A stretch of DNA of 64,000 nucleotides. Source: Haloplanus salinus. GTDB lineage: Archaea > Halobacteriota > Halobacteria > Halobacteriales > Haloferacaceae. The stretch is from assembly GCF_003336245.1 (NCBI RefSeq), contig NZ_QPHM01000001.1:2484113-2548112 (forward strand), in the 5' to 3' direction. Positions 1 to 64,000 of this stretch are shown here, one piece after another. Position 1 is the stretch's first letter; the number at the start of each line of letters is the position of its first letter. The notes beneath the pieces were generated by a model. The model had not been told where the DNA came from. It ran no database searches and saw only the letters and a program-made list of their open reading frames with translations. A program made the position numbers and the translations under genes.

Positions 1-683
1 TTGGTCCCCCCGTTTCGGCGGTAGCGTTCCTCGAGCACGTCGTACGCCTCGCGGCAGAAGGGATCGAGGTCGGCGTCGACGCGAATCGGGACGTGGCCGT
101 CCTCGTTGAGGTCCGCGAGGATCGTCGACCGGACGCCCTCGGGGAACACGGAGAGCGGGTGGGACTGGACGGGGCTCTCGTACCAGTCGTCCTCGCGGTC
201 GATCTCGTCGCCGTAGCTCAACCCCCGGTCCTCCGTCGCGCTGGCGACGTTCCACTCCACCGTGTAGCGTCGCCCCGGGTCGGTCTTCGAATACTCCCGG
301 AGTCCGTTGATCAGACACCGTTTGAGCTCCGACTTGCCGGTCGCCGTCGGGCCGTCGAACCAGATGATCTTCTCGCGTTTCCCCCGGTCCGCGGCGATGG
401 TCCGTAGGTCGTCGACGAAGCCGTTCAACACCGCCGTGTTACCGAGGATGGCGTGTTCGCCGTCGTTGGCGGGGTCGTCGAAGAAGCGGTAGCGCTCGCG
501 CTCTTCCCCCTCCTCGATCACCGTCCGCGTCCCCATCGACTCGATGGCTTCGAGCAGGTACTTCGGGGCGTGGGAGGCGACGGAGGGCCGGGAGAGCGCC
601 CGCTCGACGTACGCTTCGAGGCTCATCGGCTCCTCGTACGCGCCGGAGAGCTCCTCGTCGCCGGCGCGGATGTAGTCCGTCAT
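1..683 (-). CDS. PrkA-type serine kinase / AAA protein, partial
   Basis: This gene runs off the left edge; about 227 codons are present. The ATG at 683 overlaps the stop of the upstream PrkA gene (ATGA), so the two are translationally coupled. The visible N-terminal part has a Walker A motif (GPTATGKS, near residues 111-118) and matches the AAA domain of PrkA kinases. Haloarchaea typically carry two prkA genes in tandem, often followed by a yeaH-like gene; the last cannot be checked here. PrkA proteins are stress-linked serine kinases or AAA+ proteases in bacteria; the archaeal role is less clear. No C-terminal kinase domain can be seen because of truncation. Confidence 0.85.
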   Translation of the reverse strand, partial: MTDYIRAGDEELSGAYEEPMSLEAYVERALSRPSVASHAPKYLLEAIESMGTRTVIEEGEERERYRFFDDPANDGEHAILGNTAVLNGFVDDLRTIAADRGKREKIIWFDGPTATGKSELKRCLINGLREYSKTDPGRRYTVEWNVASATEDRGLSYGDEIDREDDWYESPVQSHPLSVFPEGVRSTILADLNEDGHVPIRVDADLDPFCREAYDVLEERYRRNGGT

Positions 684-2746
684 CCTTCCAGCTCGCTCTT
701 GGCGACCTCCGCGCCGGCGAACTCGAGCACTTCCTGGGCGCCCTCGCGGGAGTACCCCTGTTCGATCAGCGCGTCGACCCACGCGCTCCGCTCGTCGTCG
801 TCGAGTTCGTTCGCCGACACCAGCGCGGAGAAGTTGATGTTGTGTTTCTTGTCCTCCCAGAGTTTCCGCTCCAGTGCCCGGCGCAGGCGGTCGTTGTCCT
901 GCGGATCGAACCCCTCGCCCTCGCGGGCGCGCCGGCTGACCCAGTTCGACACCTCCTGTCGGAAGTCGTCCTTCCGGTCGCTCGGAATCTCCAACTTCTC
1001 CTCGACGGAGCGCAGGAACGTCTCGTCCGGTTCCTGCTCCCGGCCGGTGAGTTCGTCCGTCACCGTCGCGTCGTCGATGTACGCCATCACGTGGTCCATG
1101 TACTTCTCGCCCTGTCGCTGGATCTCGTCCACGTCGTAAGCCAACGCGTGGCGCACGTCCTCGATGGCGCGCTCCTTGTACTCCTCGCGCACGAGTTCGA
1201 GGTAACGGTGGTAGCGGTCGACGTTCTCCTCGGGGATCGACCCGTGGTTCTCGAGGTTGCGCTCGAAGTGGGTGAACACCGAGAGCGGGGAGAGATACCC
1301 CCGGTCGCGGTGGGTGGCGTCCATGATCGCCTCGGCGATTTCGTCGCCGATGAACCGGGCGGAGACGCCATCCATCCCTTCCGCGATGTCGGCGGTTCGC
1401 TCGCCCTCCTCGCGCAACTTCTTCACGTCCACGTCGTCGGTCTCGTCGATCTCGCCGTTGTAGGCCTTGGCCTTCTGGACGAGCGTGACGTTCTCCCCGT
1501 TCGGCTCCGTGATGCGGGTCAGCACGCCGAACAGCCCCGCCATCTCCATCGCGTGGGGTTCGATGTGCATGTCCGGCACGTCGGCGTTACGGAGCATCTT
1601 CCGGTAGATTTCGGCCTCCTCCGAGTATTCGAGGACGTACGGGAAGTCGATCCGCTTGGTGCGGTCGTTGAACGCCTCCATCTTCTCGTCGCCCTTCTTG
1701 TCCCGGTACTCGGGCATGTTGGTGCGGCCGACGATCACCTGATCGATGTCGATCCGGGGGTTGTTCTTCGGCTTGATCGTCTGTTCCTGCGAGGCGTGCA
1801 GGAAGTCGTAGAGGAACTCCCGCTGAAGTTTCAGGAGTTCCTCCCCGCTGAATAGCCCGCGGTTGGCGTTACAGAAGGCACCGGAGTAGTCGAACGCGCG
1901 CGGGTCCGACTCGCCGTAGATGGCGATTTTCGAGTAGTTGACGTCGCCCGTCAACTCCGTCTCGTCCTGATTTTTCTTGTCTTTCGGCTCGAAGGTCTCG
2001 ATGCACTGGCGTTTGTTCTCGCTCGCGACGAGGCGGACGATCTCGACGTGGTTGTCCAGCACCGCCTTGAGGTCGTCGTCGTAGTGGGCCAGCAGGCGGT
2101 CCATGTAGAACTCGCTGGCGGGGTCGAGCGACTGTTCGTTGCGGATCGTGTAGGGCGCGTCGAGTTCGGCGTTCAGTCGCTCCAGCACCCGGTCGCGCTG
2201 TTCCTGCGGGAGGAGGACGACCGGGTCTTGGTTCATCGGCGAGACGACGGTGTCGTCCGCGGGGTCCTGGTCGCGGACGATGTCACAGAGGTTCGTCCAC
2301 CGGAAGGTGTACATCCGCCCTTCGTCGTGCATGGTGTAGTCCTCGAAGTAGCGTCGGACCATCCAGTCGAAGTGCGACTTGCCGGAGCCGACGGGGCCGA
2401 GGAGGAGCTTGATCCGTTTCTCCGGGCCGAGCCCCCGCGCCCCGCTTTTCACCTTGTTGACGAACTCGTGGATCGACTCGTGGACCTCACGACCGTAGAA
2501 GGTGTTCTCCCCGTCGTGTAAGGGGTCATCCGAGGCCATGAGGTACTCGACGACGCCGGCATCCTCGTCGTACTCCGTGCCGTAGTAGTCGAACATGTCG
2601 GCGACGCGCTGGTGGGCGTTTCGGGCGATCCGCGGGTCGTCGTACACCTCATCCAGATACCAGTCGAACGCCTTCGCTTCGCGGAGGTCCGCCGGAACCG
2701 ATTCCTTGTAGTGCTGGCTGAGGTCTTCGAGGGTTTCCTTCGTCAT
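680..2746 (-). CDS. prkA: PrkA family serine protein kinase (AAA domain)
   Basis: A 688-residue cytoplasmic protein. The N-terminal half is a PrkA AAA domain with Walker A GPVGSGKS at about residues 117-124. The full length fits the family, which joins the AAA domain to a C-terminal kinase-like domain. I chose the ATG at 2746; an in-frame upstream candidate at 2794 would add 16 residues that look non-homologous. It is first in a two-gene operon with the next prkA-like gene (4-base overlap). A palindrome 62-82 bases upstream of the start (2808-2828) is a candidate operator. Assignment to the family is firm; substrates are unknown. Confidence 0.9.
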   Translation of the reverse strand: MTKETLEDLSQHYKESVPADLREAKAFDWYLDEVYDDPRIARNAHQRVADMFDYYGTEYDEDAGVVEYLMASDDPLHDGENTFYGREVHESIHEFVNKVKSGARGLGPEKRIKLLLGPVGSGKSHFDWMVRRYFEDYTMHDEGRMYTFRWTNLCDIVRDQDPADDTVVSPMNQDPVVLLPQEQRDRVLERLNAELDAPYTIRNEQSLDPASEFYMDRLLAHYDDDLKAVLDNHVEIVRLVASENKRQCIETFEPKDKKNQDETELTGDVNYSKIAIYGESDPRAFDYSGAFCNANRGLFSGEELLKLQREFLYDFLHASQEQTIKPKNNPRIDIDQVIVGRTNMPEYRDKKGDEKMEAFNDRTKRIDFPYVLEYSEEAEIYRKMLRNADVPDMHIEPHAMEMAGLFGVLTRITEPNGENVTLVQKAKAYNGEIDETDDVDVKKLREEGERTADIAEGMDGVSARFIGDEIAEAIMDATHRDRGYLSPLSVFTHFERNLENHGSIPEENVDRYHRYLELVREEYKERAIEDVRHALAYDVDEIQRQGEKYMDHVMAYIDDATVTDELTGREQEPDETFLRSVEEKLEIPSDRKDDFRQEVSNWVSRRAREGEGFDPQDNDRLRRALERKLWEDKKHNINFSALVSANELDDDERSAWVDALIEQGYSREGAQEVLEFAGAEVAKSELEG

Positions 2747-2807
2747 TGTCTCATCGAGGTCTCGGACCCGAGCGTCCGGCCAGCGCCCCGCCATCCTCCG
2801 TCACATC

Positions 2808-2828
2808 TCGTGGTAACATGTACCACGA
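2808..2828. promoter_or_regulatory. Inverted repeat upstream of prkA
   Basis: A perfect inverted repeat with arms TCGTGGTA and TACCACGA and a 5-base spacer ACATG. It lies in the 385-base gene-free stretch 2747-3131 between divergent prkA and the DUF5820 gene. Symmetry and place suggest a dimeric regulator site. No cognate regulator is encoded nearby. The rest of the stretch has an AT-rich patch near 2910-2950 that may hold TATA elements, and otherwise nothing recognisable. Confidence 0.5.
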
Positions 2829-3131
2829 TACGTCCCCGACCGTGGGATGTTCGTCGTGGGGAGCGGCGAGGGGATGCGGGGCGTTCGACCGACGGCTGCT
2901 CGGTCCGCTGATAACCGAGACTATAAACACCATCAGTATTCAGCATAGATAAGTCTTGTTTCGGTTCGGGTCGTGCACCGCTCCCCCGCCCCTCGACTGA
3001 TTCGAGTCACGCCTCCCGTTTCGGGCGGGGTAGCGGACCGATCGCCGACCGTTCGGAGCGGAGACGAACGGTTAGGATCGTCGTCGTGGCGTGACCGGCA
3101 GACTATATGTTCGCCGGGACGAAGACGGTCC

Positions 3132-3512
3132 ATGAGCTTCGAGGCCCTCCCCGACGGGTGGACGGTGTGGCACGCGGAGGCCGGCGGGCGGACTATCTTG
3201 GCCTATCGCCCGGACGTCTTCGACACCGAGGCGTTCCCCGCTCCCTGTCTACCGACGATCTATCTCTCGCCCGGATCGCCTCGGCGTCGTCCCGGCGCCC
3301 GAACGGACGACGGCTGGACGGTCACGCTGTATCTCGAACCGGAGGTAGACGCCCGTGTGGAGGCCGTCGACACCCGCGAGGCGGGCGTCGACGCGGCTCG
3401 GGCCCTCGCCCGCGCGTTCGCCGCGGGCGAAATCGACTATCGCGGCGCGTACCAGGTCCCCCGCGAGGACTACTTCGACCGTCTCGACGAACTCGTCGGT
3501 CGCGAGGCTTAA
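3132..3512 (+). CDS. DUF5820 family protein
   Basis: A 126-residue soluble protein of the haloarchaeal DUF5820 type, recognised from its opening (DGWTVW) and the internal pattern LAYRPDVFDTEAFPAPCLPT. The family function is unknown. I chose the ATG at 3132; the open frame extends 53 codons upstream but that part is arginine-rich and non-coding in style. The UPF0179 gene follows 25 bases later on the same strand, so the two may be co-transcribed. Confidence 0.8.
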   Translation: MSFEALPDGWTVWHAEAGGRTILAYRPDVFDTEAFPAPCLPTIYLSPGSPRRRPGARTDDGWTVTLYLEPEVDARVEAVDTREAGVDAARALARAFAAGEIDYRGAYQVPREDYFDRLDELVGREA

Positions 3513-3537
3513 CTCCGCGGACCGAGAATGACTCCTC

Positions 3538-3987
3538 ATGTCCGAGGTCACGCTCATCGGAACGCGCCTCGCCGAGGTGGGCCGGGAGTTCGTCTTCCGC
3601 GGCGAATCCAGCGCGTGCGATGGCTGCCCGTACCGCAGCCAGTGTCTCGACCTCTCCCCCGGGACGCGGTATCGGATCACCGACGTCCGCGAGAACGCCC
3701 AGACGCTCGACTGTGCCGTCCACGACGGCGGCGTCCGCGCCGTCGAGGTAGAGCCGGCCCCCATCCCCGCGAACGTCCCCTCCAAAGTCGCCTACGCCGG
3801 GAGCAAGGCGACACTCGCCGGCGCCTGTCCGTACACCGACTGTCCCAGTCACGCCTACTGCGTCCCCGACGGCGCCGACTTCGAGGCCGAGTACCGCATC
3901 GACGAGGTTCTCGGCGACCCACCCCACGACTACTGTATGCTGGAGCGTGATCTGACCCTCGTCGAACTCGCACCGCGCGAGCCCTGA
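3538..3987 (+). CDS. UPF0179 family protein
   Basis: A 149-residue protein matching UPF0179, an archaeal family of unknown function. It has two cysteine clusters, CDGCPYRSQC in the N-terminal half and CPYTDCPSHAYC in the middle, and a further Cys-containing segment (DYCMLERDL) near the end. These suggest a metal or iron-sulfur site, which is inference. It follows the DUF5820 gene closely. The next gene is convergent. Confidence 0.85.
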   Translation: MSEVTLIGTRLAEVGREFVFRGESSACDGCPYRSQCLDLSPGTRYRITDVRENAQTLDCAVHDGGVRAVEVEPAPIPANVPSKVAYAGSKATLAGACPYTDCPSHAYCVPDGADFEAEYRIDEVLGDPPHDYCMLERDLTLVELAPREP

Positions 3988-4078
3988 TGCGGAGTACGGC
4001 CTCCACGTGCCGGCGGTCCGTCGGGACGCGCCGGTGAACTCCCGACATCGGCTCACGACCCCCCGTCCGACCCGATGG

Positions 4079-4933
4079 CTATCGGCGGTTCGTCTGAACG
4101 TCCCGACGCGCGCCCGTCGCCGATACCCCACGGTCCGCACGGGCTGCCACGTCCGCCAGCCGGCCGACGCGCTCGCCCGCGTACCCGAAGACGTCCTCGT
4201 ACCCCGCCGCCGACATCAGGATCGGATAGAACGACTCCTCCGCGACGCGTTCCTCCCCGTCCGCCGAGGCGAAGGGCACACCGGGTTCGACGCGCTCGAA
4301 GTTGTCGACGAACACCTCGTGGGCCGCGGCCGGCGCCTTCGGCACTCGGTCGGTGAGCCGAAAGACCGGTAGGTCGCCGTCGGCCGTCCCCGACGCCGCC
4401 GGCAACACGTCCGTCGCTCCGAGAAACGCCGTCACGAGTTCCCGGGCGTTCGCCGCCGCCGCCTCCGACCACTGCAGGCCACACTCCACCTCGACCGTCC
4501 GTGGATAGTCGATCAAGCGGCCGCCAGCGTACGCGTCCGTCTCCACCACCGCGTCGATGGGGAGGTCGGCACACACCTCGGCAGTCGTCGGAGTGACCGT
4601 ATCGACCAGCGCGAACGGGCGGGCGTACGACTGCGTCGAATGCAGCGCGAGCGTCGTACAGCCGTCGAGTTCGGACCGGAGCCGTGCCGCCAGCCGCCGT
4701 TCGTGACCCTCGGCCTCGGCGTCGCCCGGGAACGCGCGGTTGAGGTCCTCGTCCAGATAGCGCACGCCGCGTCCGAGGGCTTTCTCGTTGGCGACGACGA
4801 ACTTCACCGGCCGCTCGAACGCCGGCGGGTCCGCGAGCAACGACTCGACCGCCTCTGGACCACAGGGTTCGTCGCCGTGGACCCCCGCGACGACCGCCAC
4901 CCTGGGGTCGTCGCCGAATGCTCGAATCCTCAT
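4079..4933 (-). CDS. Succinylglutamate desuccinylase/aspartoacylase family protein
   Basis: A 284-residue zinc hydrolase-like protein of the AstE/AspA family. The N-terminal motif VAGVHGDEPCGPEAVE contains the HxxE zinc-binding pair, and a later LALHSTQSY supplies the third histidine. Family members remove acyl groups from acylated amino acids; the substrate here is unknown. The ATG at 4933 is preferred over a TTG at 4960. It stands alone, convergent with the UPF0179 gene. Confidence 0.85.
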   Translation of the reverse strand: MRIRAFGDDPRVAVVAGVHGDEPCGPEAVESLLADPPAFERPVKFVVANEKALGRGVRYLDEDLNRAFPGDAEAEGHERRLAARLRSELDGCTTLALHSTQSYARPFALVDTVTPTTAEVCADLPIDAVVETDAYAGGRLIDYPRTVEVECGLQWSEAAAANARELVTAFLGATDVLPAASGTADGDLPVFRLTDRVPKAPAAAHEVFVDNFERVEPGVPFASADGEERVAEESFYPILMSAAGYEDVFGYAGERVGRLADVAARADRGVSATGARRDVQTNRR

Positions 4934-5054
4934 CGTCCGATTTTGATCGTGCGCGTTCAAGTGCGTTTCCGTCCCGTGGTCCCGTGTGCCGGCCTCTCGT
5001 GGCCGTCGCGGCCGACGCCGTAGCCGTTACCACCCTGGGCCGCCTTCGGGCCGT

Positions 5055-5264
5055 ATGGACGACCACACCCGCGATTACACCGTCGGCCCGCCCGTCTCGG
5101 GCAACCCGACCGGGTGGCGGGCGGACCGCGGCGAGTCGAACGGGTGGGAACACGGGACGCTCCGGAAGGCCGTCGTCCACGGCGTCCGCCTCTACAACGC
5201 GGGCGCGTTCCACGAATCGCACGATTGCTTCGAGATTGACTTCGGAAGTACCAATGAATCCTAG
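5055..5264 (+). pseudogene. DUF309 gene, 5' fragment cut by island insertion
   Basis: The first 60 codons (to 5234) match the N-terminus of DUF309 proteins, ending in the conserved LYNAG...HDCFE motif. After GAG at 5232-5234 the frame enters foreign sequence and stops nine codons later at a TAG (5262-5264). The missing 104 codons lie intact at 23865-24179, in the same phase. The part inside the island was gained at insertion. A 69-residue product is possible but lacks the second half of the domain. Confidence 0.95.
5229..5234. other. Left island junction (attL core candidate)
   Basis: Host coding sequence TTCGAG ends here and foreign sequence begins at 5235. The matching right junction is TTTGAG at 23859-23864. 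The shared core is thus only TTYGAG, short for a tyrosine recombinase. Codon bookkeeping (60 + 104 = 164, the length of the intact paralogue) puts the crossover here exactly. Confidence 0.7.
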
Positions 5265-5267
5265 CGA

Positions 5268-5762
5268 TCACTCCAGCCGCTCGGCGTACTCACGGTCGCG
5301 GTCCACCGCAACGGGACAGTCGCCATCGAGTTCGATTTTCCAGCCATCGAGTGCGTCCGGATCGTTGAGGGCAGCCTGTAGTGTCGTGCGAACGTCGTCG
5401 ACGTTCACACCGTAGTAGTCGCCGGGCACGCCGTGGAGATACTGGAGCGCCGTCTCGAACAGCGAGCGCATACCGTCGTCGTTCTCGAAGTCGACGTGTT
5501 TGTAGGCGCCCGCGGCAACTTGGACCATCCCGTGAAGGAAGGCGCTTTCCGTCGACCCGCTCCCGTAGTTGTACCACTCTGCTTCGAAACAATCATGCGC
5601 CTCATGGTACTCGCCGGCGTTGTAGAGGCGCACCCCATGAATTACTGCTCGTCGGAGCGTCCCGTGTTCCCACCCGTTAGACGGTCCACGGCCGTTATCC
5701 CACCCGGTGGGATCTCCCGAGGTTGGGGGGCCTACAGTGTCGTCTCGGGTGTGATCGTCCAT
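5268..5762 (-). CDS. DUF309 protein, island-borne spare copy
   Basis: A 164-residue DUF309 protein, exactly as long as the disrupted host gene would be when rejoined. By hand alignment it is about 80 percent identical to the host N-terminal 60 residues and about 70 percent to the C-terminal 104. It keeps the HDCFE..W motif and the [12 protein letters not shown] motif. It is encoded on the opposite strand, its stop only 34 bases from the junction. At the motif that forms the target it uses different synonymous codons (CAT, TGT, GAA against CAC, TGC, GAG). Function of DUF309 is unknown. It probably replaces the lost host activity. Confidence 0.9.
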
Positions 5763-5879
5763 ATGGGTGAGTAGTCGTCCAAGCTACCTAATCGCACCGA
5801 CCGATCCCATCGTGAGCACTGTTAGCGGGAGATCGGATTTCACAGTTGAGAGGCGTTCTGCATCCGGTACGGCAGTCTG

Positions 5880-6371
5880 CTACAGCAACGCGCGCAAGTC
5901 TGCCCTACTCGCGGCCTCGAGCGGTCGACGTCCCATTCGACGTACTTCGGTGACGGCGTCCTCGATGCTACAGCCTCGATCGTGTGCTAGCCAGAGCGCC
6001 AGCACGTGTCCCGTTCGACCCGAGCCCGCCGAACAGTGGACGACGACTCGTTCCGAAGCGACGGCCGACGCGTCGAGAAACGGGAGGATCGTCTCGTGGA
6101 GCGTCCGTCGATCGACGACGCTGAAATCCTCGATCGGCGCGTGCGTCACGCGATCTTCACCGAACGCCGCCGCGTAGGTGTCGAGGGGATTGTCGTACTC
6201 GCTCAGCTGTGTCTCGTCGAGCAGACAGCAGACGCGTTCGACGTCTCGTTCCTGCATATATCGCACCCAATCGTCGACCGAACTGTCCGGTGGCGCTCGT
6301 CGTGGGTGATTCGGACGACAGGCGCCGAAGACGATCCGTTCGTCCTCGGCCGCCGGAGCGAAATTGTACAT
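5880..6371 (-). CDS. Dual-specificity / tyrosine protein phosphatase
   Basis: A 163-residue cysteine phosphatase. The signature HCSAGSGRTG at residues 112-121 holds the catalytic Cys113 and Arg119. An upstream Asp in the segment HAPIEDFSV is the likely general acid. It would remove phosphate from proteins or small phospho-compounds. It lies next to the DUF309 copy with 117 bases between, same strand. There is no kinase on the island. Whether it serves the element or is passenger cargo is unknown. Confidence 0.9.
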   Translation of the reverse strand: MYNFAPAAEDERIVFGACRPNHPRRAPPDSSVDDWVRYMQERDVERVCCLLDETQLSEYDNPLDTYAAAFGEDRVTHAPIEDFSVVDRRTLHETILPFLDASAVASERVVVHCSAGSGRTGHVLALWLAHDRGCSIEDAVTEVRRMGRRPLEAASRADLRALL

Positions 6372-6494
6372 AATACATGAATCGACCGCTCGAGTGTAAT
6401 ACCTATCTGTGGCGTCTGTCTACCGTTGCTCGACGTTCGATGTATTATCTCCGTTTCTCCTGTTGTCTCCTTTCGATCGATCGTCCTGGCAGGC

Positions 6495-6511
6495 GAGAAT
6501 TTATTATTCTC
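6495..6511. promoter_or_regulatory. Inverted repeat over a TATA-like element
   Basis: Arms GAGAAT and ATTCTC flank TTATT, together making an AT-rich TATA-like block that ends 16 bases before the ATG at 6528. It may be the core promoter with an overlapping operator for the downstream small gene. It lies in the divergent region 6372-6527. Confidence 0.4.
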
Positions 6512-6527
6512 TAAGAGACGGCTGTAC

Positions 6528-6878
6528 ATGGTGACACGAGGCCCCAAACCGACCGAGACGACTGATCGTTCGATCACGGTCGTCTTGCTCGACACGGACC
6601 GAGAACGGCGCGACTGTCAGTCATACGAGGAAGCCATCGCGGTCGTGAAAGAGGAACTCGCGCCAGGGACGGTCGCGAAAATCGAGAACCGCGATGGCGA
6701 GATCGTCTTCACCTCCAGCGAGATGTCTATCGACGCTTGGGAGGTCGAATGGCGACAGCAGAAACGCCGTCTCTCGGTCGAAACTGAAGACCACGTCTGC
6801 CCTTACGACAACGTCGGCTGTATCTTCGACGACCTCTGTGTTCAGTGCAAGATGGATGCCGTCCAAGACAGCTTCTGA
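6528..6878 (+). CDS. Small cysteine-containing protein, function unknown
   Basis: A 116-residue acidic protein. The N-terminal half is an alpha/beta-like stretch (DRSITVVLLDTDRERRDC). The C-terminal end carries four cysteines in CPYDNVGCIFDDLCVQC, which may bind metal. I chose the ATG at 6528; the frame is open 34 codons further but that part is hydrophobic and covers the putative promoter. I do not recognise a family. It is divergent from the phosphatase gene. Confidence 0.65.
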   Translation: MVTRGPKPTETTDRSITVVLLDTDRERRDCQSYEEAIAVVKEELAPGTVAKIENRDGEIVFTSSEMSIDAWEVEWRQQKRRLSVETEDHVCPYDNVGCIFDDLCVQCKMDAVQDSF

Positions 6879-6980
6879 TTAGTGGAATCTCGTGTTGACC
6901 AGCTACGAGAGCGAAACTGGGAAGCAGAGTTGTCGTTCCGGGTCAGACTCAACACGGCCTCATTAGCACGCAGACGACGG

Positions 6981-7187
6981 TTATCCATTCTCTTGAACGA
7001 TCGCTAACAGCGTTTCAGCGATATCTGAACAGGGGAGATCGGAAGTCCCTAAATCTTCCAGATCCTCGCGGGCAGCCATGACGACGTGAGTCTGTTGCCC
7101 ACAGTTCGTACACTCGTACATAGCGTCTTCAGAGACTGGTTCGAGTGTCGACCGATCACAAGTTGGGCAGCTGAGGCCAGCAGTCAT
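6981..7187 (-). CDS. Small zinc-ribbon protein
   Basis: A 68-residue protein with two CxxC knuckles, CPTC and CTNC, 19 residues apart, a classic zinc ribbon. The C-terminal part is acidic. The start ATG at 7187 shares one base with the stop of the upstream short frame (TGATG). Such proteins are common as small nucleic-acid or protein-binding adaptors in haloarchaea. Specific role unknown. Confidence 0.65.
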   Translation of the reverse strand: MTAGLSCPTCDRSTLEPVSEDAMYECTNCGQQTHVVMAAREDLEDLGTSDLPCSDIAETLLAIVQENG

Positions 7188-7342
7188 CAGTCGCTCACCT
7201 CGGTGGCTGCATGGTCGCACTCGTCAGTTCTACACGATTGCTCTCTTGGATTCAAATGACCAGACCCTCCTTGTGAATTAGAGCGGCGGAATTGCGCGGA
7301 GATCAGTAGACGCCGCTCGGTACGGTAACTGGGTGTCTGTTC
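7187..7342 (-). CDS. Possible short protein upstream of zinc-ribbon gene
   Basis: A short frame of about 51 residues starting MEQTPSYRTE (first ATG near 7342; the open frame extends to 7426). It ends in TGATG with the zinc-ribbon gene, which is the main reason to take it seriously. Composition is Arg/Ser-rich with two cysteines and no known motif. It may be non-coding. Confidence 0.3.
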   Translation of the reverse strand, partial: EQTPSYRTERRLLISAQFRRSNSQGGSGHLNPREQSCRTDECDHAATEVSD

Positions 7343-7457
7343 CATTGACTTGCCACGCCGAGTACGTCGACGGTATCGGTTTGACGGGCGCTTCTCCGTT
7401 CGTATCGCTTCAACCGCTCGGATCATCTTGCGTGGTTGCTACCTATGGTCACAAATA

Positions 7458-7478
7458 CTTAGTTAGTAAATAACCAAG
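7458..7478. promoter_or_regulatory. Imperfect palindrome / TATA region before the gene at 7487
   Basis: Arms CTTAGTTA and TAACCAAG (7 of 8 pairs) with a GTAAA spacer, ending 8 bases before the ATG at 7487. The AT-rich block could be the TATA element of a leaderless transcript, with the symmetry as operator. Confidence 0.4.
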
Positions 7479-7486
7479 AACTGTGT

Positions 7487-8212
7487 ATGAGTCGTGACCC
7501 CGCCCTCCTGACACCAGCCCAACGAGAGTACCTACGCGGTGAGGCGGAGTACGAGCGGGAGCAGTCCGAGACCAATACTCGCTACCGGATGCGGAAGCGC
7601 ATCCGCAATTCGCTGAAGGATCTCGAACTGCTCTCCAAGGAGCTCGATCCGGAAGATCGGAAACAAGTGTTCGCCGACCTTCATCCGTTGACGGATGATG
7701 ACGCCGAGTCGGACGACTTGCCACTCCGCGAAGACGAGATGTCCGGTGTTATTGGGGCAATCACATTCCTCTACGCCGGTTCGCGAGACATCGGCATTCC
7801 GTTCGAACAGCTCGTCGAGTACGGCCTGCTTCGGGCGCTCGATCAGGAGCTGGAGGGGCCGTTTACCAGCGGAACAGCGACAGTTACGATCGAAACGCAG
7901 TCTCAGGTCGACCCCGACGCAGTTGTAGAGAAAATTGCGGCTGAGCGCTCGTTATCTGCCGTCGAGTACGAGGCGATCAAGCGTCTCCTCGGGAGTGATC
8001 TCGATCGGCTGTTAGAGGCGTTCGAAGATATCAACCTTCCAGTCGTGGACGAAGAAGAGCAATCCGACACCCTATCACTTGGCCGATCGCTTGTACTGAT
8101 GGCGCGACTCTTGGACGATCCGACATATCTCGATCCGGAGATGGCCCGGCAGCTCCTCGCACCTCGGATCGGACGTGAATTTAGTCTTCCCTCCTATTCG
8201 GCGGATACGTGA
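7487..8212 (+). CDS. Conserved haloarchaeal-type protein, function unknown
   Basis: A 241-residue soluble, helical and acidic protein. The first 70 residues are charged and possibly coiled (TPAQREYLRGEAEYERE; KELDPEDRKQVFADL). No catalytic motif, cysteine cluster or membrane segment is visible. Its opening resembles haloarchaeal plasmid and island proteins that I know only as hypothetical. The AT-rich palindrome just upstream supports a leaderless promoter. It stands alone. Confidence 0.75.
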   Translation: MSRDPALLTPAQREYLRGEAEYEREQSETNTRYRMRKRIRNSLKDLELLSKELDPEDRKQVFADLHPLTDDDAESDDLPLREDEMSGVIGAITFLYAGSRDIGIPFEQLVEYGLLRALDQELEGPFTSGTATVTIETQSQVDPDAVVEKIAAERSLSAVEYEAIKRLLGSDLDRLLEAFEDINLPVVDEEEQSDTLSLGRSLVLMARLLDDPTYLDPEMARQLLAPRIGREFSLPSYSADT

Positions 8213-8413
8213 TCAAAAGTGGCGCTAAGATTGGGTCCGATACTCAAATACTGTCGGAGAAATGATCGGGAATTAATATGTTTCTGCGGTCGTACTGCAT
8301 ACAGAGCGTCTACTCACTAGGCCTGCCCGATGTCGGCTGTAGATCAGCTTAGCCTCTCGAGAGTTCGACGATCAGCTGTCTTTGCTATCCTTCTACAGAC
8401 GCAGTACGGCTCA

Positions 8414-9451
8414 TCACGGGTTCCAGAGATGAGATATGAAGCGCCCATCATGGGCTCGTTTTAGAACAGGGAGCTTCCTGAAGGGCTGGCGGGTGGGAGG
8501 GCGAACCTCATCGACTCGATCGTTGGATCGTACTGCAAGCACACCGACACGCTCGTCGACTTCGGTAGCGAACTCACAAGCTGCCACAACGTGTTCGGAG
8601 GGCACTGCAATCGAGACATGTGAGCAGACGCCGGATTCAAGATACGCGTCCAGTTGCTCGCGAAGTCGGGACCGCGTCGAGGCGTCAAACCGGGATTTGA
8701 CTTCGATACCGTGAATTTTGGTCTTTGGCGTGATCGGGGGAACAACGTCGCGTTTGACGACGATCAGATCGATTTGAGACTTTGGATCTCGTCGTTTGAC
8801 CTCACAATCACGAATCTGGCGCTGTGCTGGTCTCGTCACCGGCACTTCGGCAGAGACCCAGTAGCCGTGCCGACGGTAGAACTGTGCAATTCGTGCCGTC
8901 GTCTGCTGTTCGCCGGTATGTGGGGTTAACTCGACCTGCGGGAGGCCAGTGTCGTTGACGTTATCGGGTGTAATCGCATATTCAAGCTTGTGCTCTTGAT
9001 GATTGTAGTGAAGTTGTCCCGATGCCCACTCGTATTCACGGAGTGATTCGCGCCGCATTGTGACGAGCCAGACCTCATCGAATAGTGGTGTTGATGTCCT
9101 TGCAACCGTTCCGTCAGGCGTAATTGGCCTCCCACCGACAACATCAGATAGCAACCAGTCTTCGTATTTTTCCAATTGCCGCTTTACTGTGTTGAGCGAG
9201 TCTATGTGGTTCTTGACTTCCAACCCAACCGTCCGCCGCGGGCTACGCTGTTTCTGTTGCCAGACAAGGTCGATCCGACCGTCGATACCGCCAACTTCAC
9301 ACTAGCACGTGCCGAATTGCGAGAGCCACTCGTAGAGTGCGTACTGTAAATCCATCTGTGAGGGGTAATAGAGTGCCTCTGGCATCCTCTCCTTCGCCCA
9401 CGGTTTGATTTGCTCGCTCTCCCGTGCTCCACGGCCACTGGTTGGAAACAT
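8414..9451 (-). pseudogene. Two-domain PD-(D/E)xK nuclease gene interrupted by an in-frame TAG
   Basis: Read from the ATG at 9451, the frame opens MFPTSGRGARES and continues to 8414, but codon 50 is TAG (9302-9304). Just after it comes a PD-(D/E)xK motif: an Asp in GRIDLVWQQ followed by GLEVKN. A second such motif lies in the C-terminal half: an Asp in SQIDLIVVKRD followed by HGIEVKSR. A restart at the TTG at 9223 would lose the first catalytic Asp. So this is two nuclease-like domains in one chain, broken by one nonsense codon. A sequencing error is the alternative. Confidence 0.7.
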
Positions 9452-10289
9452 CAGTCAACTGGATTTTGTGCTCACGACTCTATGGCGTCTTGAAGTATAG
9501 TTGTTCTCTTGGAACTCTATTCCCAGACAGTGTTCAGTATCTTAGTTTCGTCACGTTTCGATTGGTTCGAATGAGTCTGTCTTCATAATCGGATTCGGGC
9601 ATTAAAACGAGGTGAAGCGCCGTTTTCATCAAGGTTAGAGCTTCTCACGTGGTATCATACTCGTCCGTAGTATCCGCAAGAGGCACCAATCTACCCGCTA
9701 ACACCAGAACTATGTCGGGCAGCTGAGTAATCAGCCGGATTCACAACCGTCGAAATCGGCTGGAACACGGGTCGTGAGCACCGACGAGCGTAGGGGACGA
9801 TGCGACACCGCCCACTCTCAGAGTGCGTGTCGTGTTCATAATTGGTCTCCGTCTGGTGATTAGCTTCACTCAACGGAAGCCTGATTGATCGCTTCGTTGA
9901 GAACAGTCGTAGATGGCCCGATAGCGACGGCGAGCGGGTCACTTACGGGACACGGGGCCACAACCCGACCGTCGCAGTCACGGGACATTTGCTACTCGAT
10001 TTCCGTGATACCGCTGTTCTTGCGGTCGTAGAACCCGATTATGAAACGCAGCTAACCGGCGCTCCGATCGCTAGCACTCCTATACGCCCACCTCATCCCA
10101 CTCCTCCGAGTATGAATTCCCTATGTGCCCTACATTCCAAAGTCTGAGCCTTGTTGAATACCTCAGTTACTGACAGGGTTCAGTAAGAGTGCGGAATACA
10201 GGGTGTGTGTCGGCCAAGCGTATCGCCGGAGAGACTTACCGGATCAATCGGGGGAAATCATCATCAACCGTCTCTCTACATTGTCGCAC
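9452..10289. other. Gene-poor stretch of the island
   Basis: About 840 bases with no convincing gene. Short frames exist but have no motif. A small inverted repeat (arms TTACTGA and TCAGTAA, 10167-10186) lies near the right end. The stretch separates the broken nuclease gene from the defence-like genes and may hold decayed insertion-sequence debris; I cannot show that. Confidence 0.5.
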
Positions 10290-11174
10290 ATGAAGATCGA
10301 ACAGGGTACCTCATTCGGAAGTGTGGGGGAGCACGATGTCGATTTTTCGGTGGCTCAGTTGGTAGAGACCTCTGATTCGTTTAGGCACTGGTTTGTCTCC
10401 CAGACCGATTCCGCTCTCGATATCGTAGGGTACATTGGGGGAGTCCTACACGCGAGTTACGCCGGAGAAGGTGAATCCGATATTGAGTTCGGATTCCTCA
10501 CATCGACTGGGGATCGACATATCGTACTGGTGGAGAACAAAATCTCCGCCGAGAAGCAACCGAACCAGATCGAACGATACTACAACCGGGGAGAGTTCCG
10601 TGTCGAACGTGACGGCTGGGACTCGTACACAGTCTGTTTGCTAGCCCCAGAGAGCTACGTATCAACGGAAGATGAAGCAGAGTTCGATTCGATCATCTAC
10701 TATGAGGACGTTCTTGAACAAATCAAGAGTGGTTCATACGATGGTGGCGATTTCCTCGGGCCTGTGTTTGAAGCGGCACTGACGAAATCACGCACGTCGA
10801 ATACAGCCGACGCAACCGATACGCTCGAGAAACGGGAACAGCTACGAGCCGCAGCAGATCGATACATCAGTCAGCGAGTCGAAGAACTCAGGGCCGAGCT
10901 TTCCGAGCGACGTCTTGAAGAGACACAACGAGAGCTTGATAACCTCGAAGCGTACGCAGAAGCGGAGCGAGAACGGATTGAGGAATTCATAGAGAATTAC
11001 GAACGAAAGGCGGAGGCTGGGTCGGATATGGACATCGCCATTCGCGGACAGCGTCAGCGCCTCAATAAGCTCGAAGAGCGAATAGGGATGCGGAGAAAGG
11101 AGCTACAGAGAAAGGCACAGGTCATCTCGCTGGCCCCGGAAGTGGAAAATCTCTGTCTGACGCTTCCTGTATGA
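10290..11174 (+). CDS. PD-(D/E)xK nuclease-like protein with coiled-coil C-terminus
   Basis: A 294-residue protein. The N-terminal domain has an Asp in GESDIEFGF and the motif VLVENKIS with a following PNQIERY, the pattern of PDDEXK_4-type nucleases (D...ExK plus a downstream Q..RY). The C-terminal 120 residues form a long charged coiled coil ending in APEVENLCLTLPV, like tails found on some SNF2-type helicase proteins (inference). It converges on the 980-residue helicase gene, 291 bases away. It is probably the effector nuclease of the neighbouring gene set, which is inference from position. Confidence 0.75.
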   Translation: MKIEQGTSFGSVGEHDVDFSVAQLVETSDSFRHWFVSQTDSALDIVGYIGGVLHASYAGEGESDIEFGFLTSTGDRHIVLVENKISAEKQPNQIERYYNRGEFRVERDGWDSYTVCLLAPESYVSTEDEAEFDSIIYYEDVLEQIKSGSYDGGDFLGPVFEAALTKSRTSNTADATDTLEKREQLRAAADRYISQRVEELRAELSERRLEETQRELDNLEAYAEAERERIEEFIENYERKAEAGSDMDIAIRGQRQRLNKLEERIGMRRKELQRKAQVISLAPEVENLCLTLPV

Positions 11175-11465
11175 AATATCTTGGTTACGTACTGCTTCTG
11201 TGTGGGTAAAGGTCGTATTCCCACATTAGTGGAGACAGGGAGAAAAATCCGCTGACTGAGAGGATTTCCGGCGAATGAAAATAATTGGATGCCTTCGCTC
11301 ACATCAACCCTTCCCGAAATTTTCATCAAATATAGTATATCTCTCTTGAGAAGGGCGCGCAGAGGTCCGTGCACCCAACGTGGACACTGATTAATTCTGG
11401 CAAAACTTGGCTGTTTGGAACGCGATGATGAAATTTGGTCAAAAACACCGACGAGGCGGGGAAGA
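11175..11465. other. Convergent intergenic region
   Basis: About 290 bases between the convergent nuclease-like gene and the helicase. It has AT-rich runs such as those around 11320-11345 that could terminate transcription. No gene or clear hairpin is seen. Confidence 0.4.
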
Positions 11466-14408
11466 TCATAATAGCCCCTCAAGCTCGTCATCGTCAGGCT
11501 CGTCGATCACAGACGACTCGTCTTCGTCGTAATCGAACTCGTCCGTATTGACGACGCCGAGATAGATTGCTCCCTCGTCGTTGATCATCATCGCGTGGTT
11601 CGCCGTATTGACGATCACGGTTCCGCCACCCTTGCGCCGATGGACGTATTCCGCGATGTCTTCCGCGACATCGTGTTGGATATATTTCCGTCCTTCAGCC
11701 GTCTTCTCGAACGGGCGCCCGTCCGAATCGACACTAAACCGATAGCCCTCCCGAGGGCCAGGGTACGGATCTCCCCGTGAAAGATCCTCCACGTCGGGGA
11801 TGGGACGCTCCGTTCGGGGTTCTGGAATTTCGTCCGCGGTCGCCTCCCGAACGCACTCCCAGAACGGCGTCTTCGGATTCCAGTCCCCGGCTTCCCAGTC
11901 GCCATCCGGATCCCACGTGAGGTGTGACACGCCCGCCATGGAGAGCTGGTCGTCCCAGTCGTACTCGCGGAAGATCTTCTCGTCGACCGTATCTCGCGCG
12001 TAGAGTACGTACAGTTCCGAGCTGTCCGTCGGATCGTCACCAGTGCGGAGGACGCGACCCAGGGTCTGAATTCGTTGGCGAACGCTCCCGGACGAGACCC
12101 GCACGATCCCAACGTCGGCACTCGGGACGTCGACTCCCTCGATGAGCGCTTTCACGCTCAACATGACGTTCGCGAACCCATTGTCGCCAAACCACTCTAC
12201 CGCAAAGTCGTTCCACGCGTCGCTTCGGTGTCCGGAATGATACATGACTGGACGGTAGTCGGCATCGAAAAAGAGGTTCTCGAGGGCTTTGTCCGCCTTT
12301 TCGAGTCCGGGATACTGTTCGTAGAGTCGCTGTCGACTCCCGTACTCTTCCGACACACCGCCGGTTCGATAGTTCCGGCCACGAGACTCTGCCGGGGCGA
12401 CCATCCGCTCCAGTTGCTCGATACGTTCCTGAAAGACGATACTTTTTTGTGATTCCTCGATGGTCTCTTGGAGAAGCGACAGCGTGATCGCTTGGCGGCC
12501 GATCGCGTCTGCGATCAACGTGCGGCGCTGTTGGGTGTAGCGGAAGAAATCCGAGATGGCTGGCGTCGGGTCGTCGGTCGAGCTGGATATCGTCTGTAGT
12601 TTCTGTGCGAAGCTCCCGTTTAGTTCGTATAGTCGGTTCCCGTATCGCGTCTCGATGTCGGAGACGGCGTCGACGACGTTCTCCGTGAGTTGTTCGTACG
12701 TCGTCCGCTCGGCGTCTGTGAGGTCGAACCCGACGTACTTGACGCGGAACTCGGGGATGAGGTTCCGCTCTATCGCTTCGTCGTACGTCAGTTCGTAGTA
12801 GATCTCTCCGAGTTCGTTTAGGAGCATCTCGTCTTTCGCCGAGCGTTCGTCGTCCTCCGGATTCGACAGGGGAGTCGCAGAGAGCCCGAGCGAAGCGGTT
12901 CGCCGGTAGTCGAACACGTTGGAGAACGTGTCTCCCGTGTATCGATGACACTCGTCGGCTACGAGGAGGTGTTCGTCCGGGTCGTCCGCTTCGAGCGTCT
13001 CGCGGAGGAAATCATCTTGCACGGCCGAATTTACGATACTGACGAGGATCCTGCGTCCGTCCCCGAATCGATCTTTGTGTCCGCCACCAGCCCACCCGAC
13101 ATCGTCGGCAGGGACGTTGAGTTTCTCCACGAGTTCGCCGAGCCACTGATGCATGAGGACTTTCGTTGGGACGAGGATCGTGACGACGCCGTCGAGATGG
13201 TTGTCCAACCACCGCCGAACGACATCGAGCGCCATCACGGTCTTTCCGGCTCCGGTGACGACCCGTGCGATCCCGCTTTCGGCACTTCTTCCGTTCGAAC
13301 CGGACGTTTCCGACCGAGATTCGAACCACCGATCGGCAGCCTCCCGTTGCCAGTCGTACAGTTCGAACTCGTCGGGGAACGTGTACGCGGAGCGGTCTGC
13401 GCCAGCCCAGCGCTCGAAGTCGGCACGGGAAAGCCCCGCTCCAGCGGACGTTTTGATTCGAAACGCTTCCGACACGTCGGCGGCGTTGGCAATTCGCTCT
13501 AAGATGTCCGTAGATAGTCCGGAGAGATCGTTACCGGTAAACGAGGGGAATCGCTTTTGAATTTCTTCGCGGAGGTTCTTCTGACGATTCTCTGCTTCGA
13601 CGTACTTCTCCGAGCGACGAATCGTCGGCTTCGAGACGTCGTTTTCGTATGCCGCGGTCTTCAGGTAGTCACGGCGGAACGTGTCGAAAAGCTGTCTGTG
13701 TTTCCCGTGCCCGCCGGATTCCCTGTAGAGATAGTACTTCGCGAGATCGCGTTTGACCCGGTCGGAGGGGGGCTCGACGTGTGCCCCCTCTCGCTTGAGC
13801 CACCGTTCGAACGTCGGAAGAAGATCCGCGTTTCGCAGTCGGTCTTGCCAGCGGTCGGTCGGCTCAGTCGCTACGTAGCCACCCTCCATTTGGCTGGCCG
13901 CCCCCAGTCGGGCGAGGAGCGTCGGATATCCTCGGATTCCCTGATCGTTGAACTCGTAGTCGTGATCGTCTGCCAGTATCTGTTGGATTTCGCCGCGCTT
14001 GAGTGCTTCGTCGGAATTTCGAAGAATCCGGTGGATCGACCGCAGTCCGTCGATGCCTTCCGGGAATTCGCCGTTCAGTACCCAGGTCCGCTTGATAGCG
14101 TACCAGAAGAAGGTTTCAAAGTCGATCTCGTTCGCTTGCCAATCTCGGGCGAACTGCCAGACTGAGATCGTATCGTCGGACCGCTGTCGGAGAACGCCGA
14201 GCTGACAGTACGTGGATACGATCCGTCGCATATAGCTCTCCGAGTATCGATCCCCGCCGTCGGGCTTCCGTAACCGCTCTCGCGCCGCGTCGACGAACGC
14301 CGACTTATCCAGTTCGCTGGCCGCCTCCGTGGCTAGCGTGACGAACACCTTACTCCGATGTTCGGTTTGCTCGACGCCGAAGAGGGGCGGTGGGAAGCGC
14401 CGGCTCAC
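11466..14408 (-). CDS. SF2 DEAD/DEAH-type helicase (980 residues)
   Basis: A large ATP-dependent helicase or translocase. An N-terminal region of about 340 residues has no known motif but reads as winged-helix-like helical DNA-binding modules. The helicase core follows: Walker A VTGAGKT at 384-390, DECH at 485-488, SATP at 510-513, and a C-terminal RecA domain with QTLGRVLRTGD. The layout resembles XPB/type III-restriction-like helicases. Start is GTG at 14408, six bases after the stop of the accessory gene, so they form an operon. The acidic tail ends DEPDDDELEGLL. Confidence 0.88.
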   Translation of the reverse strand: MSRRFPPPLFGVEQTEHRSKVFVTLATEAASELDKSAFVDAARERLRKPDGGDRYSESYMRRIVSTYCQLGVLRQRSDDTISVWQFARDWQANEIDFETFFWYAIKRTWVLNGEFPEGIDGLRSIHRILRNSDEALKRGEIQQILADDHDYEFNDQGIRGYPTLLARLGAASQMEGGYVATEPTDRWQDRLRNADLLPTFERWLKREGAHVEPPSDRVKRDLAKYYLYRESGGHGKHRQLFDTFRRDYLKTAAYENDVSKPTIRRSEKYVEAENRQKNLREEIQKRFPSFTGNDLSGLSTDILERIANAADVSEAFRIKTSAGAGLSRADFERWAGADRSAYTFPDEFELYDWQREAADRWFESRSETSGSNGRSAESGIARVVTGAGKTVMALDVVRRWLDNHLDGVVTILVPTKVLMHQWLGELVEKLNVPADDVGWAGGGHKDRFGDGRRILVSIVNSAVQDDFLRETLEADDPDEHLLVADECHRYTGDTFSNVFDYRRTASLGLSATPLSNPEDDERSAKDEMLLNELGEIYYELTYDEAIERNLIPEFRVKYVGFDLTDAERTTYEQLTENVVDAVSDIETRYGNRLYELNGSFAQKLQTISSSTDDPTPAISDFFRYTQQRRTLIADAIGRQAITLSLLQETIEESQKSIVFQERIEQLERMVAPAESRGRNYRTGGVSEEYGSRQRLYEQYPGLEKADKALENLFFDADYRPVMYHSGHRSDAWNDFAVEWFGDNGFANVMLSVKALIEGVDVPSADVGIVRVSSGSVRQRIQTLGRVLRTGDDPTDSSELYVLYARDTVDEKIFREYDWDDQLSMAGVSHLTWDPDGDWEAGDWNPKTPFWECVREATADEIPEPRTERPIPDVEDLSRGDPYPGPREGYRFSVDSDGRPFEKTAEGRKYIQHDVAEDIAEYVHRRKGGGTVIVNTANHAMMINDEGAIYLGVVNTDEFDYDEDESSVIDEPDDDELEGLL

Positions 14409-14414
14409 TCTCAG

Positions 14415-15263
14415 TCACCAGTCCTCTGGATCGTCGTCTGGGAAGTCAGTGGTGTCGTCCTGCACTCGATGCTCGTCTGGGTCTGTCGTAGAGGTCGGCC
14501 CGAGCGAGCCGGCCCACGAGTTGAGTTGTGCACGTTCCTCCGCGGAGAGTTCGTCCGTCAACGACCGCGGTTCGCCGACCTCGATCGGAACGGTGTCGAC
14601 CGACCCGACGTAGATGGGAAGCATCTCTACCCCTCGTTCACGGCGGAGGACGATGATGTTCTTGATCACCCGTGGGAGGTCGTGAAGCTGTTCGCGCGTT
14701 TGCGTGGGGTTCGGAGGCTCTTCGACGAGCGTAATGACGTCGTTCCAAGGAGTAATTCGGAACGACCCACCACGGGGCTTGAGTCGCTGGAGCGTAGCGA
14801 GAACGTCGTCTGGGAGGTCAGTTTCGACGGGATGTCGCTTGTGCGTTCCTGGATGTTGCCACCAAATCCGGTCGCCACCGATCGAGAACTTCGCGCCATC
14901 GTATACACTCGGCCAGAGATCTCCTGAAGAGAGCCTGTCGGGTCGAATGTCGACACTATACTCCGGTGCGTCCTGGGGCACCAGTTTGTCGGCACTGGGG
15001 AGTTCGCCGACGTACCTGACCTCGTAATCATCGCCCTCCTCGACGCGGGTGATGACCGAATTGTCTTCCGTAACCCGTACGCGGCCGCCGAGCCGCTTGA
15101 GCGAGAGCAAATTGTCGGCGAGTTCGTCGGGTGTCGGCTCGACGTAAAGCCGGTCGGTCCCTTGGTACACTTGCCACCAGACGTCACCGTCCGGATTCGT
15201 CTGAAGCCGATACCCTCGGTAGTAACCGGGCCACTCGTCTCCGGGATGGATGTTTGAGTTCAT
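14415..15263 (-). CDS. Accessory protein with duplicated WPxxYxG / RVT module
   Basis: A 282-residue protein with two copies of one module. Each opens with an aromatic WPxxYxG motif (WPGYYRG; WPSVYDGAKFS), has a WW pair, then G-x-x-R-V/I-T...VIT-x-VEE, then a YVG motif. The same module occurs twice in the protein at 21438-22334. No catalytic residues stand out; it may bind DNA or protein. First gene of the leftward operon with the helicase; ATG at 15263 preferred to TTG at 15275. I know no named family. Confidence 0.8.
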   Translation of the reverse strand: MNSNIHPGDEWPGYYRGYRLQTNPDGDVWWQVYQGTDRLYVEPTPDELADNLLSLKRLGGRVRVTEDNSVITRVEEGDDYEVRYVGELPSADKLVPQDAPEYSVDIRPDRLSSGDLWPSVYDGAKFSIGGDRIWWQHPGTHKRHPVETDLPDDVLATLQRLKPRGGSFRITPWNDVITLVEEPPNPTQTREQLHDLPRVIKNIIVLRRERGVEMLPIYVGSVDTVPIEVGEPRSLTDELSAEERAQLNSWAGSLGPTSTTDPDEHRVQDDTTDFPDDDPEDW

Positions 15264-15300
15264 TCGCTCTCCCAATTGAACTGTCTACTGAGATTTCCGC

Positions 15301-15315
15301 GATAGATATAAATAT
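15301..15315 (-). promoter_or_regulatory. TATA-like element of the leftward operon
   Basis: The leftward strand reads ATATTTATATCTATC about 40-50 bases before the ATG at 15263, a good archaeal TATA region. The divergent region 15264-15437 must also hold the promoter of the SNF2 operon, for which I see only weaker AT-rich sequence. Confidence 0.5.
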
Positions 15316-15437
15316 GTGTCGTGGCGGATAGAACAGGTACGGTATCTCATCCCACATCCGATTCACAATATGTCTCCGAGCAGGACTGTCCGACAGCCGA
15401 GAATTGATATAGTCACGAAGGTCATGCTTTGAAAGAT

Positions 15438-17219
15438 ATGTCGACGGGAGACGATTCCCGTGGAGATCCCGGCGTCAACTGGCGATTCGACGACCCTCCA
15501 TCTCTAAGCGGGATCGGCCGGACTGACGGCGCTGACGCGTCCTCGCACATCCAAGCCCTCCAAGCGTATCGGTTCGGGGTTACTCAGAGCGAACAGGAAC
15601 TGCTGGCGATCGAAGAGATACAGGACAAAGTAAAGCTCCTCGACCACCAGTTGACTGCCGCTCATCGTGCGATAACCAGTATGGGCCGGGGGACGCTCTT
15701 CGCCGACGAGGTGGGGCTCGGCAAGACGATCGAAATCGGGATGGTTCTGAAGGAGATGGATCTCAGAGAGACGCGGGATTCGTTCCTCGCCCTCACGCCC
15801 GCACAACTCGCCAATCAGTGGCAACGGGAGCTGCAAGAGAAATTCGGCCTCGATTTCGTCTGCAATTACGACGACGAATTCGACGGCTTCGCCTCTCACG
15901 ACAAGATCGTCGCGAGCGTAGATACGGCGAAGAGCGAGCGATACATCGACGACGTCCTTCGCCGGCAGTGGGATGTCGTCGTCCTCGACGAAGCGCACTA
16001 CGTTCGCAACGAAGATACGCAGCGATACTCGCTCCTCGAGCGTATCGAGTACGAGGAGGCGTTCTTCGCGACTGCGACGCCGATCCAGAACGACGTCACG
16101 GACCTCTACAATATCGTCAACCTCATCCGCCCCGGATTGCTCGGCTCGCGTCGAGAATTCAAAGACCGGTACGTGGTCGATGGGGACGGGACGAAGGTGA
16201 AAAACGCCGACGAACTACAGCGGAATCTCAACCGGGTGATGATCCGCAACCGACGCGAGGAGACGGACATCGACTTCACGAACCGGAAGGTTCGGACGAA
16301 CGCGTTCGATCCGACTGACGATGAGAAAGCACTCTACAACGCGGTGACGGACTACGTTCGATCCAACTACTCGAGCGAGGATGCGAAGCACCTCGTTTTG
16401 CTGTTACTGCAAAAAGAAGTCGTGAGCAGCCCGAGTGCCGTTCTCTCGACCATCGACAAGTGGCTCCGTGGAGAAGGGTCGGCCACGATCTCCGCGAGCG
16501 AGAAAGAGCAGTTACGGGAGATCAAGGATGTCGCCGAGTCGATCTCGACGACGACGAAACAGGAGCGATTGCAGAGCGTCGTCAAGAGGATCCACGACCA
16601 ACTGGAGACGACACGAGTCGTCGTATTCACACAGTTCCGGTCGACACAGGATGAAATCGCAGCGAGTGCCCGAGAACTAAACCAACCGGTTCACCTCGTG
16701 AACGGCGATTTCTCCAGCAACGAGAAAGACGCCGTCGTCGCAGACTTCGAGCGGGAAGGTGGAGTACTCGTCGCGACGGACTCCATCAGCGAGGGGCGAA
16801 ATATGCAGTTCTGTAACGTGATGGTCAACTACGATTTGCCGTGGAACCCGATGAAAGTAGAGCAGCGAATCGGGCGGATCGACCGCATCGGTCAGGATCG
16901 TGAGGTTCACGTGTTCAACCTCGCGCTCGCGGATACGGTCGAAGAGTACGTCCTCGACAAACTCTACGAGAAGGTCAACCTCTTCACGCAGTCGATCGGT
17001 GGCCTTCGAGAGATCCTCTCGCGGATGGAGAAATCGGGGTCGGACTTCGAGCGGGAAGTGTTCGAACGTCTGCGCACCGCGGACGACCGCGTCGAACTGG
17101 AGAACAACTTTGAGGAGATGGCCGTCGACCTAGAGACGAACAAGGAGGCGGCGGAGAAAATGAGCGAGTTCAACAAGGGTGTCTTCGAAAGCTTCGAATT
17201 CGGGGGTGAAGAGGCGTGA
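15438..17219 (+). CDS. SNF2-family helicase/translocase
   Basis: A 593-residue SNF2/RapA-like translocase. Motifs: DEVGLGKT at 90-97, DEAH at 184-187, TATPIQN as motif III, SEGRNMQFCN, and GRIDRIGQ as motif VI. ATG at 15438 chosen over TTG at 15429. It lacks the long C-terminal extension common in related single-chain proteins; that part seems to sit at the start of the next gene, whose GTG overlaps this stop (GTGA). First gene of a tightly packed four-gene operon. It probably moves on duplex DNA. Confidence 0.92.
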   Translation: MSTGDDSRGDPGVNWRFDDPPSLSGIGRTDGADASSHIQALQAYRFGVTQSEQELLAIEEIQDKVKLLDHQLTAAHRAITSMGRGTLFADEVGLGKTIEIGMVLKEMDLRETRDSFLALTPAQLANQWQRELQEKFGLDFVCNYDDEFDGFASHDKIVASVDTAKSERYIDDVLRRQWDVVVLDEAHYVRNEDTQRYSLLERIEYEEAFFATATPIQNDVTDLYNIVNLIRPGLLGSRREFKDRYVVDGDGTKVKNADELQRNLNRVMIRNRREETDIDFTNRKVRTNAFDPTDDEKALYNAVTDYVRSNYSSEDAKHLVLLLLQKEVVSSPSAVLSTIDKWLRGEGSATISASEKEQLREIKDVAESISTTTKQERLQSVVKRIHDQLETTRVVVFTQFRSTQDEIAASARELNQPVHLVNGDFSSNEKDAVVADFEREGGVLVATDSISEGRNMQFCNVMVNYDLPWNPMKVEQRIGRIDRIGQDREVHVFNLALADTVEEYVLDKLYEKVNLFTQSIGGLREILSRMEKSGSDFEREVFERLRTADDRVELENNFEEMAVDLETNKEAAEKMSEFNKGVFESFEFGGEEA

Positions 17220-20200
17220 GTTCGCTCGATACGAGCGTGCTGAATCGGGTGAGTATCAAGCGTCTCACCGAAGCCGTAATCGAAACAGCGGGCGGGAGCG
17301 TCGATCGCTCATCGCCGAAACGGTGGTCGGTCACGCTTCCACCCGGACTCGCCTCACACTCCAATTCGGGCGTGGACGGGCGCAACCACTCCCGGAATAC
17401 GGGGAACGACTCCCTCGACGCGATCGCTTCCGGTATTGAGGAGGAACACACGCCACGTGCCGAATCGGAGACGACGCTCGTGTTCGATCCGTCTAACGAA
17501 GATCCCGAGATCGACGACGTGGTCGTTCGTCCGGGGACGCCCTTCTTCAACTCGCTCTTGGATCTCGCCCGAGAGGGCGAGAGTGTCGCATACGTTCGTC
17601 TCGGTGCGAGTGAGTTACAGATCCACGAACCACCGATATTTGAAGTCGTCGAGCCGGACGCTCGCATCACGGACTTCGAACCGACGGGTGCGGATATCGC
17701 CCTCGTGTTTCACTTCCACGTCCAGATCGAGAGCATCCAATCGTATCATGAAGAACGGTTCGAGACGATCACTCTCGATGTCGACAGCGGTGCTCGACTC
17801 TCCGGACTCACCGAACGACTCGTGTCCCACTTCGATACGCTATCGAGGAACGCACGGCCCGCCGAGCCGGTCGACATCGACGATGCTACCGTCGAGCGAC
17901 TCTACGATTCGGCGACAGGGATCCTCCAAGAGCGAGTTTCTTCGGATGTTGACGAACTGAAGACGGACGCTGATAGTGCGGCTAGCGAGCGCGAAGAGGA
18001 GATTCGGACGCTCTACGAACAGCGTCGGGAGGAGTTAGACGAGGAACTCGAAGCGCAACAGAAGGAGGTTCAGAAGTGGAACAGGAAAGCCAGAAATGCC
18101 CGAAATAAGAGCACTCGTAACCGGTATCTTTCGAAGCGACAGGAGGCCAAGCAGGAACTTGAGCAACTCGAAGCGGAGATCGAGGAGCGCAAAGAGGAGC
18201 TCCGAAAGGAGGAGCAAGAGCAGATTTCGACGACGACTGCTCGATACGCTATCGACGTAGACGTCATCTCGGTCGGGACGACCGTCGTTACGTACGACCG
18301 TGGGCATCTGACGGTCGAAATCGAAGACGAGGAACGAGTTGGGGAGACGACCGTGGTGTACACGCCCGCGACGGACACGTTCGACTCCCTCAGTTGCGAC
18401 GATTGTGGCACGGAGTTCGATCCGACTAGCCCCCCGGTCGTCTGCGACGACGGCCACGTGATCTGTCCGGCGTGTCGATTCGAGTGCGACGGCTGTGGTA
18501 CGCTCGTGTGTGGTTCGAACCCCGACGTTTCCATTGAGTGTGAATACTGCGGAACTGTGGAGTGCGAGTCGTGTCAAGACACTTGTTCCGGGTGTGGACG
18601 CGTCGTTTGCGCTGCGCACCGAGCGACGTGTTCGGCCGACGGCAATTCGATTTGCACCCTCTGTGGGACTGACTGTTCGACGTGCGAGACGTTCTACTGT
18701 GACGATCACCTACTCGTCTGTGAGACGGACGGCGAACATCACTGCCTCGACCACACTCAGGAGTGTGATTTCTGTGGGGATCCGACCTGCACGGATCACC
18801 TCGGCGAGTGCGTCGTCTGCGATGGCGGGTTCTGTGTCGGCGACCGTAACGACGCCGTCGACGTCGATGGGGCCTTGTGTCCGGATCACTCGGGGTACTG
18901 CTCGCACTGCGACGGCTACCACACGACAGACGACCTCCGGACGTGCAACGTCTGTGAATCGACGGTCTGCAACGACCACTCGGAGACCTGCTCGATCGGT
19001 GGCGAAATTGCGTGTCAGACTCACCTCGTCACTTGCGAAACGGACGACGAGACCGTCTGTACTACTCACGCCATCGACTGTTCGGTCTGCGGTGGGGCGC
19101 ACTGCGAAGAACACGCGACGACGTGTGACGCGTGCGACGAGGCGGTTGGCACGGAGCACGTGATTCCCTGCACCGACTGTGGAGATCGCGTCTGTCCGGC
19201 GGATCGATACACGTGCGAGGACTGCGGCGACGTATTCTGTACGAAACACACCGCGACGTGTACCGACTGCGGCGAGCGATTCTGTTACGACGACCTAACG
19301 AACTGTGATTCTTGTCACAGCTGGACGTGTGACGAACACCTCACCGAATGTTGCATCTGTAGCGGCGAATTCTGTGGAGCGCACACGACGGCGTGTGAGG
19401 ACTGCGGCGACGACCTCTGTACGGCCCACGCCGTCGACTGCACGTCCTGCGATGGCGTCTACTGTGAGGAGCACGTCGCGGAATGCGATATCTGTGGGGA
19501 CTTCACGTGTCTGGACGATCTCCAGTCGTGTGGCGTCTGCGGGGATCACGTCTGTTCGGCGCACTTGGTCTGGTCTCCGCACTCGGAAGCGACGCTCTGT
19601 GTCGATCACGCCGTCGAGTGCAGCGAGTGTGGAGCGTACTGTGCCGAACGGGATGCCGACGAGTGCTTCGTCTGTGATGCTCTGGTCTGTCCAACCCACG
19701 CAACTACCTGTGAAATGTGTGGAGAGATCACGTGCCCGGACGACACGATCGCCTGTACCGACTGTGACGAACCCCACTGTCCCCGACACACGGCAGAGTG
19801 TCACGACTGTGGGGACGTGTTCTGCGCCGATCACCTGCTCGACTGTGCTGGATGTGACAGTGTCGTCTGTTGGTCGGACACCGTCGACTGTGCCGCAGAT
19901 GGTGACGTGTTCGCGTCGTCACACCTCGAAGCGTGCGCGACCTGTGGTGAGAGCTTCTGCGGGGGGCACCGCGATGAATGTACGATCTGTGGAGAGATTC
20001 GCTGTGAGGACCACGTCGCGAGATGCGCGGTAGACGACGAGCCGTACTGTGAACGCCACCTATCGAGCTGTTCCCTGTGCGAGGACGATGACGGAACCGG
20101 AGCCGAATTGCTCTGTCCCGAGCACGTCGTCAGCTGCGATGTCGGCGGTGAATCGCTCTGTACCCATCACGCTCGGACGGATCCGATAACCCGTGATGTC

Positions 20201-20500
20201 GTCTGCCCGGAGCACACCGAACCGTGTGAACTCTGCCGACAGGAGTACGTACCGAGTACGATCGATGAGGGTCGCTGTGAGACGTGCAGAGCGCTCGGCG
20301 AACGTACCGTCGACGTTCCCGAAGAGATTGCCGACGGATTCTGGTCAGTCAAGGGTGCAGCCAACGATTCGTACCTCGTCGTCTACGGGAAACGTCTTCT
20401 CGGTGCCAACCAACTGGTCGTCCTCGACCGAACGACCGGCGACGAAGTCGATCGCTGGAAGGTCGGCGTTCTCGCCCGACTTCGTGGGGTGTTCAAATGA
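17216..20500 (+). CDS. Giant zinc-repeat protein with coiled coil
   Basis: A 1094-residue protein. Residues 1-240 resemble an extension of SNF2 proteins (RPGTPFFNSLLDLA). About 240-345 is a charged coiled coil. From about 393 to 1025 runs an array of 15-residue repeats of form C-x2-C-x4-C-x2-H-x3, for example CTDCGERFCYDDLTN then CDSCHSWTCDEHLTE. Many units are perfect; some change position 4 to Asp/Gly or position 12 to Asp. The last 60 residues form a small separate domain (GFWSVKGAANDSYLVVYG). It should bind dozens of zinc ions. GTG start overlaps the SNF2 stop; the next ATG overlaps its own stop. Likely partner of the SNF2 enzyme. Confidence 0.9.
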   Translation: MSSLDTSVLNRVSIKRLTEAVIETAGGSVDRSSPKRWSVTLPPGLASHSNSGVDGRNHSRNTGNDSLDAIASGIEEEHTPRAESETTLVFDPSNEDPEIDDVVVRPGTPFFNSLLDLAREGESVAYVRLGASELQIHEPPIFEVVEPDARITDFEPTGADIALVFHFHVQIESIQSYHEERFETITLDVDSGARLSGLTERLVSHFDTLSRNARPAEPVDIDDATVERLYDSATGILQERVSSDVDELKTDADSAASEREEEIRTLYEQRREELDEELEAQQKEVQKWNRKARNARNKSTRNRYLSKRQEAKQELEQLEAEIEERKEELRKEEQEQISTTTARYAIDVDVISVGTTVVTYDRGHLTVEIEDEERVGETTVVYTPATDTFDSLSCDDCGTEFDPTSPPVVCDDGHVICPACRFECDGCGTLVCGSNPDVSIECEYCGTVECESCQDTCSGCGRVVCAAHRATCSADGNSICTLCGTDCSTCETFYCDDHLLVCETDGEHHCLDHTQECDFCGDPTCTDHLGECVVCDGGFCVGDRNDAVDVDGALCPDHSGYCSHCDGYHTTDDLRTCNVCESTVCNDHSETCSIGGEIACQTHLVTCETDDETVCTTHAIDCSVCGGAHCEEHATTCDACDEAVGTEHVIPCTDCGDRVCPADRYTCEDCGDVFCTKHTATCTDCGERFCYDDLTNCDSCHSWTCDEHLTECCICSGEFCGAHTTACEDCGDDLCTAHAVDCTSCDGVYCEEHVAECDICGDFTCLDDLQSCGVCGDHVCSAHLVWSPHSEATLCVDHAVECSECGAYCAERDADECFVCDALVCPTHATTCEMCGEITCPDDTIACTDCDEPHCPRHTAECHDCGDVFCADHLLDCAGCDSVVCWSDTVDCAADGDVFASSHLEACATCGESFCGGHRDECTICGEIRCEDHVARCAVDDEPYCERHLSSCSLCEDDDGTGAELLCPEHVVSCDVGGESLCTHHARTDPITRDVVCPEHTEPCELCRQEYVPSTIDEGRCETCRALGERTVDVPEEIADGFWSVKGAANDSYLVVYGKRLLGANQLVVLDRTTGDEVDRWKVGVLARLRGVFK

Positions 20501-21441
20501 GCCGACACGAACTCCCAAGCTGGTACGAACCGGACGATGTCTCCGAGTCGATGCAGAACGTGGCCGATAATTCCGACGTGTATCTCGAGGAAGTGGTAGA
20601 TATCCTCCAGTACCACGAGTTCGATGCGCCTCGGGATCGAATTCGGGAGCTCGTCGAAACGGCACGAGATCAGATTTCGGACCTCCACTCTGACTCCGAG
20701 GCACAGAGCGAAGTGACCGGCGAACCTCGTTCACTGGAGCCTCGATTCGTCGACGTCACTGACGTTGGATATCTCGATACCCAAGATTTCGCGCTCGTTC
20801 TTGGTGTCGTCCTCTCTCGCTACGAGGGTAGTTTCACGGTTCCGGAGGTGGGGGGGGATGTCGCAGTCGATCTTCTCTGGAATCGTCAGCACACGACCGT
20901 CGCGCTCAGAACGATCTCCCGCCCTCCCGAGATGCCCGTGGAAGAAGCGGACGTTCAATTTGTCGTCAGAGGAGACACCGATCCAGATACGAGTCGGTCA
21001 CCGTCACGACTTGGTATCGTGTCGAATGCAGGCTTCACCAACGATGCACGCGATCTCGCTACGGCGAACGATATCGAGCTGTTCGGGGAGGATCACCTCG
21101 AACGGTGGCTTGCCGATACGATGCTCACGCACGAGACGCTTGGAGCTCTCCTCGAAAGCGAGGATAGCGACACCAGCGAGTTCGAAGACGTACTCGCTGA
21201 TCTTCAGACGATCCCGGGGATAGTGCGTGAGCGCGACCCGATTGGCGACGTAACTCCGCCAGGGTGGTCAATCAACGGTGGCGGAGACACGACTGTCTCG
21301 GGAGTGAAACAACGGATGCCAGTCGCGGAAGATCCACCGTCGCCGGGTACGCACGGCGAACTCTACGCCGATCCGAGTGAAGATGGTGACTTCGGTGCGT
21401 TCGATCGCTTCGTGCACGAACTGCAGGAGGATACTGAATGA
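20497..21441 (+). CDS. Mrr-like restriction-fold protein with degenerate active site
   Basis: A 314-residue protein. The middle carries an Mrr-type fold: GGDVAVDLLW, then VALRT, then LGIVSNAGFTNDARDLA and IELFGEDHLERWL, which match the closing part of Mrr domains. In active Mrr proteins the strand after the Asp ends in QxK; here it reads LRT, so the catalytic Lys is missing. It may bind DNA without cutting. The N-terminal 90 residues are helical and acidic, the C-terminal tail disordered. ATGA overlaps with both neighbours place it in the SNF2 operon. Confidence 0.8.
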   Translation: MSRHELPSWYEPDDVSESMQNVADNSDVYLEEVVDILQYHEFDAPRDRIRELVETARDQISDLHSDSEAQSEVTGEPRSLEPRFVDVTDVGYLDTQDFALVLGVVLSRYEGSFTVPEVGGDVAVDLLWNRQHTTVALRTISRPPEMPVEEADVQFVVRGDTDPDTSRSPSRLGIVSNAGFTNDARDLATANDIELFGEDHLERWLADTMLTHETLGALLESEDSDTSEFEDVLADLQTIPGIVRERDPIGDVTPPGWSINGGGDTTVSGVKQRMPVAEDPPSPGTHGELYADPSEDGDFGAFDRFVHELQEDTE

Positions 21442-22334
21442 GTCTCATGTTCGAAACAGAGTCGACGAAGGTACCGATCAGCCACGAACAGTCCGTCACA
21501 GTGTCGCCGAAGCAGCCGTGGCCGTCGGCGTACCGGGGCTCCAAATACAGTCTCGTCAGCGACGAAGATTTCGGCGACGATGCTGTGTTGAAGTGGGAAC
21601 AACGGGATCTATCTATCTTCGCGGAGCCACCGAGAGGACTTCGGCGGACGATGACGCTGGCCGGCAAGAGCGGCGGATACGGGAGCTTCCGGGTCACCGC
21701 TCACGGCGAGGTTCTGACCAAGGTGGAAGCAGACGACTATTCGAATCTCGATCAAGCTCCCGTTTCGGAGGGGTGGATCCCGGTCTACCTCGGGAAGCTC
21801 TCCGGAGAGATGGACTTCGGGAGCGTCGAAATCGATCCCGACCCGCCACGCGACGGCGTCGCCGTCTGGACGGGATTTCCGTTCAACCACGGCGAGCGCT
21901 GGTCGGTTAGTCACGACGGCAAACTCATCTGGAAGTGGCGAGACTATCGCTTCAAGTCGGCGTTCGATCACGCGGAACTGATAGCCGCATACGGTGACTA
22001 TCGACCGAATCCGGGCCGACTGTACGTCACGGAACACGGTCACGTCTGGGTGAACGTTCCGTACGACGACGTGATGCCCGACAAACGATCTGAGATCGAA
22101 AACGCCGTCGCTGCTTGGAAACAGGACGCCGAAGCTCGTGGAGACGCCAGTACGCTTCGCCTCGTCAATCGTCGACTGGTCGCCACCAGTTCGACGGACG
22201 ATCCCGCCGACGGATATCTCCCCGTTCATCTCGGGCACCTACGGGAGTTCGACGGTGGGATGGTGCCACGGCCGATCGTCGACGACGAGGAGTACTTCCT
22301 CGAAGTCGGGCAGTACGAGGAAGTCTGGGAATAA
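21438..22334 (+). CDS. Accessory protein with the duplicated WPxxYxG / RVT module
   Basis: A 298-residue protein related to the product at 14415-15263. It opens its first module with WPSAYRGSKYS, followed by GSFRVTAHGEVLTKVE and IPVYLG. A second module has GRLYVTEHGHVWVNVP and YLPVHLG. Last gene of the four-gene operon, coupled by ATGA. Having one paralogue in each divergent operon suggests that both helicase complexes use the same type of adaptor, which is inference. Confidence 0.8.
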   Translation: MSLMFETESTKVPISHEQSVTVSPKQPWPSAYRGSKYSLVSDEDFGDDAVLKWEQRDLSIFAEPPRGLRRTMTLAGKSGGYGSFRVTAHGEVLTKVEADDYSNLDQAPVSEGWIPVYLGKLSGEMDFGSVEIDPDPPRDGVAVWTGFPFNHGERWSVSHDGKLIWKWRDYRFKSAFDHAELIAAYGDYRPNPGRLYVTEHGHVWVNVPYDDVMPDKRSEIENAVAAWKQDAEARGDASTLRLVNRRLVATSSTDDPADGYLPVHLGHLREFDGGMVPRPIVDDEEYFLEVGQYEEVWE

Positions 22335-22487
22335 TCGATTCGCTAATTCTGCTCGGAGAACATCAGTGAGATCTTCTGTAGTGACCGGTGTTGGTAGTCG
22401 CACTGAATACAGATTGGATAACAGAAACGGATTCCGAAGAATGAGCTACTCTACCTGTTAACCCCGTCCGGAGTGACGTTTAGTTAT

Positions 22488-23783
22488 TCATTCCTCGGCC
22501 AATTTGTCTAAAAGAGCGGCTTTCACGTCGGGATCATCCAACAGTTCATCCAGCTTGTCTATCTTCGCTTGCGTCTCCGTATCGTCGGGGTCTGTTTGCT
22601 TGTAGGACTCTTTTACATCGGTGCTGACCTTGTCCTCCACCTCTTTGACGTCCGGTGAGTACACCAACCCACAATAGGGGCAGGACTTCCAATCGCCCTC
22701 TAATCGTTCCCCGCAACGATCACACACCGGCGGCGTGAGCGGACTGTCCTCGTCGGGATCGCGGAGTCCCTGAGCCACCTCGGCGGCCTCGATGTGATCC
22801 TCATCAGTGAGGTGGGCATAGGTGCGTTCCATCACCTTGCTGTCGGGTTCGTGTCCAATCAGGTGCTTTATGTTGTCGTTGTCCATGCCGTAGTCCCGCT
22901 TACACACCGTCACGAAGTAGTGGCGGAAGTTGTGAGCGTTCACCGGCTTGTCTACCCCGGCTGCATCCCCGATTCGCTGGAGCTGTCGATACAAGGTACT
23001 CGGATCTAGCTTGTCTCCCGGCTCCACGCCGTCACGATTGCTCTGATCGTGTTTGTGCGTGATGAGATAATCGTCCGGATCGCCAGTCGGGTGTTGTCGC
23101 ACCCAGTCACGAACGGCCTTATTGGCACCTAAGAGGGGTCGTTTGCCTTTCGCACCCTTGAGGTCACCATCGTCGTCGTTGAGATAGAAAATCCCATCTT
23201 CCGGCTTCACGTCCTTGAGTCTGAGATTCAAAATCGCGCTCCGTCGTTGACCGGTGTAGAGGAGTAGATCGACGAGGCAGATGTCCCGAGAACCGCGGCG
23301 TTTGGCTTCTTCGCGGAGGGCCTGCACATCCTCCTTGGAGAACATATCCCGCTCGTTGACGGAAGACTCGTCTTGTTCAGCAAAGTGAATTTCCTCCCGG
23401 TCAACTCCTAAGTCATCGTGGTAGAGGTAGAAGCGGCGAGTTGGGCCCTGAAAGTTCCGCACAGTGCTACTTTCTAATCCCTCGTCCTTGACGCCAGCAA
23501 CATTGCCGTTGAGATAGGCGTCCATCAGGGAGTTGATGTCGTAGGCAGTAGCTTCGGTCAGCTCCGGTTCCAAGTCTCGTGCCACGCGGCAGAGCGCCCG
23601 TGCGTAGCGAGCGAGCGTCCCGTCTTCCTTGACCTTTCCATCGGGCATTTGGTAGGTGTTCCGACGGGGGTCGTTCGCATCTAAAAATTCGAGTATTAGC
23701 TGCCTCTCCTCGTCGCTCACGTCTTCGTCATTCTCGATTCGCTTTCGGGCGGTTTCGTATCGCTCCCGCATTGATTTCGCCAT
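22488..23783 (-). CDS. Tyrosine recombinase (integrase) with C-terminal zinc ribbon
   Basis: A 431-residue XerC/D-like recombinase. Catalytic set: Arg at 180 (TGQRRSAIL), His284/Arg287 (HNFRH), His311 (LIGHE) and Tyr322 (RTYAHLT), all present. After the catalytic domain a zinc ribbon has CDRC at 354-357 and CPYC at 368-371, then an acidic helical tail. An N-terminal SAM-like core-binding domain is present. It sits at the right end of the island facing inward, 75 bases from the junction, the normal place for an element integrase. It presumably cuts inside the DUF309 gene. Confidence 0.93.
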   Translation of the reverse strand: MAKSMRERYETARKRIENDEDVSDEERQLILEFLDANDPRRNTYQMPDGKVKEDGTLARYARALCRVARDLEPELTEATAYDINSLMDAYLNGNVAGVKDEGLESSTVRNFQGPTRRFYLYHDDLGVDREEIHFAEQDESSVNERDMFSKEDVQALREEAKRRGSRDICLVDLLLYTGQRRSAILNLRLKDVKPEDGIFYLNDDDGDLKGAKGKRPLLGANKAVRDWVRQHPTGDPDDYLITHKHDQSNRDGVEPGDKLDPSTLYRQLQRIGDAAGVDKPVNAHNFRHYFVTVCKRDYGMDNDNIKHLIGHEPDSKVMERTYAHLTDEDHIEAAEVAQGLRDPDEDSPLTPPVCDRCGERLEGDWKSCPYCGLVYSPDVKEVEDKVSTDVKESYKQTDPDDTETQAKIDKLDELLDDPDVKAALLDKLAEE

Positions 23784-23793
23784 GGTGGCACGC

Positions 23794-23828
23794 CTCTCTC
23801 CGAGAGAGTCACTCTGCTCTCTTATAGC
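23794..23828 (-). promoter_or_regulatory. Integrase promoter region with inverted repeat
   Basis: On the integrase strand a TATA-like CTATAAGAG lies about 40 bases before the ATG at 23783. Between them is an inverted repeat CTCTCT-CCG-AGAGAG (23794-23808) that could be an operator. Confidence 0.45.
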
Positions 23829-23858
23829 TAGGGATTAGTTACACCTATCCAAACAGTA

Positions 23859-23864
23859 TTTGAG
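23859..23864. other. Right island junction (attR core candidate)
   Basis: TTTGAG here matches TTCGAG at 5229-5234. Host DUF309 sequence resumes with GAC AAG TGG at 23865. Upstream lies AT-rich island sequence. Confidence 0.65.
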
Positions 23865-24179
23865 GACAAGTGGTACAACTACGGCGCCGGGTCGGTCGAG
23901 AGCGCCTTCCTCCACGGGATGGTCCAAGTCGCCGCCGGCGCGTACAAACACTTCGACTTCGAGAACGACGACGGGATGCGCTCGCTGTTCGAGACGGCAC
24001 TCGGGTATCTTCGGGGGGTCCCCGCCGACTTCTACGGCGTCGACGTCGACGACGTGCGGGCCCGGCTCCGGGCGGCCCTCGACGACCCGACGGCGCTGCA
24101 CGGGTGGCGGATCGCGCTCGACGGCGAGCGCGTCGACGCCACCGAGGTCGACTTCGCGTACGCGGACGCGCTCGAGTGA
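23862..24179 (+). pseudogene. DUF309 gene, 3' fragment
   Basis: The last 104 codons of the host DUF309 gene, beginning with the WYNYG motif and including [12 protein letters not shown]. No start codon or promoter of its own. Joined to 5055-5234 it gives a normal 164-codon gene. The sequence shows no other damage, which suggests a recent insertion. Confidence 0.95.
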
Positions 24180-24189
24180 CGCCGTCGCG

Positions 24190-25245
24190 TCAGTCCCGGG
24201 CGACGCCGAACAGCCGCTCGTTGCTCGACGCGTAGACGAGGTCGGAGTCGACGGCGACCGAGCCGACCGTGCTGCCCATCTCGACCTGCCACTGCAGGTC
24301 GCCGGCACGGGAGAGGGCGTACAGCGAGTCGTCGTTCGAGCCGGCGTACACGCGGTCGCCGGCCACCGCGGGTTCGTAGACGGTGCTGTTGTCGTCCGCG
24401 AAGGTCCACCGCTCGGCGCCGTCGGCCCGCGACCGAGAGACGAGGCGTCCGTGATCGCGCCCGGAACAGCCGAGATACACCGCGTCCTCGCCGACGACCG
24501 GCCGCGTCCCGCGTTTCGGCGACGGCGTGTCGACCGCCCACCGAACGGTGCCGTCCACGAGGTCGAGCGCCAGTAGCTCCCCGGCCCGTTCGGGGTCCGT
24601 CGACGTGGCCACGTAGACGGTGTCGCCGGCGATGGCCGGACTTCGGGTCTCGGCGTCCGTCCGATACTGCCATCGACGTTCGCCGTCGGTGTCGAACGCG
24701 GCGACGATGCCGTCGACGCGGTTGGCGAAGACGACACCGTCCTCGGTCGCCGCCGGCGAGGCGAGTCGGTCGCCGTCGACCGCGACGCGCCAGTCGACCG
24801 CCCCCGTCTCCGCGTCGATGGCGAGGAGGTCGTCGGCGTTCGCGTACACCCGCCCGCCGGCACGACCGACGCCCGTCCGGAGCGCCGACCCGACGAACCA
24901 CGCCCGTTCGCCGTCCGAGCGTCGGAGCGCCCGGAGCCCGTCACAGCCGGGGACGTAGACGTGTCGGTCGTCGGCGACGATGTTGGACCGCAGACAGAGG
25001 CGCCGCTCGAAGTCGTCCTCGTCGTACCCGACCGCCCACCGCCGCTCCCCGTCGGCCGGCGACAGCGCGTGGAGCGTCAGGTAGTCGAGGAGGAACAGGC
25101 CGTCGCCGTCGAGGACCAGGCCGCCGGACACTCCCTTCCGCCAGCGGATTCGACCTGAGTCGGAGCCACCGATACCGAGACAGCCGGCGCCGGTGCCGCC
25201 GAGGAGAAGGCCACCGGAGCGGAGCGTCGTTCTACGGGAGACCAT
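24190..25245 (-). CDS. PQQ-like beta-propeller lipoprotein
   Basis: A 351-residue exported protein. The N-terminus MVSRRTTLRSGGLL is a twin-arginine signal, and the lipobox ends at GAGC, so it should be lipid-anchored outside the cell. The rest is a series of PQQ/BamB-type blades (WFVGSALRTGVGRAGGRVY; VYAGSNDDSLYAL). Ligand unknown; no enzyme active site recognised. ATG at 25245. The 239 bases upstream hold a broken short membrane frame and no clear gene. Confidence 0.85.
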   Translation of the reverse strand: MVSRRTTLRSGGLLLGGTGAGCLGIGGSDSGRIRWRKGVSGGLVLDGDGLFLLDYLTLHALSPADGERRWAVGYDEDDFERRLCLRSNIVADDRHVYVPGCDGLRALRRSDGERAWFVGSALRTGVGRAGGRVYANADDLLAIDAETGAVDWRVAVDGDRLASPAATEDGVVFANRVDGIVAAFDTDGERRWQYRTDAETRSPAIAGDTVYVATSTDPERAGELLALDLVDGTVRWAVDTPSPKRGTRPVVGEDAVYLGCSGRDHGRLVSRSRADGAERWTFADDNSTVYEPAVAGDRVYAGSNDDSLYALSRAGDLQWQVEMGSTVGSVAVDSDLVYASSNERLFGVARD

Positions 25246-25484
25246 ACCACGTACCGACGCGCTCCGGGGATGAAGCTTGTGCCGTGGCGCCTGTGGCCGT
25301 CGCCGTCGCCCGTTCAGCCGCGTCCCCGCCCTCGCCGGCGCGAGTCGGGGAGCCGCGCCCGAAGCAGCCACCCGACCGTGACGAGCGCCGCCAGCAGGAA
25401 GCCGACCCTCTACGACCAGCGATCCGCCGCCATGCCGACGAATAGACGGGGCGGGCAGGTAAAGCGGTCGCCGGAAGCGTCGGC

Positions 25485-26144
25485 CTACACCTGCTGTGCT
25501 TCCTCGTAAGGCTGGATGACGACGAACCCGTTCGACCCGGTGAACTCCATCTGGATCGATTCGCCGGAGGTCTGGCCGATCTCGATGGCCTTGTTCGTCC
25601 CCACGGACGGCGAGAGATCGGTACTCCACGCGACGGTCGCGTCGGGGTCGGTGACGACCGGCGGCGACAACACCAGCGGGTCGCCGTGGGTCGTGATGGC
25701 GACCTGTCCGGGGCCGCCGAGGTGGACGTTCGTCAGCCCCCCGGCCGCGGCCTCCGAGATGCCGCCGATGGTGGTGATCTCGTAGTCGACGGTCGACCCG
25801 AACGCGAGGACGTCGCTGCCGTTGACCGAGATGGACTCCCCCCCGTCGAGGTCGAGTATCTGCACCTTCTTGCCCCGGTCGGCGACGTAGAGGTGCCCTT
25901 GCCCTTCGGCCTCCATGACCGGCGTCCCTTCGCTCGACACCGCCTCCTTGACGAAGCCGGTCAGTCCCCCTTCAGCCGAGGACTTCCCCGTGAACGTCAT
26001 CTCGCCGGTGTAGCCGATCATCGACCCGGCCCTGACCATCACCGTGCCGTCGACCGGCACGTCCAGCAGTCGCTTGTTCTCCAGTTGGAAGCCGTCGCCG
26101 CCCTCCGCGGGCGCGTTGGCTCGCGTGAACTCGTCGATATCCAT
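25485..26144 (-). CDS. AIM24 family protein
   Basis: A 219-residue protein of the AIM24/TIGR00266 family, built of repeated beta-strands (VPVDGTVMVRAGSMIGYTG; GHLYVADRGKKVQILDL). It has no signal or membrane segment. The family role is poorly known; a mitochondrial homologue helps membrane architecture. ATG at 26144 chosen over upstream candidates because homology begins there. Confidence 0.85.
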   Translation of the reverse strand: MDIDEFTRANAPAEGGDGFQLENKRLLDVPVDGTVMVRAGSMIGYTGEMTFTGKSSAEGGLTGFVKEAVSSEGTPVMEAEGQGHLYVADRGKKVQILDLDGGESISVNGSDVLAFGSTVDYEITTIGGISEAAAGGLTNVHLGGPGQVAITTHGDPLVLSPPVVTDPDATVAWSTDLSPSVGTNKAIEIGQTSGESIQMEFTGSNGFVVIQPYEEAQQV

Positions 26145-26262
26145 GCGTACACGTCGAGCGTCGGCCGGCAGCAATATATACGCCCCGTAGACTCAAATCC
26201 GGATTTGTGAAACCGGGCGGTGCGCCCCGAGCTTTTTTGCATCGCGACTCGCTTCGGTGACG

Positions 26263-26709
26263 ATGCCCGCTCCCAGCCCCCTCGACCACGTCGTCCCGAC
26301 CGACGCCGACTACCCGGACGGTGTCTACCGCGTCGTCGGAACGGGCGACGGGACGGTAACGCTCCTCCGGGTCACCGACGCCGCCGGGCGCCGCGCCCAC
26401 ACGGGCGAACTCGTCAGCGTCGACGCCGACACACTCGACGAGTTCACTACGGTCGACCCACCGACCACCGACCGGTCGCTCGGGACCGTCGTCGCGTCGT
26501 CGCTGGCGACGGGCTACTGGTCCGTCCGGGCGTTCGGCGGCGAACTGCGAGCGCACCCCCGCCCTACCGTCGTCGCCGTCGCCACCGCCCTGGTCGGCGC
26601 CGTCGGCGACGCGACCACGTCGCTCCCCGGCATCCTGGCCGGCGGCCTCCTCTTCGCCGGGTGCCTCGCTCTCGCCTACGTCGGCGGCGGCCGGTTGTCG
26701 ACCCGGTAG
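26263..26709 (+). CDS. Membrane-anchored protein, function unknown
   Basis: A 148-residue protein. The first 85 residues are a soluble domain (DGVYRVVGTGDGTVTLLRVTD). The C-terminal part has two hydrophobic segments. I do not recognise a family. Start at the ATG at 26263, two codons after a GTG. It is divergent from the AIM24 gene. Confidence 0.7.
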   Translation: MPAPSPLDHVVPTDADYPDGVYRVVGTGDGTVTLLRVTDAAGRRAHTGELVSVDADTLDEFTTVDPPTTDRSLGTVVASSLATGYWSVRAFGGELRAHPRPTVVAVATALVGAVGDATTSLPGILAGGLLFAGCLALAYVGGGRLSTR

Positions 26710-26961
26710 CGTGTGGCGACATTCGAGACCGAACGGCATCGCGGTGACGGGCACGGGCTATCGGCCGCTCGTCCGAGGCGCACGACACGGGCCGCCCTCC
26801 CGCTTCGGTCGTCGTCCCGAGCCCCGGCCACTGGTGCCGTCCCGCTCCGGCGCCGAGCGCGGCCCCACCGTTTCGCTTTGGAATCGAAAGTAGAGTGGGC
26901 GAAAAACCACGCTTTCCGAGGAGCAAGTGAACTAAGTGGGGACCACGTAGCGTGACGCAAG

Positions 26962-29559
26962 ATGGAAACACGCACGACGTACCTCGACATCACGGGGATG
27001 TCTTGTGCCAACTGTTCGGCGACGGTCGAGGACGCGGTTACGGCGCTCGACGGCGTGACGGACGTGTCGGTCAATTTCGCTACCGACGAGGGCACCGTCG
27101 AGTACGACCCCGGGACGACGACGCTCGGGGCTATCGTCGCGGCGGTCGAGGACGCGGGCTACGGCGTGGTCACCGAGTCCGTTACTATCGCGATCACCGA
27201 CATGACGTGTGCGAACTGCGCGGACGCGAACGAGACGGCGCTCGCCTCCGTCGAGGGGGTCGTCGACGCCGAGGTGAACTACGCCACCGACGAGGCGCGG
27301 GTCACCGTCCTCCCCGGCGACGTGTCGACCGACGCGCTCTACGACGCCGTCGAGGACGCGGGCTACTCGCCGGTTCGCGAGGACGGCGGCGCCGACTCCG
27401 GCAGCACCGACGCGCGCGACGCCGCCCGCCGGGCCGAGATTCGGAAGCAGCGCCGGCTGACGCTGTTCGGCGCGGTGCTTTCGGCGCCGCTGCTCCTCTT
27501 CATCGCCGAGAAACTCCTGCTTGGCGGCGGGATCCTCCCCGACCGGATCGTCGGCGTCGAGTTCGGCTGGGTCGAGTTCCTGCTCGCGACGCCGGTGCAG
27601 GCCGTCCTCGGCCGGTCGTTCTACCGGAACTCCTACACGGCGCTCGTGAAGAACCGCCGTGCCAACATGGACGTCCTGATCGCGCTGGGGTCGTCGACGG
27701 CTTACGCCTACTCCGTGGCCGTCCTCCTCGGCGCCATCGCCGGGAGCCTCTACTTCGACACCGCGGCGCTCATCCTCGTGTTCATCACGCTCGGCAACTA
27801 CCTCGAAGCCCGGTCGAAGGGGCAGGCCGGCGAGGCCCTGCGGAAACTGCTGGAGATGGAGGCCGATACGGCGACGCTCGTCGACGACGACGGCACCGAG
27901 CGGGCGGTCCCCCTCGACGACGTCGCGGTGGGTGACCGGCTGAAGGTCCGCCCCGGGGAGAAGATTCCGACCGACGGCGTCGTCGTCTCCGGCCAGTCGG
28001 CGGTCGACGAGTCGACGCTCACCGGCGAGTCCGTCCCCGTGGAAAAAAGCGAGGGCGACGAGGTGGTCGGGTCGACGATCAACGAGAACGGCGTTCTGGT
28101 CGTCGAGGCGACGAAGGTGGGCGAGGACACGGCGCTCCAGGGTATCGTCCGGACGGTCAGCGAGGCCCAATCCCGCCAGCCGGAGATTCAGAACCTCGCC
28201 GATCGCATCTCGGCGTACTTCGTCCCTGCCGTCATCGCCAACGCCGTCCTCTGGGGCGTCGTCTGGTATCTCGCCCCCGAGACACTCGCCGGATTCGTCT
28301 CGTGGCTCCCGCTGTGGGGCCCCGTGGCGGGCGGCCCTGCCGTCGTCGGCGGCACCGTCTCGGCCTTCGAGTTCGCCGTCGTCGTCTTCGCCTCCGCCGT
28401 CCTCATCGCCTGTCCGTGTGCCCTCGGTCTCGCCACCCCGGCGGCGACGATGGTCGGGACCACGATTGGCGCGCGGAACGGCGTGCTGTTCAAGGGCGGC
28501 GACGTGCTCGAACGCGCGAAGGACGTCGACACGGTGGTCTTCGACAAGACGGGGACGCTCACCGACGGCGAGATGGAACTGACCGACGTGGTCGTCGTCG
28601 CCGGCGCCGCCGACGGCGGCGCGCTCGCGCCCTCGCCGCCCCTCACCGACGACGAGGTGCTCCGCCTCGCTGCGACGGCCGAACGCGGGAGCGAACACCC
28701 CCTCGCCCGCGCCGTCGTCGACGGGGCGCGGGCCCGCGGTATCGACGTCGGCGGCGCCGAGGACTTCGAGAACGTCCCCGGGCACGGCGTTCGAGCGACG
28801 GTCGACGGCGAGGCGGTGCTCGTCGGCAACCGCAAACTCCTCCGCGACGAGGGGATCGACCCCTCGCCCGCGGCGGAGACGATGGAACGACTCGAATCGG
28901 AGGGCAAGACGGCGATGCTGGTGGCACGCGTGCCCGCCGACGCGGCCGACGGTGCGGGGGAACTCGTCGGCGTCGTCGCGACCGCGGACACGGTGAAAGG
29001 GAGCTCGAAGGCGGCGGTGAGCGCGCTCCGTGACCGCGGCGTCGACGTGATGCTGCTCACCGGCGACAACGAGCGCACCGCCCGCGCCGTGGCCGAAGCG
29101 GTGGGGATCGACCCCGCGAACGTCCGTGCGGAGGTGCTTCCCGAGGACAAATCCGACGCCGTCGAGGCGATTCAGGACGAGGGCCGGCGGGTGATGATGG
29201 TCGGCGACGGCGTCAACGACGCCCCCGCCCTCGCCGTGGCCTACGTCGGCTGTGCCATCGGCTCGGGAACGGACGTGGCCATCGAGGCGGCGGACGTGAC
29301 GCTGATGCGTGACGACCCGCTGGACGTGGCAAAGGCCATTCGCGTCTCCGACGCGACGCTCGCGAAGGTCCAACAGAACCTCGTGTGGGCGCTCGGCTAC
29401 AACACCGCGATGATCCCGCTGGCGTCGCTCGGCCTGCTCCAACCGGTCCTCGCCGCGGGCGCGATGGCCGTCTCCAGCGTCTCGGTGCTCGCAAACAGCC
29501 TGCTGTTCCGGCAGTACACCCCGGATCACGACTACGAACTCCTCGGGCGCCTGCGCTGA
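26962..29559 (+). CDS. copA: Copper-translocating P-type ATPase
   Basis: An 865-residue P1B-type ATPase that exports Cu(I) across the membrane. Two N-terminal heavy-metal domains carry GMSCANC (12-18) and DMTCANC (80-86). The channel has the CPC motif at 484-486. The phosphorylated Asp is D528 in DKTGT. TGES and GDGVNDAP motifs are present. The 252 bases upstream show no metallochaperone or regulator gene. The stop codon TGA abuts an 81-bp palindromic element. Confidence 0.95.
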
Positions 29560-29640
29560 TACGGTTTACTGTAAGTCGTTACCGGTGGGTCGCCGAGGCG
29601 GTCCGGGCGACCCACCGGTGAACAGTTACAGTAATCCGTA
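29560..29640. repeat. 81-bp palindromic element after copA
   Basis: Inner arms ACCGGTGGGTCGCC (29581-29594) and its perfect complement (29606-29619) flank an 11-base loop. Outer arms TACGGTTTACTGTAA and TTACAGTAATCCGTA extend the symmetry to both ends. TGA occurs directly on both sides (29557-29559, the copA stop, and 29641-29643), a possible 3-bp target duplication. It looks like a tiny MITE-type element or a strong terminator hairpin. Confidence 0.7.
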
Positions 29641-29688
29641 TGACGCGGACCCCGCAGTCTCTTTAGCTCCCCCGTCGAAGGCGCTCGT

Positions 29689-30195
29689 ATGGTACTCAGA
29701 AGCCTCGATGGGGTCGCACCCGCCGTTCACGAAGACGCCTACGTCGACGACGACGCCGTCGTCGTCGGCGACGTGACGATCGAACGCGACGCGTCGATCT
29801 GGCCGAACACGTCGATCCGCGGCGACTCACACCCGATCGTCGTCGGCGCCGAGTCGAACGTGCAGGACAACGCCGTCCTCCACGAGGACGCCGTCCTCGG
29901 CCCCCGGGTCACCGTCGGACACACCGCCATCGTCCACGCCGCGACGGTGGAGGAGGAGGCGCTGATCGGGATGGGCGCCATCGTCCTCGACGACGCCACG
30001 ATCGGCGAGGGGGCCATCGTCGCCGCCGGGAGCGTCGTCACCGGTGGGACGGAGGTGCCACCCGGGACGCTGGTCGCCGGCACGCCCGCCGAGGTGGTCA
30101 AGGAGGTCGACGGCGACATGGGCGCCGTCGCCGCCGACGAGTACGTGAAGCGGGGCGCGCAGTACGCGGAGTCCTCGCGGGTCGTCGACGAGTAA
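29689..30195 (+). CDS. Gamma-carbonic-anhydrase-like hexapeptide-repeat protein
   Basis: A 168-residue left-handed beta-helix protein of the gamma-CA/YrdA group. Hexapeptide repeats fill the middle. Candidate zinc-binding histidines are in RGDSHPIVVG, VGHTAIVH and VLHED. Such proteins may hydrate CO2 or be catalytically silent. Possible role in bicarbonate supply. The acyl-CoA synthetase gene converges on it with one base between. Confidence 0.85.
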   Translation: MVLRSLDGVAPAVHEDAYVDDDAVVVGDVTIERDASIWPNTSIRGDSHPIVVGAESNVQDNAVLHEDAVLGPRVTVGHTAIVHAATVEEEALIGMGAIVLDDATIGEGAIVAAGSVVTGGTEVPPGTLVAGTPAEVVKEVDGDMGAVAADEYVKRGAQYAESSRVVDE

Positions 30196-30196
30196 C

Positions 30197-31810
30197 CTAC
30201 CCCTCGCCCACCATCCGATCCTCGTCTTCCCACTCCTTCGACCGGAGTTCGTACTTCTGGACCTTCCCCGTCGCCGTGGTGGGGAGGGCGTCGACGAACT
30301 CGACCTGTTTGAGCGCCTTGAACCCCGCGAGTCGGTCGCGGGTGAACGCGATCAGGTCGCCGGCGGTGACCCCGGGGTCGTCGGGGTTCCCGTTCGCGGG
30401 GACGACGAACGCCTTCGGCTCCTCGCCCCACTGCTCGCTCGGCGCGGGGACGACCGCCACGCTCCCGACCGCCTCGTGGTCGAACAGCGTGTCCTCGAGT
30501 TCGATGCTGGAGACGTTCTCCCCGCCGGTGATGATGATGTCCTTCTTCCGATCCTGAATCGAGATCATGCCGTTCTCGTCGACGGTGGCGAGGTCGCCCA
30601 TGTGGTAGTAGCCCTCGGTTCGTTCGGAGAACGCCTTCGCGGTCGCTTCGGGCTGCTCCCAGTACCCCTCCATCACCTGGTTGCCACGGACGACCACCTC
30701 GCCGATGGTTTCGTCGTCGCGGGGTACGTCCTCGCCGTCCTCGTCGACGACGCGGAGTTCGGTGCCGAGGAAGCCGAGGCCCTGTCGCTTCTTGACCCGG
30801 AACCGCCCACGGTCGTCGTCGTCGAACATACGACGGGCGTCGGAGGTAGTGACGAGCGGCCCCGTTTCGGTGGCGCCGTAGACGTGTTTGAGATACCAGC
30901 CGAACTCGTCCTCGACGGTGCGGATGGTCGCCTCCGGCGGCGCCGACCCCGCGGTGGCGATGCGCACGTCGTTCTCGCCCTGTGTGGGCACGTCGTGGTC
31001 GTCGTAGTAGTCGATCAACATGTTGAGCACCGTCGGTGCGCCACAGAGGTAAGAGACGTTCTCCCGGACGACGGTGTCGAAGAGCCACTCGGCGTCGACG
31101 CCGCGGGCACAGACGTGTTTCGCGCCCAGTCCCGTGATGGCGTAGATGTGCCCCCAGCCGTTGACGTGGAACATGGGGAGCGTCCAGAGGTAGACGTCGT
31201 CGTCGCGGATGTCCTGATGGATCGCCGTGAGATAGGCGTGGAGGGTCTCACAACGGTGGGTGCGCATCACGCCTTTCGGATCGCCGGTGGTGCCCGAGGT
31301 GTAGTTGATGCTGATGACTTCGTCCTCGTCCATCCCGGGGCGGTCGTAGTCGGGACCCGCCGCCTCGACGACGGCGTCGAACCCCTCCCAGTCGCCCTCG
31401 ACGGCGTCGGGGTCGTTCGTGACGAACGTCTCGGTCGGCACCGAATCGCGGATGGCTTCGACCTTCCCCGCGTAGTCGTAGTCGGCGTAGATGGCGTCGA
31501 CGCCGGCGTCGTCGAGGATGTACTCGAAGTCGTCGGGCGTCAGCCGGTAGTTGAGGGGGGTGTGGACCGCCCCACACTGCATGATCCCGTACGCGGCTTC
31601 GAGATGATAGTGTGTGTTCGGATCGAGCACCGCCACCCGGTCGCCCTTCTCGACCCCGCGGGACTGGAGGAACGCGGCGAACCGATCCGCCCGCTCGCCG
31701 AGTTCGTCGTAGGTGTACCGGTCCCCGGTCGTCGCCACGACGGCCTCGTCGTCGCCGTAGTATTCGCGGGCCCTGTCGAGGAAATCCGTCACCAGGAGCG
31801 GTTTCTGCAT
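30197..31810 (-). CDS. AMP-forming acyl-CoA synthetase
   Basis: A 537-residue ANL-superfamily enzyme that activates a carboxylic acid with ATP and CoA. The P-loop-like motif is TSGTTGDPKG; YGATE and the GYYHMGD motif follow; the C-terminal catalytic Lys is in TATGKVQKYEL. Medium- or long-chain fatty acids are likely substrates. ATG at 31810; the in-frame ATG at 31837 would add nine residues. Confidence 0.92.
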   Translation of the reverse strand: MQKPLLVTDFLDRAREYYGDDEAVVATTGDRYTYDELGERADRFAAFLQSRGVEKGDRVAVLDPNTHYHLEAAYGIMQCGAVHTPLNYRLTPDDFEYILDDAGVDAIYADYDYAGKVEAIRDSVPTETFVTNDPDAVEGDWEGFDAVVEAAGPDYDRPGMDEDEVISINYTSGTTGDPKGVMRTHRCETLHAYLTAIHQDIRDDDVYLWTLPMFHVNGWGHIYAITGLGAKHVCARGVDAEWLFDTVVRENVSYLCGAPTVLNMLIDYYDDHDVPTQGENDVRIATAGSAPPEATIRTVEDEFGWYLKHVYGATETGPLVTTSDARRMFDDDDRGRFRVKKRQGLGFLGTELRVVDEDGEDVPRDDETIGEVVVRGNQVMEGYWEQPEATAKAFSERTEGYYHMGDLATVDENGMISIQDRKKDIIITGGENVSSIELEDTLFDHEAVGSVAVVPAPSEQWGEEPKAFVVPANGNPDDPGVTAGDLIAFTRDRLAGFKALKQVEFVDALPTTATGKVQKYELRSKEWEDEDRMVGEG

Positions 31811-31974
31811 GGCCACAAGGTGTCCGCCGGAGTTCATAATTGTTTTTGTGAACGGTCTCCGCGGTGAACAGTGATATAGTGTGACACGTACCCACAGGTT
31901 GAAGACGGTCGGGGGCGGAGTAGGCTGCGAGCCAGCCGGATCGACCGACGGTGCGGCGATCCAGGCCACCCATC

Positions 31975-32157
31975 ATGAGCGATACGAGCGACACCCGATC
32001 CCGACTCGACCGTGCACAGCGACGCGAACTACGCAACCTCGGCTGGCGGTGGCTCGGTCGCCGTCGGGCGAAACGGCCCCGATCCATCGACCGTCGACAC
32101 CTCGTCGACGCCGATATCGAGGAGACGGCGCTCGTCGACTTAGAGGCGCGCGTCTAA
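31975..32157 (+). CDS. Small basic-N-terminus protein, unknown
   Basis: A 60-residue protein rich in arginine (RAQRRELRNLGWRWLGRRRA) with an acidic C-terminus. Its stop overlaps by four bases the stop of the convergent cupin gene. No known motif. Length and charge pattern fit a small haloarchaeal conserved protein, but I cannot name it. Confidence 0.55.
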   Translation: MSDTSDTRSRLDRAQRRELRNLGWRWLGRRRAKRPRSIDRRHLVDADIEETALVDLEARV

Positions 32158-32468
32158 GCCGCGCCGGCGACGACGAACAGCGAGTCGGCGTCGGCGTCGA
32201 TCCGTCGCGTCGCCGTGGGGTCGACGCGGAGGGCGTCGCCGGCCGACATCGACACCGTCTCGTCCCCGACCGTGACGGTCGCTTCGCCCTCGACGAGGGC
32301 GTACACCTCCTGTCCGTCGGCGGCGTGGTCGTGTGCCTCCCCGCTCCAGCCCGCCTCGACGTCCAGCACCGAGACTCCGAGGGTCGAACAGCCGAGGGCG
32401 TCGTGCAGGAAGTGGCGTCCGCCGCCGACCGGATCGACGTCGTCGTACTCGACCACGGAGTGTGGCAT
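32154..32468 (-). CDS. Cupin-domain protein
   Basis: A 104-residue single-domain cupin. The metal-binding motif GEAHDHAADGQEVYALVEG shows the G(X)5HXH(X)3-4E pattern, followed by the second motif with GDALRVDPTATRRI. Ligand unknown. It follows the antiporter genes on the same strand. Confidence 0.85.
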   Translation of the reverse strand: MPHSVVEYDDVDPVGGGRHFLHDALGCSTLGVSVLDVEAGWSGEAHDHAADGQEVYALVEGEATVTVGDETVSMSAGDALRVDPTATRRIDADADSLFVVAGAA

Positions 32469-32495
32469 ACCCGGTCGGCCGCGGGCGACAAGAAC

Positions 32496-32984
32496 CTACA
32501 CCGACGCCGGTTCGACCAGCGCGTCGAGGTCGGCCTGTTCCTCCCGCGTCCCCACCGCCACCAGCAGGTCGCCGGGTTCGAGCTCCGTCTCGGGCGGCGG
32601 GTTGGAGACCGTCTCCTCGCCGCGCTGGATCGCGATGATCGAGGCGCCCGTCTCGGTCCGGATCCGCGACTCCCCGAGCGTCGTGCCCGCGACCGGGGAG
32701 TCGTCGACCACCTCGACCCACTCGATGATGGCGTCGCCGAGGGGCACCGACAGGGAGTCCACGTCGACCGACTCGAAGTACGCCCCTTCGAGGATCGACC
32801 CGAGCCGGTTGGCCTGTTCGCCCTTCAGATCCAGAATCTTTTCGCCGTCGGCGTCCGGCCCGTCCCGGCGGAAGAGTTCGCACCGGCCGTCGTGGTGGAC
32901 GACGACCACCGCGCTCTTTCCGCCGGTGAGTTCGAGTTCGAACTTCCGGCCCACGCCGGGCACTTCCGACTCGTACACCCGCAT
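32496..32984 (-). CDS. TrkA-C-domain protein (KhtT-like antiporter regulator)
   Basis: A 162-residue protein with a small N-terminal domain (VYESEVPGVGRKFEL) and a C-terminal TrkA-C domain (residues about 75-160, GDLLVAVGTREEQADLDAL). It resembles KhtT, the regulatory subunit of K+/H+ antiporters, and it lies 40 bases downstream of the antiporter gene. Confidence 0.88.
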   Translation of the reverse strand: MRVYESEVPGVGRKFELELTGGKSAVVVVHHDGRCELFRRDGPDADGEKILDLKGEQANRLGSILEGAYFESVDVDSLSVPLGDAIIEWVEVVDDSPVAGTTLGESRIRTETGASIIAIQRGEETVSNPPPETELEPGDLLVAVGTREEQADLDALVEPASV

Positions 32985-33024
32985 ACGTTCACTCCACGTG
33001 GTTTCGGGTTAAACGTGTCGTCGG

Positions 33025-34221
33025 TCACGATTCGGTCGTCACGAACCGCTCGAACCAGGTCGACGTGCCCATCAGCGTCGTCCCCAGCGCGCTCATCACG
33101 AGGACGTAGCCCACGGCGGCGGCGTAGATGGTGTTGGCCGTCTCGGTGGCGAGCGTCCCGCCCGCTCCCGAGAGCGCTACCGCCGCGATGATGAGCGAGA
33201 ACTCGCCGCGGGTGACCATCGCCAACCCCACCCGGAGCGAGCGGCGGTCGTCGAGCGCGTAGGTTCGGCCGCCGAGGAAGCCACTGAGGAGTTTGGCGGG
33301 CGCCGAAACCACGACCATGACGGCGACGACGCCAGCGGCGCCGACGACCACGAACGGGTCCGTAACGAGGCCGATCCAGAAGAAGAAGACGGCCGCGAAC
33401 ACGTCGCGGAGCGACGACAGCGCGGTCTCGAGGTCGTGGACGTACTCCGTCGAACTGAACGCCATGCCGACGAAGAAGGCGGCGACGGCCTCGCTGACGC
33501 CGACGGCGAGCGCTGCCCCGGCCAGCAGGACCGTCACCCCGACCGCCCGGAGGATGAAGTACTCCGAGGACGGGGTGTCGAGGAGGCGTTCGAACAGCGT
33601 CGTCCCCGCCGCCACGAGGACGAGCAGGAGGGCGATGAAGGCGAAGGCGATGCCGACGGAGCGGGCCGCCGACCACACGTCGCCGCCGCCCGAGACCAGC
33701 GCGACCACGACGGCCAGATAGACGGCGATGACGAGGTCCTCGAAGACGAGGACGCCGAGCATGGGTGAACTCTCCGGGTTGGCGATCCACCCCAGATCGA
33801 GCAGCGACTTCGTGATGATCGCACTGGAGGAGATGTAGACCACGCCGGCGAGCAAGAGGGCGGGCAGGAGCGCACCGAAGAGATAGAAGCCGAGCGCGAG
33901 GCCGACGCCGAAGTTGACGACGAGGTCGATCACCCCTGCGCGGCCGATGCGCTCCCCGTCGGCCAGCAGGCGGTCGAGGTTGAACTCTAGGCCGAGAAAA
34001 AAGAGGAGGAAGACGATACCGAGTTCGGCGCCGACGACGACGAACTCGCTCGCCGACACTGCGGGGAGGCCGACGACGCCGAGGACGGACTCGTTCAGCC
34101 CGATGCCGGCGAGGATGTAGAACGGGATCGGCGAGAGGTCGAACCGGGCGGCGAGAAAGCCCACCGCGCCGACGGCCGCGAACATGACCCCCACCTCCAG
34201 AAGGCTCGTCTCAGCGGCCAC
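33025..34221 (-). CDS. CPA2-type cation:proton antiporter (KhtU-like)
   Basis: A 398-residue membrane protein with about 12 hydrophobic segments, of the CPA2 monovalent cation:proton antiporter family. The conserved FFLGLEFNLDRL segment is visible. With the KhtT-like protein it probably expels K+ or Na+ in exchange for protons. Start is GTG at 34221 with a GGAGG ribosome-binding sequence seven bases upstream. Confidence 0.88.
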   Translation of the reverse strand: MAAETSLLEVGVMFAAVGAVGFLAARFDLSPIPFYILAGIGLNESVLGVVGLPAVSASEFVVVGAELGIVFLLFFLGLEFNLDRLLADGERIGRAGVIDLVVNFGVGLALGFYLFGALLPALLLAGVVYISSSAIITKSLLDLGWIANPESSPMLGVLVFEDLVIAVYLAVVVALVSGGGDVWSAARSVGIAFAFIALLLVLVAAGTTLFERLLDTPSSEYFILRAVGVTVLLAGAALAVGVSEAVAAFFVGMAFSSTEYVHDLETALSSLRDVFAAVFFFWIGLVTDPFVVVGAAGVVAVMVVVSAPAKLLSGFLGGRTYALDDRRSLRVGLAMVTRGEFSLIIAAVALSGAGGTLATETANTIYAAAVGYVLVMSALGTTLMGTSTWFERFVTTES

Positions 34222-34304
34222 TGGTACCTCCGACGTCCTCGCAGTCGCCGTCCGCGCCGGTCCGTGCCGGCCGACCCACGCCCCTCCCGGCCGCCTCCGT
34301 GTCC

Positions 34305-34755
34305 ATGTCCTACGCCGACCCGTTCCAGGGGTATCAATCCCGCGCCGGGCGACACGACGAACCCTCAAACGACCGTTCGTGCCTTCACGCGGTGCCGCCG
34401 ACGTGGCGACCACGCGACGACGAGCGGATCACCACCGACCGATACGACGGCTACCAGAACTGGCGCCGTCCGCGCGAGGCGGGCGCCGCCCGCGACTTCG
34501 GGACCACGGTCACCGATCCCGACGACGTGGGTGCGGTGATCGACACCGCGGTCCGCAACGGTGCGACCGAACTCGACGACGTGTCGGTCACCCGCTCGAC
34601 CGAGCGTCGGCGGAGCCTCGAACGGCGCGCCCGGAGCGCCGCGATGGCGGACGCGGGGCACGACCAGTGCCGCGGCGGCCGACGCGAACCTCGCCGTGAC
34701 GGCGACGGTTCAGGTCGTCTACGAAGCCGAGCCACGGACGAACGCGACGGCGTAA
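34305..34755 (+). pseudogene. SIMPL (DUF541) domain gene remnant
   Basis: The frame from 34305 includes TVTDPDDVGAVIDTAVRNGATELDDVSVT, a typical SIMPL segment, then loses sense after the Ala-rich part near 34650. The end of the domain (ADANLAVTATVQVVYEAE) continues in another frame to a TAA at 34755. So the gene has a frameshift and probably an internal deletion. The N-terminal 60 residues do not look like a SIMPL start and lack a signal peptide. Confidence 0.65.
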
Positions 34756-34762
34756 TTCGGCC

Positions 34763-35281
34763 TCAGTCCAGCAGCCGGCCGTGTTCGTCGATCTCCCCGT
34801 TGCGAATACGCGTGCTGCTGATGCGCTCGCCGTCCTCGGCGACGACGAACGGCGGCGTGTGGATTTCGAGCGGCCGAAGCCCGCTCTCCCGCCGCTCGCG
34901 GTTGAGTTCGTGGGCGCGATACTGCGCTTTCGCCTCCGGCGAGGCGACGAGCGCGTCCACGTCGGCCCGCGTCGCGGCCGGGCCGCCCGTGTCGGTCAGC
35001 TCGACGACTTCGTAGGTGGCCGTGTACGCCGCCGCCGTCTCGTTCAGTTCGGCATCGAGCGCCGCCCGTCGCTCCTCGAAGGGACCGAGGAGGTCGGCGT
35101 GGGACGGATCGCTCCGCGTCCGCTTCGCGAGCGCCGTCGACGTGAGCCCGACGACGACGTGGCCGTCGCCGGGGCCGTCGTGACTCGCCGTCTGGAACGA
35201 CTCGTGGAGCAGGGCGCGATGTCCGTTGTGGATCGGCGTGAACGTGCCGCCGAGGATCACGGTTCGATCGTCGCGGCTCAT
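34763..35281 (-). CDS. coaD: Phosphopantetheine adenylyltransferase (archaeal type)
   Basis: A 172-residue nucleotidyltransferase. GGTFTPIHNGH holds the HxGH catalytic motif and ISSTRI is the second signature. It makes dephospho-CoA from 4'-phosphopantetheine and ATP. ATG at 35281 chosen because homology starts at MSRDDRTVILGG. Confidence 0.9.
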   Translation of the reverse strand: MSRDDRTVILGGTFTPIHNGHRALLHESFQTASHDGPGDGHVVVGLTSTALAKRTRSDPSHADLLGPFEERRAALDAELNETAAAYTATYEVVELTDTGGPAATRADVDALVASPEAKAQYRAHELNRERRESGLRPLEIHTPPFVVAEDGERISSTRIRNGEIDEHGRLLD

Positions 35282-35331
35282 ACACCGCCATCGGACGCGG
35301 CCGTGGTTAACGTGCCGGGTGTCGAATGACA

Positions 35332-35345
35332 AATAATTAATTAGT
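35332..35345 (+). promoter_or_regulatory. AT-rich TATA region of the UspA gene
   Basis: An AAATAATTAATTAG block lies about 20-33 bases before the ATG at 35365, fitting a TATA element for a nearly leaderless transcript. It stands out in GC-rich surroundings. Confidence 0.5.
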
Positions 35346-35364
35346 ACCCGGTTGTATCGAGGGT

Positions 35365-35790
35365 ATGGAAACGATTCTACTGGCGACGGACGGGAGCGAG
35401 TACGCGCGGCGGGCCGCCCGTGAGGCACTGGACATCGCCGAGCGACGTGACGCGGCGCTTCACGTCATCTGCGTCGTCGACGAGCGACGTTTCGGCGACC
35501 CCGCACTCAGCTCGGCCGAGCTCGCGACGATCTACGCGGAGGACCACGCCGCCGTCTCCGTGGACGAGGTGATCGAGATGGCCGAGCACCGTTCCGTGGT
35601 GGTGGAGGGGGACACTCGCCACGGGATTCCCCACGAAGTCATCGTCGAGTACGCCGCCGAGGTGGACGCGGACACCATCGTCGTCGGCGAACACGGCGAC
35701 CACGAGGAGCATTTCTCCGGCGTCGGCCGCCACGTCTCCGAGCAGACCGACCGGGACGTGGTCGTTATCGAGGCGATCCCCGACCAGTAG
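35365..35790 (+). CDS. Universal stress protein (UspA family)
   Basis: A 141-residue UspA-fold protein. It begins ILLATDGSEYARRAA and has the nucleotide-binding-like end IVVGEHGDHEEHFSGVGRHVSE, then VVVIEAIP. It is cytoplasmic and probably responds to stress; the ATP motif G-x2-G-x9-G-S/T is only partly kept. Confidence 0.92.
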   Translation: METILLATDGSEYARRAAREALDIAERRDAALHVICVVDERRFGDPALSSAELATIYAEDHAAVSVDEVIEMAEHRSVVVEGDTRHGIPHEVIVEYAAEVDADTIVVGEHGDHEEHFSGVGRHVSEQTDRDVVVIEAIPDQ

Positions 35791-35904
35791 ACGCCGCCCA
35801 CGGCCAGTGAACGTATTCAGTCGCTCGACGGACATGACACGATACTTGGTGACCGGCCGCGCTCCCGCCGACCGCCTCGGACCGTGGCGCCACCGCAGGT
35901 ACGC

Positions 35905-38622
35905 ATGAGCGCTCCATACCCCCCCGACGACGCCGTCTGGCACGGGCTGTCGGTCGCGGACACTCTCGATCGACTGGAGACGGACTCGGCGGGTCTCGAC
36001 AGTGACGAGGCCCGTGCCCGCCTCGACGCCTTCGGATCCAACGAAATCGTCGCGACCGCCGACGCCTCGCCGCTCCGGCTCTTCCTCTCGCAGTTCCGGG
36101 ATTTCCTGGTCTACCTCCTCGTCCTCGCCGCCCTCCTGTCGCTCGGGATCGGGTTGCTTCCGAGCGCCGACCCCCACTACGCCGACGCGGCGCTGATCCT
36201 CCTGATCCTCCTCGCGAACGGCGTGTTCGGGTTCGTCCAGGACTACCGGGCCGAGCAGGCCATCGCTGCGCTTCGCGACCTGTCCGCGCCCGAGGCGACG
36301 GTCCTGCGCGACGGCGACCCGGTCACCGTCGACGCGACGGCCGTCGTCCCCGGCGACGTGCTCGTCCTCGAAGGTGGGGACGCGGTTCCGGCCGACGCCC
36401 GACTCGTCGACGCCGCCGGGATGCAGGCCGACGAGTCGGCCCTCACCGGCGAGAGCACGAGCGTCGCGAAGTCGGTCGCCCCCGTCGACCCCGACGCGCC
36501 GCTGGCCGAACGGACCGACATGGTCTACATGAACACGTCGGTCGTCACGGGCCGCGGGCGGGCCGTCGTGGTGCGGACGGGAATGGACACCGAAGTCGGG
36601 AGCATCGCCACGCAGATCGAGGCAGCGCCGGACGACCCGACGCCGTTCCAGGCGGAGGTCGACCGCCTCGGCAGACAGATCGGGTACGGCGTCCTCGCCC
36701 TCATCGGGGTCGTCGCTACGGTCCAGTTCGCGTTGACGGCCGCGAATCCGTTGACGATTCTCCTCGTCGGGGTCACACTCGCCGTCGCCGCCGTTCCCGA
36801 GGGGCTTCCCGCGGTGGTCACGTTCACGCTCGCGCTCGGCTCCCGACGGCTAGTCGAGCGCAACGCCCTAGTCCGCCGCCTGCCGGTCGTCGAGAGTCTC
36901 GGCTCCGTCGACACCATCCTCACGGACAAGACCGGCACGCTCACCGAAAACCGGATGACGGTCACGCGGCTCTACGCCAGCGGCGAGACGTACGCGCTCG
37001 ACGCGGCGGACTTGGACTCGACGAACGAGCCACCCGAACCGGCACTCGCGAACGGCTCGGGCGCCGTCGTATCCGTCCTCCGGTGTGGTGCCATCTGTAA
37101 CAACGCGACCCGTACCCCGGACGCCGAGACGGCGTATCGTGGCGACCCGACGGAAGCCGCGCTCATGGCTGCCGCGACGAACGCCGGGGTGGCGGTCGAC
37201 GCCGACCGCGTCCGCGAACTCCCCTTCTCCTCCGAGCGCGGGCGGATGACCGTCCTGGTCGAGGACGGCCCGCTCACCGCCTACACGAAAGGTGCTCTCG
37301 AAGTGGTGCTCGACCGGTGTGACCGCGTCCTCGAGGACGGGTCGGTGTCGCCGCTCACCGACGAGACGCGGGCGGCGATCCGCGAGACCAACCAGTCGTT
37401 CGCGGGCGACGCGCTCCGCGTCCTCGGGTTCGCGTCCAAGACGGTCGACGACCCCGACGCGAGCGCAGACGACATCGAGCGCGGGATGGTCTTTCTGGGC
37501 CTGCAGGGGATGCTCGACCCCGCCCGCGAGGAGGTGCCGGGCGCCGTCGCCGACTGCCGGGACGCGGGCATCAGGGTCGTGATGGTCACCGGCGACAACG
37601 TCGAGACGGCGAAGGCCATCGGGACGGACGTGGGCTTCGACCCGACCGGCGCGCTGACCGGCCGGGAGATTCGGGACTACTCCGAGGAACGGCTCCGACG
37701 CGCCGTCGAGGAGGTGGAAGTGTTCGCCCGCGTCGACCCGGAACACAAGGTCCGCGTCCTCGGCGCGCTCCAGGCGAACGACCACACCGTGGCGATGACC
37801 GGCGACGGCGTCAACGACGCCCCCGCGCTCCGATCCGCGGACGTCGGCATCGCGATGGGTCAGCGTGGGACCGACGTGGCACGCGGGGCGAGCGACATGA
37901 TCCTGCAGGACGACAATTTCGCGACGATCCGCGACGCCATCGCGGAGGGCCGCGGGGTCTTCGACAACGTCCGCAAGTTCGTGAACTACCTCCTCTCGGC
38001 CAACGCGGGCGAGGTGCTCGTCGTCTTCCTCGGCGTCCTCCTCGGTACCGCCCTGCTTCCCGACACCTTCGTCGAAGGGGCGGAGGCGCTGGTGCTCACG
38101 CCCGTGATGCTCCTCTGGATCAACTTGGTGACCGACGGGCTGCCGGCGCTCGCGCTCGGTGCCGATCCGAAAGCCGACGGCGTCCTCGACCGCCCACCCC
38201 GGCCGCCGGACGAGTCGGTCATCGACCGGCGGACGATGGCCTCCATCGCCGCCATCGGCGTCGTCATGACGGTCACCGGACTCGGGCTCTTCTTTTATAG
38301 CCTGGCGACGGTCGCCGACCTGATCCGCGCCCAGACGCTCCTCTTTACGTTCCTCGTCGTCGTCGAAGTCGTGCGCATTCAGGTGATCCGGTCGCGGTAC
38401 GACCTCTCGCCGTTGTCGAACCCCTGGCTGCTCGGGGCCATCGCGGTGACGCTCCTCCTCCAACTGCTCGTCCTCTACACGCCGCTCAGTGGCGTCTTCG
38501 CCGTCCGACCGCTCTCGCTCGGCGACTGGGTGCCCATCGCCGTCGCGTTCACCGGCTTCCTCGTCCTCAATCTGGGAGTGCGCGACCTCCTCGATCGGGG
38601 TGACCGGCCGCCACGCACGTGA
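35905..38622 (+). CDS. P2-type cation-transporting ATPase
   Basis: A 905-residue P-type ATPase of the SERCA/PMR1 group. The M4 motif is PEGLPA (from residue 298). The phosphorylated Asp is D341 in DKTGT. TGES and [10 protein letters not shown] are present, with six C-terminal membrane segments. It probably exports Ca2+ or another cation (inference). ATG at 35905. The Na+/Ca2+-exchanger-like gene converges six bases downstream. Confidence 0.93.
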   Translation: MSAPYPPDDAVWHGLSVADTLDRLETDSAGLDSDEARARLDAFGSNEIVATADASPLRLFLSQFRDFLVYLLVLAALLSLGIGLLPSADPHYADAALILLILLANGVFGFVQDYRAEQAIAALRDLSAPEATVLRDGDPVTVDATAVVPGDVLVLEGGDAVPADARLVDAAGMQADESALTGESTSVAKSVAPVDPDAPLAERTDMVYMNTSVVTGRGRAVVVRTGMDTEVGSIATQIEAAPDDPTPFQAEVDRLGRQIGYGVLALIGVVATVQFALTAANPLTILLVGVTLAVAAVPEGLPAVVTFTLALGSRRLVERNALVRRLPVVESLGSVDTILTDKTGTLTENRMTVTRLYASGETYALDAADLDSTNEPPEPALANGSGAVVSVLRCGAICNNATRTPDAETAYRGDPTEAALMAAATNAGVAVDADRVRELPFSSERGRMTVLVEDGPLTAYTKGALEVVLDRCDRVLEDGSVSPLTDETRAAIRETNQSFAGDALRVLGFASKTVDDPDASADDIERGMVFLGLQGMLDPAREEVPGAVADCRDAGIRVVMVTGDNVETAKAIGTDVGFDPTGALTGREIRDYSEERLRRAVEEVEVFARVDPEHKVRVLGALQANDHTVAMTGDGVNDAPALRSADVGIAMGQRGTDVARGASDMILQDDNFATIRDAIAEGRGVFDNVRKFVNYLLSANAGEVLVVFLGVLLGTALLPDTFVEGAEALVLTPVMLLWINLVTDGLPALALGADPKADGVLDRPPRPPDESVIDRRTMASIAAIGVVMTVTGLGLFFYSLATVADLIRAQTLLFTFLVVVEVVRIQVIRSRYDLSPLSNPWLLGAIAVTLLLQLLVLYTPLSGVFAVRPLSLGDWVPIAVAFTGFLVLNLGVRDLLDRGDRPPRT

Positions 38623-38628
38623 CGCCGC

Positions 38629-39549
38629 TCACACGACGACGAAAGTGGGCAGGTACAGCACCAGACAGACGATCGCGGCCCGGCGATCGATCCCGCGCCG
38701 CCAATAAAACAGCGTCAGTACGGCTGCGGACGCGACGAACATGTAGACGAGCGACGGCCGGAGCGCCGCGGCGTTCTCGACGGTCACGTCGAAGAGGAGG
38801 GCGCCGACGCCGAGCGAGAACACCGGGTCGGTGATGTTGCTCCCGAGGATGGAGCCGACCGAGATGCCACCCCGTCCCTCGTGGGCGGCGATCCCGGCGA
38901 CGACGATTTCGGGGAGGGTCGTCCCCAGCCCGGTCAACAGGCCGACCAGGTACTCGGGGACGCCGAGCGCCGCCGCGAGCGCGACGCCGTTCGTGACCAT
39001 GAGCTGTCCCCCGACGACGACCAGCGCCAGGCCACCGAGGATGCCGGGGAGGGCGTTCTCCGGTTCGGCCGGTTCCTCGATCACCTCTTCGGCAATCTCC
39101 ACGCCTCCCTCGTTCGCGTAGAGCGTGTAGACGAACTGGAGGTACGCCAGCATCATGAGAAACCCCTCCGAGCGGACGATCACGCCGTCGTCGAGCGTGA
39201 GAGCCATGACGATCATCGCCAGCAGCATCGCGGAGCCGTAGATGAGGACGTTCCGTCGCTCGGTGACGAAGGGGGCGATGAGTGCGACGACGCCGATGGC
39301 GAAGGTGATCTGTGCCGTCTCGGAGCCGACGATGTTGCCGACGACCAAGTCGCCCGCCCCGTAGTACGCGGCGTACATGGAAGTGACCATCTCGGGGACG
39401 GACGTGCCGACCGAGACGAGGGTCACGCCGATAAAAAAGGGCGAGACCCCGTAGTAAAGCGCGAGATCACCCGCCCCCGTCACCGCACGGTCCGCTCCCA
39501 AGACGAGCGCCGCCAACCCGCCGAGAAAGAGCGCGGCGTCCACGAGCAT
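38629..39549 (-). CDS. Sodium/calcium exchanger family protein
   Basis: A 306-residue CaCA-family membrane protein of the YrbG type. It has the two inverted alpha-repeat motifs, LVSVGTSVPEM and GLGTTLPEI plus GSNITDP, on a ten-helix plan. It exchanges Ca2+ for Na+ or H+. Start ATG at 39549; a GTG one codon earlier is possible. Confidence 0.92.
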   Translation of the reverse strand: MLVDAALFLGGLAALVLGADRAVTGAGDLALYYGVSPFFIGVTLVSVGTSVPEMVTSMYAAYYGAGDLVVGNIVGSETAQITFAIGVVALIAPFVTERRNVLIYGSAMLLAMIVMALTLDDGVIVRSEGFLMMLAYLQFVYTLYANEGGVEIAEEVIEEPAEPENALPGILGGLALVVVGGQLMVTNGVALAAALGVPEYLVGLLTGLGTTLPEIVVAGIAAHEGRGGISVGSILGSNITDPVFSLGVGALLFDVTVENAAALRPSLVYMFVASAAVLTLFYWRRGIDRRAAIVCLVLYLPTFVVV

Positions 39550-39648
39550 CACGAACCCAATCGCGGTCCGGGGTGGTAAAGCCGGCTGCCGCTCCCTCCG
39601 CGTGACAACGTCCCAATGTTTTTACTCCGTGCCGCTCCCACGACGACT

Positions 39649-39939
39649 ATGACCTCCGTCCGACGGCTCGTCCTCGACGTGCTCAAGCCCCACGACCCGT
39701 CGCTCGTGGAGTTCACCGACCAGCTCTCCCGGGTCGACGGCGTCGCGGGCGCCACCTGCACGCTCGTCGAACTGGACCGCGAGGTCCAGAACGTCGAAGT
39801 AACCCTGGAGGGTGAGGACCTCGACGTCGGTACGGTCGAGTCGACTATCGACGGTCTGGGTGGCACCGTCCACTCCGTCGACTTGGTCGCGTGTGGCGAC
39901 CGCCCCGTGACGCCCCGACGGCCACCCCGCGACGCCTGA
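39649..39939 (+). CDS. DUF211 family protein
   Basis: A 96-residue protein of the DUF211 family, a ferredoxin-like small fold of unknown role (RRLVLDVLKPHDPS; GGTVHSVDLVACGD). ATG at 39649 chosen from homology. The VIT1/CCC1 gene follows after four bases, an arrangement often seen in haloarchaea. Confidence 0.88.
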   Translation: MTSVRRLVLDVLKPHDPSLVEFTDQLSRVDGVAGATCTLVELDREVQNVEVTLEGEDLDVGTVESTIDGLGGTVHSVDLVACGDRPVTPRRPPRDA

Positions 39940-39943
39940 CATC

Positions 39944-40525
39944 GTGGCCCCCGTTCGTCGGCTCCTCCGTCGACTACTCGCGAAGGAGGACATCCTCGCG
40001 ATTTCGCGCCGCTACTTCGTCTCCAACGGCTTCGACGGCACCCTCACCGCCATCGGCATCGTTGTCGGCGCCGTCCTCTCCGGCGTTCCCGACGGCGCGA
40101 CGGTAGTCAAAATCGGGCTGGGCGCCGCCGTCGGCCTCGGCACCTCCGCCGTCTGGAGCGTCTGGGAAATCGAACGCGCCGAGACCAAAGCCGAGATCCT
40201 CCGTCTCGAACGCGCGATGCTCACCGACCTCGACGACACGCGCATCCAACGCGAAGGGCGCAGCGCGCGCCTCCTCCACGCCACCGTGAGCGGGCTCGGC
40301 CCGCTCATCGGTATCCTCGTTCCGCTCGTCCCGTTCCTGTTCGAGGGCACGGTGGTTACGATGGACGAGGCTGCCCTGATCGCCGTCGGCCTCGGCGTCG
40401 GCGTGCTGGCGACGTTCGGGGCCTACATGGGGTCGATCTCCGGCCAGCGGTGGTACGTCGCCGCGGCGCGCATGGGGGTGGCGGGGCTGGTGGTGGCGGG
40501 GATCAACTGGCTGTTGCCGGGGTAA
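39944..40525 (+). CDS. VIT1/CCC1 family membrane protein
   Basis: A 193-residue membrane protein with four hydrophobic segments, like VIT1/CCC1 iron/manganese transporters (ISRRYFVSNGFDGTLTAIGI). The start is GTG at 39944. It probably moves Fe2+ or Mn2+. Operon with the DUF211 gene. Confidence 0.8.
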   Translation: MAPVRRLLRRLLAKEDILAISRRYFVSNGFDGTLTAIGIVVGAVLSGVPDGATVVKIGLGAAVGLGTSAVWSVWEIERAETKAEILRLERAMLTDLDDTRIQREGRSARLLHATVSGLGPLIGILVPLVPFLFEGTVVTMDEAALIAVGLGVGVLATFGAYMGSISGQRWYVAAARMGVAGLVVAGINWLLPG

Positions 40526-40639
40526 GGCGGCCACGTTCGACACGCCTCACCGACGTCTCCGAGTCGGGGTGGGTTCTCCGACGAGAGCGGCTGCCACGTC
40601 TGCACGACGGACGTATCGCAGGCCGGTCCGAAGCACGAG

Positions 40640-41090
40640 CTACGTTCGGTACGTCTCGACGGTCAGGTCGTCGACGGCACCGAAATGATCGTCACCGACG
40701 ACGAGCGACACGCCGAGCGAGCGCGCAGTTCCAGCGATGTAGACGTCACTCTCGTTGATCATCCCGCCGTCGGCTCTGAGTTCGACACGTAGTTCGGCGG
40801 CTTCCGTGGCAGTCCCGTTCGTGAACGGCACGGGTTCCACCCACTCGTACTTCGACATCGCCTCCTCGGACGTCACATCTTGGCCGATCAGCAACCCGCG
40901 ATAGAGTTCGGACAGGACGACCGTCGAGGCGCCGATCCTCCCCCTCTTCGTGAGCGGCCAAGTACGCGACTGCGGCCTCGTCACCGCGGGCACAGTCGAC
41001 GAGAAACGGGGCGTCGATGTCGTCGAGTCCCCGACCGACCTCCCTCTCGAGGTCCGCTGCCTCTTCGTCGCTGAGAAACCCCGCGTTCGT
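40640..41090 (-). pseudogene. vapC: VapC-like PIN toxin, frameshifted
   Basis: The C-terminal half reads cleanly as a PIN domain (ASTVVLSELYRG; INESDVYIAGTARSLG; VVGDDHF). The N-terminal half (FLVDCARGDEAAVAYLAAHEEG) is in another frame. The switch falls at a run of five C (40940-40944, five G on the coding strand); four would restore the frame. A second slip near the start is likely, since no start codon fits the N-terminal frame. All acidic PIN residues survive, but in two frames. Confidence 0.7.
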
Positions 41091-41216
41091 TCACCGGTCG
41101 GAATCGATTTGGCGAAGGATACGATCGAGCGTCTCGCTAACGCTCCCGTCACCGCGTTTGTGCGCTCTCAGGCGCTCGTAGACGTCCTGCTCGATATCGA
41201 TGTTCTTCGAGGCAAT
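41091..41216 (-). pseudogene. vapB: VapB-like antitoxin with start codon ATT
   Basis: A 41-codon frame, IASKNIDIEQDVYERLRAHK onward, typical of haloarchaeal VapB antitoxins that begin MASKxI. Here the first codon is ATT, and no ATG, GTG or TTG lies in frame in the roughly 20 codons upstream. So the start codon looks lost by one change. It is directly upstream of the broken vapC. Confidence 0.55.
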
Positions 41217-41323
41217 CCATTTGTGTACGTGTTTGTGTACCCATCGACGTTTGCCACTCCGTATGCGACTGGTCGTGAGTGAGAACCGTCCTCGGTCGAC
41301 GAAGCTCTGGGGACGGGTTGGCA

Positions 41324-41437
41324 GGACTCGCCGGGAGTCCCGCGAGCGAACGGAGTGAGCGAGGGGGACTCAGGCGAGTCCACTGACTGGAGGGAACGAA
41401 GTGACCGAAAGGAAGTGGACTCGCCGGGATTTGAACC
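41324..41437. repeat. 114-bp direct repeat, distal copy with tRNA 3' end
   Basis: Identical to 41539-41652. The last 22 bases (41416-41437) are a copy of the 3' end of the tRNA-Ala gene on the minus strand, without the rest of the tRNA. Also contains the short motif GGACTCGCCGGG at both ends. Confidence 0.85.
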
Positions 41438-41538
41438 ACGGGAAGACGGTCGCCTCGCTCCGCTCGGCGCTGCGACTTCCCTGATTAAAATCCCGTCTCG
41501 ACCATTCTCGCTCCCTCGTAAAACCCGGTCGCTCCGAT

Positions 41539-41652
41539 GGACTCGCCGGGAGTCCCGCGAGCGAACGGAGTGAGCGAGGGGGACTCAGGCGAGTCCACTG
41601 ACTGGAGGGAACGAAGTGACCGAAAGGAAGTGGACTCGCCGGGATTTGAACC
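41539..41652. repeat. 114-bp direct repeat, tRNA-proximal copy
   Basis: Second copy, 215 bases from the first; its end runs into the real tRNA-Ala 3' part (41631-41652). The pair looks like attachment-site or tandem-duplication scars. Confidence 0.85.
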
Positions 41653-41702
41653 CGGGGCCTCTCCCATGCCAAGGGAGTGATCTACCCCTGATCTACGAGC
41701 CC
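41631..41702 (-). tRNA. tRNA-Ala (GGC)
   Basis: A 72-base cloverleaf on the minus strand. The 5' end GGGCTCG pairs with CGAGTCC near the 3' end. The anticodon stem-loop CTCCC-TTGGCAT-GGGAG gives anticodon GGC (alanine). The T-loop is GGTTCAAATCC. No intron. CCA is not encoded; the discriminator base is A. Confidence 0.95.
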
Positions 41703-41943
41703 GCGTCGCAACGAACCGTACCGCGGTCCGAATAATAAGGGCTTCGACTCGTCCGTACGCGGGCCGATAACACCGTTCTCGGCGCCTTCGAAACGGTTTA
41801 ATGTTCGATTCACGAACGTCTCGATGGGAACGACGCGACCGCAAATCCGACTCGCCCGTCTGGGCTTGGGATTGCGGGAGTGCGTGTACCGACAGGCGTC
41901 GGTACGCAGACGCTTCTGCGGTCCGTGCAGTTCCAACCCATCT

Positions 41944-42408
41944 ATGGCACGAATGCACACCCGCCGCCGTGGCTCGTCCGGATCGGACAAGCCGGTGGCA
42001 GACGACCCCCCGGAGTGGAGCGACGTAGAGACGGAGGCAATCGAGGAGCGCGTGGTCGAACTCGCCGAGCAGGGCCACGACCCGAGCGTCATCGGCATGA
42101 AGCTCCGTGACGAGGGCGTGAAAGGCACGCCGATCCCCGACGTGAAGCTGGCGACGGGCAAGAAGCTCACGGAGATTCTGGAAGAGCACGACGCCGACGG
42201 CGACCTGCCGGCGGACCTCCGCAACCTGATGCAGCGGGCGATCCGCCTGCGTGAGCACATGGAGGCGAACCCCCAGGACCACCAGAACAAGCGCGCACTC
42301 CAGAACACCGAGTCGAAGATCCGTCGCCTGGCCGACTACTACCGTGGCGACGCCCTCGACGAGGACTTCCGCTACAGCTACGACGCCGCCGTCGAACTGC
42401 TCGAATAG
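41944..42408 (+). CDS. rps15: 30S ribosomal protein S15 (uS15)
   Basis: A 154-residue archaeal uS15 (MARMHTRRRGSSGSDKP start; VIGMKLRDEGVKGTPIPDVK). It binds 16S rRNA in the small subunit. It heads a conserved archaeal cluster with the recJ-like gene one base later, then pcc1 and rps3ae. Confidence 0.97.
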   Translation: MARMHTRRRGSSGSDKPVADDPPEWSDVETEAIEERVVELAEQGHDPSVIGMKLRDEGVKGTPIPDVKLATGKKLTEILEEHDADGDLPADLRNLMQRAIRLREHMEANPQDHQNKRALQNTESKIRRLADYYRGDALDEDFRYSYDAAVELLE

Positions 42409-42409
42409 G

Positions 42410-43561
42410 ATGTCGACCGTGCCCGCCGTCCCCGAGGACGCTGCCGACGCTGGCGACGTAGCCGCGGCGCTCCGCGAGGCCCCGTTCGTTCGGGTCGTCG
42501 CGGCCGCTGACGGCGACGCGCTGGCCGCGAGCGGCGTCCTCGCGCGGGCGTGTCGAAAGCGATCGATCCCCTTCCAGGTGCGCGTCGATCCGGTCCCCGA
42601 CCCGACGCCGGGCGAGGGCGACGACATCGTGGTCGGCGTCGGCGCGGTGGGCGGCGACGTGGCGCTCGTGGGCGCCGACCCGGCGAGTCTCGTCGCGGTG
42701 GCGACGGCGCGCGAACTCGGCGTCGACCCCGACCCGCTGCTCGCGCTCGCCGGCGTCGCGACGGCGGGCCGGCCGCTCGGCGCGGACGCCGCGGGGACGT
42801 TGCTCGACGCGACCCGCGAGCGGACGACGGTCGAACGCCGGCCGGGGCTGGCGACGCCGACGCCGGATCTCGCGGAGGGGCTGGCCCACTCGACGCTCGT
42901 CCGCGCGCCGGTCTCGGGCGACCCCGAGGCAGCGCGGACGGCGCTGTCGCGACTCGGTCTGCCGTCGGAGCCGACCGACGAGGATCGGCGCCGGCTCGCG
43001 TCGTGGCTGGCCGTCGAGGCGACGGCGTCGTCGGCGCGGGCGACCGAGGCAGTCGAGCGGGCGCTCCGTCCGCACGCGACGCCCGACGCTCGATTCGCGA
43101 CCATTGAGGGCTTCGGCGACGCGCTGGACGCGGCCGCTCGCGAGCGGCCGGGAACGGGTATCGCCCTCGCCATCCGCGACGACGGGCCGGTAGCGGGGAC
43201 CCTCGGCGCGTGGCGCGGCCACGCCCGCGCGGTCCACGAGGCGCTGACCGCGGCGACGACCGGTCGGTACGACGGCGTCTTCGTCGCGCGGGTCGACGAG
43301 ACCGACCCCGGTCGACTCGGGACGGTCGCGCGGCTCTGCCGCGACTTCCAGTCCCCGGAGCCGGTCGTGTTGGCCGTCGGCGAGGGCGCGGCGGCCGCGG
43401 CGAGCGTCGACGACGCGCGGCTCGCGGACGCGAGCCGCGAGGCGGTGCGGTCGGTCGACGGGAGTGGAACGAGCGCCGGCGACGCCCGGCGGGCGACGGC
43501 GCGGTTCGATTCGGACGGAGAGGTATCGCGGTTCATTACGGCGTTCAGGGAGGCGTTATGA
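42410..43561 (+). CDS. RecJ-like DHH-family protein (degenerate)
   Basis: A 383-residue alanine-rich protein in the position of the haloarchaeal recJ-like exonuclease gene. It reads as a DHH/RecJ fold (VRVVAAADGDALAASGVLARA; DDIVVGVGAVGGDVALV) but the metal-binding DHH and DHD motifs are not evident, so catalysis is doubtful. It could act as a structural partner of a nuclease. Its stop overlaps the pcc1 start (ATGA). Confidence 0.75.
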   Translation: MSTVPAVPEDAADAGDVAAALREAPFVRVVAAADGDALAASGVLARACRKRSIPFQVRVDPVPDPTPGEGDDIVVGVGAVGGDVALVGADPASLVAVATARELGVDPDPLLALAGVATAGRPLGADAAGTLLDATRERTTVERRPGLATPTPDLAEGLAHSTLVRAPVSGDPEAARTALSRLGLPSEPTDEDRRRLASWLAVEATASSARATEAVERALRPHATPDARFATIEGFGDALDAAARERPGTGIALAIRDDGPVAGTLGAWRGHARAVHEALTAATTGRYDGVFVARVDETDPGRLGTVARLCRDFQSPEPVVLAVGEGAAAAASVDDARLADASREAVRSVDGSGTSAGDARRATARFDSDGEVSRFITAFREAL

Positions 43562-43791
43562 AACGCGCCTGCATCGAGACGACCCACGACGACGCGGCGA
43601 CCGTCGCGGCCGCACTCCGGCCGGACGACACGTCGTCGATGTCGACGGACGTGACGGACGACGTCGTCCGCACGACGATCGAACGCGACACCGTCGGCGG
43701 GCTGCAGTCGACCGTGGACGACTACGTGGTGAACTTGACGGTCGCGGAGACCGTCGCACGAACGGCACGCGAACACGACAACAATGAGTGA
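43558..43791 (+). CDS. pcc1: KEOPS complex subunit Pcc1
   Basis: A 77-residue protein of the Pcc1 family, the dimerising subunit of the KEOPS complex that makes t6A in tRNA. Key segments: VAAALRPDDTSSMSTDV and STVDDYVVNLTVAE. It overlaps recJ-like by 4 bases and rps3ae by 8 bases. Confidence 0.88.
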   Translation: MKRACIETTHDDAATVAAALRPDDTSSMSTDVTDDVVRTTIERDTVGGLQSTVDDYVVNLTVAETVARTAREHDNNE

Positions 43792-44428
43792 ACGTTCAGT
43801 ATCCAAGCAGAAGCGAGGCAAGCGCTGGTACACGATTTTCGCCCCGGAGCAGTACGACCGGGCGGAACTCGGCCAGACGGTTGCCGACGAACCGGAGAAA
43901 GTCATCGGACGAACGATCGAAACGACCCTCGGCGAACTCACCGACGACGCCGGGGCGAACAACACCAAACTCACGTTCAAGATCACGGACGTGGGCTCGG
44001 ACGCCGCCTACACGGAGTTCGTGAAACACGAGCTCACGCGGGACTACCTGCGGAGCCTCGTGCGCCGTGGCGCCTCGAAGGTCGACGCGACGATTACGGT
44101 GCTGACGACGGACGACTACCGCGTCCGCGTCCAGCCCGTCGCGTTCACGACGAAGAAGGCCGACCGCAGTCAGGAGCAGGCCATTCGTCGGATCATGATC
44201 GACATCGTCGAGGACGCCGCCGCCGAACGCGACTTCCAGTCCTTCGTCGAGAGCGCCGTCGAAGGCCGCCTCTCCTCGGCCGTCTACGGCGACGCCAAGA
44301 CGGTCTACCCGCTTCGTCGGGTCGAAATCCAGAAGCTCACCCTCGAAGCGCGCCCCGAAGAGGTCGCCGCCGAAGAAGAGGCCGCCGTCGACGTGGACGA
44401 GGAAGACGTCGCCGTCGACGAGGACTGA
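43784..44428 (+). CDS. rps3ae: 30S ribosomal protein S3ae (eS1)
   Basis: A 214-residue archaeal/eukaryotic-type eS1 protein (KQKRGKRWYTIFAPEQYD; DYLRSLVRRGASKVDA). Very acidic tail, as in haloarchaea. Last gene of the cluster; 80 bases later comes the DtxR-like palindrome. Confidence 0.97.
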   Translation: MSERSVSKQKRGKRWYTIFAPEQYDRAELGQTVADEPEKVIGRTIETTLGELTDDAGANNTKLTFKITDVGSDAAYTEFVKHELTRDYLRSLVRRGASKVDATITVLTTDDYRVRVQPVAFTTKKADRSQEQAIRRIMIDIVEDAAAERDFQSFVESAVEGRLSSAVYGDAKTVYPLRRVEIQKLTLEARPEEVAAEEEAAVDVDEEDVAVDED

Positions 44429-44487
44429 GTTCGAACGCGACGTTTTTTCCCACCTGCCACGGAGCGGGAGCTTTACACACCGATATC

Positions 44488-44505
44488 TTTTAGCCCTGCC
44501 TAAAA
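44488..44505. promoter_or_regulatory. DtxR/Idr-type palindromic operator
   Basis: TTTTAGCCCTGCCTAAAA, three bases before an ATG at 44509. Arms TTTTAG and CTAAAA are those of DtxR/IdeR-type iron-regulator boxes. It matches the perfect palindrome at 53394-53411 at 15 of 18 positions. Confidence 0.6.
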
Positions 44506-44508
44506 TAG

Positions 44509-45134
44509 ATGGTTCCACGGACCAGGTCGCCGGCGCGGTGTTTCGCGCTCACCCAGCGCGGACACGACGACGTGCAGCGAGCCGTCGTGGACGCCTACGC
44601 GGCGGTCGACGAGGTGCCGGATCGAGCGGGGCTCTCCCGGACGATGTTCGCCGAACTGCTCGACGCGCTCGACCGGCATCTGGACAGCGAGCAGCAGGTG
44701 GACGTCCTCACCGCAGCCGTCGGGGGGTTGGTCGACCGGCTCACGACGGTCATCGACGCCGCACCGATCGCCATCCGTGCGGTCGACGGCGACGGCGTCG
44801 TCCGGCTGTGGAATCCGGCGGCCGAGCGAACCTTCGACCGCGATTCGTCGATGATCGGGCCGAACACAACGACGGTGCCCGTCCTCGCGTGGCGGTCGAC
44901 GTCGCGCTGCCTACGACCGCGGAGGGCCGCGTCTCGATTCGCATCGCCGACGACGGCCCGGGCCTCCCGCCGGTCGAGCGACGGGTGCTCCGGACCGCAG
45001 AGGAGACACAGCTCACCCACAGCACCGGGCTTGGACTGTGGCTCACCAACTGGATCGTCCGTGCGTCGAGCGGCCGGATCGACGTGGCGTCCGACGACGG
45101 GGCGACCGTCGTGATCGAACTCCCGACCCCGTAG
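44509..45134 (+). pseudogene. PAS/histidine-kinase remnant with internal deletion
   Basis: From 44509 the frame gives a helical N-terminus and the start of a PAS domain (APIAIRAVDGDGVVRLWNPAAE) to about 44865. The rest of the PAS, the HisKA domain and the phospho-His are missing. Sense resumes in another frame as a HATPase: EHNDG (N-box), IADDGPGLPP (G1), GLGLWLTNWIV, to the stop at 45134. So an out-of-frame internal deletion has joined the two ends. Confidence 0.75.
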
Positions 45135-45135
45135 G

Positions 45136-45549
45136 CTACTCGACGACGACCCGTCCGACCATCCCGCCGCGCTCGTGTGGGATACAGAAGTAGCTGTACG
45201 TGCCCGGCACCTCGAACGTGTGGGCGTATCGCTGGCCGTTGGTGATCGCGCCGTGCATGCCGTCCCACGCCTCGCGGGCGGCGGCCTCGGAGTCGTAGCC
45301 GCCGGTGGCGAAGTAGTCGGCCCCCTCGGGGATGCCGTCCTCGTAGGCGGTGATCGAGTGGGCACGGGCGCTGTTGTTGTACCAGACGACCTCCTCGCCG
45401 GCGTCGACGGTGATCGTCGCGGGCTCGAACGCCACCGCGGTCATCCCCACGTCGCCGTTGGCGTCCCCCAGCGTGCCGACGGCGGTACAGCCGGCGGTGC
45501 CCGTGGCGACCGCCGCTCCCAGCGTCGTGAGCATCCGGCGTCTGCGCAT
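45136..45549 (-). CDS. Halocyanin-like blue copper lipoprotein
   Basis: A 137-residue exported protein. It has a Tat-type signal (MRRRRMLTTLG) and lipobox TAGC. Copper ligands fit one cupredoxin site: His in ARAHSIT, then C-x2-H-x4-M as CIPHERGGM. It would carry electrons at the outer face of the membrane. Confidence 0.9.
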   Translation of the reverse strand: MRRRRMLTTLGAAVATGTAGCTAVGTLGDANGDVGMTAVAFEPATITVDAGEEVVWYNNSARAHSITAYEDGIPEGADYFATGGYDSEAAAREAWDGMHGAITNGQRYAHTFEVPGTYSYFCIPHERGGMVGRVVVE

Positions 45550-45698
45550 ACGCGCGTCTCAGGGATGGACGGATAAATGCGGCGTGGTTCGGCGGTCGAA
45601 ACGGGTGCCTACCGCCATCGGGACCCCGGAACGGCGTCGGGTCCGATCGATGGCCGGCAGTATAAAGACGTAAATCCCCAGTGACAGAGTGAGCGATT

Positions 45699-46376
45699 AT
45701 GCAACCGCGGTTCGTGGGGCGACTGGGTCTCGCGGACGCCGTCACGGTCAGCAACGCGATGCTCGGCTTCTTGGCGGCGTTCGTCGCAACCCGCGACGCT
45801 GGGCTCGCCGCCCGTATCGTCCTGCTCGCGGCCGTCATGGACGGACTCGACGGCGTCATCGCCCGCAAGCGCGGCGGGACGCTCGCCGGTCCCTACCTCG
45901 ACTCGCTCGCGGACGTGGCCTCCTTCGGCGTCGCGCCCGCCCTCCTCGTCACGTCCCGGGCGGCCGACGCGTGGTCGTGGGGGGCCGATCCGCTTGCGCT
46001 CGGCCTCGCGCTTCTCGTGCCCGCGGTTTACGTCGCCATGGCGGTCACCCGCCTCGGTCTCTACACTGCCTACGACAGCGACGCCGCCGAGACCAAGGGC
46101 GTGCCGTCGACGCTCGCGGCGACGGTGCTGTCGGCGGGCGTCCTCGCGGGGTTCGTCGGTCCGGCGCTTCTCGTCGCTCTCTCGGGACTGCTCGCGGGAC
46201 TCATGGTGACACGGATCACGTACCCGGATCTCCACCCGCAGGACGCCCTCGTGATGGGGGTCGTGCAGACGCTCGCGATCCTCCTCCGCGGACGCCCCGG
46301 CGAGGCGTTCGCCTTCGCCCTGCTCTTTCTCGCGCTCGCGTACCTGTTTTTCGGGCCGCGGTTCTACTGGACGTGA
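45699..46376 (+). CDS. CDP-alcohol phosphatidyltransferase (PssA-like)
   Basis: A 225-residue membrane enzyme with the motif DGLDGVIARKRGGTLAGPYL then DSLAD, the DGxxAR(x)8Gx3Dx3D signature. About seven hydrophobic segments. Probably archaetidylserine or related polar lipid synthase; the exact head group is not certain. Confidence 0.88.
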   Translation: MQPRFVGRLGLADAVTVSNAMLGFLAAFVATRDAGLAARIVLLAAVMDGLDGVIARKRGGTLAGPYLDSLADVASFGVAPALLVTSRAADAWSWGADPLALGLALLVPAVYVAMAVTRLGLYTAYDSDAAETKGVPSTLAATVLSAGVLAGFVGPALLVALSGLLAGLMVTRITYPDLHPQDALVMGVVQTLAILLRGRPGEAFAFALLFLALAYLFFGPRFYWT

Positions 46377-46394
46377 CCGTCGGTCACGACGGCC

Positions 46395-46682
46395 CTACAT
46401 CCCCATGTCGCTCGCCTCCTCCGGGACTGGCAGGTCCGAGACGCGCACGCCGAGCAGTTCCGCCGCGTGGTCGAGCGCCATGTCGAAGCCGTAGTACTTC
46501 TCCAGTTCGTCGTCGTCGGGCGTCCGCCGGACTTTCACCATCGCGTACCCCTCGGCGTTCTGGGCGATGGCTGCCGTCCGACCGTCGCGGTCGAACGTGA
46601 GCACGCGTTCCTCTCCGGTTTCGTAGTAGCGGGCAGTGACACCGCCTTCCGTCACCGTCTCGCTATCGTCTGATCCAGTCAC
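46395..46682 (-). CDS. Small acidic protein, function unknown
   Basis: A 95-residue protein (VTARYYETGEERVLTFDRDG; EKYYGFDMALDHAAELLGV). Likely start is GTG at 46682. It follows the acyl-CoA dehydrogenase gene on the same strand after 38 bases. The pattern is typical of conserved haloarchaeal small proteins; family not recognised with certainty. Confidence 0.65.
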   Translation of the reverse strand: MTGSDDSETVTEGGVTARYYETGEERVLTFDRDGRTAAIAQNAEGYAMVKVRRTPDDDELEKYYGFDMALDHAAELLGVRVSDLPVPEEASDMGM

Positions 46683-46720
46683 ACGGTTCCGTGAGGACGC
46701 CGGGAAGTCGAACCTTCCGG

Positions 46721-47860
46721 TTAGCACACTTCGTCCGCGATGGTGTTGCGGAGCACCTCGCTCGTCCCCTCGTAAATCTCGTTGAGCTTCGCGTCACGGT
46801 AGAATCGCTCGACCGGGAAGTCCTTCGTGTAGCCGTAGCCGCCGTGGATCTGGATGGCCTCGTTCGCCACCTCCCGACTCACCTCGCTGGCGTAGAGCTT
46901 TGCCTGTGCGGCCTCTTTGACGAACCGCTTCCCGTTCATCTTACGGTCGGCGGCGTAATGCATCAGGAGGCGCGCCGTCTCGACTTTCGTGTCCATGTCG
47001 GCGAGTTTGTGGCCGACGGCTTGGAAGTCGCCGATGGGTTGGCCGAACTGTTCGCGCTCGTTCGCGTATGCGATGGCCTCGTCGAGGGCCGCCTGCGCGA
47101 TGCCGACGCCTCGGGCCGCGATGGTGATGCGTCCGGTGTTGAGCGTCTTCAGCGCCTGCACGAAGCCGTCGCCCTCGTCGCCGAGGCGGCGGCCCGCCGG
47201 GATCCTGAGGTCGGAGAATCGGAGTTCGGCGGTCGGACAGCCCTTATCGCCCAACTTCTTCTCGGTCCCCTCGACGTAGAAGCCGTCGTCCTCGCCGGGC
47301 CGGACGACGAACGACGAGATGCCCTTTCCGCCCGCGTCGGGGTCCGTTTTGGCGAACAGGACGACCGTGTCGGCGACCGAGCCGTTCGAGATCCAGAGCT
47401 TCTCGCCGTCGATCACGTACTCGTCGCCGTTGCGAATGGCCGTCGTCTCCATGGCGGGCACGTCGCTCCCCGCCCCGGCCTCCGAGAGCGCGAAGGCCCC
47501 GATGTCCGTGCCCTCGTTCAGCGGCGTCAGGAATCGCTCCTTCTGGGCCTCGCCGGCGAACGAATCCAGCATCCCGCCAGCGAGGCTGGTGTGCGCGGCG
47601 ACGATGGTGCCGAGGCCGCCGCTCCCTCGGCTGATTTCGGCGAGCGCGGCCGCGTAGGCGTGGTAGTCGAGGCCGACACCGCCGTACTCCTCGTCGAAGG
47701 GCATCCCCATGAGCCCGAGGGCGGCCATGTCGTCGATCAGGCCACGGGGGAACTCGTCGGCGTCGTCAATGTCGCCGGCGACGGGGACGATCTCCTCGTC
47801 GACGAACTCGGCGACCATCTCCCGAATCTGGGAACCCTCCGTGGAGAGGCTGAAATCCAT
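46721..47860 (-). CDS. Acyl-CoA dehydrogenase
   Basis: A 379-residue flavoprotein of beta-oxidation. FAD-binding signatures are [10 protein letters not shown] and [13 protein letters not shown]; the catalytic Glu is in [11 protein letters not shown] at 47860. Chain-length specificity unknown. Confidence 0.94.
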
Positions 47861-47944
47861 ATCTGGCGTACGGTCCCCGGCGCTTATATTTCGGTCGCCC
47901 GGTCCATCGAAGGGGCTAAGTGTCCACCCTCGGACCCTGCGTAC

Positions 47945-48127
47945 ATGGCACTCGACGCGGCTGGGACGGACAAGGGAGTGGGCTTCGGCGTGCTGTTCGG
48001 CATCCTCGCGGTCGTTGGCGGGCTGGCGATGCTCGCCGCCCCCGGACAGTTGGCGAAGGCCGGCGGGTTCGCGCTCGCGGTGACGGCCGCGCTTCTCTCG
48101 GTCGTGGCGATTCAGGCGTACGCCTGA
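47945..48127 (+). CDS. DUF7525-type small membrane protein
   Basis: A 60-residue protein with two hydrophobic helices ([33 protein letters not shown]) and short N-terminal soluble part. Resembles the haloarchaeal DUF7525 family. Function unknown. Divergent from the acyl-CoA dehydrogenase gene. Confidence 0.7.
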
Positions 48128-48276
48128 GACGGGGGGTCGTGAGACGGTGCCGGGGGTCACGGACCACCGGGAGACGGTTCCCGCCCGGGACGGCCCGTCG
48201 TCACCGACGGACGACGGCCAGTTCGTGGCAGGGCTTGAAAGAGTTAAGACGCTGAATCACCTACGGAGGGTGAACG

Positions 48277-48501
48277 ATGACCTCACTGACCGAAGAGGAA
48301 CGGCGAATCCTCGCGTACCTCCACGACAGCGTCTCCCGGGGTGAACGCTACTTCCGCGCGAAGAACATCGCCGACGCCATCGGGCTGACGGCCAAACAGG
48401 TCGGCTCCCGCCTCCCTCACCTGGCCGAGAAGTCCGAGGACGTCGAAATCGAAAAGTGGGGACGCGCACGGTCGACGACGTGGCGTGTCACGCAAGGGTG
48501 A
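48277..48501 (+). CDS. DUF7123-type winged-helix protein
   Basis: A 74-residue protein reading as a winged helix-turn-helix (EEERRILAYLHDSVSRG; KNIADAIGLTAKQVGSRLP) and ending WGRARSTTWRV. Matches the haloarchaeal DUF7123 type. Probably a DNA-binding regulator; target unknown. Confidence 0.78.
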   Translation: MTSLTEEERRILAYLHDSVSRGERYFRAKNIADAIGLTAKQVGSRLPHLAEKSEDVEIEKWGRARSTTWRVTQG

Positions 48502-48592
48502 CCGGCTTCGGCCGTCGGGGGAGACGGTCTCGCCGCACGCGACCGACCCGCCGAACCCACGGCTTTTTTACGATCCGACCGGACCACATCGT

Positions 48593-49018
48593 ATGACCGT
48601 ACGTGTCCGGCGGGCGTTCGAATTCGAGGCTCCGGCCGAACGCGTCTGGGAGTTCATCTCCGACCCTGGCAAGCGTGCCGGCGCGATCAGCGTCGTCCGC
48701 GACTACGACGTCGACGGCACCGACGCGACGTGGAAGATCGACCTCCAGTTGCCGCTCGTCGACCGCACCGCGACCGTCGAAACCGAGGACATCGAACGTG
48801 AGGAACCCCGGTACGTGAAGTTCGTCGGCAGGTCGTCGGTGATGCGCGTCACCGGCGAACACCGCATCGAGGACACCGAGACGGGCTGTCGCCTCCACAA
48901 CGAGTTCGTCGTCGACGGCCGCCTCCCCGGCGTCGAACGATTCTTCAAGAAACGCCTCGACGCCGAACTCGACAACCTCGAAACGGCGCTCAGACGCGAC
49001 CTCGAACTGCCGGCATGA
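48593..49018 (+). CDS. SRPBCC family protein
   Basis: A 141-residue START/Bet v1-fold protein (RRAFEFEAPAERVWEFISDP) with C-terminal helix. Ligand unknown. ATG at 48593; the stop overlaps the next ATG (ATGA), so it is coupled to the nitrilase-family gene. Confidence 0.85.
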   Translation: MTVRVRRAFEFEAPAERVWEFISDPGKRAGAISVVRDYDVDGTDATWKIDLQLPLVDRTATVETEDIEREEPRYVKFVGRSSVMRVTGEHRIEDTETGCRLHNEFVVDGRLPGVERFFKKRLDAELDNLETALRRDLELPA

Positions 49019-49824
49019 AGCTCGCGCTGGCCCAGCTCGACCAGACGCCCGGCGACGTGGCCGAGAACGTCGACCGCGCGGCCGCGGCCGTCGCCGACGC
49101 CGCGGCCCGCGGCGCCGACCTGGTCGTCCTCCCCGAACTGTTCACCGTCGGCTTCTTCGCGTTCGAGTCGTACGCCCGCGTGGCGGAGGGGCTGGGCGGT
49201 CCGACGTTCGATCGGCTGGCCGACGTCGCCGCCGACCACGGCGTCGGCCTCCTGGCGGGGAGCCACGTCGAGGACCTCGAAGCCAGCGCCGACGCGGGCG
49301 CCGACGTACCAGCGACCGAGGGGTTGGCCAACACCTGCGTCTTTTACGACCGCGACGGGGAGCGACGGGGCGTCTACCGCAAACACCACCTCTTCGGCTA
49401 CGAATCCGCGGAGGCGCGCCTGCTCACACCCGGCGAGCGCCTCGCGACCGTCGAGTTCGAGGGGTTCACCGTCGGCATGTCGACGTGTTACGACCTCCGG
49501 TTTCCCGAACTCTACCGCCGGCTCGCGGACCGGGGTGTGACGCTCGTCTGCGTTCCGAGCGCCTGGCCGTACCCCCGCGTCGAACACTGGACGACGCTGG
49601 CGCGGGCACGGGCCATCGAGAACCTCACGTACGTCGCGGCGACGAACGGCGCCGCCGAGTTCGAGGACGCCACCTTACTCGGCCGCTCGACCGTCTACGA
49701 TCCGTGGGGGACGACGCTCGCGAGCGCGGGCGACGATCCGACGCTCGTCGTCGCCGACCTCGATCCGGAACGGATCGAGTCGGTCCGCGGGGAGTTTCCG
49801 GCGCTGCGGGATCGGCGCGACTGA
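49015..49824 (+). CDS. Carbon-nitrogen hydrolase (nitrilase superfamily)
   Basis: A 269-residue amidase-like enzyme. The catalytic triad is visible: Glu in LVVLPELF, Lys in YRKHHLFG, Cys in MSTCYDLRFPELYR. Probably an omega-amidase-like or related amidase. Coupled to the SRPBCC gene. Confidence 0.92.
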   Translation: MKLALAQLDQTPGDVAENVDRAAAAVADAAARGADLVVLPELFTVGFFAFESYARVAEGLGGPTFDRLADVAADHGVGLLAGSHVEDLEASADAGADVPATEGLANTCVFYDRDGERRGVYRKHHLFGYESAEARLLTPGERLATVEFEGFTVGMSTCYDLRFPELYRRLADRGVTLVCVPSAWPYPRVEHWTTLARARAIENLTYVAATNGAAEFEDATLLGRSTVYDPWGTTLASAGDDPTLVVADLDPERIESVRGEFPALRDRRD

Positions 49825-50006
49825 TCGTGCCGGGGTCGGAGGGTTTATGAATCAGAGGGGGCAATAGCCCGATGCCGACGCATCGACGCTTTTCTCGTCG
49901 AGACTCGGCAACCAACAACTCCACCACGTCGTCGCTCGCCCCGGCCTCGGCCCGGATCACCTTCGCCCGGCAGGTCGATCCGGGCTTCCTTCGTCTCCTC
50001 CCGTCC

Positions 50007-50804
50007 TCACGCGGCACGCTTCTCGATTTCGCCTTTGAGCGCCGCGGCGTCGAAGCCGTGATCCGGGCGGATGTTGACGAAATCCAGGAAGTCACGCGCC
50101 GCGAGGAGTTCCTCCGCCGTGTAGGCAGTCGCCGCGGCGTCGACGGTCGCCGCCGCGCCGATGAGGGGTTCGAGCGCCGCTAGCCCGCAGGCGGCGTCGT
50201 AGGACCGCGCGTCCTCGCGGTTCGCCGAGCCGACGTTCGTCGCGTCGATGAAGTAGAGGTCGTCGTCGAGGATGAGGACGTTTTCCGCCCGGAGGTCGCC
50301 GTGTGCGAGGCCGTGGTCGTGCATCGTCCGGAGCGCCGCGAACAGTTCCGGCGCGAGTTCGCGTTCGGTCTCCCGGTCGAGTTCGTCGAGCGCGCGGAAC
50401 TCGGGGAGATATTCGAGGACGACGACGCCGAGGCCGTCGACCTCCAGCGCTTCGAGCGGTTCGGGCGCGTTCAGGCCGATGTCGCGCATCCGCTCGGTCG
50501 CCTCGAGTTCGTGTTTCGCCATGCCGTAGGGGGTCCCGAAATGCTCGAAAAAGCCCTCCGTCCCCGCGGAGAAGACGCCGAGGTTGCGTCCCGTCGTGAT
50601 GAGGGCGTGGACCAGCGAGTTCTGCTTGGAGATGACCTTCACGAACAGGTCCCCGTCGAGGACCAGCGGCGTCGAGAGCCAGTTGTCGGCGTCGAGATAC
50701 CGGACCGACGGCTCCTCGCGGCCGTACCGTGCCGCGACTTCGTCGATCACGCTGTCGAGGCGGTCGTCGTCGACCCGTCCCCGGAGGAACCGCCGAATCT
50801 CCAT
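50007..50804 (-). CDS. RIO-type serine/threonine kinase
   Basis: A 265-residue RIO1-like atypical kinase. The catalytic loop is HGDLRAENVL and the metal-binding segment FIDATNVG. An ATP-binding Lys is in GDLFVKVISK. Archaeal RIO kinases act in small-subunit maturation; this is a divergent member. The 182 bases downstream hold nothing clear. Confidence 0.88.
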   Translation of the reverse strand: MEIRRFLRGRVDDDRLDSVIDEVAARYGREEPSVRYLDADNWLSTPLVLDGDLFVKVISKQNSLVHALITTGRNLGVFSAGTEGFFEHFGTPYGMAKHELEATERMRDIGLNAPEPLEALEVDGLGVVVLEYLPEFRALDELDRETERELAPELFAALRTMHDHGLAHGDLRAENVLILDDDLYFIDATNVGSANREDARSYDAACGLAALEPLIGAAATVDAAATAYTAEELLAARDFLDFVNIRPDHGFDAAALKGEIEKRAA

Positions 50805-51028
50805 CGTTCGCCACTATGCCACCGGTGGGCATATATTATTGGTCGACCGGCGACACGAGGGCTTTCGACCCGCGCGTCCGGCCACGCCCCCCTGATCCTC
50901 GTCCCCTGCCGGATCACTGTCGGCGTCTACGCCGGCGGTCGCTCCGGCTTCGTTCGGGGACCCGTCACGTTCCCGCTCGGGGAGACGACGACGCCGACGG
51001 CTGTCAGGCCCGTGGCGCCGTCTTCTAG

Positions 51029-51691
51029 TCACTCCTCCAGCGCCGCGGACAGCGCCCGCGCTGCCCGCTCGCCGTCGCCCCGCGAGACGGATAGGCGGAC
51101 GGGGTCGTCGCCGAACCGTTCGACGACGAGCGCCGGTCGGCGCGTCCGGAGATAGCGCACGAGGAGGCCGATGGTGCCGACGACGAGGGCGACGCCGCCG
51201 ACGAGGAGAAGCGTCGTGAGAACGGCGAGTGCTCCGGCGAGCGCGTCGGTCACCGCGAGGACGCTCCCGACGGGGGCGGCCCCGGCGCCCGACGGCTCCA
51301 CCGACAGCGTCTGCCCGAGGTTCATCGCCCGGAGCGCGACGCCGCCGCCGAGGGCGGCTAGCCCGTAGACGGCGGCCCGGAGGCCCCAGCCGAGGAGTCG
51401 CTGGTCGCCCGCGGCGTCGACGGCCACGTCGCTGACGTTCGGTCGGTCGACCGCCTCGAACCGACGGCCGTCCGTGGCCGGATCGTACGCCAGCACGCGG
51501 TGGGTGGTGACGGCCGCCCAGCCGGCACCGAGTGGCGTCCGCTCCACGACCCGTTCGCCCCGATAACAGAGGGTTTCGGGGTCGTAGTCGGCCGCGCCGG
51601 GCGGCGCGGTCCGCTCCGCCCCCCCGAAGTCGATCCCCTCGCTCGCGTCCGACGTGGCCGTCCGCCCGTCGGCGCGTCCGTCCCGCTCCAT
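51029..51691 (-). CDS. Membrane protein, function unknown
   Basis: A 220-residue protein. The N-terminal domain (CYRGERVVERTPLGAGWAAVT) is PH-like; two hydrophobic helices follow (near residues 110-125 and 155-180); the C-terminus (ALVVERFGDDPVRLSVS) is soluble. Family not recognised. The gene-free stretch 50805-51028 beside it shows nothing clear. Confidence 0.65.
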   Translation of the reverse strand: MERDGRADGRTATSDASEGIDFGGAERTAPPGAADYDPETLCYRGERVVERTPLGAGWAAVTTHRVLAYDPATDGRRFEAVDRPNVSDVAVDAAGDQRLLGWGLRAAVYGLAALGGGVALRAMNLGQTLSVEPSGAGAAPVGSVLAVTDALAGALAVLTTLLLVGGVALVVGTIGLLVRYLRTRRPALVVERFGDDPVRLSVSRGDGERAARALSAALEE

Positions 51692-51801
51692 CGACAGGGT
51701 CGACGGCCGCCGTCGACCTGACGCTTTCGGCCAGCCCGATCCGGTCGATTTTAGATCCCTCCCCGGCGAGATGCGCGGTATGCTACGGGAGATACGGAAC
51801 G

Positions 51802-53310
51802 ATGAGTGATCGTGAGGACCGCGCTGGCTTCGTCTCGTACGGTATCGACGACAAGCCGCCGCTCGGGACGTCGGCGTTGCTCGGCGTCCAGCACTATCTG
51901 ACGATGGTCGGCGCTAACGTCGCCGTCCCGCTGATTCTCGCGGGGGCGCTCGGGATGCCCGAGTCGGTGATTCCGCGGTTCGTCGGCACCTTCTTCGTCG
52001 TCTCGGGGATCGCGACGCTCGCGCAGACGACGTTCGGCAACCGCTACCCCATCGTCCAGGGGGCGCCGTTCTCGATGCTGGCGCCGGCGCTCGCGGTTAT
52101 CGGCGTCGTGCAGGCGAGCAACCCGACGGGACCGGCGTGGGAAGCGGCGCTCCTGCAGCTCCAGGGCGCCATCGTCGTCGCCGCGGTAGTGGAGGTGGCG
52201 GTCGGATACTTCGGCCTGCTCGGCCGGCTTCGAACGTTCATCTCGCCGGTCATCATCGCGCCGACCATCGCGCTGATCGGCCTCGCGCTGTTCAACGCGC
52301 CGCAGGTGACGAGCGCGACGGGCAACTGGTGGCTGTTGGGGCTGACCCTCGGCCTGATCGTCCTGTTCTCACAGTATCTCGGCGACGCCTCCCGGGCGTT
52401 CAAGCTGTTTCCGGTCCTGCTCGGCGTCGTCGTCGCGTGGGTGATCGCCGCCGTCCTCTCGGTCGCAGGCGTCTACGCCCCGGGAACTTCGGGCTACGTC
52501 GACCTCGCGTCCGTCGCCGCGGCGCCGGCGATCATGCCTATCCACCCGCTCCAGTGGGGGACGCCGCGGATCGAGACCGCCTACGTCATCGGGATGCTCG
52601 CCGGCGTCGCGGCGTCGATGCTCGAATCGTTCGGCGACTACCACGCCGTCGCCCGCCTCTCGGGCGTCGGCGCCCCGAGCGAGGAGCGCATCAACCACGG
52701 CATCGGGATGGAAGGGTTGATGAACGTCTTCGCCGGCCTCATGGGCACCGGCGGCTCCACCTCCTACTCGGAGAACATCGGCGCCATCGGCCTGACCGGC
52801 GTCGCCTCGCGCTACGTCGTCCAGATCGGCGCCGCGGTGATGCTCGTGGTCGGTTTCGTCGGCTACTTCGGGCAACTGATCGCCACCATCCCGGACCCCA
52901 TCGTCGGCGGCCTCTACGTCGCCATGTTCGGACAGATCGTCGCGGTCGGCCTCTCGAACCTGGAGTACGTCGACCTCGACTCCTCGCGCAACGTCTTCGT
53001 CGTCGGCATCGCGCTCTTTGCCGGTCTCGCCATCCCGGCTTACATGGGGAACGTCGGGAGCGCCGCGGCGTTCCGCGAGGGGATGCGCGGGATCACCGTC
53101 CTCGGACCCGTCCTCGGCGCCCGCGTCGTCGCCGACACCGTCTACGTCATCGGCTCCACCGGCATGGCCGTCGGCGGCCTCGTCGCCTTCGTCCTCGACA
53201 ACACCATCGAGGGGACCCGCGAGGAACGCGGCCTCGTCGAGTGGGAGCAGGCCACCGAGGACGACACGGCCTTCGCGTCCGCGTTCGATCGGTTCCTCGC
53301 GGACGACTGA
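51802..53310 (+). CDS. NCS2 family nucleobase permease
   Basis: A 502-residue membrane protein with about 14 helices. The GVQHYLTM segment is the NCS2 signature and GTGGSTSYSENIGAIGLT the substrate-site region. Takes up uracil or xanthine/hypoxanthine, probably with protons. ATG at 51802 chosen; the upstream open frame is arginine-rich. Confidence 0.92.
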   Translation: MSDREDRAGFVSYGIDDKPPLGTSALLGVQHYLTMVGANVAVPLILAGALGMPESVIPRFVGTFFVVSGIATLAQTTFGNRYPIVQGAPFSMLAPALAVIGVVQASNPTGPAWEAALLQLQGAIVVAAVVEVAVGYFGLLGRLRTFISPVIIAPTIALIGLALFNAPQVTSATGNWWLLGLTLGLIVLFSQYLGDASRAFKLFPVLLGVVVAWVIAAVLSVAGVYAPGTSGYVDLASVAAAPAIMPIHPLQWGTPRIETAYVIGMLAGVAASMLESFGDYHAVARLSGVGAPSEERINHGIGMEGLMNVFAGLMGTGGSTSYSENIGAIGLTGVASRYVVQIGAAVMLVVGFVGYFGQLIATIPDPIVGGLYVAMFGQIVAVGLSNLEYVDLDSSRNVFVVGIALFAGLAIPAYMGNVGSAAAFREGMRGITVLGPVLGARVVADTVYVIGSTGMAVGGLVAFVLDNTIEGTREERGLVEWEQATEDDTAFASAFDRFLADD

Positions 53311-53393
53311 CCGATCCGCCTTTGCCCATCGCCCCGGTACGTAGCGACGGCCATCGGTTTTGGGGCGCCGTAAAAATCGACGAGGTCCTGTAC

Positions 53394-53411
53394 TTTTAGG
53401 CTAGCCTAAAA
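53394..53411. promoter_or_regulatory. DtxR/Idr-type operator (perfect palindrome)
   Basis: TTTTAGGCTAGCCTAAAA, an 18-base perfect palindrome one base before the ATG at 53413. It contains the TTAGG...CCTAA half-sites of DtxR/IdeR boxes, so iron control is likely. Confidence 0.75.
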
Positions 53412-53412
53412 C

Positions 53413-53718
53413 ATGCGACAGACCAGACGACGGTTACTGCAAACCACCGGCGTCGCCCTCGGCGGCGTCGGACTGGCCGGCTGTGGCGGACGGAGCGGAA
53501 CCGACGCGGACGAGTCGGCGGCGGATACGGAGACTGCGACGGACGCCGCCGACCCCGAAGACGTTGGCGACGGTGTCCTTGGCGGCGAAGCCGACGGCGA
53601 CGTCCGCCCCCGCTACAGGGGCGAGACGTCGTCCCCCCACAGCGAGAGCGCCGGGGAGCGTCGCCGTCGCCACGGATCCGACGCGTCAGGACGGAGACGC
53701 CAGCGAGGGCGACACTGA
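53413..53718 (+). pseudogene. Truncated Tat lipoprotein
   Basis: A twin-arginine lipoprotein signal (RRRLLQTTGVALGG then LAGC lipobox) followed by an acidic Asp/Thr-rich linker, then arginine-rich nonsense to the stop. The exported domain is missing. Given the operator, it may be the stump of an iron-related substrate-binding lipoprotein; that is inference. The 251 bases after it (53719-53969) hold no clear gene. Confidence 0.55.
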
Positions 53719-53969
53719 CGACGAGCGGCACCCGGAGTTCCTCGAAGACGACGTCGTCCGGACCCGTCCCGGTGCGACGGGTGAGCCGGCGGGCGAGGCG
53801 GACGGCGCCTCCGGGGGAGAGCGCGAGGACGGCGGCCGTGGCTCGCCACGCGGGGCGGGCGTCGAGTCCAGCCACGAGTCCGCCGGGCACGACTGCGAGG
53901 GGTGCCGGGACGCGACGATCGTTTCCCTCGGCCGAAAGCTTCTGGTCAGTGCCCCGCTCACGTCGCGTC

Positions 53970-54458
53970 ATGTACCGCCGTGGCCACTGGGGCGTCTCCC
54001 TGCTCGTGTTCGCACCGGTCGGCTTCGCGCTCGCCCTCCTCGGGCGCCCCGACTTCGCCGTCGTCGGTGGCGCCGCCATGCTCTGGCTGTCGACGCTCCC
54101 CGACGTGGACCACCGCCTCCCCGGCATCTCCCACCGTGGCCCCACGCACACGCTCCTTTTCGCCCTCCTCGTCGGCGTCGTCGGCGCCGGCGCGGGCGTG
54201 GGCCTCGCCTCGGTTCTCGGCGGTGACCGGACGACCCTCGTCGCCTTCGGCTTCGGGATCGGTACCTTCGGTATCCTCGCACACCTCCTCGCGGACGCGC
54301 TGACGCCCGCTGGCGTCCCCGTCCTCTGGCCGCTGTCGGGCCGGGACGTCTCCGTCTACCTCACCCGCGCCGACAACACGCTGGCGAACTACGTCCTCCT
54401 CGCGGTCGGGGTGTGTGCGACGGCCGCGGCGGGCTTTGCCGCCCTCCGAATGGCGTGA
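53970..54458 (+). CDS. Metal-dependent membrane hydrolase (YdjM/LexA-type)
   Basis: A 162-residue membrane protein of the YdjM/DUF457 family. Conserved residues: H in RRGHWG, STLPDVDHRLP, and SHRGPTHT, with a later HLLAD. These His/Asp residues form the family metal site. Four to five hydrophobic segments. Substrate unknown. Confidence 0.87.
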   Translation: MYRRGHWGVSLLVFAPVGFALALLGRPDFAVVGGAAMLWLSTLPDVDHRLPGISHRGPTHTLLFALLVGVVGAGAGVGLASVLGGDRTTLVAFGFGIGTFGILAHLLADALTPAGVPVLWPLSGRDVSVYLTRADNTLANYVLLAVGVCATAAAGFAALRMA

Positions 54459-54500
54459 GTCGGCCTGTGGCCTTTTGTTCTCGCACGGCCACGCACGCGT

Positions 54501-55070
54501 ATGAACGACGACGCGATGTCACGGTTTCCGGTGCCCGACTACGAGGACCTGCCCGACGACCTGCGCGAGCGGATCGACGCGGAGACCGACCGCGCGGGCT
54601 TCACGCCGAACGTCTTCGCCGCGCTCGCCTACGCCCCCGATCAGTTCCGTGCGTTCGTCGACTACCACGACGCCCTCGTCGAGGGGACGAGCTTGGACCG
54701 CGAGGAGGTGGAGATGATCGTCGTCGCCGTCTCCGGCGTCAACCACTGTTACTACTGTAACGTCGCCCACGGCGCCTTGGTGCGAATCTACGCCGACGAC
54801 CCTCTGCTCGCGGACCAGCTCGTCGCCAACTACCGCACCGCGGACGTGAGCGACGAGCGACTGCTCATGCTCGACGTGGCGGTGACGCTCACCGAGCGAC
54901 CGTGGGAGGTGACGGAGGCCGACCTCGACGCGCTCGCCGAGGCCGGCTACTCCGAGCGCGAAATCTGGGACATCGGCGCCATCACGGCTTTCTTCAACCT
55001 CAGCAACCGGTTGGCGAGCTTCGTGGACATGCGGCCGAACGACGAGTTTCACACGCTCGGTCGCGAGTAG
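54501..55070 (+). CDS. AhpD-like peroxidase-related protein
   Basis: A 189-residue protein of the carboxymuconolactone decarboxylase/AhpD fold. The redox motif CYYCNVAHG has the CxxC plus His typical of peroxidase-related enzymes. Probably reduces peroxides. A second ATG lies four codons downstream. Confidence 0.9.
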
Positions 55071-55186
55071 CCCGCCCGCCGACGCCGACCCGACCCAGAG
55101 TCGTTCGCAAGGTAATCGAAACAACGCACGAATCGACGAAATTCCCCGGAAACCTTATACGGCTGCTTTTCGTCGTAGTGGACGCA

Positions 55187-55381
55187 ATGGCGACTGGTAC
55201 GGTTGCGTTCTTTAACGACACTGGCGGTTACGGGTTCATCGAGACTGAAGATTCGGACGAAGACGTCTTCTTCCACATGGAAGACATCGGCGGTCCGGAC
55301 CTGGAAGAAGGGCAGGAGGTGGAGTTCGACATCGAACAGGCCGACAAGGGCCCACGAGCGACCAATCTCCAACGGCTGTAG
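55187..55381 (+). CDS. cspA: Cold-shock domain protein
   Basis: A 64-residue single cold-shock domain. RNP1 is GYGFIETE and RNP2 VFFHMEDI. Very acidic, as expected in a halophile. Binds single-stranded RNA/DNA. Promoter region upstream is AT-richer. Confidence 0.95.
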
Positions 55382-55519
55382 AGCGGAGTGTTGTAACCGC
55401 GTTCCGACGGTCGTCGACCGCCGGAACCGGCTTACGACACCCGCATCGGGCCGATCCGAGTCCCGGCTCGATCGGTAGCGGCGCACGAACGAAGGGTTCA
55501 GGTTTCTCGACGCGCCGAG

Positions 55520-57010
55520 CTACAGCGACCCCTCCGCTGCTCGTTCGCGCAGCCGTGACGCTCGCTCTCGGATCGCCTCCCACTCCTCGTCGCCTTTCCG
55601 GTCGACGTGGCTGTACATCAGCCCCATCCGCCCCGTGCCGCGGAGCGTCTCCTCGTGTTCCTTCAGGAAGTCCCAGTAGAGCGCGTTGAACGGGCAGGCG
55701 TCTTCACCCGTCGTCGCGTCCACGTCGTACGGACAGGTCGCGCAGTGGTCGCTCATCTTGTCGACGTAGTTACCCGAGGAGACGTAGGGTTTCGAGGTGA
55801 ACGCGTCGGTGGCGAACGAACCCATCCCTAGGACGTTCGGCGTCGTCACCCAGTGGTAGGCGTCGACGAACCCGAAGTGGAACCACTCGTTGAGTTCGTG
55901 GGGGTCGGCGCCGACGAGCGTCGCGAAGTTCGAGAGGAGCATCAGCCGCTCGATGTGGTGGGCGTAGCCGTGGTCGTAGACGTGAGACACCGCTTCGTCC
56001 AGACACCGCATCCGCGTCTCGCCGTCGTAGTAAAGCGACGGGAGGTCGCGGGAGCGGTCCAGCACGTCTCCCTCGGCCAAGTCGGGCATCGTCCGCCGGT
56101 AGACGTGCCGCATGAACTCCCGCCAGCCGAGCACCTGCCGGACGAACCCCTCGACGCTCTCGATGGGGGCGGCGTCACGCTCCCACGCCCCGACGGCGGC
56201 GTCGATCACCTCCCGCGGCCCGAGGAGACCGAGGTTCAGCGACGACGAGAGCAAGGAGTGTGCGAGCGCCCACTCGTCGCCCACCATCGCGTCCTGGTAC
56301 GGGCCGAACTCGGGGAGGCGATGGGTGACGAAGTGATCGAGGGCGTCGAGGGCGCCCTCGCGCGTGACGGGCCACGCGAACCCCTCGCGCTCCCCCCACG
56401 TGTCGAACCGTTCGCCGACCCAGTCGAGCGTCTCCCGGGTCAGATCGTCCGGCTCGTACCGCGGGGCCGGCGGCGGCGACCAGTCGTCGGGCGGCGTCTC
56501 GCGGTTCGACTCGTCGAAGTTCCACTGACCGCCGACGGGGTCGCCGTCAGCCAGTAGCACGCCCTCGCGCCGACGCAGCCAGCGGTAGAAGTCCTCGTGG
56601 CGGAAGTCGCCCCCGTCGTGCCACTCGTCGAACGCCGCGGGCGAGCACAGAAACCGGTCGTCGTCGACGAGAGTGAGCGTTCCGCCGCGGGCGTCGACCA
56701 ACTCGCGCAGGCGGTCGGCGGCGCCGTAACTCGGGGGGCGCATGAGCCGCAGGTCGTCGCCCGGATGCGCCTCGAAGTGGGCGTCGAGGGCGTCGCCGAA
56801 CCGCTCGGCGCGGCGGTACTCGACCGCGTAGCCCGCGTCCCGCAACCGGTCGCGGGCGTGACGCATCGCGGCGAAGACGAGGCCGAGTTTCTGGGGGTGG
56901 TAGGAACGTCGATCGGCGAAGGCCGTCGCCTCGATCAGCAGGACCCGGTCCGCGCCGTCGAGGACGTGATGATCGGGGTGGAGCTGATCGCCGAGGAGCC
57001 AGACGGTCAT
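55520..57010 (-). CDS. Photolyase-related protein (FeS-BCP/CryB type)
   Basis: A 496-residue protein of the iron-sulfur bacterial cryptochrome/photolyase group. It starts MTVWLLGDQL; FAD-region motifs NLGLL and WREFMRHVYR occur, and four cysteines including CATCPYD and ACPFN can hold a 4Fe-4S cluster. Likely repairs (6-4) photoproducts with light. ATG at 57010. Confidence 0.92.
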   Translation of the reverse strand: MTVWLLGDQLHPDHHVLDGADRVLLIEATAFADRRSYHPQKLGLVFAAMRHARDRLRDAGYAVEYRRAERFGDALDAHFEAHPGDDLRLMRPPSYGAADRLRELVDARGGTLTLVDDDRFLCSPAAFDEWHDGGDFRHEDFYRWLRRREGVLLADGDPVGGQWNFDESNRETPPDDWSPPPAPRYEPDDLTRETLDWVGERFDTWGEREGFAWPVTREGALDALDHFVTHRLPEFGPYQDAMVGDEWALAHSLLSSSLNLGLLGPREVIDAAVGAWERDAAPIESVEGFVRQVLGWREFMRHVYRRTMPDLAEGDVLDRSRDLPSLYYDGETRMRCLDEAVSHVYDHGYAHHIERLMLLSNFATLVGADPHELNEWFHFGFVDAYHWVTTPNVLGMGSFATDAFTSKPYVSSGNYVDKMSDHCATCPYDVDATTGEDACPFNALYWDFLKEHEETLRGTGRMGLMYSHVDRKGDEEWEAIRERASRLRERAAEGSL

Positions 57011-57077
57011 ACACGCCGTTAGGATCGGGGCATCAAAACGGTGTGGTGGGCCGGACGGCCGACCACCCCGCCGTGGC

Positions 57078-57102
57078 ACGGCGAGACGCTTCGTCTCGCC
57101 GT
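57078..57102. terminator. Hairpin between SCO and photolyase genes
   Basis: Perfect 11-bp arms ACGGCGAGACG and CGTCTCGCCGT with a CTT loop. It lies in the 282-base gap 57011-57292, downstream of the SCO gene and upstream of the photolyase start. No T-run follows, so a terminator role is only possible. Confidence 0.4.
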
Positions 57103-57292
57103 CGGACGAGGGGAGAGGCGTGAAACTCGTCGACCGGGCAACCGGCAGGGGCGTCGATGGCCAACCCCGCTCGGATACCGGGCATGTGCTCGTCCTCGAA
57201 TCAGTGCCGCTCGGCAGTACCGCTTTTGACGACCGACGCGCCCGGACAGTCACGCGCCGCCGCCCGACGAGGACCCGCGTTCGAGCGCCGTG

Positions 57293-57973
57293 CTACAGCA
57301 GGCCGCCGCCGGTACGGACCGTCCGCAGGTCCTCGATGTACCGGCGCTCCGTCCCCTCCCGGTCCCGATACGCCCGTTCGACGTACCCGTCGGCGTTCAC
57401 GAGGAGGACGAGGCCGATGTGGGTGAACATGTACTTCCCGCCGTCGTTCGGCTCGTCGCGCTTGAACACGAACCCGAACTCCTTCTCGAGGACGGTCCTC
57501 GCCCGCTCCCGACCGTCGGGCCGCAGGAACTGCCAGTTGCCCGCCGACAGGTCGACGTTCATCCGGCCCGCGTACTCCCGGAGGCTCTCCGCGGTGTCGC
57601 GTTGCGGGTCGAAGGTGATGGGGTGGAATCCGACCTCGTCGGCGTAGTCGTTCTCCAAGCTGTGAATCTGCACCTCGCGGAGCGCGGAGACGAGACGCGG
57701 ACAGATGCTCATACAGTTGGCATAAAAGAAGCTCACGAAGATCGGTCGATCCACCTCCCGCAGGGCGACGCGCTCGCCGGTCAGCGGGTCGGGGAGGGTC
57801 ACGTCGGGCAGCCGCTCGCCCCACGCCGGGTAGGCGAGCGCCTCGCTCGTCACCCCCTCGGGTCGGTCCGGTTCGCCGAGCGTCGTGTTCGGGTTGCCGC
57901 CGATGCCGAGACAGCCGGCGGTCCCGCCGAGCGCCGCCGCGCTCAGCGTCCCGAGATACGTCCGTCGGTCCAT
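57293..57973 (-). CDS. SCO1/SenC family protein
   Basis: A 226-residue exported thioredoxin-fold protein. A Tat-like signal (MDRRTYLG) and lipobox GTAGC anchor it outside. Copper ligands: CMSIC (CxxxC) and the His in FTHIGL. Delivers copper to or reduces the Cu-A site of haem-copper oxidases. Next to redox genes on the same strand. Confidence 0.92.
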   Translation of the reverse strand: MDRRTYLGTLSAAALGGTAGCLGIGGNPNTTLGEPDRPEGVTSEALAYPAWGERLPDVTLPDPLTGERVALREVDRPIFVSFFYANCMSICPRLVSALREVQIHSLENDYADEVGFHPITFDPQRDTAESLREYAGRMNVDLSAGNWQFLRPDGRERARTVLEKEFGFVFKRDEPNDGGKYMFTHIGLVLLVNADGYVERAYRDREGTERRYIEDLRTVRTGGGLL

Positions 57974-58028
57974 ATCGGGGATACGGGTGCGACGCTCAAA
58001 GCGTGTCTGGTCCGGTCGTCGAAGGCGG

Positions 58029-58691
58029 TCACACGACGCCGAGATAGCGTAACGAGGCGACGACCTGTGCCACGCCGGCGACGATCATGACGACGGCCGC
58101 GAGACGCTGGATCGTCCCGACGCGTGCGCTCCAGGCCCGGAGGGCATCGCTCCCGACGGCCGAGAGGAGCGCCACGCCGGTCAGGGGAAGCGCCGTCGCC
58201 GCCGCGTAGCCGCCGAGCGCGACGGCCGCCCGCGACGGGGCGAGCGTCAGCGCCTGCGTGAACACGCCCAGCACGACGGGGACGACACAGCCCGCGGCGG
58301 CAAGGGCGTAGCCGCCGCCGAAGACGGCCGCCCCCGCCACCGACGCCCGCCGTTCGGGGAGGCGGAGGTGAAGCGCCGGCGCCCGGTCGGTCAGCACGAG
58401 GCCACCGAAGACGACGAGGGCGGCGCCGACCAGCGGTTCGAGGAGCGTCAGGTGCCGGGCGAGGCGCCCGCCGACGGTCAAGAGCACCCCGCCGAGGGCC
58501 GCGAGCACGACGACGGCGCCGGCGGAGGCGGCCAGTCCACGCACCGTCGCCCCACCCAGTCCAGTCCCCTCGTCCCGAATCGCGTAGCCCACGTACCCCG
58601 GCAGGAGGGGGTACGCACAGGGAGCGAAGAAGGTGGCGAGGCCGGCACCGACCGCGAAGGTGAGCGTCCCGGCGAAGGCGGCGTCGATCAT
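58029..58691 (-). CDS. CcdA-like thiol:disulfide transporter
   Basis: A 220-residue membrane protein with six hydrophobic segments. Cysteines in FFAPCAYPLLPGY and AAAGCVVPV are the redox pair of CcdA. It passes electrons from the cytoplasm to external thioredoxins. Its ATG shares one base with the stop of the TlpA gene (TGATG). Confidence 0.9.
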   Translation of the reverse strand: MIDAAFAGTLTFAVGAGLATFFAPCAYPLLPGYVGYAIRDEGTGLGGATVRGLAASAGAVVVLAALGGVLLTVGGRLARHLTLLEPLVGAALVVFGGLVLTDRAPALHLRLPERRASVAGAAVFGGGYALAAAGCVVPVVLGVFTQALTLAPSRAAVALGGYAAATALPLTGVALLSAVGSDALRAWSARVGTIQRLAAVVMIVAGVAQVVASLRYLGVV

Positions 58692-59251
58692 CACAACACC
58701 GACGAAATCCGCCGGTCGAGCGTCTCCACGGACGCCACGCCGCCGTGCGTCCAGACGACCGATCCCGAGCGGTCGGTCACGGCTAGGTAGGGCAGGCCGT
58801 TCGCGCCGAGCGCCGCCAACAGGTCGCCCTCCGGATCGTGGCCGAGCGTCCAGCGGCCGTCGTGTTCGCGCCACCACGCCCGCACGTCGTCGGCGCCGAG
58901 GCCGCCCCCGAAGCGCTCGTTGGTGACGGAGACGAACGCCGCCCGGTCGCCGTAGCGGTCGTAGGCGGTGCCGAGCGCGTCCATCTGCTCGATACAGGGA
59001 CCACACCACGTCGCGAAACAGTCGACGACGGTCGGCGCCGCCGGCGCCGGCACCCGCGCGGTGCCGGCCGTCGATCCGACGGCGTCGAGGGTAGTCACCT
59101 CGACTGGGAGGCGTCGCTGGCCCGCGCCGCCCGTCCCGATGTCGACGGCGCCGCTGCCGACGACGCCGGCGCCCAGTAGGCCGGCGCCGACGGCGCCGGC
59201 GAGGAAGTGGCGACGGCCGAGCGTCCGTCCGTCGTCCGACTCGTCACTCAT
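58691..59251 (-). CDS. TlpA-like thioredoxin-fold protein
   Basis: A 186-residue exported protein. Tat signal RRHFLAGAVGAG; active site TWCGPC. It likely receives electrons from CcdA and keeps cytochrome or copper-site thiols reduced outside. Coupled to ccdA. Confidence 0.9.
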   Translation of the reverse strand: MSDESDDGRTLGRRHFLAGAVGAGLLGAGVVGSGAVDIGTGGAGQRRLPVEVTTLDAVGSTAGTARVPAPAAPTVVDCFATWCGPCIEQMDALGTAYDRYGDRAAFVSVTNERFGGGLGADDVRAWWREHDGRWTLGHDPEGDLLAALGANGLPYLAVTDRSGSVVWTHGGVASVETLDRRISSVL

Positions 59252-59315
59252 CGACCTCGGCTTGGACGCCGACGGATAAGTGCCCCGTGGTGCAGCCGTC
59301 GAACCGCCTCGGTCG

Positions 59316-59954
59316 TTACCGCTCGGCCTCGATGGCGGACGCGATGGCGTCGTAGGTCGGCGAGACGGCGCGCCCGGCGACGAAGACGGCCGGCGTCCCC
59401 CCCGCGCCGCTGTCGATGGCCCGCTGACGGTCGGCCTCGATCACCGGTCGGTACGTCTCGTTGACGGCGTCGGCTTGGATCGCACAGCCCGGCGCCGCGA
59501 CGTCGTCGGCGAGGTCCGTGACCAGTCCCGCGGAGAAGTCGCCCTGGTTCTCGAAGAGCGCGTGCGAGTAGTCGAAGAAGGTCTGGTCGTCGGTTTCGTC
59601 CTGAACGCCGCGGGCGGCGCTCGCGGCCTGCCACGACCACTGCTCGTCGACGGGGATGGGGAAATCGCGGAACTCGTAGCTGACGACGCCGGTCTCGACG
59701 TACTCCGAACGAAGCTGTGGGAGCACCTCCAGACTGTAGGTCGCACAGTGCGGGCAGGCGAAATCTTCGAAGGCCAGAACGGTCACGTCGGCGTCGCTCG
59801 GGCCGAGCGTCGGCGCCGCGAGTTCGGACACCGTCGGTTCGTCCTCGATCGTGCAGCCGTTTGCACCGCCGCTTCCGCCGCCGAGACAGCCGGCCGTCGC
59901 ACCGAGGCCGATCCCGGCCGCCGCCGCGAGATATCCGCGTCGTGTTCGATCCAT
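59316..59954 (-). CDS. DsbA-like disulfide oxidoreductase
   Basis: A 212-residue lipoprotein. Tat signal with lipobox TAGC; CPHC active site in FACPHCATYS; cis-Pro in GGTPAVFV. Oxidises or isomerises thiols outside the cell. Part of the same-strand redox series. Confidence 0.92.
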   Translation of the reverse strand: MDRTRRGYLAAAAGIGLGATAGCLGGGSGGANGCTIEDEPTVSELAAPTLGPSDADVTVLAFEDFACPHCATYSLEVLPQLRSEYVETGVVSYEFRDFPIPVDEQWSWQAASAARGVQDETDDQTFFDYSHALFENQGDFSAGLVTDLADDVAAPGCAIQADAVNETYRPVIEADRQRAIDSGAGGTPAVFVAGRAVSPTYDAIASAIEAER

Positions 59955-60046
59955 ACGCGTCCGATGTTCCCTCGCGGACTTATACCCGTGGACATGCGCT
60001 TCCCCGAATCAGCGCGCTTAACTGTGCGCCGGCGGAACGACGGTGC

Positions 60047-60241
60047 ATGAGCTTCGAGAAAGACGATTCGGTCGTCCTCCACGACAAACACAGCGAGTAC
60101 GACGGCGATACGGGAACCATCACGCAGGTGATGGAGACGATGTTCGGCGACGCCACGTACACGGTCAGCTTCGAGGACGGGCAGGAGACCGGCGTCCCCG
60201 AGGACGCCTTGGAAGCCGCCGTCGACGCGGACGACGAATAG
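60047..60241 (+). CDS. DUF1918 family protein
   Basis: A 64-residue protein with an SH3-like beta fold (DDSVVLHDKHSEYDGDTG; YTVSFEDGQE). Function unknown. ATG at 60047. The next gene follows on the same strand after 19 bases. Confidence 0.85.
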   Translation: MSFEKDDSVVLHDKHSEYDGDTGTITQVMETMFGDATYTVSFEDGQETGVPEDALEAAVDADDE

Positions 60242-60260
60242 CGTCACCGACCCCGCCCGC

Positions 60261-60695
60261 ATGTCGAGTGTCCCCTTTCACTACGTCGACCTTCGTACCT
60301 TCTGTTACGCTACCGAGGACGAGAAGCGCGTCGAGGCGGCGCTTCGCACCTACCTCCCCGAGGAGTGCGAACTCGACCGCCAGGTGACGGCGGGCCATCA
60401 CGGCGACCGGATCGTCGTCCTCTCGGCGCGGTTGGAGAACGCCGACGACGTGCGCTACGTCCTCGACCGGCTGATCGAACTCCCCGACTACGACGCCTTC
60501 CTCGACGAACTCGACGAGCGGGTCTCGGAGGACTGTTCGCTCTACCTCACCCTCGACAAGCAGGCCGCTTTCCGCGGCGAACCACGGCAGGGAGACGGGA
60601 TCACCCTCCGTGCGAAGGTCGAGGCCTACCCCGCGAAACGCGAGGCGGCCGTCGAGAACGCCCGCGAGGCGCTGGAGACGCGAACGACCGAGTGA
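60261..60695 (+). CDS. COG1325-type RNA-binding protein
   Basis: A 144-residue protein of the archaeal COG1325 RNA-binding family (FHYVDLRTFCYATEDEKRV; LYLTLDKQAAFRGE). Thought to work with the exosome; the role is not proven. Same strand as the DUF1918 gene. Confidence 0.85.
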   Translation: MSSVPFHYVDLRTFCYATEDEKRVEAALRTYLPEECELDRQVTAGHHGDRIVVLSARLENADDVRYVLDRLIELPDYDAFLDELDERVSEDCSLYLTLDKQAAFRGEPRQGDGITLRAKVEAYPAKREAAVENAREALETRTTE

Positions 60696-60779
60696 CCCCG
60701 TGGTACGAACGCTCTCGCGCCGCGACGGCGTCGCACCCGCTCCCCAGGATATTTCAACGTCTACCGACCAACGTTCGGT

Positions 60780-60947
60780 ATGGTTGGCGTCCTCAGTCGA
60801 GTCTACGCTGTCGCCGCCATCGCGGCGGCGGTCGTCGGACTCCTGTTCATACTGTTCGGAACGGGCGACAGGGAGCGGGAACTGCTAGTCGGGGGCCTGG
60901 TCGGCATCGTCCTGTTGCTCGGCCTCGGCGCGACGCTCCTGACGTAG
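60780..60947 (+). CDS. Small two-helix membrane protein
   Basis: A 55-residue protein starting MVGVLSRVYAVAAIA, with two hydrophobic helices split by a charged turn (GTGDRERE), ending GLGATLLT. The length and amphipathic layout support a real small gene. Function unknown. Confidence 0.6.
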   Translation: MVGVLSRVYAVAAIAAAVVGLLFILFGTGDRERELLVGGLVGIVLLLGLGATLLT

Positions 60948-60971
60948 CACGCCGCGGGACGCGCCGCCCGC

Positions 60972-61295
60972 TCAGCGCAGGAACTCGACCACCCGCTCCG
61001 CCCCGACGAACCCGTCGGCCAGCCGACCGACTGCCTCGCCGTCCTCGAACCGAACGAGCGTCGGGACGCTCCGAACGTCGAACCGTTCGACCAGGACGGG
61101 GTCGTCCCGGGGGTTGACGAGAGCGACGGGCACGCCCGTCTCCTTTGTGACGACGCTCAGCACCGGCTCCATCGCGGCGCAGGCGCTACACCCCTCGGTG
61201 AAGAGCTCGACGAGCAGTCGGTCGTGTTCGTCGATCAAGGCGTCGAGTTCGGCGGCCGTCTCGACGCGGACCGGCGTGGCGTCGGTCGCTTGCAT
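60972..61295 (-). CDS. Thioredoxin-family protein
   Basis: A 107-residue cytoplasmic thioredoxin fold. Active site CSAC (EGCSACAAME), cis-Pro in SVPTLVRF. ATG at 61295. Likely reduces protein disulfides. Confidence 0.9.
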   Translation of the reverse strand: MQATDATPVRVETAAELDALIDEHDRLLVELFTEGCSACAAMEPVLSVVTKETGVPVALVNPRDDPVLVERFDVRSVPTLVRFEDGEAVGRLADGFVGAERVVEFLR

Positions 61296-61332
61296 ACGCC
61301 CCGTACGCGGTCGAGCATCCTGAATCGTTCGC

Positions 61333-61884
61333 CTACGGCCACTTGATCCCGCAGCCACGCGACGGACCGGGGTCCATCCCGATGGACTCGCCGGCACGGA
61401 CGGCGTCGATGGCCTGCCGGACGTAGCACTCCGTCGCCTCCTCGTCCGGATTCATCGCGTCGTCGAGTCGGCCGTGGTACGCCAGCCGATACCCGTCGTC
61501 CTCGCGTCGGAAGAGGAAGGGATCGGGGGTGCAGACGGCGCCGTAGGCGCGGGCCACCTCGGCCGTCTCGTCGCGGAGATACGCGTCGTAGGCGACGGTA
61601 CCGTCCTCGACGTACGCCCGCATCCGCTCGACGGAGTCCTCGGGGGACGCCGCGGCGTCGTTGGCGTTGATACCGACGACGGCGACGTCGCCGTCGGTCG
61701 CCAGGTCGTTCAACAGGTCGAACTTCGCCTGCGCGTACGGGCAGTGGTTGCACGTGAAGACGACGAGGAGGGCGTCGGCGTCGAAGGAGCCGGGCGTGTA
61801 CGTCTCGCCGTCGACCCCGGACAGTTCGAAGTCGGGGGCCGGATCGCCGCGTTCGAGGTCGGAATCGGATTCCCGAAGCGCCAT
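61333..61884 (-). CDS. Thioredoxin-like/peroxiredoxin-like protein
   Basis: A 183-residue AhpC/TSA-like protein. The motif CNHCPYA near residue 45 replaces the WCGPC of thioredoxins; family members of this type (TlpA/ResA-like, CxxCPY) are known. Ends with a Cys-containing tail GCGIKWP. Same strand as the thioredoxin. Confidence 0.88.
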   Translation of the reverse strand: MALRESDSDLERGDPAPDFELSGVDGETYTPGSFDADALLVVFTCNHCPYAQAKFDLLNDLATDGDVAVVGINANDAAASPEDSVERMRAYVEDGTVAYDAYLRDETAEVARAYGAVCTPDPFLFRREDDGYRLAYHGRLDDAMNPDEEATECYVRQAIDAVRAGESIGMDPGPSRGCGIKWP

Positions 61885-62052
61885 ACCGGCGGTAGGGTCG
61901 GGACGCCCAAATACCCGACCGTCGGCGGCGACGGGGCGGCTCGACCGTCAGCGTGCGACGACCGCCGACAGCCGTCAGCGTCGCCCGAAACGCGTCGGGG
62001 CGTTCGGGGCCTCGAACCCCTCGCCGGGTCAACGGAGGTCCGCGCACGACCG

Positions 62053-62475
62053 CTACGCCGAGACCAGGTAGATGCCGAGCACCGCACAGCCGATGCCAGC
62101 GACTTTCCGCGCGGTGAGCGACTCGTTCAGAAAGAGGACGCCGACGACGGAACTGATCACGAGGAAGGTCCCGAAGATGGGGACGACGGCGCTGACGGGG
62201 CCGAGCGAGAGCGCGCGGTAGTACGCGAGGATGCCTACCGCGAGGAAGACGCCGGCGAGATAGAGGTAGGGTGCCTTGGGGTGGCCGAGATACGCCGTCA
62301 CCGACTGTCCCTGATAGAGGACGACCGCGACGGTCGCTACGAGGAGGAGCCCGTTCGTGACGAGCGCGGCGACGAAACTCGGGATCCTCGGGTTGCCGGT
62401 CGTCGCGAAGCCAACGAGCGGTGCGACCGCCGAGTACGCGAGGAGCGCGAGAACCGACCACTGCAGATATCCCAT
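62053..62475 (-). CDS. EamA-family membrane protein (half-size)
   Basis: A 140-residue protein with four to five hydrophobic segments, one EamA repeat (ALSLGPVSAVVPIFGTFLVI). EamA transporters often have two repeats; this single-repeat form should act as a dimer. Substrate unknown. ATG at 62475. Confidence 0.85.
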   Translation of the reverse strand: MGYLQWSVLALLAYSAVAPLVGFATTGNPRIPSFVAALVTNGLLLVATVAVVLYQGQSVTAYLGHPKAPYLYLAGVFLAVGILAYYRALSLGPVSAVVPIFGTFLVISSVVGVLFLNESLTARKVAGIGCAVLGIYLVSA

Positions 62476-62512
62476 GGAGGGACGCCGCTCGGCCGACAGT
62501 ATAGGGTTTCGA

Positions 62513-63520
62513 TTACGACCGGTTCGCGTCGACGTGGGCCCGCAGGTCGTCGACGCCGCCGGTGCCCGCGCCGGCGACGTAGTGGGCGGCACAGGCGTTA
62601 CCCATCGCGACGGCGAGGTCCCACGCCCACCCCGCCGCGAGCGAGCGGGCGAGGCCGGCGCTGAAGCGGTCGCCCGCCCCCGTCTCGGTCAGTCCCCGCG
62701 ACACGTCGAGGGTGGGGACCGATACGCGTCCCTCCGCCGTCGACGCGACGGCGGCGTCGGCGCCGTGAACGACGACGCCCGCGGCGTTCGCGGCCGTCCG
62801 AACCGCCTCGAGAGCCTTCGGGTCCGTCGGGCGCCCGTCGCCGCCCGCGGCAGCCGCCAGTCGCCGCGCCTCGTCGTCGTTCACGCTTACCACCACGTCG
62901 TACGCGTCGCCGAGGGGCGTGAGAGCGCCGAGGAGGCCGTTCGCCTGCCCCGCCGACAGCGGCCCGGGATCGAGACAGAAGACCCCGCCGTCGGGGTCGC
63001 TGGCCGCGACGGTGCGCAACGCCGTCCCCAATCCCGGAACCGACGCCCAGTTCGTACAGCAGAGCGCGTCGCGTTCGAGAAACGCGTCGACGTCGTCGAG
63101 GGCCGCCCGCAGGTCCGCGGCGGACCAGTCGGCGAGGTCGGCCGACTCCTCGACGAACATCACGTCGTCGGCGTCGAAGAGACAGACTCTGACGCGGGCG
63201 GGATCGCCCATCGAAACCGTCTCGAAGTCGAACTCGAAGAGCGGGTGGTCGAGGTGTCCGGCGAGGACGGTGTCGTCGCCGAGCGCCGCGGCCTGCCGGG
63301 CCGCGTTCACCGCCTGGCCGCCAGCCTCGGTCACGACGTGTTCGAGCGTGAAGGAGTCGCGGCCCGCAAGGATGGCGTCGGCGAACGACGGGCGCGAGGT
63401 AACCGTCGACTCGCCGTCGCGGAGCCGGTAGTAGTCGTCGACGCTCCCGTCCGGAAAGGCGCCGAAGCGCACGGGGTCGAGGCCGTCGTCGAGGCGAGCG
63501 ACGAGCGCGTCGTAGGCCAT
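62513..63520 (-). CDS. PfkB-family carbohydrate kinase
   Basis: A 335-residue ribokinase-fold enzyme. The signature ETGAGDRFSAG holds the catalytic Asp; the N-terminal part has EAGGQAVNAARQAAALG. Substrate could be a sugar or nucleoside; not determined. Confidence 0.92.
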   Translation of the reverse strand: MAYDALVARLDDGLDPVRFGAFPDGSVDDYYRLRDGESTVTSRPSFADAILAGRDSFTLEHVVTEAGGQAVNAARQAAALGDDTVLAGHLDHPLFEFDFETVSMGDPARVRVCLFDADDVMFVEESADLADWSAADLRAALDDVDAFLERDALCCTNWASVPGLGTALRTVAASDPDGGVFCLDPGPLSAGQANGLLGALTPLGDAYDVVVSVNDDEARRLAAAAGGDGRPTDPKALEAVRTAANAAGVVVHGADAAVASTAEGRVSVPTLDVSRGLTETGAGDRFSAGLARSLAAGWAWDLAVAMGNACAAHYVAGAGTGGVDDLRAHVDANRS

Positions 63521-63552
63521 CCCACCGCCGTAGGGCGGGCGGATTCAAAAAC

Positions 63553-64000
63553 CTACCCGATCCACACCGTGGAGAAGGCGTCGAAGAAGTCCTCGTCGGT
63601 CGCCACGAGGGCGTGGGTGAGCCGGAGGTCCCGTGCCCGATCCTGTACGTCGTCGACGAACTCGTCGACGCGGGTGCGGTACTCCCGGGCGAGGCGCCCG
63701 CCGAAGTACGTCCGTCGCGTCAGGTCGGATTCGAGGTCCTCGAAGATCGTGTCGCCGCCGACGTCCGGGTCGAGTTCGTCCGGCGACAGGACCTGAATCA
63801 ACACCACCTCGTTGCGCGCGAGCGAGGCCAGCCCCGTCTCCAAGCCGTCGAGGTCGCCGATACAGTCGGTGACGACGACGACGAGCGACCGCGTACGGAT
63901 CGCCGCCGCGTACGTCGAGAGCGCCGACTCGAAGTCGGCCGCACCCTCGGGCGTCGTCCCGTTGAGGCGGTCGACGAGCGCCAACACCTCCCCCCGCGTC
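63553..64000 (-). CDS. vWA/DUF58-like protein, partial
   Basis: The C-terminal part of a protein cut by the right edge. Visible segment LVVVVTDCIGDLDGLETGL reads as the second half of a von Willebrand A domain, as in DUF58 proteins of MoxR operons. The start lies beyond the window. Function cannot be fixed. Confidence 0.7.
   Translation of the reverse strand, partial: TRGEVLALVDRLNGTTPEGAADFESALSTYAAAIRTRSLVVVVTDCIGDLDGLETGLASLARNEVVLIQVLSPDELDPDVGGDTIFEDLESDLTRRTYFGGRLAREYRTRVDEFVDDVQDRARDLRLTHALVATDEDFFDAFSTVWIG

Follow-up and report, generated by a model that had tools for sequence, protein, structure and literature searches.

A mobile six-gene set of Halobacteria with two translocase modules that most likely serves in defence

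Background

Immunity has been charted far less in archaea than in bacteria. PbeABCD, a motor-based exclusion system of halophilic archaea, is reported to stop the replication of halovirus DNA and to leave the viral DNA uncleaved (PMC6459918). This non-cleavage has been disputed: PbeA was argued to carry an HKD nuclease and to cleave, and FokI-type winged-helix modules were found to recur in PT defence proteins (PMC10853773). A second group of related motors comprises BrxHII of BREX type 3, the SNF2 helicases of BREX-related (BR) and ARMADA systems, and DrmD of DISARM.

Here we analyze six genes, named A to F, of Haloplanus salinus. All six open reading frames were located, as first placed, within positions 11466-22334 of a DNA stretch of 64,000 nucleotides, which is called the window in the following. 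In this set, parts resembling both groups of motors are combined with two protein families without known relatives, namely the putative adaptor module and a 15-residue zinc array.

Results and discussion

Organization of the gene set

In the window, two operons diverge from a region of 153 bp, with B-A running leftwards and C-D-E-F running rightwards (Table 1). A is an SF2 translocase, B and F are putative adaptors, C is an SNF2 motor, D contains the predicted zinc array, and E has an Mrr fold. The overlaps of C/D, D/E and E/F are listed in the table; A and B do not overlap and are separated by 6 nt. For B, the ATG at 15263 is a likelier start than the TTG at 15275, where the tool-listed frame begins. 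Open reading frames and Pfam matches agree with the original prediction, which had described divergent operons with an adaptor plus a 980-residue SF2 helicase on one side and an SNF2 helicase plus a zinc-repeat protein on the other.

Table 1. Coordinates of the gene set, the integrated element and the insertion site in the window
Feature	Position	Strand	Remark
Host gene, 5' part	4986-5234		Split by the element
Integrated element	5235-23858		About 18.6 kb; carries the set; ends from empty sites
Element copy of the split gene	5268-5762		Full copy, inverse orientation
A	11466-14408	-	980-aa SF2 translocase; PbeA/XPB-like core, residues ~340-815
A, C-terminal adaptor module	11535-11786	-	Residues ~875-958; one copy; hhalign E 1.7e-5
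A, N-terminus	13839-14408	-	Residues 1-190; tentative tandem winged helices (model pLDDT 67)
B	14415-15263	-	Putative adaptor protein 1; two module copies
B/C intergenic region	15276-15428		Observed sequence; presumed promoters
C	15429-17219	+	596-aa SNF2 motor, BrxHII/DrmD/RapA type
C/D overlap	17216-17219		GTGA
D	17216-20500	+	1094-aa protein
D, predicted zinc-ligand array	18395-20296	+	15-residue units, mostly C-x2-C-x4-C-x2-[HD]; strongly acidic
D/E overlap	20497-20500		ATGA
E	20497-21441	+	Mrr-fold protein; starts with ATG 20497
E/F overlap	21438-21441		ATGA
F	21438-22334	+	Putative adaptor protein 2; two beta-rich units without known fold match
Tyrosine integrase	22488-23783	-	With zinc ribbon; at the right end of the element
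Host gene, 3' part	from 23859		Split by the element

The two motors

The ATPase motifs of A are retained (TGAGKT, DECH, QRIQTLGRVLR), and Pfam assigns ResIII/DEAD/Helicase_C. Residues 340-791 match the PbeA model with an E-value of 2.3e-42; the value for TIGR04095 is 4.5e-30, a match that does not reach the cut-off of that model. The structures closest to the motor are XPB and UvsW. For the N-terminus, a predicted model of pLDDT 67 was compared with known structures. The highest VIA Z-scores were obtained for BpuJI (9.3; 175 residues, rmsd 4.2), FokI (9.0; 174 residues) and Nt.BspD6I (8.4; 172 residues). Foldseek gave a probability of 0.97 for the BpuJI/FokI-type fold, but an E-value of 0.057, and single winged-helix proteins cover just 66-87 residues of the model. 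Residues 1-190 thus tentatively resemble the recognition domains of these type IIS enzymes; we grade the match as moderate. No nuclease fold was seen in this model, sequence profile searches of the PDB with the N-terminus gave no matches, and Pfam detected no HKD/PLD domain there, where the model gives winged helices. Residues 193-268 of A form a low-confidence stretch of the model.

The motifs GLGKT, DEAH and QRIGRIDRIGQ of C are all intact, and the Pfam matches are SNF2/Helicase_C. C matches DrmD/BrxHII models with E-values of 1e-64 to 1e-79 and BrxH models with 3e-65. Note that the score for the NCBIfam DrmD model is 268 bits, well under its cut-off of 610; the likeness of C to DrmA is weak. 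Residues ~9-332 of D are homologous to the C-terminal part that follows the motor in BrxHII-like helicases (hhalign probability 95%, E 2.2e-8). Consequently, C and D together constitute a split helicase of the BrxHII/RapA type, to which a zinc array was added. D contains 110 cysteines with a period of 15 residues, and this regular spacing of ligands suggests that the array binds zinc.

The Mrr-fold protein and the adaptors

The original prediction had considered E an Mrr-like protein with a restriction fold. The fold was confirmed, whereas the active site is lost: the catalytic Q-x-K is gone, and TVALRTIS is found in place of VGIQAKAY of the relatives from compact sets. Q-x-K is absent from E in all 17 F-containing sets examined; in contrast, the E proteins of compact C-D-E sets retain FE...GDQGVD...QAK in five of five cases. 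A sequence profile search of the PDB with E gave no matches. The loss of the site and the presence of A may stem from one ancestral event, rather than from repeated association.

B and F gave nothing significant in Pfam. When compared with each other by means of hhalign, they matched with a probability of 97% and an E-value of 1.5e-11; judged by such profile comparisons, the putative adaptor module common to B, F and the C-terminus of A is statistically real. For F, a profile search of the PDB produced no matches, and the best results of the fold search of the PDB were a Foldseek E-value of 0.58 and a VIA Z-score of 2.4 (PCNA), neither of which was interpreted. Isolated matches to the C-terminal module (G030 and G261, weakly also G232) and a fragment of A in G383 appear to be decayed remnants or chance.

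Comparison with known systems

By their defining genes, the set is none of BREX, DISARM, Druantia, Pbe or Dnd. A match to a named system, which had been stated in advance to refute the original prediction, was not found, and no description turned up in PADLOC 2.0, NCBIfam 20 or the literature searched, where the coverage of subscription papers and preprints is incomplete and a description may have been overlooked. The set is thus apparently undescribed.

The motor of A is closest to PbeA, and in three genomes B, F and A share one operon with Pbe or Dnd genes. However, the window is without PbeC (a CxC ABC ATPase) and PbeD, A has predicted winged helices where PbeA has an HKD/PLD domain, and the SNF2 half, the zinc array and the adaptors are missing from Pbe. 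The architecture of C plus the D N-terminus is that of the BrxHII, BR, ARMADA and DrmD proteins, but the motor is split over two genes and extended by the zinc array. Earlier, the set had been likened to DISARM, BREX and Druantia; this holds for C-D, which resembles the SNF2 proteins of BREX and DISARM, but not for A, which is of PbeA/XPB type and not of YprA type. PglZ and BrxC/PglY of BREX have no Pfam, PADLOC or NCBIfam match in the set or in the four near neighbours scanned. The DrmA helicase, DrmB (DUF1998), DrmC (PLD) and methyltransferase of DISARM are absent from the set, as is the YprA-type helicase with DUF1998/MZB of Druantia, the core of A being ResIII/XPB-type. In agreement with the original prediction, methyltransferase, PglZ and DUF1998 had zero matches in the set (Pfam, PADLOC, NCBIfam), and in the same searches no live nuclease was recognised in the six genes.

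The similarity of A residues 1-190 to BpuJI and FokI concerns a predicted fold only (the alignments cover 172-195 residues); unlike these enzymes, A has no PD-(D/E)XK nuclease domain and is fused to a translocase. Likewise, E shares its fold with Mrr type IV restriction enzymes, and compact C-D-E relatives keep FE..GDQGVD..QAK, but the D...(Q/E)-x-K active site is lost in E of the six-gene sets. A self-protection factor was not found for the set. DndC occurs in 4 of the 25 carriers tested and is missing from the other 21, among them the genome of the window; therefore, a dependence of the set on phosphorothioation was rejected, and this modification is not the general means of sparing host DNA.

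The integrated element

The set is cargo of a mobile element, as had been proposed. The element splits a host gene, which appears DUF309-like by its sequence, and brings its own full copy of this gene. In three sister species (G070, G076, G069), the site is empty and the flanks are contiguous within the intact gene; the junction of positions 5234 and 23859 thus defines an element of about 18.6 kb. Direct repeats of at least 18 nt were not found at its ends. The tyrosine integrase is the probable mobiliser and is conserved at this position in two sister species: in G072, only the integrase and the 3' end of F remain, and in G071, both ends of the element are kept and McrBC, AddAB-like and CARF-PIN genes replace the six-gene set. 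The locus is therefore an insertion site of defence type whose cargo can be exchanged. The set itself sits in a stretch of reduced GC content.

Distribution and conservation

Mapping with family profiles identified intact six-gene sets in 12 haloarchaeal genomes of several families, including that of the window. The others are Halopenitus malekzadehii, Haloferax marisrubri, Haloferax lucentense, Halobellus rarus, Halorientalis regularis, Halarchaeum nitratireducens, Haloarcula amylovorans, Halorhabdus tiamatea and three further genomes (G160, G241, G388). Two copies are plasmid-borne, namely those of Haloferax lucentense (pSVX82-3) and Halorhabdus tiamatea (pHTIA). In Halopenitus, the order is B-A-C-D-E-F, all on one strand. 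Two copies are rearranged: in a Haloquadratum MAG, B-F-A comes after C-D-E-F, and in Halorubrum salsamenti AddAB-like genes lie between A and C. For the latter genome (G131), a C-D-E-F group without A had been considered; this was ruled out, as A is on the same contig beyond the AddAB-like genes. Two more copies, those of G075 and Haloquadratum walsbyi J07HQW1, are broken. Rare co-occurrence elsewhere, which had been named beforehand as a refuting observation, was not found; the 12 intact copies, some of them differently arranged, exclude a chance origin of the set.

Full-length A is present in 17 of the 392 genomes of the order, with scores of 1304-1768 bits, compared to less than 150 for fragments and other helicases; one partial copy reached 732 bits. 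A of the window matches those of Halorhabdus, Halarchaeum and G241 at 73-76%, and those of hosts from the same family at 60-64%. For ten sets, the pairwise divergences of any two of the six genes were correlated (r 0.76-0.93, Mantel p 0.0005). As these correlated divergences ignore the host family, the six genes travel as one unit. It had been claimed that overlaps and a common module show joint function of the two operons; these alone are no proof, but the conservation as a unit and the correlated divergence support the claim. When about 85,000 species were scanned by pattern, F was detected in Halobacteria only, although such scans overlook distant relatives. Among the viral contigs of IMG/VR, patterns of A retrieved distant SF2 helicases or nothing, which gave no sign that viruses carry the set.

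Separate occurrence of the two modules

The six-gene set is a compound of the modules B-F-A and C-D(-E). B-F-A without C-D-E occurs in nine genomes, namely Halalkalirubrum salinum, two Halorussus, Halobaculum magnesiiphilum, Natrinema pellirubrum, Halalkaliarchaeum AArc-CO, G423, G210 and G091. The operon of G091 reads B-F-A-DndC-DndD-DndE-DndA, where DndA is presumably a cysteine desulfurase, judged by its sequence. In G423 and G210, a PbeA-like helicase, PbeC and a small DndE-like gene (without PADLOC match) precede B-F-A. A test for PbeC and PbeD located Pbe genes only beside B-F-A (loci L092 and L098). F is always near A or B, with the exception of one contig of 6.4 kb.

Conversely, C-D-E with a shorter D (~680 aa) stands alone in G029, G081, G092 and on a plasmid of Halocatena salina; H. 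walsbyi J07HQW1 contains a decayed copy. The combination of C with a D of 400 aa, which is without zinc array, is commoner and is also found on contig C4 of the organism of the window. In several loci, AddAB-like helicase-nuclease genes adjoin C-D. The modular history of this recurrent and mobile system is clear, and it offers a natural experiment: the active site of the Mrr fold is intact where the partner module is missing, and lost where it is present.

Proposed function and alternatives

On contextual support, the set is most likely a defence against viruses or plasmids. We lean slightly towards a mobile two-module, two-translocase DNA-exclusion defence of Halobacteria, which plausibly blocks without cutting. 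In such a complex, A would read DNA via its N-terminal winged helices and translocate by means of its PbeA/XPB-type SF2 motor, and B and F, which share their module with the C-terminus of A, would be adaptors coupling A to the rest. C and the N-terminus of D would form the split BrxHII/RapA-type SNF2 motor, the zinc array of D could be a scaffold or a binding arm, and E would be a dead Mrr fold retained for the binding of DNA or protein. Both motors together would engage and exclude incoming DNA. As no nuclease is recognisable in the set, replication or transcription would most likely be blocked and the DNA left uncut, as reported for PbeABCD, or the DNA would be handed over to a host nuclease. 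More speculatively, the set might be an immune machine free of nucleases: a sequence-reading SF2 motor would act jointly with a split SNF2 motor, to which it is bridged by a new adaptor module and a zinc array of dozens of units, and the pair would stall foreign DNA or strip it; the gain of A-B-F would have let the once active Mrr nuclease of C-D-E degenerate to a structural component. We regard this version as possible but doubtful.

A defence that cleaves appears rather unlikely. Here, the motors would either load a nuclease that escaped recognition, its divergent site lying in B, F or A, or call in one of the host, as in type I/III restriction. The SF2 motor of A belongs to the class found in type III restriction (ResIII match), the Mrr site is intact in compact relatives, AddAB-like genes are neighbours of C-D, and PbeA itself may bear a nuclease (PMC10853773). 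However, A, B, D and F have no nuclease family match (Pfam, PADLOC, NCBIfam), Q-x-K is missing from E in all F-containing sets examined, and no nuclease is a constant neighbour across the six-gene loci. Alternatively, B-F-A and C-D-E might act separately and travel together only as cargo, given that B-F-A (nine genomes) and C-D-E or C-D are each found without the other. We consider such a pair of independent systems distinctly unlikely: F moved into the C-D-E operon, where it overlaps E in the window, and B remains with A, so that the adaptor pair is split between the two operons; moreover, the divergences of the six genes correlate, and the active site of E is lost only where A, B and F are present.

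A role outside defence is the least credible explanation. RapA and XPB relatives have roles in transcription and repair, and the set is located on plasmids and integrated elements, which would suit a complex for element maintenance, replication control or DNA repair. Against this argue the repeated presence of B-F-A in one operon with Dnd/Pbe defence genes, the swap with McrBC at the same insertion site, the patchy presence (17 of 392 genomes) and the frequent decay.

With respect to the preferred DNA-exclusion defence, a new nuclease fold could be contained in B, F, D or residues 193-268 of A, or a host nuclease could take part; either would count against a block without cutting. The set joins the motor families of Pbe/Dnd and BREX/DISARM and would allow one to test directly whether motors suffice for the exclusion of DNA. 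As complete copies are plasmid-borne in Halorhabdus tiamatea and Haloferax lucentense, the set is testable in haloarchaeal laboratory strains.

Genes accompanying the set and its variants

The element carrying the six-gene set interrupts a host gene, which we take to be DUF309-like; its own complete, inverted DUF309-like copy looks as if it substituted for the gene broken by the element. The nuclease-like fusion encoded within the element lacks the helicase part, and is retained in one sister genome, G071.

The module formed by the adaptors B and F and the SF2 translocase A is found inside Dnd or Pbe operons, where its PbeA partner at L092 and L098 is a helicase-only form of 475 aa. In several genomes (L093, L094, L096 and the Halalkaliarchaeum plasmid L124), two more uncharacterised genes, of 597 and 381 aa at L093, lie upstream of this module and are possibly extra subunits of that variant.

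Genes for CARF-PIN proteins and ADP-ribosylglycohydrolase are repeatedly present close to loci of these sets. Segments resembling those that extend the Mrr-fold protein E also occur in other nearby ORFs (L046, L100). The AddA/AddB-like neighbours of C and short D on contig C4 (L003) also stand next to C-D-E-F in Halorubrum salsamenti (L034).

Coordinates of accompanying genes and variants
Feature	Location	Remark
Split host gene, with the element's own copy	window 4986-5762 + 23859-24180	
DUF309-like copy	window 5268-5762	
sce7726/DUF5787-like gene	window 8414-9223	possible nuclease; same element as six-gene set
PD-(D/E)XK_4-like domain fused to final ~120 residues of BrxHII-like helicase	window 10203-11174	E-value 5e-55
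B-F-A inside Dnd or Pbe operons	L099 6757-17023; L092, L098 at 8.5-17.8 kb	
Two genes upstream of B-F-A	L093 3580-6769	
CARF-PIN/ADP-ribosylglycohydrolase genes	L148 2159-3190, 3819-4748; L097 9532-10566; L121 20544-21470; L122 573-1481	
Lengthened E protein	L060 188-3241	~1000 aa; repeated segments of form GSWDEALEAAGI
AddA/AddB-like helicase-nuclease pair	L003 4119-14589	window organism's contig C4; immediately adjoins SNF2 motor C with short D

Follow-up and report, generated by a model that had tools for sequence, protein, structure and literature searches.

Cross-brace fingers of the FYVE and AN1 kinds hold two zincs, with ligand pairs 1 and 3 serving one site and pairs 2 and 4 the other. 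A longer set of six zincs is found in the N-terminal domain of the eukaryotic ubiquitin ligase Pirh2/RCHY1; in its CHY-CTCHY part small beta-sheets that follow one another are stapled by three interleaved zincs. Among SNF2 motors, RapA and BrxHII carry at the C-terminus an inactive nuclease-like domain followed by a domain of five strands, into which two long helices are inserted (2026 analysis, PMC12839542, section 27).

The locus considered here lies in a window of 64 000 nucleotides from the haloarchaeon Haloplanus salinus (the window being the whole stretch of DNA that was analysed). It is a stretch of 53-62% GC inside a region of ∼69% GC and adjoins an integrase. From SNF2 through the array gene and the Mrr-like gene to UP2, each gene overlaps the next by 4 bp; UP1 and HEL are divergent from these four. 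The features of the locus, in window coordinates, are as follows.

11466-14408, minus strand: HEL, SF2 helicase of 980 aa, PbeA / dnd_restrict type, co-directional with UP1 (ResIII 1.2e-20, PbeA 2.3e-42).
14415-15275, minus strand: UP1, unknown protein of 286 aa, divergent from SNF2 (homologue comparison).
15429-17219, plus strand: SNF2 ATPase core, 596 aa, of a split motor of BrxHII/RapA/DrmD type (GLGKT and DEAH motifs; Pfam, NCBIfam, PADLOC).
17216-18394, plus strand: residues 1-393 of the array protein, the detached C-terminal alpha+beta domains of the motor (hhalign, AF2 secondary structure).
18395-18475, plus strand: zinc-ribbon-like site of the array protein, residues 394/397 + 417/420, C-x2-C-x19-C-x2-C (sequence).
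18485-20287, plus strand: putative zinc array of 15-residue units, interleaved as CxxC(n) + C-x2-H/D(n+1) (sequence, co-loss, AF2).
20288-20497, plus strand: C-terminal beta domain of the array protein, ∼70 residues (homologue comparison, AF2).
20497-21441, plus strand: Mrr-fold protein, 314 aa, catalytic Gln/Glu-x-Lys lost (Mrr_cat E 0.029, below cut-off; alignment).
21438-22334, plus strand: UP2, unknown protein of 298 aa (homologue comparison).

The SNF2 protein matches SNF2-rel_dom (5.6e-32) and Helicase_C (3e-21) of Pfam; further matches were to DrmD (NCBIfam 1.8e-79, under its cut-off; PADLOC 1.7e-76), BrxHI/II (2.6e-65) and RapA (4.9e-45). A previous reading of the window made from the sequence alone (the sequence-only reading) had noted that the array adjoins a SNF2 motor, and indeed the SNF2 gene stands directly upstream with a 4-bp overlap. 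It is more than a neighbour: the N-terminal third of the array protein is the C-terminal part that the motor lacks.

In the AF2 prediction this N-terminal part is alpha+beta, followed by long coiled-coil helices (residues 223-294 and 298-343) between strands. A single-sequence profile compared with one SNF2 protein gave a weak match; profiles built from several full-length motors gave a clear one, with hhalign aligning the N-terminal part to the C-terminal halves of full-length haloarchaeal SNF2 motors (∼970-990 aa) at probability 97.9 and E 4e-13 over 253 columns. Against PDB sequences the N-terminal profile found mainly coiled coils and small zinc proteins. The predicted secondary structure also fits the RapA/BrxHII architecture (PMC12839542). 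The SNF2 gene and the array protein are thus two pieces of one motor of BrxHII/RapA/DrmD type, to which the array protein contributes its first ∼385 residues. It is the accessory piece of this split motor that carries the array. PglZ, DrmA and DrmB were not found among the proteins tested.

The array protein is encoded by one ORF (17216-20500, plus strand, GTG start, 1094 aa), with the array at residues 394-1024; its first and last Cys, at positions 18395 and 20287, bear out the limits of 18392-20290 given by the sequence-only reading. There are 110 Cys within these 631 residues (17% Cys), and the span corresponds to ∼42 unit lengths (631/15), close to the ∼40 estimated before. The repeat analysis proposed in that reading gave 79 Cys pairs at lag 15, while 1000 shuffles gave 18.7 ± 3.4 (maximum 30). 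The coordinates of the run described as clear in its exact 15-residue spacing, about 19168-19560, proved correct. Of 35 parsed units, 32 keep to one common 15-residue phase, which extends over residues 442-951.

In 641 units from 17 homologous proteins, C1 is kept in 98%, C4 in 82% and C9 in 92%; position 12 is His (63%), Asp (26%) or Cys (7%), together 96%; position 5 is Gly in 47% and position 8 is hydrophobic or aromatic. In the window array 34 sites could be parsed in continuous runs; 24 of them have four ligands, seven have three, and three have two or fewer (residues 547, 787 and 959, the last one being a loop insertion). The zinc-ribbon-like site has a spacing identical to that of the array sites; in array-free relatives it is the only site of such spacing. 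The C-terminal beta domain is neutral in charge and conserved across long- and short-array homologues. No 45-bp tandem array was found by TRF in the window DNA; with its DNA repeat thus decayed, the array is ancient. In one relative of the same family (L053) a 135-bp (three-unit) tandem array persists in 5.0 copies.

The pattern of ligand loss indicates how the sites are built. Where both Cys of CxxC in unit n are lost, C9 of unit n+1 is lost too in 19 of 21 non-redundant cases (90%), against a background of 12.5% (odds ratio 66, Fisher p 9e-15); elsewhere in the range -4 to +4 no offset had an effect. Some of these cases depend on one another, as homologous positions recur and roughly seven distinct array positions are involved; the p-value is therefore too small, but 7 of 7 at a background of 12.5% is still far from chance. 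Both exceptions (residue 959 in the window protein and residue 990 in the homologue L066) are loop-insertion units whose CxxC is present but misparsed. Repeating the count on newly fetched proteins adds little: 7 of 7 cases were consistent, of which about two are independent and four are misparses at the array start.

As co-loss occurs at offset +1 only, each metal would join CxxC(n) to C-x2-H(n+1). The metal site is most probably formed by C1 and C4 of unit n with C9 and H/D12 of unit n+1 (C-x2-C-x19-C-x2-H), and successive sites, interleaving every 15 residues, would give a continuous cross-brace chain; we take the metal to be zinc. The sequence-only reading had placed a zinc inside each C-x2-C-x4-C-x2-H unit; four potential ligands are present within this motif, but a row of independent fingers with one metal each is hardly tenable, since loss of CxxC(n) tracks C9(n+1) and never C9 of the same unit (0 of 19), which contradicts the placement.

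The same reading had described replacements by Asp and Gly as systematic and suggested that two or more unit types may alternate. Asp12 shows no autocorrelation (odds ratio 1.09 at lag 1 and 0.89 at lag 2), so strict alternation of two unit types is ruled out. The replacements do follow a rule of another kind: where C4 of unit n is replaced (mostly by Asp or Gly), Asp12 in unit n+1 is present in only 3.4% of cases versus 26%, as if each metal site tolerated at most one weak ligand; this is a sign, independent of co-loss, that a site spans two units.

AF2 modelled a segment of nine units with mean pLDDT 90.1 and pTM 0.67, showing strand-knuckle-strand-turn in most units; the model of the full-length array protein had pTM 0.34. 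Fold searches with whole models were dominated by the coiled coil. For the nine-unit model the best matches in the VIA fold search were FYVE-type fingers (Z 4.4-5.0, rmsd 2.4-4.4, 48-57 residues), with AN1 at Z 3.5. FYVE-type fingers occupy most of the top 20 rows; Z values of ≤5 are weak alone, but this predominance agrees with the pairing seen in co-loss. The Pirh2 CHY domain (2dkt) came at rank 6 in Foldseek, with an E of only 0.044.

At the sequence level, a four-unit profile matched zf-AN1 in 22 of 24 members or segments (best 2.1e-7), as well as FYVE and the ANCHR B-box; among sequences of solved structures it matched the piggyBac CRD (E 0.003) and Vps27 FYVE (0.06). The window segment missed the gathering cut-off of zf-AN1 (PF01428; 24.3 vs 27.9 bits), no match to zf-AN1 was found in the whole array protein at E up to 0.1, and no Pfam or NCBIfam model for the array was over its cut-off. 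The FYVE lipid-binding motif R(R/K)HHCR does not occur in the array, where K+R make up only 3%. Pairs 1 and 3 of FYVE/AN1 appear to correspond to CxxC(n) and C-x2-H(n+1); with this pairing the array would be a FYVE/AN1 cross-brace left open at its end.

The sequence-only reading is supported in so far as this haloarchaeon has a long and regular array stabilised by metal, zinc and rod shape being presumed. That reading would have been given up for a described repeat family covering the array, and none matched. The interleaved rod corresponds to no named repeat family in the libraries searched; the motor and the helicases are of known kinds. Nor was a description of the array or the operon found in PMC, subscription papers lying outside the search.

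The Mrr-fold protein has a C-terminal tail ending in GxLYADxxEDGDxxAFD. The catalytic pattern D...(Q/E)-x-K is broken in it: the Lys position is occupied by I/A/V/F/L/E in all 15 long-array homologues, while QAK is kept in all four aligned short-array Mrr homologues. Besides this lost Mrr site no nuclease motif was identified in the six-gene type, and there is no modification gene in the operon. UP2 is confined to the six-gene system and UP1-UP2-helicase loci; it has weak similarity to UP1 (BLASTP 3e-4). HEL matches TIGR04095 at 4.5e-30, its 105 bits falling short of the cut-off, which is 600.

The gene set is conserved and patchily distributed. All six genes were seen on plasmids of Halorhabdus tiamatea and Haloferax lucentense and in Haloferax marisrubri, Halarchaeum nitratireducens, Halorientalis regularis, Halopenitus malekzadehii and Halobellus rarus; the set is also present, whole or in part, at loci of Haloarcula amylovorans, Halorubrum salsamenti and Haloquadratum. 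In a class-wide sample, relatives were present in 73 of 391 genomes, ∼23 of the 73 with arrays. The SNF2 tree falls into four groups, all of them fully or almost fully supported. Group A has six genes and ∼34-45 units; group B consists of SNF2-array-Mrr loci with ∼11 units and an intact Mrr (Mrr_cat 5.6e-19, QAK). Group C lacks the array, has a single zinc-ribbon-like site and stands next to DUF499 or DUF1156 genes (Hma / BREX-related). Group D has ∼10 units broken by linkers, in one case beside a DrmMI-like methylase. UP1-UP2-HEL was found alone in Halorussus. On the basis of one branch of the tree, group A seems to have arisen by the joining of two modules, with loss of the active site of Mrr.

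When 393 genomes of the phylum were searched with a profile, the same array units, six per protein, came up outside the class, fused behind an Mrr nuclease with intact motif. Such Mrr-array fusions matched in nine genomes of other Halobacteriota, the proteins that were read being 520-560 aa long; the genes are solitary, without conserved neighbours and without SNF2. With the fused Mrr-array genes and the short-array operons with intact Mrr, array and Mrr are associated in two separate settings. The search for proteins of the same period, recommended in the sequence-only reading, was thus rewarded by both haloarchaeal homologues and Mrr-array fusions. No relative was found in a first, array-only scan of genome contigs, in two scans of viral contigs or by tblastn against 50 697 phage records.

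With dN/dS of 0.03-0.35 in all genes where it was computable, the system is maintained by purifying selection; the array and Mrr are its fastest-evolving parts. The Haloferax marisrubri and H. lucentense loci share 92-99% identity except in the array, where they differ by exactly 120 residues, i.e. eight units (36 vs 44); array length changes by whole units. A precise ruler would not be expected to vary so in length; reach, avidity or recognition fit the variation better.

We judge an anti-invader role of the operon to be quite likely. As to the array itself, we read it, with a probability of about one half, as an arm or scaffold that forms the tail of one of the two motor halves, the split SNF2 motor being part of a haloarchaeal restriction system, as yet without a name, that is directed against invaders. 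The split motor would engage DNA, scanning or pumping it, and the acidic metal-stapled tail would be a long arm of variable length whose surface binds partner proteins. In short-array systems the partner would be the Mrr-type subunit (originally an Mrr-type nuclease); in six-gene systems the partners would be pseudo-Mrr, UP1, UP2 and the helicase, which would have replaced the nuclease. The arm could hold or release the effector, or bind an invader protein as a trigger.

One could also see the array as an invader sensor, its variable middle being a recognition surface for viral proteins whose binding activates motor or effector; repeat sensors of STAND-type defence proteins offer a comparison. 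Among members of the window clade the non-Cys positions of the array are 34-43% identical versus 75-79% for SNF2, unit conservation is mostly 0.11-0.25 in mid-array versus 0.26-0.47 in the N-terminal units, and copy number varies by whole units, all as a sensor would have it. Still, we consider this reading rather unlikely: where computable, dN/dS of the array is 0.12-0.19 with no sign of positive selection, and a plain spacer would drift alike.

Two further alternatives turn on charge. The array has 3.0% K+R and 21.4% D+E, a net charge of -18 per 100 residues, compared with -7 for SNF2 (about -6 to -10 for SNF2 and most neighbours). Strong negative charge, -12 to -18 per 100, runs along the whole array in every homologue, as expected for a DNA mimic, an acidic rod that would sit where the motor, or an enzyme of the invader, binds DNA and stay there until something displaces it; there is nothing specific to it, however, haloarchaeal proteins being generally acidic, and we rate this reading improbable. 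The extreme acidity permits protein binding or such mimicry and makes direct nucleic-acid binding unlikely. Serial zinc knuckles touching DNA or RNA ahead of the motor are suggested by the nearest sequence match among solved structures, the piggyBac CRD, a cross-brace finger that binds transposon-end DNA (PMC8086355); yet the related PiggyMac CRD, likewise acidic, shows no DNA binding, and with so few basic residues a nucleic-acid-binding tract is very doubtful. The very high Cys content would also suit an array that stores or soaks up metal, or one that arose merely by drift towards Cys; the fixed ligand geometry, the co-loss rule, the conserved ends, the operon partners and purifying selection make both very unlikely.

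Returning to the arm reading, we tentatively propose that the array represents a class of repeat protein of its own. It would be a metal-stapled solenoid with an open end, each zinc tying one unit to its successor, and would be built up by single units into rods of ∼10 to 45 sites. An archaeal restriction system not described before would use it as its variable arm or sensor, and rod growth would have accompanied the replacement of Mrr by a second helicase module. If so, archaea chain the cross-brace finger, used singly by eukaryotes (FYVE, AN1, RING-like), into long rigid arms without a hydrophobic core and attach such arms to defence motors, and a six-gene haloarchaeal defence system joins the BREX/DISARM/Hma family. 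The natural series of 0, ∼8-11 and ∼35-45 units (36 vs 44 in the Haloferax pair) would then serve for testing a repeat tail on a DNA motor, and the array would offer a modular, salt-proof scaffold for protein design.

Several described systems share parts with this locus. HEL is a relative of the phosphorothioation-restriction helicases of PbeA/DndI type, but it is far under the NCBIfam cut-off and the operon is without dnd/pbe partner genes. DrmA, DrmB and DrmC of DISARM were not found among the nine island proteins tested, the DrmA match of SNF2 being shared helicase similarity. Array-free relatives of the motor adjoin DUF499 (HmaC-like) or DUF1156 (HmaB-like) genes, as in the BREX-related Hma systems; in the six-gene operon the HmaB methylase and the HmaC DUF499 ATPase are absent, and the window has instead Mrr-like, UP1/UP2 and PbeA-like helicase genes. 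ZorD of Zorya likewise joins a SNF2 motor with an Mrr-type nuclease, and short-array Mrr matches the nuclease part of ZorD at 1.6e-19; unlike in Zorya, the subunits here are separate, there is a zinc array, and Mrr of the long-array type appears inactive, its active site being lost. ZorA and ZorB had no match among seven island proteins.

BrxHII (type 3 BREX), RapA and DrmD (DISARM) have the same SNF2 core and two alpha+beta C-terminal domains, the last with two coiled-coil helices; here, in contrast, the C-terminal domains form a separate gene, to which a zinc ribbon and a giant metal array are added. The Pirh2/RCHY1 zinc spiral resembles the array in its principle of interleaving (presumed for the array, as are its short strands), with no sign of common descent. 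The likeness to FYVE/AN1 lies in a site presumably made from ligand pairs 1 and 3, in short hairpins and in the knuckle C-x2-C-G-x2-phi-C-x2-C/H; whereas those fingers are closed at two zincs, the array, without the basic lipid motif of FYVE, continues as an open chain of ∼35-45 sites.

Within the genus of Haloplanus salinus, the six-gene locus is broken in one relative (L064, genome G289); its SNF2 gene is split and so is its array gene, and the system is therefore decaying inside the genus. The window's own genome holds a second split SNF2 pair (L036, contig C4), which is without an array.

Outside the class Halobacteria, and inside the phylum Halobacteriota, we found proteins in which a zinc ribbon, an Mrr nuclease and a six-unit array are fused (loci L083-L091 and L129-L135); no conserved neighbours of these fusion genes were found. 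The Mrr-like partner also occurs in an enlarged form:

L072 188-3241: enlarged Mrr-like partner, 1017 aa, upstream of UP2 in one Haloferacaceae MAG

When the predicted structure of a nine-unit array segment (md0de3d07baa8) was compared with BFVD, predicted phage proteins matched it with E-values of 3e-6 to 1e-4; an amidoligase, a LIM-domain protein and podovirus proteins, all predicted, were included. Judged from such models, phages may carry similar arrays. Members of the array-protein family may also be absent from protein databases; in the PLSDB gene table for a Haloferax lucentense plasmid, three opposite-strand hypothetical ORFs are given in place of the following gene:

L032 9980-13717: array gene, 1245 aa, H. 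lucentense pSVX82-3

The low-GC island is flanked by a 259-nt inverted repeat (window 5320-5578 and 23869-24127; 80% alike, 18.3 kb apart), both copies of which are parts of a single gene, presumably DUF309-like. Two further genes of the window are of note:

22488-23783, minus strand: tyrosine recombinase of the island, with a short zinc ribbon at its end (residues 354-374)
10203-11174, plus strand: PDDEXK_4-type nuclease

The final ∼120 residues of the nuclease align with the extreme C-terminus of BrxHII (residues 849-971 of 971, E = 5e-55); by this similarity, the nuclease may be one more part that has been split off from a motor of the BrxHII type.
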